Shown here: piece by piece, positions 1-34,428 of the stretch
Layout: each line of letters opens with the position of its first letter
Numbering within the stretch: the stretch's first letter is position 1
IMG/VR virus record: IMGVR_UViG_3300042892_001703
Span: 1 to 34,428 of that record
DNA: 34,428 nt
Source of the DNA: a virus
Direction: 5' to 3' (one strand)
The notes under the pieces: generated by a model
Databases searched by the model: none
Told to the model about the DNA's origin: nothing
Seen by the model: the letters and a program-made list of their open reading frames with translations, nothing else
Program-made: the position numbers and the translations under genes

Positions 1-30
1 GCAGCCACTTATGCGCTGATGCTAGGATAA
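1..30 (+). CDS. C-terminal end of an upstream gene (partial)
   Basis: The window opens inside a reading frame that encodes AATYALMLG and stops with TAA at 28-30, four bases before the next ATG. This tight spacing matches the other genes of the cluster, which is why I prefer this frame. Too little remains to identify the product. From its position it is probably another virion or fibre gene. Confidence 0.45.
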   Translation, partial: AATYALMLG

Positions 31-34
31 AATT

Positions 35-367
35 ATGCCAACCTTATTTAGACACGCAGTAAACACCGAAATAGGAACCACACCTGTAGATGTGTTACAG
101 GTAGATGCAGGAGTTAGAGTTACTGTAATTGGTATGAATATTGCCAACATCACAGACTATGACACTGTGGTAGTTAACGTATTTGTTATAGATGAAAACT
201 CTACCCAGGCCCATTATGTGCGTGGTCTAACAATTGCTCCCAACAGCACAGCTAAAATTATTACACAAGGCGAAAAACTGATATTGCCAGAAACTGCAGG
301 CATACGAATAGTCTGCGACACCGAAGACAGCATAGATTCTGTTATCAGTTATGTAGAAATATCTTAA
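35..367 (+). CDS. Small beta-rich probable virion structural protein
   Basis: A 110-aa protein with an AGGA ribosome site just upstream. It has alternating hydrophobic residues typical of a beta-sandwich (VRVTVIGMNIANI, VVVNVFVID, IRIVCD), no signal peptide, no membrane segment and one Cys. I do not recognise a named family. The strand pattern (V..NI.N, then TV.V.V, then a T.G..L turn, then VV.Y.E at the end) resembles the 106-aa protein at 14259-14579, so the two look like distant paralogues. They bracket the pair of giant fibres, which suggests a small tail, fibre-attachment or decoration subunit. The role is inferred from context only. Confidence 0.75.
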   Translation: MPTLFRHAVNTEIGTTPVDVLQVDAGVRVTVIGMNIANITDYDTVVVNVFVIDENSTQAHYVRGLTIAPNSTAKIITQGEKLILPETAGIRIVCDTEDSIDSVISYVEIS

Positions 368-376
368 GGAAAAATC

Positions 377-742
377 ATGCCAAGTACATATTATTTAGGT
401 CAAAGTCCAGATGAAGCACTAGGTGATAGTCCTCGCTATTGGTATGCTTTGCGTAGAAACAACGATGGAGAATTATTTTTGTATAGAAGTGATCAGCTCA
501 AAGACAAAGACAGTATTGAATTAAATCTTCCAGGCGCACCAACTGAAAACTTTGAAGATTTTGAACCAGGCGTAGACTACTTTGATGGCATCACACAAGA
601 TCACGAAATAGAATATGACAATTTGGTATGGACACAATATCGTTGGGACAACAGAAATATGTTGTACTATGTTGACAACCAGGGAAGACTAACCCAAAGA
701 ATAAATCAGGGATATAACTATCCCACAGGACATTCAAGTTAA
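377..742 (+). CDS. Hypothetical acidic, Tyr-rich probable virion protein
   Basis: A 121-aa protein preceded by AAGGA at good spacing. It is rich in Asp, Glu, Asn and Tyr and carries aromatic motifs such as RYWYALRRN and WTQYRWDNRNMLYYVDN, with no Cys, signal peptide or membrane helix. The composition suggests a compact beta-rich protein and not an enzyme. It sits nine bases after one small structural gene and fourteen bases before the first giant fibre gene, so co-expression is likely. I do not recognise the family. A virion or fibre-accessory role is inferred from the neighbours. Confidence 0.7.
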   Translation: MPSTYYLGQSPDEALGDSPRYWYALRRNNDGELFLYRSDQLKDKDSIELNLPGAPTENFEDFEPGVDYFDGITQDHEIEYDNLVWTQYRWDNRNMLYYVDNQGRLTQRINQGYNYPTGHSS

Positions 743-755
743 AACGGAATAAATT

Positions 756-3700
756 ATGGCAGAATTTAAAATCAGTAGGATTAGATATACATGGAGAAAT
801 TCGTGGGGTACGACCACGGTATACAATCGTGATGATGTGATAAGATATGGTGGATCTACTTGGATCTGCCAACGTCAACACACCGCCGGAGTATTTGCTG
901 CTGATCAAGCATATCTAGCTAATCAAAACGACACAGAGCCAACCCCAGCTTGGTTTAAAATGACCGATGGCTATGCATGGAGAGCTACATGGACCGGTAC
1001 TACTTTATATAATCCAGGTGATCTTGCTTTATATGGCGGAGTGATATATCTATGCGTTACTAGCCATACTTCACAGGCAACATTTGATGCTAGTTTAGCA
1101 AATTGGGCCGTTTATCTTTCTGCAGACAATTGGCAATCAGCATGGGCTCCTAGTACTAGATATGGTGTCGGAGATGTGGCAAGATACAACGGCATAGTCT
1201 ATCGTTGCATAGTAGAACACACTTCGGGAACCACAGCTCAAGGTCTTGAGGTAGGAAACAATGATGCCCAAGATGACAGTACAGGTGAATTATGGCAGGT
1301 CTACCACGAAGGTATTCAATATGTAGGAGTATGGACCACTGCTACAAGATACAGACTCAACGATCTTGTGAAATACGGCGGCAGTGTTCTTCGATGCGTG
1401 GTAGGACATGTAGCTGGAGCAAATATAACCAATGCTAATTTTGTCACAGAATTGATTGGACAGAATTTTTATGTCTCATGGAACAACACAGTTTATTACG
1501 CAATAGGAGACGTAGTTAGACACGGTGGATATCTTTATGTAGCGTCCGCTAATAACTACGCCAGTGTAAGCCCTGCACAAGACACTACAAACTGGAATAT
1601 ACTATCCAAAGCAGTGAATTTCGTAGGGACATGGAATGCAGATGTTGATTATAAAACTGGCGATGTTGTGCGCCGAGGCGGAAATTTATACATATCCACA
1701 GCAGATACCACCCATGATGGTAGTTCATTAGACTATCTAGATGCAGGAAATTGGGAAGTAGTTGTTACATCTCAATCTTGGCAAGGTCCATGGACGCTAG
1801 GCAACACCTACAGTGTCAATGACATTGTGATATATTTTGGTAACACGTATTCCTGTAATTTTGAACACATTGCTGCCGATCAAAATCTTCCAGGAGACAA
1901 CGGATCGGGTTTCTTCTATTGGGACCTAATTCTAGAAGCTGGACAACAGGCTGGTATGAGTCAGCGAGGGGATCTGCTAACATATAATCTTTCAAGAGCC
2001 TTGCAAGGAGACGGCAGCTCATTTGGCCCAACAGCGGTGCCTGTTGGTGAAGAAAATCAAGTAGTCATAGTTGGTGAGCAAAACAATGTTGACTATGCTT
2101 TCTGGGGTGATCTTGCTAGAGTGAAATATGTGAGTTTAAACGGTGTTGATGATAACACAGATCCAGAACGTGGCACCAGTCAGTTTCTTCCTTGGAGAAC
2201 CATACGTTATGCCTGCGAACAGGTAGATGACGGGTTTTCTGGCAATACTACTATTAAGGTTGCAGTGGGAGAATATGTAGAGATTACTCCTATCATAGTA
2301 CCACGCAACACTGTAGTTTTGGGTGCAGAATTGAGATCCACAACTATCAAACCGTCTCCATCGATTTTATCTACAGCAGATCGTCTCTATACTATTGCAG
2401 CACTAAATAGGATTTCTGGTATAATTGAAGCTATTGTAGCAGGAACAGCAATTAGTCCTGCAAAATCTGCAGGTAATATATTAGATCCCGTAATCGTAAC
2501 TGGGCCAACCCCAGTTTCGTTTGATCCGCCTCAGTACGATGAATTTGGTTTGGAAATTTTTGACATAGTGGATCAACCTCTTAGTACTAGCGGTGTTGCT
2601 GCAATAGCTATTCAGACTAAAATTGCCAACATGATATCCTATATTAATTTTTATGTTAATTCTTCAGGATCAAATCCCACATTAGTGGGCACAAACACTG
2701 CGGTAACAACCACAACATACACCAACACTGTTTTACAACTAGAAGCCAACAAAGAATTCTTAGCCGCAGAAGCTGTGGCGTTTATACAAACAGTATACCC
2801 TGCATATGTATTTGACGCAGAATTATATAAAACAAATGTGCGTAGATATATAGACGCTTGGAAATATGACATAATCTATACTGGTAATTATAAATCATTG
2901 TTAGAAGCAAGATACTATAGAAACAATGTACTAGGCTGTACCGACACAGAAGATATGTTTTATGTGAGAAACGCTACAGGCATTAGAAACTGCACATTAA
3001 AAGGACTTGAGTCGACACTAAATCCTCCTGTGGCATTTGACCTATACCAACTTCCATTAGGAGGCGCATATGTGTCACTGGATCCAGGCTGGGGCCCTGC
3101 AGACACACGTACATGGATCGACTCACGCTCTCCGTATATACAAGGTGTGACCACTATAGGCACAGGCTGTGTTGGACAAAAAGTAGATGGTGCTCTGCAC
3201 AATGGCGGCAACAGATCTATAGTGTCTAATGACTTTACACAGGTACTCAGTGATGGCATAGGAGCATGGGTGTTAAATAATGCTAGAGCTGAATTGGTAT
3301 CTGTGTTCTCATATTATGCACACATTGGATATTTGGCAGAAAATGGTGGAATTATTAGAGCCACCAACGGAAATAGTTCATACGGTACCTACGGAGTGAT
3401 TGCAGATGGCATTGATGCCACAGAAACACCAGTAGTAGCAAGAAACTATACTAGAACACAGCAGGCCATAGTGGCAGCAGCATTTGCTGGAGACTTCGTT
3501 GACGAGATACAGATTTTAGAGTGGACCAACGCAGGACAAGACTATTCCAGTGTGGCAGCTGACTTTGTTGGAGCTGGTATCGACGCCGATGTGGTATTTG
3601 AAGATTTTCGAGATGACGCAGTATTTGAAGCTAGGATTCTAGATGCCAATGCAGGCACTGAACAAATTGCACAGGCCATAGGTGGTGGTGGATATACACT

Positions 3701-6362
3701 GGTACAGAACAATGCACAGACAGGCGATGCTACTACTATTACCATAGCTTCTAATGATGCAAATTCTATCACAGAATATATTGGCATGCGTCTTATTCTT
3801 ACCAGCGGTGCAGGTACAGGACAATATGGATATATTGCAGCCTATGACAATATCACTAAAGTGGTAACGGTATACAGAGAATCTGATGATCAACCGGGAT
3901 GGGATCATGTGGTTCCGGGCAAACCTCTTACAATACCTTTGCTGACCAACACCACATATAGAATAGAACCTAGGGTGATATTTTCAGCTCCGGCATATTC
4001 AGCACAAGAAATCATAGTACCAGTTAACACTACATGGACTGAAATTATCTATGGCGATACTACTGAAATTTATACTAACCTAGCAGTCAACGAATCAGGC
4101 ACCGGCACAACTATAGATGTTGTAGCTGCATTGGCTACATTCAATATAACCAAACAAGGCAGAGATTATACTATAACGATCAACAACGGTGGCGCAGGAT
4201 ATCAAGCCGGTCAATTACTGACAATTGATGGCGATCTCATAGGTGGTATTTCTCCACTTAATGATTTAATTATTTTAGTTACCGATGTCAGCGATGACAG
4301 CACTAACTCAATATTAGTTGCAGAACAAAAAACCTACGGCACAGGTGAGGACAACGAAGCTGCTAGTGGAAGATTTGTGGTTGTTTCTTCAGGCGGAGCA
4401 GCAGCACTTTACAGTCAAGACGGTGTTAACTGGACTGATTTTAATATGCCTAGTGCAGGCGATTGGAAGTGTTTGGCAGCAGGTAGAGTAACTTACCCTA
4501 CAGTGGGTAATTATCAATTTGTAGCTATACGTCAAGGCAGTGCTGTTGCTGCCAGTTCTACAGATGGTATAAACTGGACGGCTCGATCTATGCCAGCATC
4601 TCGTCAATGGAATTCTTGCACATACGGTGGAGGCTTATTCCTTGCTGTAGCTACAAATTCTAACTCAGCTGCCTACAGTCTCAACGGCACTAGTTGGACT
4701 ACAACTACATTGCCTACCTTTGGTGATTCTACACTTAATGAATGGGTAGACGTGGCTTATGGCAAGAATAGATATGTAGTGATAGCTAATAGTGGAAACA
4801 TTGCGGCTGTAGGCACATATAATATTGCTTTGGATACCTGGGCCTGGTCCGGTCGAATTATGGACGTAGTTGCAGACTCTAGTGCTAAAGATTGGGTCAG
4901 CGTTACCTACGGCAACGACAGATTTGTTGCGATATCCAGCACAGGAGATGTTGCCTACAGCTTTGACGGCGAGGACTGGCTGGCTGCCACAATGCCGTCA
5001 CAAGACGGCAGTACAGCTCACAACTGGAAAAAGATTCGATATGCACAAGGAGTGTTCTTTGCTATAGGTGACACAGGCGGCCGCGATTTGGGATTCGATC
5101 CATCGCCAGTTTCTACAAATTATGCAGCTCAGTCCGCAGACGGTATAGTATGGACTTCAAGAACACTGGCATCTTCCAAAGAATGGGTCAGTGTAGCATT
5201 CGGTACCCCGTATACAGCGGCAGGTGATTCTACTGTAGGCAAAAGCACACCAATGTGGGTAGCTATAGACAACGCAGAAACATTCAACAAGATACAAACA
5301 GGCGCACGAGCCTTGGGACGAGTCACACTAAGTTCCGGTATTATTCGCTCAATAAAATTGTGGGACCCAGGCTCAGGATACACAGAAGGACCTACTTGTA
5401 CGTTAGTTGATCCCAACAACGGAACTGAAGCAGTCATCGAAGCAAGAACAGCCGACGGTGTTATAGGCAGCACCAGTTGGATTAATCGAGGACTAGGCTA
5501 TCGTACTCTCAGTACCACAGTCACAGTTAACGGCAACGGATTTGCAGATGTTATTCCTTCTGGCAAATTTATTGTCATAAACGATTTGACTATGTATCCA
5601 ACTCTTGGCGCTAATTTAGTAATCACAGGATTACCTGACTCATACACACTGGTAGCCCTTGAAGAATTAGGCACCACAGATAGAGGACTAGCTGCAAGAA
5701 TACGTGTTACGCCAGAAATCAAAGTTCGTGATAATCTACAACATCTCACAGCGATCACAATTAGATCACAGTTTAGCCAGTGCAGAATCACAGGTCACGA
5801 CTTCTTAGATATAGGCACGGGTAATTTTGAAGAAACTAATTATCCTGAATTATATGCAGGATTCTATACCCCTGCCCCAGAAAACGAAGTAGTGGAACTA
5901 GATCGAGGTAGGGTGTTTTATACCTCAACTGATCAAAGCGGTAACTTTAGAACCGGCGAGCTATTTGCTGTTGAGCAGAGCACAGGAATAGTAACTATTA
6001 GTTCTGATTTCTTTGATCTAGGTGGGTTATCAGAATTGAGATTGGGTGGTATTAGAGTTGGCGGCACAGGAGCGGTAGTTAGAGAGTTTTCTACAGATCC
6101 ATTGTTCGTTGAGGATTCAAATAATATCGTTCCAACACAGCGAGCTATTGCAGCATACCTTGCTTCAAGACTAAGTGTTGGTGGCTCAGAAATTGCAGTA
6201 GGCAGTTTTATCGCTGGCACTATCTTAGTAGGTCCTGATAGAATCAACAATGTCGCAGGTTTGCGTATTATAGTGCCAGTAAGAGCAGAATTTGATGGTG
6301 CAATTTCTGGAATAAGTGGTAGTATGCTAGCACAGACAATGTTTTACAACTCTTTCAATTGA
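756..6362 (+). CDS. Giant tail-fibre/adhesin with CBM-like repeats, beta-helix-like region and BNR-like propeller
   Basis: An 1868-aa protein with a modular layout. Residues ~8-405 hold seven repeats of the type W..[ST].Y..GD[VL]V.YGG..Y.C...HTS, like chitin/carbohydrate-binding modules of family 5/12. Residues ~457-560 carry YVSLNGVDDN and PWRTIRYACEQV, as in DUF1565/pectate-lyase-like beta-helices. Residues ~659-724 hold one NKEF...RRYIDAWKYD helical module. Residues ~796-889 hold GVTTIGTGCVGQKVDGALHN and SYYAHIGYLAENGG. Residues ~1203-1505 contain repeated YG..RFVA/AYS.DG..W units, a BNR/sialidase-like propeller. The C-terminus from ~1679 (TGHDFLDIGTG, TDQSGNFRTGELFAVEQST) matches the next gene. 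MAEFK..RIR at the N-terminus is shared with that paralogue and fixes the start. It probably binds host-surface sugars. No glycosidase catalytic site was identified. Confidence 0.88.
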   Translation: MAEFKISRIRYTWRNSWGTTTVYNRDDVIRYGGSTWICQRQHTAGVFAADQAYLANQNDTEPTPAWFKMTDGYAWRATWTGTTLYNPGDLALYGGVIYLCVTSHTSQATFDASLANWAVYLSADNWQSAWAPSTRYGVGDVARYNGIVYRCIVEHTSGTTAQGLEVGNNDAQDDSTGELWQVYHEGIQYVGVWTTATRYRLNDLVKYGGSVLRCVVGHVAGANITNANFVTELIGQNFYVSWNNTVYYAIGDVVRHGGYLYVASANNYASVSPAQDTTNWNILSKAVNFVGTWNADVDYKTGDVVRRGGNLYISTADTTHDGSSLDYLDAGNWEVVVTSQSWQGPWTLGNTYSVNDIVIYFGNTYSCNFEHIAADQNLPGDNGSGFFYWDLILEAGQQAGMSQRGDLLTYNLSRALQGDGSSFGPTAVPVGEENQVVIVGEQNNVDYAFWGDLARVKYVSLNGVDDNTDPERGTSQFLPWRTIRYACEQVDDGFSGNTTIKVAVGEYVEITPIIVPRNTVVLGAELRSTTIKPSPSILSTADRLYTIAALNRISGIIEAIVAGTAISPAKSAGNILDPVIVTGPTPVSFDPPQYDEFGLEIFDIVDQPLSTSGVAAIAIQTKIANMISYINFYVNSSGSNPTLVGTNTAVTTTTYTNTVLQLEANKEFLAAEAVAFIQTVYPAYVFDAELYKTNVRRYIDAWKYDIIYTGNYKSLLEARYYRNNVLGCTDTEDMFYVRNATGIRNCTLKGLESTLNPPVAFDLYQLPLGGAYVSLDPGWGPADTRTWIDSRSPYIQGVTTIGTGCVGQKVDGALHNGGNRSIVSNDFTQVLSDGIGAWVLNNARAELVSVFSYYAHIGYLAENGGIIRATNGNSSYGTYGVIADGIDATETPVVARNYTRTQQAIVAAAFAGDFVDEIQILEWTNAGQDYSSVAADFVGAGIDADVVFEDFRDDAVFEARILDANAGTEQIAQAIGGGGYTLVQNNAQTGDATTITIASNDANSITEYIGMRLILTSGAGTGQYGYIAAYDNITKVVTVYRESDDQPGWDHVVPGKPLTIPLLTNTTYRIEPRVIFSAPAYSAQEIIVPVNTTWTEIIYGDTTEIYTNLAVNESGTGTTIDVVAALATFNITKQGRDYTITINNGGAGYQAGQLLTIDGDLIGGISPLNDLIILVTDVSDDSTNSILVAEQKTYGTGEDNEAASGRFVVVSSGGAAALYSQDGVNWTDFNMPSAGDWKCLAAGRVTYPTVGNYQFVAIRQGSAVAASSTDGINWTARSMPASRQWNSCTYGGGLFLAVATNSNSAAYSLNGTSWTTTTLPTFGDSTLNEWVDVAYGKNRYVVIANSGNIAAVGTYNIALDTWAWSGRIMDVVADSSAKDWVSVTYGNDRFVAISSTGDVAYSFDGEDWLAATMPSQDGSTAHNWKKIRYAQGVFFAIGDTGGRDLGFDPSPVSTNYAAQSADGIVWTSRTLASSKEWVSVAFGTPYTAAGDSTVGKSTPMWVAIDNAETFNKIQTGARALGRVTLSSGIIRSIKLWDPGSGYTEGPTCTLVDPNNGTEAVIEARTADGVIGSTSWINRGLGYRTLSTTVTVNGNGFADVIPSGKFIVINDLTMYPTLGANLVITGLPDSYTLVALEELGTTDRGLAARIRVTPEIKVRDNLQHLTAITIRSQFSQCRITGHDFLDIGTGNFEETNYPELYAGFYTPAPENEVVELDRGRVFYTSTDQSGNFRTGELFAVEQSTGIVTISSDFFDLGGLSELRLGGIRVGGTGAVVREFSTDPLFVEDSNNIVPTQRAIAAYLASRLSVGGSEIAVGSFIAGTILVGPDRINNVAGLRIIVPVRAEFDGAISGISGSMLAQTMFYNSFN
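777..1960 (+). repeat. Seven CBM5/12-like coding repeats (first giant fibre)
   Basis: These are degenerate protein-level repeats of about 45-65 residues, each with W at the start, then Y..GD.V.YGG..Y.C..HT and a closing W. Repeats five and six lose the Cys and HTS signature (YLYVASANNY, NLYISTADTT), so the sugar-facing surface probably differs between units. The seven-unit count is mirrored in the second giant fibre at 6422-7840. Confidence 0.75.
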
Positions 6363-6375
6363 ACAACATAACAAA

Positions 6376-6382
6376 CTAAATA
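6376..6382 (+). promoter_or_regulatory. Late-promoter-like box CTAAATA before the second giant fibre
   Basis: CTAAATA lies 18 bases before the ATG at 6401, followed by a GGAG ribosome site at 6391-6394. It resembles the T4 late -10 element (TATAAATA) and the shorter CTAAATA form reported in T4-like cyanophages. This is a sequence match only. Confidence 0.45.
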
Positions 6383-6400
6383 TAGAATACGGAGTAGAAA

Positions 6401-9400
6401 ATGGCAGAATTTAAATTAGGTAGAATTCGATTTGTATGGAAGAATACATGGACCGCGGCAACAACATATTATATTGATGATGTTGTTAGATACGGTGCCC
6501 GCACATATATTTGTGCAGTAGGGCATACTTCTTCTGCAGATTTTAACACAGATTTAGAATACGGTCCAACTAAATGGAATCAAATGAGCGACGGTCAATC
6601 ATGGACCGGCGACTGGAATGTCAGTACTTTCTACAAACTCAACGATGTGGTCAAATACGGTGGCCTCTTATACATCTGTAATGACAGCCACACTTCTGCA
6701 GCTACCACATCATCGGGGCTGGAAGCAGACCAAGCCAAATGGACTGTGTATGCAGAAGGTTTTGATTGGAAAACTAGCTGGGCAACGTCTACTCGTTACA
6801 AAGTAAATGATCTAGTCAAGTACGGCGGATACACCTATGTGTGTAATCTGCACCACACTTCAGCTGCTACCGCAGCATCTGGTCTGGAAGCAGATCAAGC
6901 CAAATGGGACACATTTAATCCTGGTGTAGAATACAAAGGCACGTGGACCACTGCTGTTAGATACAAACTTAATGATGTGGTAAAATATGGTGCAGGATTG
7001 TGGATCTGTGCCATTCAACATACCGCAGATGCTGCGTTCCTAACCGACAGCACCGCAGGTCGTTGGACTCAGTTCACTGAAGGCACTGAATTTGAAAGCA
7101 TCTGGGATCCAGCTACACTTTATCAACCAGGTGATGTTGTGCAATATGGTGGTAATCAATACATTGCAAAAACTGTGCATACCGATGCATTTGTTCCGTC
7201 AAGCGTTGGTTCGGCCAACTGGGATTTGTACACAGAAGGATTTAAATTTCAATCTGCGTGGGCAGGCGGCACTTCTTATGAAGTAGGCGAAGTGGTTAGT
7301 TTAGGCGGTTACACCTATTTGGCAGTGCAAGATTCACCGTCAACCACCGTTACTGTTACAGCAGTTACAGCAGCCACTGATGAATTTACCATAGCCTCAA
7401 CCACAGGCATAGTGGTAGGCATGGCAGTGAGATTTACTGGCACAACATTTGGTAATGTGTTTACCTCTGCCAGATACTATGTGAAAACTGTGGCAGCAGG
7501 AAATATCACAGTTAGTACCACTCCAGGTGGCACAACCTTTAACATCACTGCAGATGCTGCAGGCACAATGTCTGCTACAGTGTCAGCAGAACCACCAAAT
7601 ACCACATACTGGTCAAGACTCAATGCTGGTATCAGCTGGCAAGGTTTATGGTCAGATGACAGAGATTATTTGTTAGGCGATGCAGTAAGATTTGGCGCAA
7701 ATGCTTATATCTGCTTGTTAGCGCATAGGTCCGAAGGCGATGACGGATCTACTGTGGGTGCAGCAGGTGGCGGCCAAGCTAACAGCAGACCTGATCAAGA
7801 CAGCACAGGTACATATTGGAGTTTATTAAGTGTAGGATCTGAAACTGATATTCTTTCAGTAAGAGGCGATTTAGTCTACTACGGAGGTTCGGGCCCTACA
7901 AGACTGCCAATTGGCCGTGAAGGACAGGTATTAACCTCTAACGGTATTGATCCAGAATGGGTTACTCTAGGCGAAACTGATCATACTTATTTTGTAGCAA
8001 CTACGGGTGTTGATTTACCATCACCTGTGCATGGCAGAACTTGGGATAAACCATTCAAGACTATTCGTTATGCCTGTGAACAGGTAGAACGTGGTCCTAG
8101 AAACCCAGATGCACGATATCTACTGGAACTGAATCGTGTGTTTATTCAACGCGAAGTAACAGAATTTATACAAAATCAGATCACTAATAACATTGCACCA
8201 TTTACTTCTGCGTTTGTCTACGATGATTTTAAATGTGAGAGAGATGTAGGATTTACTCTAGATGCAGTAACATATGATCTATGTCATGGTGGTAACATCA
8301 AATCACGCGGAGTTGCTAATTCATTAATTGGCGGACTCAGCGAAGGTGAAACAGAAGCATATCCAGGATTGGCTATTGAATCAGACGAATCTGTAGCTGC
8401 CTATAACTACATGCTCACAGTGATTGGAAATGTGTTAGCACAGACATCTCCAACCATAAACTATCAGACACTGAACGGTGACAACTCTACTGCCACAGTG
8501 GCTCAATATTTCAACAGCGATCTTACAACAGAAGCTGATGCATTGGCTACAGTAACAGCAAGTGTTACACTTATTACTAATGCAATCACTGCTAGAGCAG
8601 CAGCAGTTACAGCCCCTGAGATAGCAGCAGCTATAGCTAGTGTACCAGCAAGATATAGCCCTAGTAATCTTATAAGAATTTCTACAGGCCAGTATCGCGA
8701 AACACTACCAATCATAGTACCAGAACAAACTTGTGTAATTGGGGATGAACTGCGTTCAACTAATGCAGGTCCAGCAGGCAGTTTAACTAACAGATCCGAT
8801 GCAGGCTACAGCGTAGGTGCATTGACTAGACTGCAAACAGTGGTTGACGAAATTGTTAGAGGAGCCAACGTTACAGAAAGCTCAGGAAATACAGAAATTC
8901 AAAGTGTAGCATTTCCATATGCCAGCACCGACGAAGCAGCAGATGCAGCACAGTTGGTCAGAGTCATGCAACATCAGATTGATTTCAAGATCAGTTCCAC
9001 GTTCATGGTAAGTTCCGCTGACCCTACAGGATATAATTCCACATTCCTATCAGGATTTGGCGACGCAAGAACACTGCTACGTGAAAACAAAGAATTTATC
9101 AAAGAAGAAATCACTGCATTTTTAACAGTGAATTTTCCTGCAGTTAAGTACAGCAGAACCAAATGCAAACGTGATGTAGCATTTATTGTTGATGCGATGA
9201 CATATGATTTGACTTATGGAGGAACTTGGGCCACTCTAGTAGCTGGCACAGCATATTTTGACGGTGACAATAGCACACAACTACAGATCGACAGCTCAGA
9301 AATCACAGCCACAGTGGCCGCCTATGCTAGATTGAAGGATATAGTGCAAGATATTATTTCTAATACTGGAGTATTTAAGTCTACAGGCAACACTGCTACT

Positions 9401-12400
9401 CAATGGACAGACTTAACAAATTTGTCAGGTGGTTCAGCAGCTAGTGTCACAGTGGGTGCCTTAGTAGATATTATTACTAACATAATACAAGGTGATAGTA
9501 CTGAGGCCACAACACCACAGATTACAGTTACTACTATATCTGGTACAGACACACTTACCAGCAACAGTCATGGATTAAGTGTAGGCGATGCGATAATTCC
9601 AAGAGAAACTGGAAACGGGTTGACTAACGGTGTAAAATACTGGGTGGTAGGCACAGTTAATACAAATACTTTCCAACTGGCAGCCACATACGGTGGCAGT
9701 GTGTTGGCTACATTCACCAACGGGGCTGGTATTAGCATACCCGTAGAAGTTATAGATTACCCCACTGCAACTAATGCTGTTACATCAACCACTGCATTGA
9801 TAGCTGCGGCTGTGACTCTAGACGCTGCACAAGAAACTATTGTGCAAAATGTCGTAGATGATTTAAATGCAGTAGCATGGCACACTGACTTTGTAGTAGA
9901 CGAAACTTCGTTGACCTCGACAGATTTTAGAATCTACGTTGGTAAGCATACTCTCGCACACACCTATGTCAGTGGTGGAATAGTAACGAAATCCAATGGA
10001 ACAGAGTTAGCAGTTAGTAACTTTGTCTATAATAACTCTACAGGATATGCGGTAGTGACTACTGCAACACACGGTTTAGCAGCAGGTGATATTGTTAACA
10101 TAACAAGCATTACTGTATCTTGCTTATCGTCAGGTGGTACAGCCTTTAATGCGATATTCCCAAGTGCGTACAAAACTGACGGAGTTACACCTAAGATTCG
10201 ATATCTCCAAACCAAATGTATTAGAGATACTCGATTGATCCTAGAAGCTGTGATGTTTGACTTTATGTTCAACAGCAACTTCAAAACTAGAGAAGCAGCA
10301 TACTCATATCTAAGAGCTTCAGCAGCAGATGTGTTTGTTGGTAATCAAAAAACCATTACTAGAGACGCACTAACTAATGCCAAGACAGAAGCACTGGCCA
10401 ACGTAGGCGGCGATGCTACAGCACAGGCTCGTATTGAAACACTAATGACCATGGTAGATGATATTGTCTACGGTGCTACCAATGAAGGCAGTCGTTGTGC
10501 CACAGGCAATAGAATGGTTGACTATGCTGTGCTACAATTAGAGCGCAACAGAGACTATATTGTTGCAGAAATTGATGCTTACATTGATTCAACCTACACT
10601 ACCGCGGTCACAGCAGCCACAGCAGCCACTGACTTGTTTACCTGCACATCAACTGCTTGGATGACCAGAAACGCAGCTATTAGATTCACTGGTACTGTAT
10701 TTGGCGGAGTCAATACCACAACCACTTATTATGTACAGAATGTGGTCAGCTCAACTACTTTTAAGATTGCTACCACAAGAGATTCAAATACAGCGTTTGA
10801 TATTGCCAGCGACGGTAGTGGGTCTATGACAGTGAGTCTATTCTACAGCAGCACAGCCTGCCTCAGAGATGTTAATGCTTACATTGATGCACTAAAGTAT
10901 GATTTGAAATATCCAGGCAACTACAAATCTAGATACGCAGCTAGATACTATGCAAACAGTGTGATGGGCAGCCTAGAAGAAGACATGTATTATCTCAGAG
11001 ACGCTACTGGTGTTAGAGATCAAACTCTGCAAGGACTTACTGGAGATCTGTTAGCCGAAAATGAATACGGTACCTCAAGAGTATCTGCAGGTGCGTATGC
11101 ATCGCTTGATCCAGGCTGGGGCCCAGAAGATTATCGTACTTGGATTATAACACGTTCACCTTATGTGCAGGGTGTTACTACTCTAGGTACAGCGGCTGTT
11201 GGTCAAAAGATTGATGGTGCTTTGCATAACGGCGGCAACGACAGTATTGTTTCCAACGACTTTACACAGGTAATATCAGACGGTATTGGCGCTTGGATTA
11301 CCAACAACGGTCGTGCTGAATTAGTGTCCGTGTTTAGCTATTACGCCCACATTGCATATCTAGCAGAAAACGGTGGTCGAATCAGAGCAACCAACGGTAA
11401 CAACTCATACGGTGATTTTGGATCCGTAGCAGAAGGTTTTGATGCAACCGAAACTGCAGGAACTGGAGTAGTTGACAACAGACTACAGTTTGAAGCAGTG
11501 ATTGATCGTGTGATCACTGACGGATCTGCCTTGCTGCAAATAGAATTCCAAAATGCAGGTATAGATTACACAGAAGTCAGTTATACACTCACAGGTGGCG
11601 GAAGTGGGCAAGTTGTTGAGAATGATGAATTCCGTGACGATGCTGTATTTGAAGTTCGCATGTTGGATCTTGTTGATGACAGTACAAATGCCCCAGAGGC
11701 AGAAGGCAATCTTGGAGGCTTTGGTTACATAACCAACTCCAATACTGCACAGGGCGGCACTTCTACTTCAGTGACCATTGCTGCTACAGACGGTGAATCT
11801 AGCACTGCCTACATAGGTATGAAGATTGTGTTAACAGGTGGCGCAGGTGTTGGTCAGTTTGGTATCATTAACACATATAATTCAGGCACTAAAGTAGCAG
11901 GATTACTTAAAGAATCAGACGGCACAGCAGGATTTGATCATTTGGTTGCGGGCACTGCAATTACATCGCCTGATGCTTCTACTACATATATTATTGAACC
12001 TAGAGTAACGTTCTCAGCGCCTGGATATGCCAGCACAGCAGTCACACTGCCAACTTCAGGCACATGGACCGCTGCGAAATACGGTGAAACTACTTCTGTG
12101 TATACTACGGTAACAGGAACATATGCAGGTTCGGGCACAGGAGCTACCTTCACAGTGATACGTAATGGATGGAAATATATACCATCTATTCAAGGTGCTG
12201 GAACAGGTTATACTAGATTAGAGACCATAACCATATTAGGTACCAGCCTAGGCGGCACTACAACTGCTAACGATCTAGTGATTACAATCACCGCAGTGAA
12301 TTCTACCACAGGTGCTATCTTAGAATTTGATCACAGCGGTTACGGTATTGGTGGTAGATATGTGGCCTTAAGAAGCGGAAGCACAGTAGGTGCAACTTCA

Positions 12401-14236
12401 GAAGATGGAGTAGCATGGACTACTAGAGCCAGCTTGATGCCTAGCGCAGCAGCATGGTCAGCAATGACTGCAGGCCTGTTTGACGACAGTTCTTCTGTAG
12501 GCAAGGTCAGCAAATTTGTTGCCGTGGTTGGCACTAGTGCTAATACCACTGGAGCATACAGTGATGATGGTATTACTTGGTCAGCAACTAGCATGCAGAC
12601 TTCTGCTACATGGGTTGATGTGGCTTTTGGTAAACAAAAATTTGTAGCTGTTAGCAGTGATGTAACCACAGTACGAATCAGCAATGACGGTGAAAATTGG
12701 GATCAAACTGGTACATTAACTACCACTGGATTTACAGCTATCGCTTACGGCAAAAACAGATTTGTTGCAATCAAGAGTGGTACCAACGTAACTAATTATG
12801 CTACATCGACCACAGTCACAGGCACTTGGACTGCAGGCACATTGCCTTCTAGCTCAAACTGGAACAGCATCGCTTACGGTAACAACAGATTCGTTGCTAT
12901 TTCAAGCACTAGCGGTACTATTGCTGCTTATAGTTTAGACGGTATAACTTGGACAGCCAGCACATTACCAGCTACAGCAGTTTGGACTAAAGTCACTTAC
13001 GGTCAGGGAGTATTCCTTGCAGTGAGCACAACTACAGCAGCAGCTACATCGCCAGATGGAGTGACATGGACAACCAGAACTACTTCTACGGCTGCTAGTG
13101 GTTTCTCAGCAATCACTTTTGGTAATAGAAATCGTTACGGCTTGTTTGTGGGAGTCGGTGGCAGCACAGGTGATGTAGCTACATATATCAGAACCGGCGC
13201 TACTGCTAGAGGTCGAGCCAAAGTGGCCGCTGACAAACTATTCCAGGTCAATATCACAGAACCTGGATCAGGCTACGCTACTGTGCCTACAATCACATTT
13301 ACCGATCCTAACAACACGTTTGAATCTCCTGTGACAGTAAGGAAAAACAGTGGTGTATTGGCTAATCCTAGTTTTGTAAACAGGGGCACACAGTTTGTCA
13401 CAGGCAGCGGTGAAGTAGATACCGGTGATGGTTATTCAGATCTGTTTCAACCTGGCACTTTTGTGGCCACTCGCAGACTTTTTGAACGTCCTACACCAGG
13501 TGCAAATGTGGTGTTCAGTCATTTACCTGACAGAACTTTCAAGTTAGTCAACGTGATTACATTCTTGGGCACTAACGACGGCGCCTACACAGCGTTTTTA
13601 CAGATCAGCCCGCAACTAACCATATCAGAAGCGCCACCTGACGGCACAGATGTTACTACGCGACTGAAATACAGCCAAGTTCGACTTACAGGACATGACT
13701 TCTTAGACATAGGTACAGGCAGCTTCATCGATACTAATTATCCAGGAATACCACTACAATCGGCAATTCCTGCAAATGAAACAGTAGAAAATGGTGGGGG
13801 TAGAGTGTTCTTTACAAGTACTGACCAAGACGGTAACTTCCGAGTTGGCGATTTGTTTGCCATTGAACAATCAACTGGTATTGCTACATTAAATGCAGAT
13901 GCGTTTAATATTTCAGGACTGCAAGAACTTAACCTGGGCAACGTAACACTGGGAGGTGGGTCAGCTACAATCACTGAATTTTCAACAGACCCGTTCTTTA
14001 CAGCAGATTCAGATAACATCGTACCCACACAACGAGCAATCAAAGCATATATCGCCGGACAGATTGGCGGTGGTGGTGCCAGCTTGAATGTTAACTCCGT
14101 AACAGCAGGTAGTATTTTTATCAGCTCAAACGTGATAACTACGGTAACAGCAGGACCAATCAAGATGAATGCAGTCTTTGAGTTCAGAGGCGGAGTCATA
14201 GGCATACCTATAGCATTCAATTACTTTTTAAGCTAA
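6401..14236 (+). CDS. Second giant tail-fibre/adhesin, expanded paralogue of the first
   Basis: A 2611-aa protein with the same order of parts as the 1868-aa fibre. It has seven CBM5/12-like repeats (~8-480), a DUF1565-like start (YFVATTGVD, PFKTIRYACEQV, ~529), the GVTTLGTAAVGQKIDGALHN block (~1591), a BNR-like propeller (~1985-2255; SIAYGNNRFVAISS, AYSLDGITWT) and the TGHDFLDIGTG C-terminus (~2430). It is longer mainly because the helical module (C.RDV..I.DA..YDL..GGN) occurs about four times (residues ~573, 892, 1266, 1377), and because two related ~80-aa modules are inserted, one in CBM repeat six and one in helical copy four. HGL..GD segments near 1045 and 1222 look like small beta modules. 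It is probably a receptor-recognition fibre. Start MAEFK with GGAG upstream. Confidence 0.88.
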   Translation: MAEFKLGRIRFVWKNTWTAATTYYIDDVVRYGARTYICAVGHTSSADFNTDLEYGPTKWNQMSDGQSWTGDWNVSTFYKLNDVVKYGGLLYICNDSHTSAATTSSGLEADQAKWTVYAEGFDWKTSWATSTRYKVNDLVKYGGYTYVCNLHHTSAATAASGLEADQAKWDTFNPGVEYKGTWTTAVRYKLNDVVKYGAGLWICAIQHTADAAFLTDSTAGRWTQFTEGTEFESIWDPATLYQPGDVVQYGGNQYIAKTVHTDAFVPSSVGSANWDLYTEGFKFQSAWAGGTSYEVGEVVSLGGYTYLAVQDSPSTTVTVTAVTAATDEFTIASTTGIVVGMAVRFTGTTFGNVFTSARYYVKTVAAGNITVSTTPGGTTFNITADAAGTMSATVSAEPPNTTYWSRLNAGISWQGLWSDDRDYLLGDAVRFGANAYICLLAHRSEGDDGSTVGAAGGGQANSRPDQDSTGTYWSLLSVGSETDILSVRGDLVYYGGSGPTRLPIGREGQVLTSNGIDPEWVTLGETDHTYFVATTGVDLPSPVHGRTWDKPFKTIRYACEQVERGPRNPDARYLLELNRVFIQREVTEFIQNQITNNIAPFTSAFVYDDFKCERDVGFTLDAVTYDLCHGGNIKSRGVANSLIGGLSEGETEAYPGLAIESDESVAAYNYMLTVIGNVLAQTSPTINYQTLNGDNSTATVAQYFNSDLTTEADALATVTASVTLITNAITARAAAVTAPEIAAAIASVPARYSPSNLIRISTGQYRETLPIIVPEQTCVIGDELRSTNAGPAGSLTNRSDAGYSVGALTRLQTVVDEIVRGANVTESSGNTEIQSVAFPYASTDEAADAAQLVRVMQHQIDFKISSTFMVSSADPTGYNSTFLSGFGDARTLLRENKEFIKEEITAFLTVNFPAVKYSRTKCKRDVAFIVDAMTYDLTYGGTWATLVAGTAYFDGDNSTQLQIDSSEITATVAAYARLKDIVQDIISNTGVFKSTGNTATQWTDLTNLSGGSAASVTVGALVDIITNIIQGDSTEATTPQITVTTISGTDTLTSNSHGLSVGDAIIPRETGNGLTNGVKYWVVGTVNTNTFQLAATYGGSVLATFTNGAGISIPVEVIDYPTATNAVTSTTALIAAAVTLDAAQETIVQNVVDDLNAVAWHTDFVVDETSLTSTDFRIYVGKHTLAHTYVSGGIVTKSNGTELAVSNFVYNNSTGYAVVTTATHGLAAGDIVNITSITVSCLSSGGTAFNAIFPSAYKTDGVTPKIRYLQTKCIRDTRLILEAVMFDFMFNSNFKTREAAYSYLRASAADVFVGNQKTITRDALTNAKTEALANVGGDATAQARIETLMTMVDDIVYGATNEGSRCATGNRMVDYAVLQLERNRDYIVAEIDAYIDSTYTTAVTAATAATDLFTCTSTAWMTRNAAIRFTGTVFGGVNTTTTYYVQNVVSSTTFKIATTRDSNTAFDIASDGSGSMTVSLFYSSTACLRDVNAYIDALKYDLKYPGNYKSRYAARYYANSVMGSLEEDMYYLRDATGVRDQTLQGLTGDLLAENEYGTSRVSAGAYASLDPGWGPEDYRTWIITRSPYVQGVTTLGTAAVGQKIDGALHNGGNDSIVSNDFTQVISDGIGAWITNNGRAELVSVFSYYAHIAYLAENGGRIRATNGNNSYGDFGSVAEGFDATETAGTGVVDNRLQFEAVIDRVITDGSALLQIEFQNAGIDYTEVSYTLTGGGSGQVVENDEFRDDAVFEVRMLDLVDDSTNAPEAEGNLGGFGYITNSNTAQGGTSTSVTIAATDGESSTAYIGMKIVLTGGAGVGQFGIINTYNSGTKVAGLLKESDGTAGFDHLVAGTAITSPDASTTYIIEPRVTFSAPGYASTAVTLPTSGTWTAAKYGETTSVYTTVTGTYAGSGTGATFTVIRNGWKYIPSIQGAGTGYTRLETITILGTSLGGTTTANDLVITITAVNSTTGAILEFDHSGYGIGGRYVALRSGSTVGATSEDGVAWTTRASLMPSAAAWSAMTAGLFDDSSSVGKVSKFVAVVGTSANTTGAYSDDGITWSATSMQTSATWVDVAFGKQKFVAVSSDVTTVRISNDGENWDQTGTLTTTGFTAIAYGKNRFVAIKSGTNVTNYATSTTVTGTWTAGTLPSSSNWNSIAYGNNRFVAISSTSGTIAAYSLDGITWTASTLPATAVWTKVTYGQGVFLAVSTTTAAATSPDGVTWTTRTTSTAASGFSAITFGNRNRYGLFVGVGGSTGDVATYIRTGATARGRAKVAADKLFQVNITEPGSGYATVPTITFTDPNNTFESPVTVRKNSGVLANPSFVNRGTQFVTGSGEVDTGDGYSDLFQPGTFVATRRLFERPTPGANVVFSHLPDRTFKLVNVITFLGTNDGAYTAFLQISPQLTISEAPPDGTDVTTRLKYSQVRLTGHDFLDIGTGSFIDTNYPGIPLQSAIPANETVENGGGRVFFTSTDQDGNFRVGDLFAIEQSTGIATLNADAFNISGLQELNLGNVTLGGGSATITEFSTDPFFTADSDNIVPTQRAIKAYIAGQIGGGGASLNVNSVTAGSIFISSNVITTVTAGPIKMNAVFEFRGGVIGIPIAFNYFLS
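6422..7840 (+). repeat. Seven CBM5/12-like coding repeats (second giant fibre)
   Basis: Protein-level repeats of the W...[ST].Y..ND[VL]VKYGG..Y.C..HTS type. Repeats two and three are the most alike and share HTSAAT and GLEADQAKW, which points to recent internal duplication. Repeat six is split by an ~80-residue insert (bases about 7341-7590). Confidence 0.75.
7341..7590 (+). repeat. Inserted beta module, copy A (inside CBM-like repeat six)
   Basis: This is an in-frame segment of about 80 residues with TAVTAATDEFT, AVRFTGTTFG, YYVKTV and a closing D..GTM. It interrupts an otherwise ordinary CBM-like repeat between YLAVQDSP and the closing TTYWSRL. A related segment lies at about 10600-10845. 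Confidence 0.65.
10600..10845 (+). repeat. Inserted beta module, copy B (inside helical module four)
   Basis: An in-frame segment with TAATAATDLFT, AIRFTGTVFG, YYVQNV and D.SGSM, clearly related to copy A. It splits the helical module between AYIDSTY and FYSSTACLRDV. The equivalent point in the first giant fibre has no such insert. Confidence 0.65.
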
Positions 14237-14243
14237 ATAAATA
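14236..14243 (+). promoter_or_regulatory. T4-like late promoter box AATAAATA
   Basis: AATAAATA differs from the T4 late consensus TATAAATA by one base and overlaps CTAAATA at 14233-14239. It begins two bases before the end of the giant fibre gene (the stop codon ends at 14236), and a GGAG ribosome site follows at 14247-14250 before the ATG at 14259. The spacing is right for a late transcript with a short leader. Confidence 0.6.
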
Positions 14244-14258
14244 CATGGAGAATACATT

Positions 14259-14579
14259 ATGGCAACAGGAAGATTAGGAATAGCAGATCTAGCAGCGGCA
14301 ACGAATACTACGCTGTATACAGTACCCGCAAGCACATTTTCAGTAGTAACTGTCAATATAGTAAACAGAGGTGCTTCGGCAGCTACCGTTAGAGTAGCAG
14401 TATCGTCATCAGCCACACCAGCAGATTCGGAATATATTGAATTTGACACTAGTCTGTCAGCTAAAGGTGTGCTAGAGCGCACAGGTATTGTACTAGATGC
14501 CGGAAAACTATTAGTTGTTCGCTCAAGTGCTATAGGTGTAAATGCTGTAGTCTACGGTATTGAAACTGCAACAGCTTAA
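14259..14579 (+). CDS. Small beta-sandwich probable virion protein
   Basis: A 106-aa protein rich in Ala, Ser, Thr and Val, with strand-like segments TLYTVPA, VVTVNIVNRG, ATVRVAVSS and LLVVRSS. It has no Cys, signal peptide or membrane helix. Small proteins with this look occur in tail-fibre clusters of T4-like marine phages, and it resembles the 110-aa protein at 35-367. It has its own late promoter box and GGAG ribosome site, so it is probably made in quantity late in infection. The exact role is unknown. A fibre-tip or trimer-associated subunit is inferred. Confidence 0.75.
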   Translation: MATGRLGIADLAAATNTTLYTVPASTFSVVTVNIVNRGASAATVRVAVSSSATPADSEYIEFDTSLSAKGVLERTGIVLDAGKLLVVRSSAIGVNAVVYGIETATA

Positions 14580-14594
14580 TAAAAGGATAAGATC

Positions 14595-15470
14595 ATGGCA
14601 AGAAGAATCAATAGCGGACTTGTGGGTAGCCCTGCACTAGTAGGATCTATTCAAATTTCGCCCGAACAAGCCTTGACCACCGCGGCGGATCAGAATATCA
14701 CTCTTAGTCCGGGCGGAACTGGACAAGTTGTTGCTACCGCAAACATTCAGTTAAATGCACAAAATGATTTGCGATTCGCAGATAGTGATTCGTCAAATTA
14801 CGTTGGATTTCAAGCCCCTGCAACAATATCAGCTAATTTAGTATGGACACTGCCTGCCGCTGACGGCACAGCCAATCAACTTCTTTCAACCAACGGCTCT
14901 GGAACATTAAGTTTTGCATCGGCTGGTATTTCACTCAGTGATCAAACAACATCGGCAACCCTACACTATCCTTTGCTCACCTCAGCTACATCGGGCAATA
15001 TAACTGCCGTGAATGTGTCGTCTACCAAAATGACATATCAACCAAGCACTGGTAAGTTGAATTTATTAGGTGCTCAGACCAGCAGCAGCAACTCTACCGG
15101 AACACTAACAGTCACTGGCGGCGTTGGCGTAACTGGTGCCATGTATGTAGGCGGAGAAATTGTTGCATATGCAGCTTCGGATATTAAACTGAAAGAGAAT
15201 ATTTCAAAGATTGATAATAGCCTAGAAAAATTACTAAAAATATCAGGCTATCAGTATCACTGGAATAAAATTGCGCAAGAAATGTATCCAGAACGTACCA
15301 TGCTGGACGTAGGAGTTCTTGCTCAAGAAGTAAAAGAAATAATACCATCAGCTGTGGTTGAAAGAGAAGATGGATATCTTGCTGTAAAGTATGAAAAATT
15401 AATTCCTTTGCTGATAGAAGCTGTCAAGGCTCTAAAAGCAGAAATTGAAGATATGAAAAGAGAGAATTAA
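14595..15470 (+). CDS. Tail fibre/spike with C-terminal S74 intramolecular chaperone
   Basis: A 291-aa protein preceded by AAGGA. Residues 1-190 are a repetitive beta-rich fibre region (TLSPGGTGQVVATANIQLNA, GTLTVTGGVGVTGAMYVGGE). Residues 195-291 match the Peptidase S74 intramolecular chaperone, with SDIKLKENI, then GVLAQEV, then YEKLIPLLIEAVKALK and a helical end. In characterised members this domain trimerises the fibre and cuts itself off just before the Ser of S-D-x-x-L-K, using a Ser-Lys pair. Here those residues would be Ser195 and Lys200, leaving a mature fibre of about 194 residues and a released chaperone of about 97. It sits between other fibre genes, as expected. Confidence 0.88.
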   Translation: MARRINSGLVGSPALVGSIQISPEQALTTAADQNITLSPGGTGQVVATANIQLNAQNDLRFADSDSSNYVGFQAPATISANLVWTLPAADGTANQLLSTNGSGTLSFASAGISLSDQTTSATLHYPLLTSATSGNITAVNVSSTKMTYQPSTGKLNLLGAQTSSSNSTGTLTVTGGVGVTGAMYVGGEIVAYAASDIKLKENISKIDNSLEKLLKISGYQYHWNKIAQEMYPERTMLDVGVLAQEVKEIIPSAVVEREDGYLAVKYEKLIPLLIEAVKALKAEIEDMKREN

Positions 15471-15472
15471 AA

Positions 15473-16300
15473 ATGCCAGTACAATTATCAAATTGCGGTA
15501 TAATTTTTTCCAACGGTCAGCACAAGTGCAGGATCGAAGAACAAAGAGAACAGTATATCTGGAATCTCAACAATTGGAGCCCACAAAATGGTGGCCAGTG
15601 TTGTGCGTGGACAGTACCCACAGGGACTACTACAATCAAGTTTGAAATACTGTCAGGTGGCGGCCCAGGTGGCTCGTCAGGTGGTGACTATGATCACGGC
15701 ATCGGTGGCCAAGGCGGCAATTACGGCGTAAGAACATTGCAAAAATCAGTGAATGGATTTACAGATGGCTCTGTATATACTGTATGCGCTGCTGGCTCAT
15801 CGGATTGTAGCTGCTGCTGTTCATGTAATCAAAATTGTCGACATGGATGCACCAGCTTTGTCAATGGCACTGGTCTCAGCAATTTCTGTGCCATCGGCGG
15901 CATGGGTGGCTTTACTATGTGGGATATGACCTCCAGCTGCTATAACTGCCACATTGGTAATGTTCAGTGTAACGTGGGTAACTACAATGCCGGTTGGGGC
16001 AATAATGCTTGTGATACACCAGTATACGGGTCTGATATGTGTTTTAGAGGCACAGCTGGATCATACAATTCTTCATATGACTGTTGTGCAGATAACTTTT
16101 CTGTTGCAGGCTCACCTTCCGGACCAATTAGCACAAATCATGGAGTTGGCGGCAAACATCGCTGCGTGGGCAATTTGGCCTGTTGTTCAGCACACGCAAC
16201 CTGGCCAGGTGGTGGCGGCGCAGGCCACGCAACCGACTCATCGAGTGCCTGCTGGGGCAGCTTTGGCGCCGGTGGTCTTGTTAGAATAACATATAGTTAA
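15473..16300 (+). CDS. Cysteine- and glycine-rich probable tail adhesin, copy 1
   Basis: A 275-aa protein with 24 Cys, including the cluster CSCCCSCNQNCRHGC at residues 112-126 and pairs at 43-44, 204-205 and 237-238. A glycine-rich stretch GGGPGGSSGG begins at residue 62, and further Gly-rich loops lie near the C-terminus (PGGGGAGHA, GSFGAGGLVRITYS). There is no signal peptide or membrane helix. Proteins of this type occur beside fibre genes in T4-like marine phages. The Gly-rich loops recall receptor-binding adhesins of the gp38 kind, but I cannot show homology. The Cys could form disulfides in the particle or bind metal. It begins two bases after the S74 fibre gene and is tandemly duplicated. 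Confidence 0.8.
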   Translation: MPVQLSNCGIIFSNGQHKCRIEEQREQYIWNLNNWSPQNGGQCCAWTVPTGTTTIKFEILSGGGPGGSSGGDYDHGIGGQGGNYGVRTLQKSVNGFTDGSVYTVCAAGSSDCSCCCSCNQNCRHGCTSFVNGTGLSNFCAIGGMGGFTMWDMTSSCYNCHIGNVQCNVGNYNAGWGNNACDTPVYGSDMCFRGTAGSYNSSYDCCADNFSVAGSPSGPISTNHGVGGKHRCVGNLACCSAHATWPGGGGAGHATDSSSACWGSFGAGGLVRITYS

Positions 16301-16310
16301 GGAGAAATAA

Positions 16311-17138
16311 ATGCCAACGTGTTTATCAAGTGCAGGAATAATTTACGCTAACGCTCAACATCAATGTAAAATTGCAGAACAGTATGAAATCTATGTTTGG
16401 AATACCAACAACTGGACACCACTAAATGGTGGTCGCTGTTGTGCTTTTGTAGTACCTAATGGAACCACGTCGATCAAGTTTGAAATACTGTCAGGTGGCG
16501 GCCCAGGTGGCTCATCAGGTGGTGACCATGATCACGGAGTTGGTGGCCAAGGCGGCAATTACGGCGTAAGAACCCTGCAAAAATCAGTAAATGGATTTGC
16601 AGATGGCGCAACATATACTGTATGTGCCGCTGGCTCATCGGAATGTAGCTGCTGCTGTTCATGTAATCAAAATTGTCGACATGGATGCACCAGTTTTGTC
16701 AATGGCACTGGTCTCAGCAATTTCTGTGCCATCGGCGGCATGGGCGGGTCAACTTCTTGGGACATGATCTCAAACTGCTATAACTGCCACATTGGAAATA
16801 CTCAATGCGATCTAGGCAACTACAATGCCGGTTGGGTCAATCACGCCTGTAATACGCCAGTATACGGGTCCGACATGTGTTTTAGAGGCACAACTGGATC
16901 ATACAATCACCAATACAACTGTTGTGCTGATGCGTTCGCAGTAGCAGGAGGCCCAAGCGGCCCGTGGGCTGCACCTCATGGAATTGGCGGCAAACATCGC
17001 TGCGTGGGCAATTTGGCCTGCTGTTCAGCACACGCAGCTTTCCCAGGCGGTGGCGGCTCAGGCCACGCAATCGACTCATCGAGTGCCTGCTGGGGCAGTT
17101 TTGGCGCTGGCGGCCTTGTTAGAATAACGTACAGTTAA
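16311..17138 (+). CDS. Cysteine- and glycine-rich probable tail adhesin, copy 2
   Basis: A 275-aa tandem paralogue of the preceding gene with a strong AAGGAG ribosome site. All Cys positions are kept except the first, which moves from residue 8 to residue 4. The central block around residues 112-140 is nearly unchanged. Differences gather in the first 50 residues and in residues 145-225 (for example SYDCCADNFS becomes QYNCCADAFA). This pattern fits a conserved cross-linked core with variable exposed loops, as expected if both copies bind ligands. The likely role is the same as copy 1, possibly with a different receptor or as one partner of a hetero-oligomer. Confidence 0.8.
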   Translation: MPTCLSSAGIIYANAQHQCKIAEQYEIYVWNTNNWTPLNGGRCCAFVVPNGTTSIKFEILSGGGPGGSSGGDHDHGVGGQGGNYGVRTLQKSVNGFADGATYTVCAAGSSECSCCCSCNQNCRHGCTSFVNGTGLSNFCAIGGMGGSTSWDMISNCYNCHIGNTQCDLGNYNAGWVNHACNTPVYGSDMCFRGTTGSYNHQYNCCADAFAVAGGPSGPWAAPHGIGGKHRCVGNLACCSAHAAFPGGGGSGHAIDSSSACWGSFGAGGLVRITYS

Positions 17139-17148
17139 GGAGAAATAA

Positions 17149-17865
17149 ATGGCAAAGATAACCAAAATGCTAACATACAGTATACCAGATCACTTATTTT
17201 CGTTGGAAAATACGTTGGGTAAAACCAGTACACAGTTATACGAAGGCCCAGAAGAAATAGTCATGTGGCTTGATAAAGAAACTGGCTATTTAATGCAGGC
17301 GTTTGCACCAGAAGACGAACCTGATCGTCCGCTTCCATTAGATCTCAAAAGAGAAATATTAAAAGCAGACACCGACATAAACTGCTGCAAAATTGGATTG
17401 ATCTACGGCGGATTAGAAGACCCAAAGATCTACGAAGTTTCGGTTGGTCCAGTCGATCAACCAAACGCCACAGTTGTAGATCCTTCAGATATTAGAATAG
17501 TTTATGATAAACAATCTGTAACTGACGATTACACAGCACCGCTTAAATTCTTTGAGAACAAAAGAATTAGAGATGATGCGTTTATTAGACGTGAGAGAGA
17601 TACAAGACTAGCTGCAAGTGATGGCAAAATTGCTCCAGATATGCCAGAAGCTCTAAAACAACAATGGCTGGATTATAGACAAAAACTTAGAGACCTTCCT
17701 GCAGATTGGGCAGATGTTCCTAAATATCTTGTAAGATTTCCGCGTAGTCCTGAAGACGGACCCAACATGGAATTTGAAAATGAGCATGTTAAGGTTATTA
17801 GAATCGCAGACAGAGATGCCTCCGATGCCGATGCTTTACAAAATCTACCCCCAGGCGTTTACTAA
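17149..17865 (+). CDS. Tail assembly chaperone-like protein
   Basis: A 238-aa protein. Residues ~146-198 match the Phage_tail_APC pattern, with RRERDTRLAASD, then PDMPEALKQQWLDYRQKLRDLP, then P..LVRFP. The YRQ.LRDLP core is characteristic. This domain is found in small chaperones that help tail fibres fold or attach. The first 140 residues are not recognised and hold a beta-rich segment (IGLIYGGLEDPKIYEVSVG). The gene ends the fibre block and shares the AAGGAGAAATAA leader created by the duplication upstream. A stem-loop follows its stop. I expect it to serve one of the neighbouring fibres or Cys-rich proteins. Confidence 0.7.
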   Translation: MAKITKMLTYSIPDHLFSLENTLGKTSTQLYEGPEEIVMWLDKETGYLMQAFAPEDEPDRPLPLDLKREILKADTDINCCKIGLIYGGLEDPKIYEVSVGPVDQPNATVVDPSDIRIVYDKQSVTDDYTAPLKFFENKRIRDDAFIRRERDTRLAASDGKIAPDMPEALKQQWLDYRQKLRDLPADWADVPKYLVRFPRSPEDGPNMEFENEHVKVIRIADRDASDADALQNLPPGVY

Positions 17866-17873
17866 TTTCCAAT

Positions 17874-17901
17874 AGTATTGTGCTGGTAACAGCACAATAC
17901 T
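17874..17901 (+). terminator. Perfect 12-bp stem-loop with GTAA loop
   Basis: AGTATTGTGCTG (17874-17885) pairs fully with CAGCACAATACT (17890-17901) around a GTAA loop, which is a GNRA-type tetraloop in RNA. It lies nine bases after the chaperone stop and before a late promoter, the natural place for a boundary. No T-run follows on either strand, so it may be a weak terminator, an RNA 3'-end stabiliser or a processing site and not a classical intrinsic terminator. Confidence 0.55.
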
Positions 17902-17941
17902 CAACGCTCGCTCACATTATTCTTAGAGGCCTAGCCCTCAA

Positions 17942-17949
17942 AATAAATA
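17942..17949 (+). promoter_or_regulatory. T4-like late promoter box AATAAATA opening the accessory island
   Basis: AATAAATA lies 30 bases before the ATG at 17980 and 40 bases after the stem-loop. It matches seven of eight bases of the T4 late consensus. A modest AAGG ribosome site follows at 17965-17968. It would start a late transcript covering the glycosylation/oxygenase island. Confidence 0.6.
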
Positions 17950-17979
17950 TCGTACTAGATAGCAAAGGTTACGATATCA

Positions 17980-18966
17980 ATGAAAAAAGCATTTTTTATA
18001 AATGGCGGCGCAGGTCGAGTACTATGCGCCATTCCCGCACTAGAGTACTATGTTAAAAACACTGATCCAACAGCAGTCATTGTTGTTGAAGGTTGGATTG
18101 ATCTATATTTAACCAGCAAAACATTAGCAAATAATGTGCATCATGCTACAAACCCAGATCTTTTTGAAAAATTAAAAGATAGAGAAATCATAACTCCCGA
18201 ACCGTATAAACTAAACGCATACTTTACTCAAAGATGCAATCTTGTGCAGGCGTTTGACATGTTGATCAACTACGATGTTCCGCCTGAACTTATCCCAGAA
18301 ACCAAAGAATATGATATTTTTATTGGCAAAAAGGATATTGCACAAGCAAACGAACTAGTCAATGAAGCTAGAAATCATTTTAAAAAGCAACAAGTAGTAA
18401 TCTTCCAACCATTTGGAAAAACAGCTGGATTACAGGGCAACACCATCATTGACGAAAGTGGTAGATCATTCGAAGTTGATGATATTATAAAAATACTTGA
18501 AGAACTGAATAAAAATTACGCTGTTATAATGATGAGCGAGTTAAAAATTCCTGGAAACAAAGCATTAGGGGTAATGGTACCGGAAAGCGTTAGTCTTTTA
18601 CAATGGACTGCAATTATCAATGCTGCTGATTATTTCTTGGGCTGCGACTCAGTGGGACAGCATATTGCACATGCCTTAAAGAAACCGGGCACAGTGGTTA
18701 TAGGCGGTACATTCCCTGAAAACATTTCGTATCCTAGTAGCAGTACACTTACTATAATCGATAACGGCAAAGACGAAAGAAAGTATTCTCCAATAAGAGT
18801 TGCGATAGACATTAGGATTGATAGACACAATGAAAATCTAATGGTGCTCAATGACGAAACTATTAAGACAATTACCAACGGGATTAAAACTACATTGAGT
18901 AAAACTGCCAAGGCATATGCTGAACCCAAACAAGCTGCTGGGTGTGCTGCACCCGGCTGTGCTTAA
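17980..18966 (+). CDS. GT9/heptosyltransferase-like glycosyltransferase
   Basis: A 328-aa protein with a GT-B-type layout. The N-terminal loop FINGGAGRVLCAIPALEYY (residues 6-24) corresponds to the GD.....P.l motif of ADP-heptose:LPS heptosyltransferases. The C-terminal donor-site block DYFLGCDSVGQHIAHALKKP (Asp223, Ser224, His228) followed by GGTFPEN is the family's signature. These enzymes transfer heptose from ADP-heptose to LPS. A related group (TibC/AAH) heptosylates protein adhesins. Genes for three ADP-heptose enzymes lie downstream in the same cluster, which supports heptose as donor. The protein ends in GCAAPGCA with two Cys (322, 327) of unknown role. The acceptor is unknown. Confidence 0.72.
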   Translation: MKKAFFINGGAGRVLCAIPALEYYVKNTDPTAVIVVEGWIDLYLTSKTLANNVHHATNPDLFEKLKDREIITPEPYKLNAYFTQRCNLVQAFDMLINYDVPPELIPETKEYDIFIGKKDIAQANELVNEARNHFKKQQVVIFQPFGKTAGLQGNTIIDESGRSFEVDDIIKILEELNKNYAVIMMSELKIPGNKALGVMVPESVSLLQWTAIINAADYFLGCDSVGQHIAHALKKPGTVVIGGTFPENISYPSSSTLTIIDNGKDERKYSPIRVAIDIRIDRHNENLMVLNDETIKTITNGIKTTLSKTAKAYAEPKQAAGCAAPGCA

Positions 18967-18989
18967 AATAAATGTCACAAGGAAAAATA

Positions 18990-20813
18990 ATGAAAAAAAC
19001 AGGATACATTGCAGGTATTGCTCGAGGGCATAATGCAGGAGTTTGTCTTTTAAAAGATGGACAAATTGTATTTTCTATTGAAGAAGAAAGACTATCTCGC
19101 TACAAATATGACGGCGGCCCGCTTGCGAGTATGATTAAAATTCTTGACTATACTGACAAGATTGATTATTTGGTAATATCTCACACACAAGGTCATGACG
19201 AACCAATAAACGATTTTGTAAGGCAAGATGTGTATTCTGCACTTGCTAGGAAGTTGAGATTAATCGACGATGTTAATACCCAAGTAATTAAATATCACGA
19301 TCAACACCATAGAAGTCACGCCGCGTTGGCATTTTATAGATCTGGGTTTGATAAAGCAAGTGCTATTATTGTAGATGGGGCAGGTACATTTATTGAACGC
19401 CCCGACGGTCAAACCATGTTTGAAGTTGAAAGTATATATGATTGTTCATACCCTGCAAACTTTGAGGAAGTGTACAAGCATTTTGGAGGCAACGGACCTT
19501 GGAGGACTGAACATTACAACAGTGATGGGAACGGTACAGAAGTTATAGTTAATGATAAAACAGGTATTGTTAAAGCATATGAAGCAGTAACTAGATTTTG
19601 TGGATTCGACTCGATAGAAGCGGGTAAAACTATGGGTCTGTTTCCGTATGGAGAACCGAACAAAGCACCTAAGATTTATGGTAATTTTGGTGGGAATAAA
19701 GATCTATTCACTAATACATATCCCAATGGCGCACTGGTCAATGAAGAAGGCTATGCTGAACTAGATGACAGGGTGTACGATCCAAAAGTAATTCATAGAT
19801 CAGTGACTGACCCCAACGATCAACGACAAATGCAGCGGTACGAGCAACAAATGCGTGAAGCTGATGCAGAAGATCTAACACAATTGGCTTCTAGAAGAAA
19901 CATGGCCTACAATGTACAAACTGAATCGCAACAACTAGTACTTGACTTGATTCTAAAATCAATTAAACGTACAGGTAATAAAAATATCGTTATCAGCGGC
20001 GGGTATGGTTTAAATTGTGTTGCCAACTATTTCTATCTACAGCACTTACCGGAAGGTGTAAAGATATATGTTGAACCTGTTTCGAACGATGCAGGTACAG
20101 CTATGGGTGCAGCATTTTATCATTACTATAAAACATCTCAAGATACAAAAGTAAGATCAAAAGATGAAAATTTATTTTTAGGTCCGGTACAACATATCAC
20201 TGAAGATGCAGTTATAGAAACTGCGGCCAAATACAGTGGCAGCGTAACAATAAATGTTGATTACAAAGATGTTATTAAGACTATTAGATCTAAAAACATC
20301 GTAGCACTATTCCAAGAACGCTGCGAAAACGGTCCTAGAGCACTAGGCAACAGATCACTGATGTTTGATCCAACATTTGCCGACGGTAAAGATTTTGTTA
20401 ATTTGATTAAAAAACGAGAATATTTTAGACCATTTGCTGCATCAGTATTACAAGATGATGTACACGATTGGTTTGATCTGCGTGGCATGGAAGATTCTCC
20501 GTCTATGATGTATGCTGTAAATTGTCAGCCGGGCGTGAAAGAAAAGATTCCAGCAGTTATACACGTTGATGGTACCTGTAGAATTCAAACAGTGACTGAA
20601 GAACAAAACTTTCATTGGTATAATCTGATTAAAGAATTTAAAAATCAAACAGGTGTTCCTGCATTGTTTAATACCAGCTTTAACCTAGGCGGCGAGCCAT
20701 TGGTTGAAACCATCGACGATGCCATGCGTACTCTTTACAACTCAGGAATTAATTACATTTATTTTCCAGCTGTTAAAATGATGGTAGAGATTGAACATAA
20801 TGACAGAGCATGA
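18990..20813 (+). CDS. NodU/CmcH-type O-carbamoyltransferase
   Basis: A 607-aa protein that should transfer the carbamoyl group of carbamoyl phosphate to a hydroxyl, usually of a sugar, through a carbamoyl-adenylate. The N-domain shows GIARGHNAGVCLLKDG, EEERLSR and the His-rich metal site DQHHRSHAALAFY (His106, 107, 110), then VDGAGTF. The C-domain shows ENGPRALGNRSLMFDP, REYFRPFAASVL and VPALFNTSFNLGGEP. Length is normal for the family. I start at 18990 because AAGGA (18979-18983) is correctly spaced for it and because the extra six codons from 18972 have no ribosome site. It lies between the GT9 gene and oxygenases. The probable substrate is the transferred sugar. Carbamoylated heptose is known in Pseudomonas LPS. 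Confidence 0.88.
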   Translation: MKKTGYIAGIARGHNAGVCLLKDGQIVFSIEEERLSRYKYDGGPLASMIKILDYTDKIDYLVISHTQGHDEPINDFVRQDVYSALARKLRLIDDVNTQVIKYHDQHHRSHAALAFYRSGFDKASAIIVDGAGTFIERPDGQTMFEVESIYDCSYPANFEEVYKHFGGNGPWRTEHYNSDGNGTEVIVNDKTGIVKAYEAVTRFCGFDSIEAGKTMGLFPYGEPNKAPKIYGNFGGNKDLFTNTYPNGALVNEEGYAELDDRVYDPKVIHRSVTDPNDQRQMQRYEQQMREADAEDLTQLASRRNMAYNVQTESQQLVLDLILKSIKRTGNKNIVISGGYGLNCVANYFYLQHLPEGVKIYVEPVSNDAGTAMGAAFYHYYKTSQDTKVRSKDENLFLGPVQHITEDAVIETAAKYSGSVTINVDYKDVIKTIRSKNIVALFQERCENGPRALGNRSLMFDPTFADGKDFVNLIKKREYFRPFAASVLQDDVHDWFDLRGMEDSPSMMYAVNCQPGVKEKIPAVIHVDGTCRIQTVTEEQNFHWYNLIKEFKNQTGVPALFNTSFNLGGEPLVETIDDAMRTLYNSGINYIYFPAVKMMVEIEHNDRA

Positions 20814-21400
20814 TTAAAAAAATAAATGAACAAGATATATTTGCAGTTAATCCTAATTTTGAAGTACATGTACATCAGTTAGGTGATACCAAATGTGTCA
20901 TTGTTGATAACTTTTATCTTAATCCTGAAAAAGTTAGAGAATTGGCTCTTTCTATTCCTGCATCGAAGAGCATGATTAGAAATACATACCCCGGACTGTC
21001 AATTAGTCTTGGAATTAATCTAACAAGTTTAGCCGATACGTTTGTTAAACTAATCAGTGAAAATTTTAATGACGGTCCTCGCAAGATTGATAAAGACATA
21101 CGTAAAACATTTGATTTTATAACATTCATGGTAAATGTAATGCAAGGACAAGACCAGCCAACTCCCCATAGAGATAGTGCAGATCCAGGTAGATTTGCAG
21201 CATCGGTATATTTAAACTACAATGACGAATCTCACGGCGGCACAGCTTTTTATTCTGAAACCGGACAAGAACTAGGATATGCAGAAATGGCTTTTAATAG
21301 ATTGGTATTATACAGGCAAACTGATGTTCACACCGCAGTGATGCAACCTGATTGGTTTGTTGAAGATGCTTACAGAATCAATCAGATGATGTTTATTTAA
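20810..21400 (+). CDS. DUF6445-like Fe(II)/2-oxoglutarate oxygenase
   Basis: A 196-aa protein overlapping the carbamoyltransferase stop by four bases (ATGA), so translation is probably coupled. The core has H120-R-D122 (TPHRDSADPGRFAASVYLNY), a GGTAFY strand, then H174 (TDVHTAV) and R189 (YRINQMMFI). This is the HxD...H iron triad plus the 2-oxoglutarate-binding Arg of a double-stranded beta-helix. The arrangement resembles the DUF6445 group. Substrate unknown. Given the sugar-transfer neighbours it could hydroxylate a protein side chain or a sugar. Confidence 0.7.
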   Translation: MIKKINEQDIFAVNPNFEVHVHQLGDTKCVIVDNFYLNPEKVRELALSIPASKSMIRNTYPGLSISLGINLTSLADTFVKLISENFNDGPRKIDKDIRKTFDFITFMVNVMQGQDQPTPHRDSADPGRFAASVYLNYNDESHGGTAFYSETGQELGYAEMAFNRLVLYRQTDVHTAVMQPDWFVEDAYRINQMMFI

Positions 21401-21414
21401 ATATGGAGGAAAAC

Positions 21415-22044
21415 ATGAACAATCAAACCGAAGGCCGAATTTACTCCTTGTTTCCTTCCCCCCTATACACATACAAAACAGAAAGCAAAGAATATACTGA
21501 AATACAGGCCGAGATGCAGACTGTGGTTGATAAACTGCATCTAGAAGATCGTTGGGGACAAAATCCATATTGGAATTCTCACACTCATTACCTATCTAAT
21601 CAAGGTGATTTTAACCAGTCTATTTTAAAAGACGAAAAAATGAGAGTGATCACTTCGTGTATAATGCACCATTGTTTTAATTATATGAGAATGATGAATG
21701 TTAAACCGCTGTACAAAGCAGCCATCGAAACTTCATGGCTTACACTAACCAAACCGGGGCAGTATGCTCATGTTCACGATCACGGTACCAGCCACGTCAG
21801 TGGAGTGTATTGGTTTAAAACAAATGGGCAAGACGGTGATCTAGTTTTTAGAAATGCTCTTAAAGCATTAAAATGCAATCCAATTGGTAGTTCATATGCT
21901 CATGAAAACGCATTTGCCCCAGAGCAAGGCAGATTAAGTATGTGGCCCGGCTATTTAGATCACAGTGTTAATGAAAATACAACCAATGAAGATCGTATTA
22001 GTTTGTCTTTCAATATTTTGTTAGAAACAGGAGCAACTAATTAA
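21415..22044 (+). CDS. 2OG-Fe(II) oxygenase (2OG-FeII_Oxy_5-like)
   Basis: A 209-aa protein. FPSPLYTYK at the N-terminus and SWLTLTKPGQYAHVHDH, then HVSGVYWF, GDLVFRN, MWPGYLDHSV and RISLSFNIL are typical of the putative 2OG-Fe(II) oxygenases annotated widely in T4-like marine phages. The likely iron ligands are in H119-V-H121-D-H123 and H183, with Arg194 for 2-oxoglutarate. I start at 21415 because GGAGG (21406-21410) is ideally placed for it. An in-frame ATG at 21403 would put that ribosome site inside the gene. Substrate unknown. Confidence 0.75.
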   Translation: MNNQTEGRIYSLFPSPLYTYKTESKEYTEIQAEMQTVVDKLHLEDRWGQNPYWNSHTHYLSNQGDFNQSILKDEKMRVITSCIMHHCFNYMRMMNVKPLYKAAIETSWLTLTKPGQYAHVHDHGTSHVSGVYWFKTNGQDGDLVFRNALKALKCNPIGSSYAHENAFAPEQGRLSMWPGYLDHSVNENTTNEDRISLSFNILLETGATN

Positions 22045-22772
22045 TGTTATATGTTTTCGGCGATAGTTTTAGTGTACCCGATGCACACAAGAATGAAGTT
22101 ATTGGGCCTACAGGTCTAGTAACGTTCATGCCGTTAGAAAAGAATTGGACTAGGATTGTTAGTGAAAGTTTAATCGGGGATGATAATCATGTAAATGACT
22201 CTCAGCTCGGGTGTTCCAATGAATACATTTTCCATACCCTAAGAGAGCGTGAATCGTCGTTTAAAAGTGGGGACTGTGTTATAGTACAGCTTACTTCTTA
22301 TTACAGAGAATGGATTTTTGAAGATAAACCAGGCATGGCAAATTTCCTAAATGCAAAATTTGTGCCAGGAGTTCATGTTACAAAAGAACAAGCCAAGGCA
22401 TTAGAAATGTATAAAAAGTATCTGCATTCCGATCACCGTCTTTTTATACAATATGATGCAATTTATGATGCAATAACTCTTAGAACTATGCTATATGCAC
22501 AACAAGGTATTCAATTTTTAATCCTGCCAGGGTTTCACAACGTTGCAGGGGTACAAGGAAATATGTTTGAAACCTCAAACTTAGAGTTTGACAGTATCGA
22601 AACATGTAACACATATCATAATAGAGTTGGCGGCGATCTGCGTTATAACCACTTTTCAGAAGTTAATCATAAAATTTTAGCAAATAAAGTAATTGACTTC
22701 TTTAACACTGGTACCACTGTGGATCTTACAACTGGGTTTAAAACTGGCATTCATACTAAAGATACTATCTAA
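22044..22772 (+). CDS. SGNH/GDSL hydrolase-like protein
   Basis: A 242-aa protein overlapping the previous stop by one base (TAATG). It begins MLYVFGDSFS with Ser8 in a GDS block I, has GCSNEYI (Gly56, Asn59) for blocks II/III, a VIVQLTS strand, LILPGFHN, and NHFSEVNHKILANKV (His203) as block V. This matches the SGNH esterase/acyltransferase fold. The usual Asp three residues before the catalytic His is not present, and Asp198 is five before. The enzyme could therefore be altered, or it could use a Ser-His dyad. It may remove or move an acyl group on a sugar or fibre protein. The role is inferred. Confidence 0.65.
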   Translation: MLYVFGDSFSVPDAHKNEVIGPTGLVTFMPLEKNWTRIVSESLIGDDNHVNDSQLGCSNEYIFHTLRERESSFKSGDCVIVQLTSYYREWIFEDKPGMANFLNAKFVPGVHVTKEQAKALEMYKKYLHSDHRLFIQYDAIYDAITLRTMLYAQQGIQFLILPGFHNVAGVQGNMFETSNLEFDSIETCNTYHNRVGGDLRYNHFSEVNHKILANKVIDFFNTGTTVDLTTGFKTGIHTKDTI

Positions 22773-23383
22773 TGAAAATACATCTTGAAGGATATCCGGT
22801 AAGCATTTCTCGATTGAATACTGTAGATCTAAAAATTCTACAGGATCATTATCTTCCATTGATATTAAATGGCAAAGAAGATGAATACAAAGGCGAAGAA
22901 AGTAGAATTTCTAAAAATGCATCTCAACGCTGGAGCGATGCTGACTTTTTTAAAAAATGGAATGATATATTACTACCTGCGCCCTATATCCAGTCTTACA
23001 TAGATTCTTTTATGTTTCAATTTTCCTATAAAGTTGAAATAGATACATGGTATAATGTGCATAATCAATATGATCATCAACAGTTACACAATCACATAAC
23101 AACAAATGTACCGGCATTTTCGTGTGTGGTCATACTAAAACAACCTAATGCAGATTCGGGACAGCTAGTTTTCAGGACTCCTAATTTATCAAATCATTTA
23201 AAATATTTAGAATTAGATCCGCAAGATCACTATCAAAACATATATAAGCCACCAATGGAAGAAGGAATATTGATAATATTCCCATCCTGTCTTGAACATT
23301 ATGTATATTATAATCAAACAAATGAATCAAGAGTTGTGTTTGCATCAAACATAGTAATAAAAAGACAAGGTAGCTTGTACTAA
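22772..23383 (+). CDS. 2OG-Fe(II) oxygenase-like protein
   Basis: A 203-aa protein overlapping the previous stop by one base. Its core shows WYNVHNQYDHQQLHNHI (His106 and His108), FSCVVILKQP, GQLVFRTPN, ILIIFPSCLEHYV (His166) and ESRVVFASNI (Arg177), the order of elements expected for a double-stranded beta-helix oxygenase. It is related in plan, but not closely in sequence, to the oxygenases on either side. The first 70 residues (SISRLNTVDLKILQDHY) are probably helical and not recognised. Substrate unknown. Confidence 0.65.
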   Translation: MKIHLEGYPVSISRLNTVDLKILQDHYLPLILNGKEDEYKGEESRISKNASQRWSDADFFKKWNDILLPAPYIQSYIDSFMFQFSYKVEIDTWYNVHNQYDHQQLHNHITTNVPAFSCVVILKQPNADSGQLVFRTPNLSNHLKYLELDPQDHYQNIYKPPMEEGILIIFPSCLEHYVYYNQTNESRVVFASNIVIKRQGSLY

Positions 23384-23943
23384 TGTCACCTACTGTTATA
23401 CCGTTTCCTATAAGTATTAAACCATTTAAGGAACATATTCAACTAAAACAACAAGTAATAGATGCCATTTCAAGACAAGATCGAGCAGAACACATGCTGG
23501 CATTTAACAGCGATATCATTAGATGCGATTGGAGTACATCTCGATATGATGGCGACAGAGAGTGGCTTAAAATTATAAATTATCCTCTTGCTATTCATCT
23601 CAACGAATGGTGCAATACCATGGGATATCAAACATTTGGTATTACTGAAATTTGGTTTCAACAGTATGCCACTGGAGGCAAACATGCCTGGCATACCCAT
23701 AGCAATAACTTTACCAACGTATATTATGTGCATTTGCCTGAAGGCGGCACCCAAACAGAATGGATAGATCCAGTGACCAAAGATATACACATATTTGATG
23801 TACATGAAGGTGACATCATTACATTTCCTAGCTGGGTAATTCACCGAGCTCCGATTAATACCTCAGAAGAAACTAAAACAATCATTTCGTGGAACATGGA
23901 CGTGTCGGTAAAAGATCATGATGCAGCCGACATCTACGGCTAA
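23383..23943 (+). CDS. 2OG-Fe(II) oxygenase-like protein
   Basis: A 186-aa protein overlapping the previous stop by one base. The core has EIWFQQYATGGKHAWHTHSN (His104, His106), NVYYVHLPEGG, EGDIITFPSWVIHRAP (His154) and TKTIISWNMDV. The position that usually holds the 2-oxoglutarate-binding Arg is Lys165 here. Lys is used in this role by some prolyl-4-hydroxylase-type members, so activity is still plausible. Substrate unknown. It belongs to the tightly overlapping run of modification genes. Confidence 0.65.
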   Translation: MSPTVIPFPISIKPFKEHIQLKQQVIDAISRQDRAEHMLAFNSDIIRCDWSTSRYDGDREWLKIINYPLAIHLNEWCNTMGYQTFGITEIWFQQYATGGKHAWHTHSNNFTNVYYVHLPEGGTQTEWIDPVTKDIHIFDVHEGDIITFPSWVIHRAPINTSEETKTIISWNMDVSVKDHDAADIYG

Positions 23944-23961
23944 TGCAGGAGAATTTTTATT

Positions 23962-24477
23962 ATGACTAAAAAATCAGAGTACGAAGTAATAGATAATTTT
24001 TTAGATAAAGAATATTTTGATACAATAAAAAATACACTAACGTCATTAGATATGAATTGGTTTTATAGAGACAATATGACATCAAAAGATGATGAGCACG
24101 GTATGTGTTATTTTACACATAATTTCTTTATAAACAACCATGTTTGTAGTCCTTACTTTAATTTACTAGAATCATTATTATATAAATTAAAAGTTTTTTC
24201 ATTACTCCAAGCTAGAACAAATATGTCTATAAGTAAAGAAGATCGATACGAATCTTCTTGGCATGTTGATTACCCTGATGGAGATTCTAAAACAGCCATA
24301 TTATATATGACAACTTGTAATGCTAAAACGATGATAGAGGTTGAAAAAGAAATAATTGGGATTGATTCTGTTGAAAACAGGATATTAATTTTTGATACTG
24401 CTATTTCTCATAAAATGATAAGTGCAACAGATGCAAAAAGAAGAATTATTATTAATTTAAATTACTTTCAAAAATGA
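23962..24477 (+). CDS. AT-rich 2OG-Fe(II) oxygenase-like protein
   Basis: A 171-aa protein with AGGAG upstream. It begins YEVIDNFLDKEYFDTIKN, as in prolyl-4-hydroxylase-like proteins, and has WHVDYPD (His101, Asp103), TAILYMTTC, then ILIFDTAISHKMI (His150) and RRIIINLNYF (Arg160 or 161), a complete HxD...H plus Arg set. Its DNA is visibly poorer in G+C than the neighbouring genes and rich in AAA and ATA codons, which suggests a separate origin. It is preceded by an 18-base gap, one of the few in the island. Confidence 0.68.
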   Translation: MTKKSEYEVIDNFLDKEYFDTIKNTLTSLDMNWFYRDNMTSKDDEHGMCYFTHNFFINNHVCSPYFNLLESLLYKLKVFSLLQARTNMSISKEDRYESSWHVDYPDGDSKTAILYMTTCNAKTMIEVEKEIIGIDSVENRILIFDTAISHKMISATDAKRRIIINLNYFQK

Positions 24478-24836
24478 AATTATTCGGTAAAATAGAAAAA
24501 GGTTGGGGACATGAAATAATATTTTCGTCCACTGACCAATACTGTGGAAAATATCTGGTGTTTGCCAAGGCTGGCGACAAGTTCAGTATGCATTACCATC
24601 TTGTCAAAGATGAAAGCTGGAACGTCAATCAGGGTAGCTTCTTGTTAAGATACATAGACACAAAGACTGCCACGATGCAGGAAAAAATCTTAAACACAGG
24701 CGATAATTGGCATAATCCTCCAGGGTTACCGCATCAACTTGAAGCGTTGGAAGACAATTCAATCATAGTCGAAGTAAGTACCCCCGATTCAGTAGAAGAT
24801 AATTTTAGAATATTTCCCGGAGATAGTCAACGATGA
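24474..24836 (+). CDS. Single-domain cupin, sugar-phosphate isomerase-like
   Basis: A 120-aa protein overlapping the previous stop by four bases. It fits cupin motif 1 exactly: Gly34, five residues, His40, one, His42, four, Glu47, six, Gly54. It fits most of motif 2: Gly76, Pro82, Gly84, His87. The opening KIEKGWGHEIIF and YCGKYLVFAKAG resemble the cupin part of mannose-6-phosphate isomerase/guanylyltransferase type proteins. The metal site looks intact. It could isomerise a sugar phosphate, bind a nucleotide sugar or act as a small oxygenase. The place just before the heptose genes favours sugar metabolism. I cannot assign the reaction. Confidence 0.75.
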   Translation: MKLFGKIEKGWGHEIIFSSTDQYCGKYLVFAKAGDKFSMHYHLVKDESWNVNQGSFLLRYIDTKTATMQEKILNTGDNWHNPPGLPHQLEALEDNSIIVEVSTPDSVEDNFRIFPGDSQR

Positions 24837-25402
24837 ATTTTATTGAAGTGTATCCAGACGCATTTCCCAAAGACTACTGTAAAACTATCATACAAAGATT
24901 TGAAGATATGGTCAAAATGGGTCAACATCTCACACAAAACAGCATGATGAAAAATCAGGACGATCGAATATTTTTTGATTGGGCATTTCACAGTCAACAA
25001 AATTTCAGCGTAGATCCTGACCTGTGTTCTTTCTTTTATAAAACTCTAAACAAGTATTATATAGAACAGTATTTTGAAAAATATCAGAGTCTTGGATTTT
25101 GTTTTCAACACACACCCAAAGGCATGAGCGTACAGAGAACCGGCCCGCGCCAAGGCTACCATGCGTGGCATTGTGAAAATGCAGATCAATCATCAGCCAA
25201 TAGAATCCTAGCTTATACCTTGTATCTCAATGATATTGAAGAGGGTGGCGAAACAGAATTTCTGTATCAAGGTCTTAAGATTAAACCAGAAACTGGCAAG
25301 TTGGTTATTTGGCCTGCCTATTTTACCCACCCTCACAGGGGGAATCCCATATATAAGGGTTACAAATATATTATAACCGGGTGGTATTCACTGGATCACT
25401 AG
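24833..25402 (+). CDS. Prolyl-4-hydroxylase-like 2OG-Fe(II) oxygenase
   Basis: A 189-aa protein overlapping the cupin stop by four bases. The core is GYHAWHCEN (His110, His113, Glu115), ILAYTLYLNDIEEGGETEFL, KLVIWPAYFTHPHRG (His166, His168) and GYKYIITGWYSL (Lys178). This is the prolyl-4-hydroxylase fold, in which Lys near W binds 2-oxoglutarate. The usual HxD is HCE here, an acidic replacement seen in some members. Proteins of this type are frequent in T4-like marine phages. It is the last oxygenase before the heptose genes, one base away from them. A protein hydroxylation role is plausible but not shown. Confidence 0.78.
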   Translation: MNFIEVYPDAFPKDYCKTIIQRFEDMVKMGQHLTQNSMMKNQDDRIFFDWAFHSQQNFSVDPDLCSFFYKTLNKYYIEQYFEKYQSLGFCFQHTPKGMSVQRTGPRQGYHAWHCENADQSSANRILAYTLYLNDIEEGGETEFLYQGLKIKPETGKLVIWPAYFTHPHRGNPIYKGYKYIITGWYSLDH

Positions 25403-25403
25403 T

Positions 25404-25802
25404 ATGTCTACAATAATAGTTAACGGTACTTTTGATATTTTGCATCCCGGGCATGTTGCCATGTTGAACACAGCTCGTAGTCTAGGAGATTATCTTGTTG
25501 TATGCATTGATACAGACAGAAGAGTTCGAGAATTAAAAGGCCAAAGCCGGCCGATCAACGACCAGATTGATCGCAAAGTGATGTTACAAAATTTAAAAGC
25601 TGTTGATATTGTAGAATTTTTTGACAGCGAAGAAGAACTGATAGCATTAATCAAACTGTATAAACCAAGTGTAATGGTCAAAGGCAGTGATTATCGCGGA
25701 CAGCGTATAGTAGGCGAAGCACACGTACCAAAGGTATTTTTTTATGACAGAGTCAGCGACTATTCAACAACTAAAACAATTCAGGATATTGCTAATAGGT
25801 GA
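25404..25802 (+). CDS. hldE: Stand-alone HldE adenylyltransferase domain (heptose-1-phosphate adenylyltransferase)
   Basis: A 132-aa nucleotidyltransferase. NGTFDILHPGHVAML gives the T..D..H.GH motif (Thr9, His14, His17). VCIDTDRRVRELKGQSRP, VMVKGSDY and DYSTTKTI complete a match to the C-terminal domain of HldE/RfaE, which joins ADP to D-glycero-beta-D-manno-heptose-1-phosphate. Related cytidylyltransferases (TagD type) are the alternative. The kinase half and HldD directly downstream favour heptose. In most bacteria this domain follows the kinase in one chain, but here it is a separate gene placed first. The last 59 bases also encode the start of the kinase in another frame. Confidence 0.82.
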   Translation: MSTIIVNGTFDILHPGHVAMLNTARSLGDYLVVCIDTDRRVRELKGQSRPINDQIDRKVMLQNLKAVDIVEFFDSEEELIALIKLYKPSVMVKGSDYRGQRIVGEAHVPKVFFYDRVSDYSTTKTIQDIANR

Positions 25803-26511
25803 CGACTGTCACGACATTTACACCTATGGTTATGTAAATCGTATCAGTCCCGAAGCACCAGTTCCTGTGTTTGAACCACAGTATACTATTCACAAAGATG
25901 GAATGGCTGGCAATGTGTGTAAGAATCTAGAAGCATTGGGATGCACAGTCAACTTCCTACACGGCAAATCTAGCGAAAAAAACAGATTAATCGATGCACG
26001 TACCAAACAACAATTATTGCGTATGGATCAAGATGTTGCCAGCGATCCTATCACTTTTGACACATCAATACCTCCTGGGTATGATGCCATTGTAATCAGT
26101 GACTACAACAAAGGCACAGTGACCTACGAATTAATAGAAGAGCTAGTTAAAGAAGTTGACGTGCCTATCTTTGTTGACACAAAGAAAACAGACCTAGCAA
26201 GACTATCAGGTTGCTATGTCAAGATTAATGCACTGGAAAAAAGTCGTGCAACAAGTTTACCCAACGCAGAGCATTTGATTGTTACGCACGGTGGAGGTGG
26301 CGCTTATTGGAATGATTGTATATACCCTGCTGAAATTGTAGGCGATGTAACTGATGTATGCGGTGCAGGTGATACATTTTTAGCAGCATTAGTATACGAG
26401 TTTTTAAAAACAGGCCGCATTCCTGATGCAGTAAAATTTGCAAACAAGGCATCGGCAGTAACAGTACAACACATAGGGGTGTATGCACCAAGACTGGAAG
26501 AAATACAATGA
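25744..26511 (+). CDS. hldE: Stand-alone HldE kinase domain (heptose-7-phosphate kinase), shortened
   Basis: A 255-aa PfkB/ribokinase-family protein. LLIGDDCHDIYTYGYVNRIS followed by PEAPVPVFEP is almost the HldE N-terminal signature. DGMAGNVCKNLEALG replaces GGAANV..N...LG. YDAIVISDYNKG is typical. DVCGAGDTFLAAL carries the catalytic base Asp210. Bacterial HldE kinase domains are nearer 320 residues. About 30-40 residues are missing around residues 70-85, after LEALGCTVNFLHG, so the sugar-covering part is trimmed. The start at 25744 is the only ATG before the first core strand, which forces the 59-base overlap with the adenylyltransferase gene. Expected reaction: ATP-dependent phosphorylation of heptose-7-phosphate. 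Confidence 0.82.
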   Translation: MTESATIQQLKQFRILLIGDDCHDIYTYGYVNRISPEAPVPVFEPQYTIHKDGMAGNVCKNLEALGCTVNFLHGKSSEKNRLIDARTKQQLLRMDQDVASDPITFDTSIPPGYDAIVISDYNKGTVTYELIEELVKEVDVPIFVDTKKTDLARLSGCYVKINALEKSRATSLPNAEHLIVTHGGGGAYWNDCIYPAEIVGDVTDVCGAGDTFLAALVYEFLKTGRIPDAVKFANKASAVTVQHIGVYAPRLEEIQ

Positions 26512-27377
26512 TTATACTAACCGGAGCCGGAGGATTTATTGGTAGTGTGGTATTAGGTTACTTGAATTTGCAACGAGTCACTGATATTATTATAGTTGAC
26601 GATCTGCCTTATGAAAATCAGTATAAAAATCTCATAGGTAAACAGTATAAAAGACTTGTTTCTATAGATGACATCGATTCAATAGATGAAAACATCACTG
26701 GAGTCATACATATCGGTGCAAATGCTAATACTCTAGAAAAAAATTGGAGTTCGATCTATGCAACGAATGTTAAATCTACAAGGAAATGGAATGCATTTTG
26801 TAAACAACGCAAAATACCTTTTATTTTTACTTCTAGCGCATCAGTATATGGTAACGGCTCTGGCCCAATGAATCAATACGCATTTAGCAAACTGCTCAGT
26901 GAAAATGAAGTAGAAGGAGTTGTCCTTCGATTGTTCAATGTATATGGGCCTAATGAGTATCACAAAGGCAGAATGGCTTCTACAATTTTACATTGGTTTG
27001 ATCAAATCAAAGAAACTGAGGAAATAACGATATTCGAAAACAGCAAGAATTATTTTAGAGATTTTGTATGGGTAGAAGATATAGCAAAAACCATATATTA
27101 TTTTATGTTTGAAAATTATCAACCTGGAATCTATGATCTCGGCAGCGGATCTAGCACGGATTTTGAAACCATAGCAGATCTTGTAATATCTAATACAAAC
27201 AAAGGCAAAAAAAGATTTGTAGATATGCCCGATGATCTTAAAAAACAGTATCAAATAAATACATTAGCTGATACGAAATTGTTAACAAAATCTGGGGTAG
27301 ATGTCAAAAGTTTCACCAACGTGTATGAAGGCATCGCAAAGTACATAGATTATTTGGCTAAAACTCGTTATTACTAA
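26508..27377 (+). CDS. hldD: ADP-L-glycero-D-manno-heptose 6-epimerase-like (HldD/RfaD)
   Basis: A 289-aa short-chain dehydrogenase overlapping the kinase stop by four bases. It has the NAD(P)-binding GAGGFIG (Gly6, 9, 12), HIGANANT, the catalytic SSASVYG (Ser110), Y124AFSK128, and RLFNVYGPNEYHKGRMAS, whose HKG.MAS is the mark of HldD as opposed to other sugar epimerases. RDFVWVEDIA follows. Bacterial HldD is about 310 residues, so this is near full length. It converts ADP-D-glycero- to ADP-L-glycero-beta-D-manno-heptose. With the two HldE halves it completes the nucleotide-sugar end of the pathway. GmhA and GmhB are not in the window. Confidence 0.87.
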   Translation: MIILTGAGGFIGSVVLGYLNLQRVTDIIIVDDLPYENQYKNLIGKQYKRLVSIDDIDSIDENITGVIHIGANANTLEKNWSSIYATNVKSTRKWNAFCKQRKIPFIFTSSASVYGNGSGPMNQYAFSKLLSENEVEGVVLRLFNVYGPNEYHKGRMASTILHWFDQIKETEEITIFENSKNYFRDFVWVEDIAKTIYYFMFENYQPGIYDLGSGSSTDFETIADLVISNTNKGKKRFVDMPDDLKKQYQINTLADTKLLTKSGVDVKSFTNVYEGIAKYIDYLAKTRYY

Positions 27378-27381
27378 TTTG

Positions 27382-27389
27382 AATAAATA
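27382..27389 (+). promoter_or_regulatory. T4-like late promoter box AATAAATA close to the start codon
   Basis: AATAAATA ends five bases before the ATG at 27395, just after the HldD stop. No ribosome site lies between. In T4 the transcript begins about six bases beyond this box, so mRNA from it would begin at or next to the start codon. Confidence 0.55.
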
Positions 27390-27394
27390 ATAAT

Positions 27395-29479
27395 ATGGCA
27401 AAGATACCCGTACTTGACGCAATAAGAATTATACCTAGAGAAACAGATTTTCTTAACAGAAGATCCGGAAATCGAGGTGAAATTTTTTATGATCGAACAG
27501 CTAATACCCTGAGACTATATGATGGAGCCACAGCTAGCGGTGTAAATCTTGCAAAAGCAGATTTAACCAATATATCTAATACAGATTTTTTAGCCAAAGC
27601 AAATTCTGCAGGATTCAGTGGCGGTGTGCAGTCAGGCGTCTCTGGAAAAATAGCATATTATCCGTCAAATGGTTCCCAAGTCAACGATCTTGCTGCATTG
27701 ACTTGGTTAGATGATTCCACTAATACGTTGATGTTATCGGGTGTGATAGATATCTCAGGACAAAAAAATCGCATCAGATTCCATTGGGACACCCTAGCAG
27801 ATCTTACAGATGAAGTGTCCCCTATAGATTATCACGGTATGGTAGCTCATGTGCATGATACAGGCAAATTGTATTATGCACATGCCGGCGCTTGGGTACC
27901 TGTGGCTGCAGAAAGCAGTCTGCCCAATACATTTGCAACTATTGCTATCGCAGGACAAAGTTCAGTGATAGCAGATACAACCGCAGACACACTGACACTA
28001 GTTGCTGGTACTGGTATTACACTAACTACCAACGCTAGTACAGATACCATTACTATCACAGGTACTGCCAGCACAGGCAACATCACCTTTGTGGCTAACA
28101 CCATAGACAGCACAGATAGCACAGCTATTACAGTAACCCCAGCAGTGAATTTTGAATCAGATGTTGTGGTAGGCAATGAAATTGTATTTGCAGACGGCTC
28201 AAGACAGGCTACTTCTGCTGTGGGGGTTCCTGGACCTCAGGGAGAGATTGGTCCTCCAGGAGCGTCAGGATCTGGATCAGGCGATGTATTGAGTGCAGGC
28301 GGCGGCTATGTGGACAACAGGATTGTGCGCTACGATGGCACAACAGGCACAATCATACAGGTTAGTAGTGCCAGTATATCAGATGTAGGGTTATTAACTG
28401 CTACAAGTTTCAGCGGTGACGGCAGTTTGATAACCGCTTTAAATGCCACTGAATTAACTTCAGGTACTGTACCTGATGCAAGATTTCCAGCTACATTACC
28501 TGCAAGTTCGGGTGTTAATTTAACAGCACTCAATGCCACTCAGTTAACTTCAGGTACTGTACCTGATGCAAGATTTCCAGCTACATTACCTGCAAGTTCG
28601 GGTGTTAATTTAACAGCACTCAATGCCACTCAGTTAACTTCAGGTACTGTACCTATAGCTCGTATAGGAGCCACAGGAACAGCCAGTGCTAGTACCTATC
28701 TCCGTGGGGATAATTCTTGGGCTACAGTTTCAGGCGGTTCATCATCAGACAGTTTTGCTACAATAGCAGTGGCCGGACAAACTTCAGTGGTAGCGGATTC
28801 AGCCACAGATACCCTGACTTTGGTAGCAGGTTCAAATATAACTATAACTACCAATGCTGGTACAGACACTATTACCATTGCTGCCGCCGGCGGCGGAACT
28901 GCATCAGATAGTTTTGCCACTATAGCGGTAGCAGGGCAAAGTTCAGTTGTTGCTGATTCAGCCACTGACACTCTTACTATAGCCGCAGGCACCGGTATCT
29001 CAATCACCACAGATGCCAGCACAGATACCGTTACAATCACCAATACGGCCTCAGCAGGTGCCTCAGCATTTACTGACTTGACGGATGCTGCTGGGCTAAC
29101 GGTGGATCAGTTCTATCTACCGGCCATAACAAGACTTAATGTAACTAATAACGGTGCTACTGCATACAGATTTGATCAATATGGCACTACTGACGATCCT
29201 ACAGTATATGCCATAAATGGCACCACTATAGCTTTCAATCTTAATGTGGCAGGTCATCCTTTTTTGATACAGGACGGCGCAGGTGCAAATTACAACACTG
29301 GGTTAGTACACGTAACCACAGGAGGCGTTGTGACTACAGGTGCATCTGCTCAAGGGCAAACATCTGGTACACTGTATTGGAAGATTCCAGATTCAATTAG
29401 TGGTAGCTACAGATATCAGTGCAGTGTTCATGCTGCTATGATTGGTACTATTTTCATTAAAAACTTTAGCAGTATTTAA
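27395..29479 (+). CDS. Tail-fibre-like protein with collagen-like stretch and C-terminal cupredoxin domain
   Basis: A 694-aa protein. GNRGEIFYDRTANTLRLYDG near the N-terminus is a segment common in marine T4-like fibre proteins. Three copies of a FATIA.AGQ.SV.AD...DTLT..AG unit lie near residues 178, 450 and 505. A short collagen-like run, GVPGPQGEIGPPG, begins near residue 277. A 30-residue repeat (TSGTVPDARFPATLPASSGV) follows near residues 350-420. The last ~90 residues look like a cupredoxin, with GHPF (His621) and C676-S-V-H679-A-A-M682, the C-x2-H-x2-M spacing of amicyanin. A copper-binding or copper-derived fold at a fibre tip is inferred. No ribosome site precedes the ATG. Confidence 0.8.
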   Translation: MAKIPVLDAIRIIPRETDFLNRRSGNRGEIFYDRTANTLRLYDGATASGVNLAKADLTNISNTDFLAKANSAGFSGGVQSGVSGKIAYYPSNGSQVNDLAALTWLDDSTNTLMLSGVIDISGQKNRIRFHWDTLADLTDEVSPIDYHGMVAHVHDTGKLYYAHAGAWVPVAAESSLPNTFATIAIAGQSSVIADTTADTLTLVAGTGITLTTNASTDTITITGTASTGNITFVANTIDSTDSTAITVTPAVNFESDVVVGNEIVFADGSRQATSAVGVPGPQGEIGPPGASGSGSGDVLSAGGGYVDNRIVRYDGTTGTIIQVSSASISDVGLLTATSFSGDGSLITALNATELTSGTVPDARFPATLPASSGVNLTALNATQLTSGTVPDARFPATLPASSGVNLTALNATQLTSGTVPIARIGATGTASASTYLRGDNSWATVSGGSSSDSFATIAVAGQTSVVADSATDTLTLVAGSNITITTNAGTDTITIAAAGGGTASDSFATIAVAGQSSVVADSATDTLTIAAGTGISITTDASTDTVTITNTASAGASAFTDLTDAAGLTVDQFYLPAITRLNVTNNGATAYRFDQYGTTDDPTVYAINGTTIAFNLNVAGHPFLIQDGAGANYNTGLVHVTTGGVVTTGASAQGQTSGTLYWKIPDSISGSYRYQCSVHAAMIGTIFIKNFSSI
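28442..28653 (+). repeat. 90-bp in-frame tandem repeat
   Basis: Units at 28442-28531 and 28532-28621 differ only at the start (ACTGAATTAAC against ACTCAGTTAAC). A third partial copy runs on from 28622 to about 28653. Each encodes 30 residues including TSGTVPDARFPATLPASSGV. Such near-identical units can gain or lose copies without breaking the frame, changing fibre length. Confidence 0.9.
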
Positions 29480-29754
29480 TTTTTCTGTGCTTGCGACCAG
29501 TCTCTAATTCTAGTTTCTAATTTTTTTCGCAAATCTGATATTTCGTCTTTCATTTCGTTGCCCATAGTTGGCAACTGTCTAGAGTATATCATTTCTAGAT
29601 GCATGTTATCAAGTTTTTTAATGCTATAGGTTAATTTTTGTAACAATTGAACAGTTTCATTTTTTACATCGCCCGCTGGCATTGTGGCTATTACTGATTC
29701 ATATCTTTCACAGTCTTTGATAAATCTAGTAGATTTTTGCAGTATGCTTGACAT
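29476..29754 (-). CDS. Small helical hypothetical protein
   Basis: A 92-aa protein with TTGGAG upstream on the minus strand. It is charged and mostly helical (LLQKLTYSIKKLDNMHLEMI, DEISDLRKKLETRIRDWSQ), probably a short coiled coil, with no membrane segment. Its stop overlaps the stop of the fibre gene on the other strand by four bases (TTAA), so there is no room for a separate terminator. It overlaps the upstream minus-strand gene by 29 bases. I do not recognise the family. The position after gp14-gp15 suggests a late or packaging-related accessory role. Confidence 0.7.
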   Translation of the reverse strand: MSSILQKSTRFIKDCERYESVIATMPAGDVKNETVQLLQKLTYSIKKLDNMHLEMIYSRQLPTMGNEMKDEISDLRKKLETRIRDWSQAQKN

Positions 29755-30124
29755 TTTCTAACTCCAATATAGTTTCAATTTTTGTACGAATTATGGTATT
29801 GCTCAATGTGTTTTTTAAACCGGTATGCAATTGTTTGGGCAAGTGATTCAATGCAGCCCAACATATAGTAGCAGCTGATGTTGTAAGAAATTCATCATCA
29901 ACTAGACAGATATATGTTCCATATTCAAATCCACGGTCCTCACTGAGATACAATTCTATGGGTAAAATTTTACCCACTGAGAAATTATTTAACAACGGTT
30001 CGGCATCTTCTAATAGACTGCTGTTTCTCACAAAAGTAGGCACAGTCCATTTGGCATCTTCTAAAATAAGAAGAATTCTCTTGGTGTTTTTACTTAGAAA
30101 CAATAAGCCGGCACGTTGTTGCAT
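29726..30124 (-). CDS. Degenerate Nudix-fold protein, probably non-catalytic
   Basis: A 132-aa protein. The frame RAGLLFLSKNTKRILLILED, W.VP, LPIELYLSEDRGFEYGTYICLV and ICWAALNHLPKQLHTGLKNTL follows the order of strands and the closing W..L..LP..LH.GL element of small Nudix proteins found in T4-like marine phages. The catalytic Nudix box (G-x5-E-x7-RE-x2-EE-x-G) is absent. Between W26 and the EDRGFEY strand only FVRNSSLLEDAEPLLNNF is found. It is therefore probably a structural or binding relic and not a hydrolase. It begins eleven bases after gp15 with no clear ribosome site. Confidence 0.55.
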   Translation of the reverse strand: MQQRAGLLFLSKNTKRILLILEDAKWTVPTFVRNSSLLEDAEPLLNNFSVGKILPIELYLSEDRGFEYGTYICLVDDEFLTTSAATICWAALNHLPKQLHTGLKNTLSNTIIRTKIETILELENVKHTAKIY

Positions 30125-30135
30125 CTAGATACTTA

Positions 30136-31614
30136 TCAAGCATCTAGATCAAATCTCCAATATCCGGCAGCGTATTCACCTTCGAAAGATCTCAACCATT
30201 GTGTGCCATCCCACTTGTATTGTACACCTGTGGTCAAGTTAGTGAAATATTGAATAATTGTCACTATACTAGGGTCAAACGTTTCCTGCCATACAGTACC
30301 AGTCCATTCAATTATAGAATTAGCCTTGATCACAGTATCGTTGCCTATGAGATCTTTCCAAGCATCTGGTCCGTCATAGGCAGTTGAGCCGGAATCAAAG
30401 TTGTTCCATCCTGAATTTTCCACAGTCTGTCCAACATTTGCACTGTTGTTGACATCGTCTAGTACTAGATATCTTGTGCCTACAGGAATCGCAGCAATAC
30501 TTCCAAATTTTTCAATTGGGCTAAACTTGTAGGGATCAACGATAGCAGTTACAGGTAATATTGTATTGCTAGGGACTGTGTCCATATCAAGATCAATTAC
30601 TAGGTATGTAGGGTCAATTTCATTTACGGTAAATGTGCCAGTGACTTCGTAGCCACTAGGTTGTGTAAAATGTATTCTACTAGTACCTGTATATCCACCG
30701 TGAATCTCTAGTATCTTATACCAATCTAGTCTTTGTTGATTGCCTTTGTAAGGAGTCTCATCCAGGCCCAACGACAATACTGCTTCATAGACATTCAGCA
30801 CAGTGAGATCATAGAACCCTGTGGCCTTGTTTAGTATTAGTAATACCCCAAATCGATCCACAGTGTTTTGTACCTGAGTAGTTGCACCATCACCATTGAA
30901 TATGAGATCTTCTAGACCTAACAATTGGCCTGATTCCCCAAATACATTCATGATGATGTTTTTAATAATGCCCATTTTCTTAACCTTGGCAGGCGGACTG
31001 ATCCAAATAGGAGTTTGAAAATCTAGAGTACAAACATCAATGTCACTTTCTGTTCCTTGCGGAATAGTTCTAGAACTAAAATTAATGCTACTAAGATCTA
31101 CTACACTAATACTGGTCCAGTCAACGTAATTGTCTGTGGTTTGAATTTCAAGACTGGGATTAAACAACACCAGAATCTGTTCCAGCAACTGAAGTTTTTG
31201 ATCTGTGTTAGAAGTCCAGATTTCTGCTTTCATAGACAGTTTGAACGGTGTAGGCATGAGTCTTTCCACAGTATACCCACCGCCTTGTACTCCACCGTAT
31301 TCTCTTTCACCTGCTTGATTGGTAGTATACTGCCGTTCTCTTACAGATAGTTTACTAACAAAACTGTAGTCACTAAGTCTAGAATTATCTAACTCGAGGC
31401 CGCTGATGTAACAGGCTATTCTAGGCACTGTTGACAGTTTGTTTTCACTGTTGTCTTTGATCATGCTGGCAACCTGTCTGGTCATATCACCGTACAACAC
31501 AGGCACGTGTCTCTCTTCGGGAACATCACCTCCAGTTTTATATTTGAATCCTATAAAGATTCTCATAAACTGTGTAACATATCGTCTTACTTGCGCATCG
31601 TAAAAATAATCCAT
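30136..31614 (-). CDS. 15: gp15-like tail sheath stabiliser and completion protein, C-terminally extended
   Basis: A 492-aa protein. Its first ~240 residues match T4 gp15: FYDAQVRRYVTQFMRIFIGF, VPVLYGDMTRQ, PRIACYISGLELDNSR, MPTPFKLSMKAEIWT, LEQILVLFNPSLEI and the later PIWISPP. gp15 caps the finished tail and holds the sheath in its extended state for head joining. T4 gp15 is 272 residues, so here about 220 extra residues follow, beta-rich with W-containing turns (IIEWTGTVWQETF, YKWDGTQWLRSFEG). The extension may reach out to neck or whisker-like parts. Its ATG overlaps the gp14 stop by one base, so the two are coupled. Confidence 0.82.
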   Translation of the reverse strand: MDYFYDAQVRRYVTQFMRIFIGFKYKTGGDVPEERHVPVLYGDMTRQVASMIKDNSENKLSTVPRIACYISGLELDNSRLSDYSFVSKLSVRERQYTTNQAGEREYGGVQGGGYTVERLMPTPFKLSMKAEIWTSNTDQKLQLLEQILVLFNPSLEIQTTDNYVDWTSISVVDLSSINFSSRTIPQGTESDIDVCTLDFQTPIWISPPAKVKKMGIIKNIIMNVFGESGQLLGLEDLIFNGDGATTQVQNTVDRFGVLLILNKATGFYDLTVLNVYEAVLSLGLDETPYKGNQQRLDWYKILEIHGGYTGTSRIHFTQPSGYEVTGTFTVNEIDPTYLVIDLDMDTVPSNTILPVTAIVDPYKFSPIEKFGSIAAIPVGTRYLVLDDVNNSANVGQTVENSGWNNFDSGSTAYDGPDAWKDLIGNDTVIKANSIIEWTGTVWQETFDPSIVTIIQYFTNLTTGVQYKWDGTQWLRSFEGEYAAGYWRFDLDA

Positions 31615-33011
31615 TATTCATCTGCCTCTGGTCTGAGAGCCTTGCTGAGACTCTGTCTTTCTTTCACAGTGTTGCCATTTATTATGTCTGTATTTGTATT
31701 GTTGATAAATCCAGCTTTTTGTGTCTGGCGAACATCCTTGCCTTCAAATTGATCACCAACCCCAACATCACTTGGTCCTAGGTTATTCATGGTCATTCGT
31801 ACCTTGTCTTCGACTTTGACCCATCTTGATCCGTTGTATCTAAACAATCTATAAGGGAAATAATCTTTACGTAGACAGAATTGACCATCTGCAGGAGCTA
31901 GAGGAAAGGCTATGCCAGCTGTGAATGGCGCACCGTTTGGTGGAACACCATCGCCAACAAGGTATCCGTTATACCCAGATACTTCTGATGATAGTAAAGC
32001 GGTAGCAGCAGTGGATCCTACATATACAGGAGTACCGTCAGTATTAAACAAGAGATTGCCTGCTTCATCAGTGGCCTGAGTTTCTAAGCTAGCATCTAAT
32101 AGGCTGTTATCTGCGCTGACCAGTACCGGTAATTTATCTTCGTCCACGGTCAGCGTGTAAAACTGCGTGGTGTCCGAACCGCTCCTTGGAGCATCTGTTT
32201 CAGCTTGATCAAGAACTGCCTGGGTGATCTGCATTTCTTTTTCGTAGGTGCTCATTATGTTTCGTAAGCTGTCGGCTAGTTCATAATAGGTAGCGTTAGG
32301 AGGTGCAACTCCTGTGACTTCTTGTAGCACCGTGTAATTTTTTCCATCCAACCCAGTAACAACATCACCTGGATAATAGGTTACAGCAGAGTTGTAGGTG
32401 CCAACCATTGCATCTTTGTTAGCAACCTGATCTAGTATTTCTTTGAATTCTTGACTATCAACTAATGGTTTACATTTGGCACGATATAGATGCGGGTACC
32501 AAGTAACTGAGAATCCTTCCGCAGCTCGGTTTACTTCTTCAATCACATAGAATCTTTTAAGAGCAAATTGAAGATCATTGAGAGCATGATCGTCTTTGAG
32601 ATGTGGCAGTTCAATGACATCCCCACTGATCAATTTACGACCTAGTTTTTCAATAGTATCGTTGATGTGAAATGTAATAAAAACAGTATCGTTTTGTAAG
32701 AATAATCCAAATTGGCTGAGATTAAAATCTAGATCTTGAAGACTGTATACTCCTCGCATGACATAGATATCAGGATCATACTTGCGATCTCTATTTTCTA
32801 AAAACAGCAGGTCTTGGATCTGTGTAGGATCGCTGGTATTATATACGGGTTGTGTAGGGGAGGCAGTATTCCCAGTAGATCCGGGACCTAGATATCGATG
32901 TATAAACACATCAGTACCACCAACCTGGAACATTTCCCAGATATTTTTATCTATAAATTTATAATCATTGCCCTTTTCAGGGCGGTAAAGGCTCAGTCTT
33001 GGCATAGTCAT
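31614..33011 (-). CDS. 14: gp14-like neck protein, C-terminally extended
   Basis: A 465-aa protein. Residues ~1-200 carry the gp14 pattern: SLYRPEKGNDYKFIDKNI, then FLQNDTVFITFHIND, then LISGDVIELPHL, then RFYVIEEVNRAAEGFSVTWY and PHLYRAKCKPL. gp14 joins the DNA-filled head to the tail together with gp13. T4 gp14 is 256 residues. The second half here is beta-rich and contains FRYNGSRWVKVED, much like the W-turns of the gp15 extension. I start at 33011. A longer frame reaches 33065 but would run into gp13 on the other strand. MPRL at 33005 is the alternative start. Confidence 0.8.
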   Translation of the reverse strand: MTMPRLSLYRPEKGNDYKFIDKNIWEMFQVGGTDVFIHRYLGPGSTGNTASPTQPVYNTSDPTQIQDLLFLENRDRKYDPDIYVMRGVYSLQDLDFNLSQFGLFLQNDTVFITFHINDTIEKLGRKLISGDVIELPHLKDDHALNDLQFALKRFYVIEEVNRAAEGFSVTWYPHLYRAKCKPLVDSQEFKEILDQVANKDAMVGTYNSAVTYYPGDVVTGLDGKNYTVLQEVTGVAPPNATYYELADSLRNIMSTYEKEMQITQAVLDQAETDAPRSGSDTTQFYTLTVDEDKLPVLVSADNSLLDASLETQATDEAGNLLFNTDGTPVYVGSTAATALLSSEVSGYNGYLVGDGVPPNGAPFTAGIAFPLAPADGQFCLRKDYFPYRLFRYNGSRWVKVEDKVRMTMNNLGPSDVGVGDQFEGKDVRQTQKAGFINNTNTDIINGNTVKERQSLSKALRPEADE

Positions 33012-33025
33012 ATATTTACCGCTAC

Positions 33026-33033
33026 GATAAATA
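33026..33033 (+). promoter_or_regulatory. T4-like late promoter box GATAAATA in the gp14/gp13 divergent gap
   Basis: GATAAATA ends five bases before the gp13 ATG at 33039, with no ribosome site between. On the minus strand, GGTAAATA just before the gp14 ATG is a weaker relative, so this 27-base gap may serve both genes. Confidence 0.5.
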
Positions 33034-33038
33034 GTTGT

Positions 33039-33797
33039 ATGAGCCAAATAGACCAATCCAAGCAAGAAGTTTTTAGTTACTGCAAAGCCATGCTAGGCGA
33101 CGGCATGATTGACGTAGAGCTAGATCCCGTACACTACGAAACTGCACTTAATAGAGCATTAGGCGTGTTTCGACAACGTTCAGATAATGCCGTTGAAGAA
33201 AGTTATGCGTTTTTAACGCTGAGAGAAAATCAGCAAGAATATATTTTGCCCAAAGAAGTACAACAAGTGCGACAGATATTTCGCAGATCAGTTGGGTCAA
33301 GAAGTGGCAACGGCACAGGCGGCACAGTATTTGAGCCGTTCAACATGGCCTATACCAACACCTATTTGCTAAGTTCAACGAATATGGGCGGCCTACTAAC
33401 CTATGAATTATTCAGCGGTTATCAAGAATTAGTAGGCAAGATGTTTGGATCTTTTATTAATTTTACCTGGCAACCACAAAGTCGCAAGATAATGATCCAA
33501 CAACGTCCTCGAGGCGATGAAGAAGTAATGTTATGGGTCTATAATACCAAACCAGATTTTGCTATTATCGACGATACCTATGCAGGACAATGGATCAAAG
33601 ACTATAGTTTGGCCAACTGTAAGATGATGCTGGGTCAAGCCCGTGAAAAGTTTGCTCAAATTGCTGGACCTCAGGGTGGAAGCAGTCTAAACGGGGCAGC
33701 AATGAAAGCAGAAGCCACAGCTGAAATTGAAAAACTAACAGACGATTTGATGAAATTAGTACCAGGTGGTCAAGGATATACTTTTATTATAGGTTGA
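33039..33797 (+). CDS. 13: gp13-like neck protein
   Basis: A 252-aa protein. It begins MSQIDQSKQEVFSYCKAMLG followed by DGMIDVELDPVHYETALNRAL and FRQRS, then LRENQQEYILPKEVQQVRQI, YELFSGYQELVGKMFG, FTWQPQSRKIMIQQRPRGDE and WIKDYSLANCKMMLGQAREK. This is the usual gp13 pattern of T4-like marine phages, where gp13 and gp14 form the neck. T4 gp13 is 309 residues. The frame is open back to 32898, but the upstream part lies antisense to gp14 and looks non-coding, so 33039 is preferred. It is transcribed away from gp14, an unusual arrangement. No ribosome site is visible. Confidence 0.83.
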   Translation: MSQIDQSKQEVFSYCKAMLGDGMIDVELDPVHYETALNRALGVFRQRSDNAVEESYAFLTLRENQQEYILPKEVQQVRQIFRRSVGSRSGNGTGGTVFEPFNMAYTNTYLLSSTNMGGLLTYELFSGYQELVGKMFGSFINFTWQPQSRKIMIQQRPRGDEEVMLWVYNTKPDFAIIDDTYAGQWIKDYSLANCKMMLGQAREKFAQIAGPQGGSSLNGAAMKAEATAEIEKLTDDLMKLVPGGQGYTFIIG

Positions 33798-33822
33798 CCG
33801 CAGCAATATTCTCCTGTATACT
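33794..33822 (+). promoter_or_regulatory. sigma70-type (probably early) promoter: TTGACC - 17 bp - TATACT
   Basis: TTGACC (33794-33799) overlaps the gp13 stop codon and is followed, after exactly 17 bases, by TATACT (33817-33822). Each hexamer matches the bacterial housekeeping consensus at five of six positions. Initiation would fall near 33829, about 14 bases before the kinase ATG, leaving the GGAG ribosome site in the leader. Confidence 0.6.
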
Positions 33823-33842
33823 TTATACAGTTGGAGAATATT
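33805..33842 (+). promoter_or_regulatory. Hairpin that buries the kinase ribosome binding site
   Basis: AATATTCTC (33805-33813) pairs with GAGAATATT (33834-33842), and CTGTATA (33814-33820) pairs with TATACAG (33824-33830). The result is a 16-bp stem with a three-base CTT tip and a three-base bulge (TTG). The ribosome site GGAG (33833-33836) lies in the stem, and the stem ends right against the ATG. RNA read through from gp13 would contain both arms. RNA begun at the internal promoter would lack the left arm. Confidence 0.7.
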
Positions 33843-34428
33843 ATGATTATAGGTGTATGCGGATTTATAGGCAGCGGTAAGGATACCGTTGCAGATTACT
33901 TACAAAACTTTCACGAATTTAGACGAGAGAGCTTTGCATCAACACTAAAAGATGCAGTGGCATCAGTATTCGGTTGGGATAGAACCATGCTTGAAGGGCG
34001 TACAAAAGAAGCCCGTGAATGGCGAGAACAAGTAGATCCATGGTGGGCCGCAAGACTTGATATGCCTACATTGACTCCAAGATGGGTGTTGCAATATTGG
34101 GGTACTGAAGTTTGTCGTAAGGCATTTCACGATGATATATGGATTGCCAGCCTAGAAAACAAACTGCGCAACAGTCGAGATAACATTGTTATTTCAGATT
34201 GCAGATTTCCTAATGAAATTGAATCTCTAAAACGTGCAGGCGGCAGTATTGTTTGGGTACAAAGAGGCACACTACCCGACTGGTATGCAGATGCAGTCAG
34301 TGCAAATCAAGGCAACAACGTGGGATTGAACGCAATGAAAATGCGCAAGATACACGCCAGCGAGTGGGCTTGGTTAGGCAGTGACTTTGATATAGTCATT
34401 GATAACAACGGTTCTATTGATGATCTTT
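33843..34428 (+). CDS. 1: gp1-like deoxynucleoside monophosphate kinase (partial, runs off the window)
   Basis: 195 codons are visible with no stop before the window end. The N-terminus GVCGFIGSGKDTVADYLQ holds the P-loop (Gly7 to Thr15). ESFASTLKDAVASVFGW, WVLQYWGTEVCRK, FHDDIWIASL, IVISDCRFPNEIESLKRAGG and IVWVQRG follow, the order seen in T4 gp1-type dNMP kinases, which raise dNMPs to dNDPs for phage DNA synthesis. Such enzymes act early, which fits the sigma70-type promoter just upstream. The ATG is preceded by GGAG at seven-base spacing, inside a strong hairpin. Confidence 0.82.
   Translation, partial: MIIGVCGFIGSGKDTVADYLQNFHEFRRESFASTLKDAVASVFGWDRTMLEGRTKEAREWREQVDPWWAARLDMPTLTPRWVLQYWGTEVCRKAFHDDIWIASLENKLRNSRDNIVISDCRFPNEIESLKRAGGSIVWVQRGTLPDWYADAVSANQGNNVGLNAMKMRKIHASEWAWLGSDFDIVIDNNGSIDDL

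Follow-up and report, generated by a model that had tools for sequence, protein, structure and literature searches.

The window, by which we mean the entire 34,428-nucleotide stretch analysed (IMG/VR record IMGVR_UViG_3300042892_001703), is a fragment of a T4-like, jumbo-related phage in which a gene cassette sits between fibre genes. Thirteen genes, all on the + strand, span positions 17980-27377, with tail genes on either side. The initial annotation counted eleven genes, but the genes it enumerated sum to 13; its gene positions, the shared + direction and the fibre or tail genes on both flanks were all borne out. It also described most genes as overlapping by 1-4 bases, which holds for 7 of the 12 junctions; one overlap is 59 bases long (25744-25802) and four junctions are gapped by 1-18 bases. 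GC content is 42-48% in the four 1-kb bins preceding the island and 32-40% inside it. A motif search placed the late-promoter-like box AATAAATA at 17942-17949 (+), with a second copy at 27382-27389, so that the box is present at both of the positions proposed for late promoters. However, TAAATA occurs 24 times in the window against 36 expected, and because there is no enrichment the promoter claim is only suggestive.

Upstream of the cassette lie genes for two Gly/Cys-rich tail-fibre proteins, the proposed acceptors, each of 275 amino acids with 24 cysteines: GlyC1 (15473-16300, +; phrog_4205, E = 9e-54; 8.7% Cys and 18.2% Gly) and GlyC2 (16311-17138, +; PF21722 and phrog_4205). The PF21722 score of GlyC2 is 28.1 bits, over the cut-off of 24.3, and the modelled copy (m1d935e409615, pLDDT 73) resembles the fibre of cyanophage Pam3 (7ypx; VIA Z 18.9, 192 residues, 3.0 Å). 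By profile match and predicted fold, GlyC2 belongs to the Gly-rich tail fibres of phages (PF21722/Pam3-fibre fold). A tblastn search of phages with GlyC1 gave no match, although P-SSM2 has relatives; the low-complexity filter is probably responsible, and the absence is therefore uninformative. APC, a tail-fibre assembly chaperone-like protein (17149-17865, +; PF16778, 41.9 bits, cut-off 26.6), is placed between GlyC and the glycosyltransferase described below in near relatives as well. Downstream of the cassette is a tail fibre/baseplate connector with a short collagen-like stretch (27395-29479, +; phrog_677, E = 1.8e-47). We rejected it as a glycosyltransferase target because it contains 0.1% Cys and no homologue was seen beside the enzyme in several near loci. 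Thus the idea that the flanking fibres are partners of the cassette survives for the Cys-rich fibres upstream, which are linked to it, but not for the collagen-like fibre.

The cassette begins with a gene for a 328-residue GT9-like glycosyltransferase, the proposed fibre enzyme (17980-18966, +; phrog_8954, E = 2.6e-126). Its PF01075 match (19.7 bits) is below the curated cut-off of 22 and covers residues 204-262 only, and PDB sequence searches with GT9 and GlyC found no relative, returning two chance-level rows at most. The predicted model is confident (pLDDT 90.2). VIA-align gave Z scores of 22.0 to WaaF (1psw), 21.9 to 3tov, 19.7 to TibC (4rb4) and 19.0 to WaaC; the top rows (1psw and 3tov) align 274-279 residues at 3.5 Å, and Z falls from 18-22 among GT9-fold rows to about 12 in the GT-B rows that follow. 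As modelled, the transferase has the GT9 fold over its whole length, like the ADP-heptose transferases, and structure comparison with heptosyltransferases and TibC upholds the original GT9 assignment.

All 57 aligned clade members (MAFFT) have Arg at position 13, where WaaF and WaaC have Asp; WaaU aligns poorly at this position. We take Asp13 of WaaC to be the catalytic base. Comparison of the phage protein with three E. coli GT9s by hhalign matched only 48 columns (probability 54), and the Arg13/Asp13 comparison therefore rests on MAFFT and on the fold beginning at the same N terminus. Of 270 GT9 ORFs, 261 carry the motif GGxGR within their first 35 residues; among the other nine, L270 reads GGAGK and eight start elsewhere or are cut. 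Judged from the alignment, Arg13 is a sign of a changed active site and says nothing of the acceptor. In TibC, Asp110 is assigned by superposition with WaaC and MurG (PMC4358343). The clade of the window enzyme occurs almost only on viral contigs. The cysteines of the window protein are at positions 16, 86, 222, 322 and 327, the last two in a disordered tail.

Adjacent is CarbT, a NodU/TobZ-type O-carbamoyltransferase (18972-20813, +) whose Carbam_trans_N (PF02543, 88.9 bits) and Carbam_trans_C (PF16861, 186.8 bits) domains both exceed their Pfam cut-offs, in agreement with the earlier identification. It is followed on the same strand by DUF6445 (20810-21400; PF20043, 75.7 bits), the 2OG-Fe(II) oxygenase OG2 (21403-22044; PF13759, 67.1 bits), an SGNH-hydrolase-like protein (22044-22772), the 2OG-Fe(II) oxygenases OG3 (22772-23383; PF13759, 47.1 bits) and OG4 (23383-23943; PF13759, 37.8 bits), the 2OG-like OG5 (23962-24477), a small cupin (24474-24836; phrog_7851, E = 2e-33; Cupin_2, 22.3 bits, under cut-off) and a prolyl-hydroxylase-type 2OG oxygenase (24833-25402; PF13640, 55.3 bits; phrog_61, E = 1.2e-46). 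Where six 2OG-oxygenase-like proteins had been proposed, the four whose genes start at 21403, 22772, 23383 and 24833 pass a Pfam 2OG cut-off; the 2OG-oxygenase-like DUF6445 falls below it (2OG-FeII_Oxy_3, 20.8 bits), and OG5 matches phrog_274 only (E = 1.4e-45), with no Pfam match. The SGNH label is weak: the protein carries GDSFS, presumably the SGNH-hydrolase motif, near its N terminus, and it has no Pfam match and weak PHROGs and NCBIfam matches. In near relatives OG2 adjoins CarbT or DUF6445, and the small cupin mostly co-occurs with Hld genes.

The cassette ends, again on the + strand, with genes for an HldE2-like heptose-1-phosphate adenylyltransferase (25404-25802; TIGR02199, 124.7 bits, cut-off 181.5), a compact HldE1-like heptose-7-phosphate kinase (25744-26511; TIGR02198, 127.6 bits, cut-off 345) and an HldD-like ADP-heptose 6-epimerase (26508-27377; TIGR02197, 226.7 bits, cut-off 274.6). 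For both HldE activities and HldD these NCBIfam families are the best matches, but all three scores are under the equivalog cut-offs. The kinase keeps GAGD, and four aligned phage copies are without one segment of E. coli HldE; the epimerase keeps Tyr124/Lys128 (YxxxK) and Lys153, which we take to be the catalytic residues of HldD. No GmhA- or GmhB-like gene was seen in the window.

To survey related loci we counted 73 GT9 clusters, defined at 90% identity and with at least 3.5 kb of context on each side. A kinase or adenylyltransferase gene is near just 41 of them, and 32 have no nearby heptose gene. A kinase match is missing in five of eight longer contigs, several of which were picked for lacking the genes locally, and no kinase, PF01467 or carbamoyltransferase gene was found in three phages with a stand-alone GT9. 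The ADP-heptose genes are therefore an add-on; the supposition that they are a fixed part of the island fails, and we rejected them as an essential core.

A Cys-rich neighbour, defined as an ORF of at least 150 amino acids that lies within six genes of GT9 and has a Cys content of 10 per 100 residues or higher, is present in 70 of the 73 clusters (the exceptions are L242, L252 and L257), and in six of the 70 it is not a GlyC homologue by profile. CarbT lies within six genes in 67 clusters. Among clusters with partial context, 5 of 28 have no Cys-rich neighbour. For comparison, 9 of 659 other ORFs in GT9 loci are equally Cys-rich, a set that still includes such neighbours, and in four cyanophages without GT9 the count is 1 of 420 ORFs, the one being antisense to the gp23 gene. 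GlyC was found in 5/5 genomes with GT9 and in 0/11 without it. The stand-alone GT9s of Aeromonas HJ05, Vibrio SBP1 and Vibrio D505 also adjoin Cys-rich tail proteins, and the different GT9-linked fibre types have mainly Cys richness in common; querying IMG/VR with the D505 GT9 brought up no relatives. GlyC, APC, GT9 and CarbT follow one another in this order in IMG/VR contigs and in cyanophages as well, so the conservation beside fibre genes that the initial annotation had proposed looking for holds. In several phage types the GT9-fold enzyme is thus genetically linked with a neighbouring Cys-rich fibre, and the pairing of a heptose-transferase-like gene with such a fibre in many marine phages suggests that these viruses put a sugar coat on their own fibres, possibly on the cysteines.

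Members of a single fibre family are rich in Cys where GT9 is next to them and poor in it elsewhere. In two families, GT9-linked copies have 25-58 Cys and unlinked copies 0-7, even inside one genome. Homologous tail proteins accompanied by GT9 (SBP1, D505, K479 and L217) contain 39-58 Cys, whereas those in D63, 1.004.O, 1.224.A and 1244, where the absence of GT9 was judged by profile, contain 4-7. PF21722 fibres beside the cassette have 36 Cys in P-SSM2 and 25 and 31 in S-CAM1; those away from it have 2 Cys in 485 residues (P-SSM2) and 1 in 714 (S-CAM1, match below cut-off), and those of six GT9-less genomes have 0-7. Only 2 of 127 aligned Cys sites of GT9-linked tail proteins are Cys in the GT9-less homologues, where these sites are occupied by DEKRNQ in 47% of cases versus 30% elsewhere and hydrophobic residues are not significantly depleted (p 0.09); these statistics count related sequences as independent.

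We consider it likely that the cassette modifies the phage's own fibres, with the Cys-rich fibre as the target of GT9, and heptose is probably, to judge from the genes, the sugar transferred. Cysteine may be the acceptor, a suggestion from sequence to which we give somewhat less than even credence. The full proposal is put forward still more tentatively: a widespread phage-borne GT9-fold branch would be a cysteine S-glycosyltransferase, and its acceptors several kinds of Cys-decorated fibres, S-heptosylated and often carbamoylated, which would acquire tens of exposed cysteines where such an enzyme is encoded beside them and be without these where it is missing.

The GT9-fibre linkage would be identical if the fibre were glycosylated on Ser, Thr, Asn or hydroxylated residues and the cysteines formed disulfide or metal cross-links that stiffen the adhesin, the two traits being co-selected. 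Seven GlyC alignment columns are at least 85% Cys, and such near-invariance fits structural disulfides or metal sites. Hydroxyl acceptors could come from the six 2OG-like genes, and the acceptors of TibC are Ser/Thr. TibC, a GT9-fold adhesin heptosyltransferase, heptosylates TibA and AIDA-I (PMC4358343). Yet odd and even Cys numbers are at parity in GlyC (81 of 161 are odd), the Cys sites are more often polar or charged in GT9-less homologues than other sites are, Cys richness is the chief trait shared by the different fibre types, and the Asp of WaaF and WaaC is missing throughout the aligned clade. We regard such an arrangement as possible but unlikely.

The initial annotation had named the phage's own fibres or Cys-rich adhesins as a possible target and remodelling of host LPS as the main alternative. 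Changing LPS or capsule to block superinfection would suit HldE/HldD and GT9 as LPS-core enzymes, and Sullivan 2010 refers to genes of this sort as LPS genes whose use is unknown (PMC3037559), while Zaragoza-Solas 2020 proposes O-chain modification (PMC7029224). However, marine Synechococcus strains WH8102 and CC9311 have an LPS that contains neither heptose nor KDO (PMC4515613), and Sf-FS3, whose host is WH8102, has adenylyltransferase, kinase, GmhA-like and epimerase genes; other Synechococcus phages also carry such ADP-heptose genes. Furthermore, GT9 remains tied to fibre and chaperone genes, and envelope remodelling leaves the Cys gain in the fibre unexplained. Linkage and Cys gain thus favour Cys-rich adhesins over LPS, and LPS remodelling, weakened as an alternative, is less likely than fibre glycosylation; we judge envelope remodelling quite improbable.

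The constant core of Cys-rich fibre and GT9 also argues against a small-molecule pathway in which a halogenated amino-acid/sugar metabolite would be the product of the cluster, an idea that Iyer 2021 put forward for S-SSM6a (PMC7824862). S-SSM7 does have extra genes for a halogenase, a PF05175 (HemK-like) protein and a second carbamoyltransferase. Halogenases and HemK can act on protein-bound residues too, and GT9 occurs in three phages with no detected carbamoyltransferase, kinase or PF01467 gene. Such a pathway seems highly improbable. Some NodU-type carbamoyltransferases act on 5-hydroxymethylcytosine, and in S-RIM44, Sf-FP1 and Sf-CH3 a region annotated as thymidylate synthase overlaps CarbT-like matches; both would suit DNA hypermodification with carbamoylated bases. 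Profile searches of the cassette, which is in a late fibre position, found no thymidylate synthase or base-modifying gene; DNA modification was rejected for want of a supporting gene, and we consider its likelihood negligible.

If the fibres are glycosylated as we favour, the GT9-like enzyme would move heptose from ADP-heptose onto GlyC1 and GlyC2 late in infection, most likely in S-linkage to exposed cysteines, and the carbamoyltransferase would cap the added sugar. The 2OG oxygenases, cupin and SGNH protein might trim or hydroxylate sugar or protein further; hydroxylation of the fibres is a guess. HldE1, HldE2 and HldD would supply or top up ADP-heptose where the host makes little, and the sugar coat could shield the fibre or alter receptor binding. 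This would be virus-encoded glycosylation of a host-recognition fibre, giving the long-puzzling cyanophage "LPS genes" a concrete virion target and bearing on host range, the interpretation of marine phage genomes and possibly an enzyme tool. With cysteine as acceptor, the chemistry would be new to the GT9 fold and the fibre a viral glycoprotein of a new kind. Among the results listed by searches of open-access PMC papers, none describes this cassette as glycosylating fibres or as attaching sugar to Cys.

Like TibC/AAH (BAHT) systems, the cassette has a GT9-fold enzyme gene beside that of its presumed adhesin, and ADP-heptose is the likely donor. However, the partner is a Cys-rich phage fibre rather than an autotransporter, and the clade has Arg for the catalytic Asp. 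The window protein lacks the N-terminal beta-barrel (residues 1-97 of TibC; residue 1 of the model aligns to TibC residue 97) and the iron-finger set of four cysteines (Cys339, 342, 358 and 370 of TibC), as these are given for TibC (PMC4358343); on both counts we rejected TibC-type membership. With WaaC and WaaF it shares the whole-length fold and a DS/T...H motif in the C-terminal domain, but identity is about 13-15%, Arg13 replaces Asp13, and its clade is almost only viral. The S-glycosylated bacteriocins, sublancin/SunS and glycocin F, are peptides that are encoded next to their glycosyltransferase and glycosylated on Cys. They resemble the proposed system in the Cys-linked sugar and in an acceptor encoded next door, and differ in that SunS-type enzymes come from a different glycosyltransferase family and act on small peptides, not virion fibres. 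The cassette itself is a version of one already published in cyanophages, where it is described as "LPS genes" or as a metabolite cluster (T4-GC 302-308, P-SSM2; S-SSM7, S-CAM1, S-CAM3, Sf-FS3), with the same core beside fibres. The window differs in having no GmhA-like gene, more 2OG genes and the epimerase on the same strand, and where the published reading is LPS or a metabolite, ours is modification of the virion.

The 34,428-base window, an IMG/VR fragment, carries a cassette of 13 genes within 17980-27377, all on the plus strand. These encode a GT9-like transferase (17980-18966), a NodU-type carbamoyltransferase (CarbT, 18972-20813), a DUF6445 protein, three PF13759-type 2OG oxygenases, an SGNH-like protein, a phrog_274 protein, a cupin, a prolyl-hydroxylase-type oxygenase, and HldE2-like, HldE1-like and HldD-like proteins. 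The initial annotation, which had listed eleven co-directional genes, was sound in outline but needed corrections such as this count. Upstream of the cassette lie two Gly/Cys-rich tail-fibre proteins, GlyC1 (15473-16300) and GlyC2 (16311-17138), each of 275 residues with 24 Cys, and a tail-fibre assembly chaperone (17149-17865); the fibre downstream (27395-29479) has 0.1% Cys. Close to the prolyl-hydroxylase-type gene, this fibre contains a short collagen-like run (GPQGEIGPPGASG), a possible candidate for hydroxylation. After the fibre the strand switches, and the gp15 tail-sheath stabiliser and adjoining ORFs occupy the minus strand (29476-33065). The gp15 homologue is closest to those of jumbo T4-like phages (PA5oct, 36%; Phosso, 32%), and the window phage is therefore no typical cyanophage.

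Structural comparison upheld the assignment of the transferase to the GT9-like enzymes. Its model (m54cd8eed6571, built from a 51-row alignment; pLDDT 90.2) aligned best in VIA-align with WaaF (1psw; Z 22.0, 274 residues, 3.5 A), a Veillonella GT9 (Z 21.9), the adhesin heptosyltransferase TibC (Z 19.7, 266 residues) and WaaC (Z 19.0), and at Z about 12 with other GT-B enzymes; since the top matches are GT9 enzymes, a placement outside GT9 did not result. The barrel and iron finger of TibC are missing from the window transferase. Plant chloroplast NDH-complex chains (7wff, 7f9o, 9grx) have the GT9 fold in common and scored Z 18.4-18.7. Among 270 GT9 ORFs, 261 have GGxGR within their first 35 residues and one has GGAGK; the remaining eight are cut or have a different start. 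One genome-contig scan yielded 51 pattern-matching stretches, of which 11 encode a relative, in 10 loci; seven of the loci are in MAGs with GlyC-type genes adjoining GT9, and three matches are weak. On this basis the family appears to be phage-borne.

The GT9-like gene is closely linked to Cys-rich fibres. The 270 ORFs form 101 clusters at 90% identity, 73 of them with at least 3.5 kb on either side. A Cys-rich ORF (at least 150 aa, at least 10 Cys per 100 residues) lies within six genes in 70 of these 73 full-context clusters, CarbT does so in 67, and a kinase or adenylyltransferase lies within twelve genes in 41; among partial-context clusters, 23 of 28 have a Cys-rich ORF. The three full-context exceptions are loci L242, L252 and L257. 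GT9 relatives that have no Cys-rich ORF this close (L242/L243, L252, L256/L257; six genes searched) are low-scoring outer branches in other contexts. By profile, 64 of the 70 neighbours are GlyC relatives and six are not (L215, L216, L292, L268, L214, L140); L268 resembles L140, and L214 resembles L216 in part, which leaves about four other fibre types. An earlier tally, in which duplicate contigs were kept, placed GlyC no more than 6 kb upstream of GT9 at 163 of 183 loci, with 19 too short and one (L140) having a different Cys-rich protein there. The reverse scan with GlyC found GT9 after the chaperone in 20 of the 30 listed loci L173-L202, and the contig ends before the GT9 position in the other 10. 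Among 16 named phage genomes, GlyC occurs in all five with GT9 and in none of the 11 without.

Distant GT9 genes stand alone in Vibrio phages D505 and SBP1 and Aeromonas phage HJ05 (identities: HJ05-D505 37%, HJ05-window 25%, D505-window 28%, SBP1-D505 55%). The adjoining tail protein has 41 Cys in D505, 41 in SBP1 and about 23 in HJ05 (4.1% of 559 residues), where it may be a remote GlyC relative, judged on its C-terminal end. Within these three genomes, searches found no CarbT (a search that yielded no match anywhere), no PF01467 gene, the control genomes being matched, and no heptose kinase, two positive controls being matched. From gene content, then, the minimal pair is GT9 and a Cys-rich fibre, with CarbT, oxygenases and heptose genes as additions. 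In D505 and SBP1, no ORF other than the GT9 neighbour combines a length of 150 aa or more with 10 Cys per 100 residues; HJ05 has two ORFs of this kind, and in P-SSM2 the only two ORFs at 10 Cys per 100 are the GlyC genes adjoining GT9. Four GT9-less cyanophages contain one Cys-rich ORF in 420, a Syn9 frame (NC_008296, 117343-118959, minus; 14 Cys per 100 residues) that is antisense to gp23 (117655-119028) and so probably no gene, which removes the exception.

Two fibre families were compared internally. Members of the SBP1 tail protein family that accompany GT9 have 41 Cys in 925 residues (SBP1), 41/1756 (D505), 39/1643 (K479) and 58/760 (L217), and those without have 4/1155 (D63), 4/1176 (1.004.O), 7/575 (1.224.A, a member of the Schitoviridae like SBP1) and 6/1121 (1244); the GT9 profile matched SBP1, D505, HJ05 and K479 and nothing in D63, 1.004.O, 1.224.A or 1244. 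Only two of 127 Cys sites (K479, near-identical to D505, excluded) align with Cys in the GT9-less homologues, which at these sites carry D/E/K/R/N/Q in 47% versus 30% elsewhere (Fisher p 1.6e-4; sites not independent) and hydrophobic residues in 23 versus 30% (p 0.09). PF21722 fibres were sought in 17 genomes, nine of which gave no match. GT9-less examples have 0/350 (S-SM1), 0/350 (S-RSM4), 1/393 (S-CAM8), 0/297 (HTVC008M), 2/388 (S-SSM5), and 2/266 and 7/392 (Syn9, a 67-residue frame excluded). Those adjoining the cassette have 36/356 (P-SSM2) and 25/299 and 31/310 (S-CAM1), and those away from it in the same genomes 2/485 (P-SSM2) and 1/714 (S-CAM1); matches below the family cut-off include 36/356, 31/310 and 1/714. 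Another S-CAM1 protein beside the cassette (36/311) was matched by the GlyC profile only. Fibre Cys content thus tracks the enzyme rather than fold or genome.

Cysteine itself is possibly the acceptor. The 161 non-redundant GlyC proteins have 17-40 Cys each, an odd number in 81. Cys accounts for at least 15% of residues in 44 alignment columns; in seven of these it reaches 85% or more, and such conserved Cys may well be structural, while the other 37 columns are variable with diverse replacements. A 1760-residue fibre three genes before GT9 (L292, 8-5290) has 103 Cys scattered through YadA-like repeats, and equivalent repeat positions carry other residues. Paired disulfides would be the alternative; the odd numbers, variable columns and scattered cysteines look more like decoration sites gained and lost one by one. 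All 57 aligned members of the clade carry Arg at the position of WaaF/WaaC Asp13, and a thiol, being less dependent on a catalytic base than a hydroxyl, would fit this loss. The GlyC2 model (pLDDT 73, weak at 154-180) resembles the fibre of cyanophage Pam3, with Z 18.9 over 192 residues at 3.0 A, and a tail-tip chain of Bxb1, with Z 12.9. The initial proposal that the phage modifies its own adhesins pointed in the right direction, and its partner can be narrowed to the Cys-rich fibre, possibly to its cysteines.

The GT9 fold and travelling Hld genes suggest ADP-heptose as donor. HldD and kinase residues are retained in the window proteins. The kinase (25744-26511) is without a segment found in E. 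coli HldE, a deletion common to the P-SSM2, S-CAM1 and S-SSM7 copies. Vibrio and Aeromonas make ADP-heptose themselves, and their phages D505, SBP1 and HJ05 carry the transferase only. Sf-FS3, which infects Synechococcus WH8102, has adenylyltransferase, kinase, GmhA-like and epimerase genes. In Synechococcus WH8102 and CC9311, LPS contains no heptose and no KDO (PMC4515613), which speaks against LPS as the target of the cassette; on such a host, a phage like Sf-FS3 would need to bring the pathway itself. Five of eight longer related contigs, hand-picked and several chosen because heptose genes were absent locally, gave no kinase match; one of the five, 186 kb long, does contain two other matches to PF01467. 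These contigs count against a strict rule tying phage heptose genes to host need, although they are perhaps incomplete, or the sugar may come from the host.

Some cassettes have halogenase-like genes added (L005, L266, L300), L005 also a HemK-like gene; halogenation or methylation of the fibre is conceivable. The cassette is already known in outline from cyanophages: P-SSM2, S-CAM1, S-CAM3, S-SSM7 and Sf-FS3 have similarly ordered GT9-like, CarbT, adenylyltransferase (in S-CAM3 a tblastn match, with no annotated gene so named), kinase, GmhA-like, cupin and epimerase genes directly downstream of Gly-rich proteins. In the literature, genes of this kind are described as "LPS genes" without known use or "stuffer DNA" (PMC3037559), as part of a pelagiphage host-recognition cluster with LPS genes (PMC7029224), and, in S-SSM6a, as a pathway for a halogenated metabolite or capsule decoration (PMC7824862).
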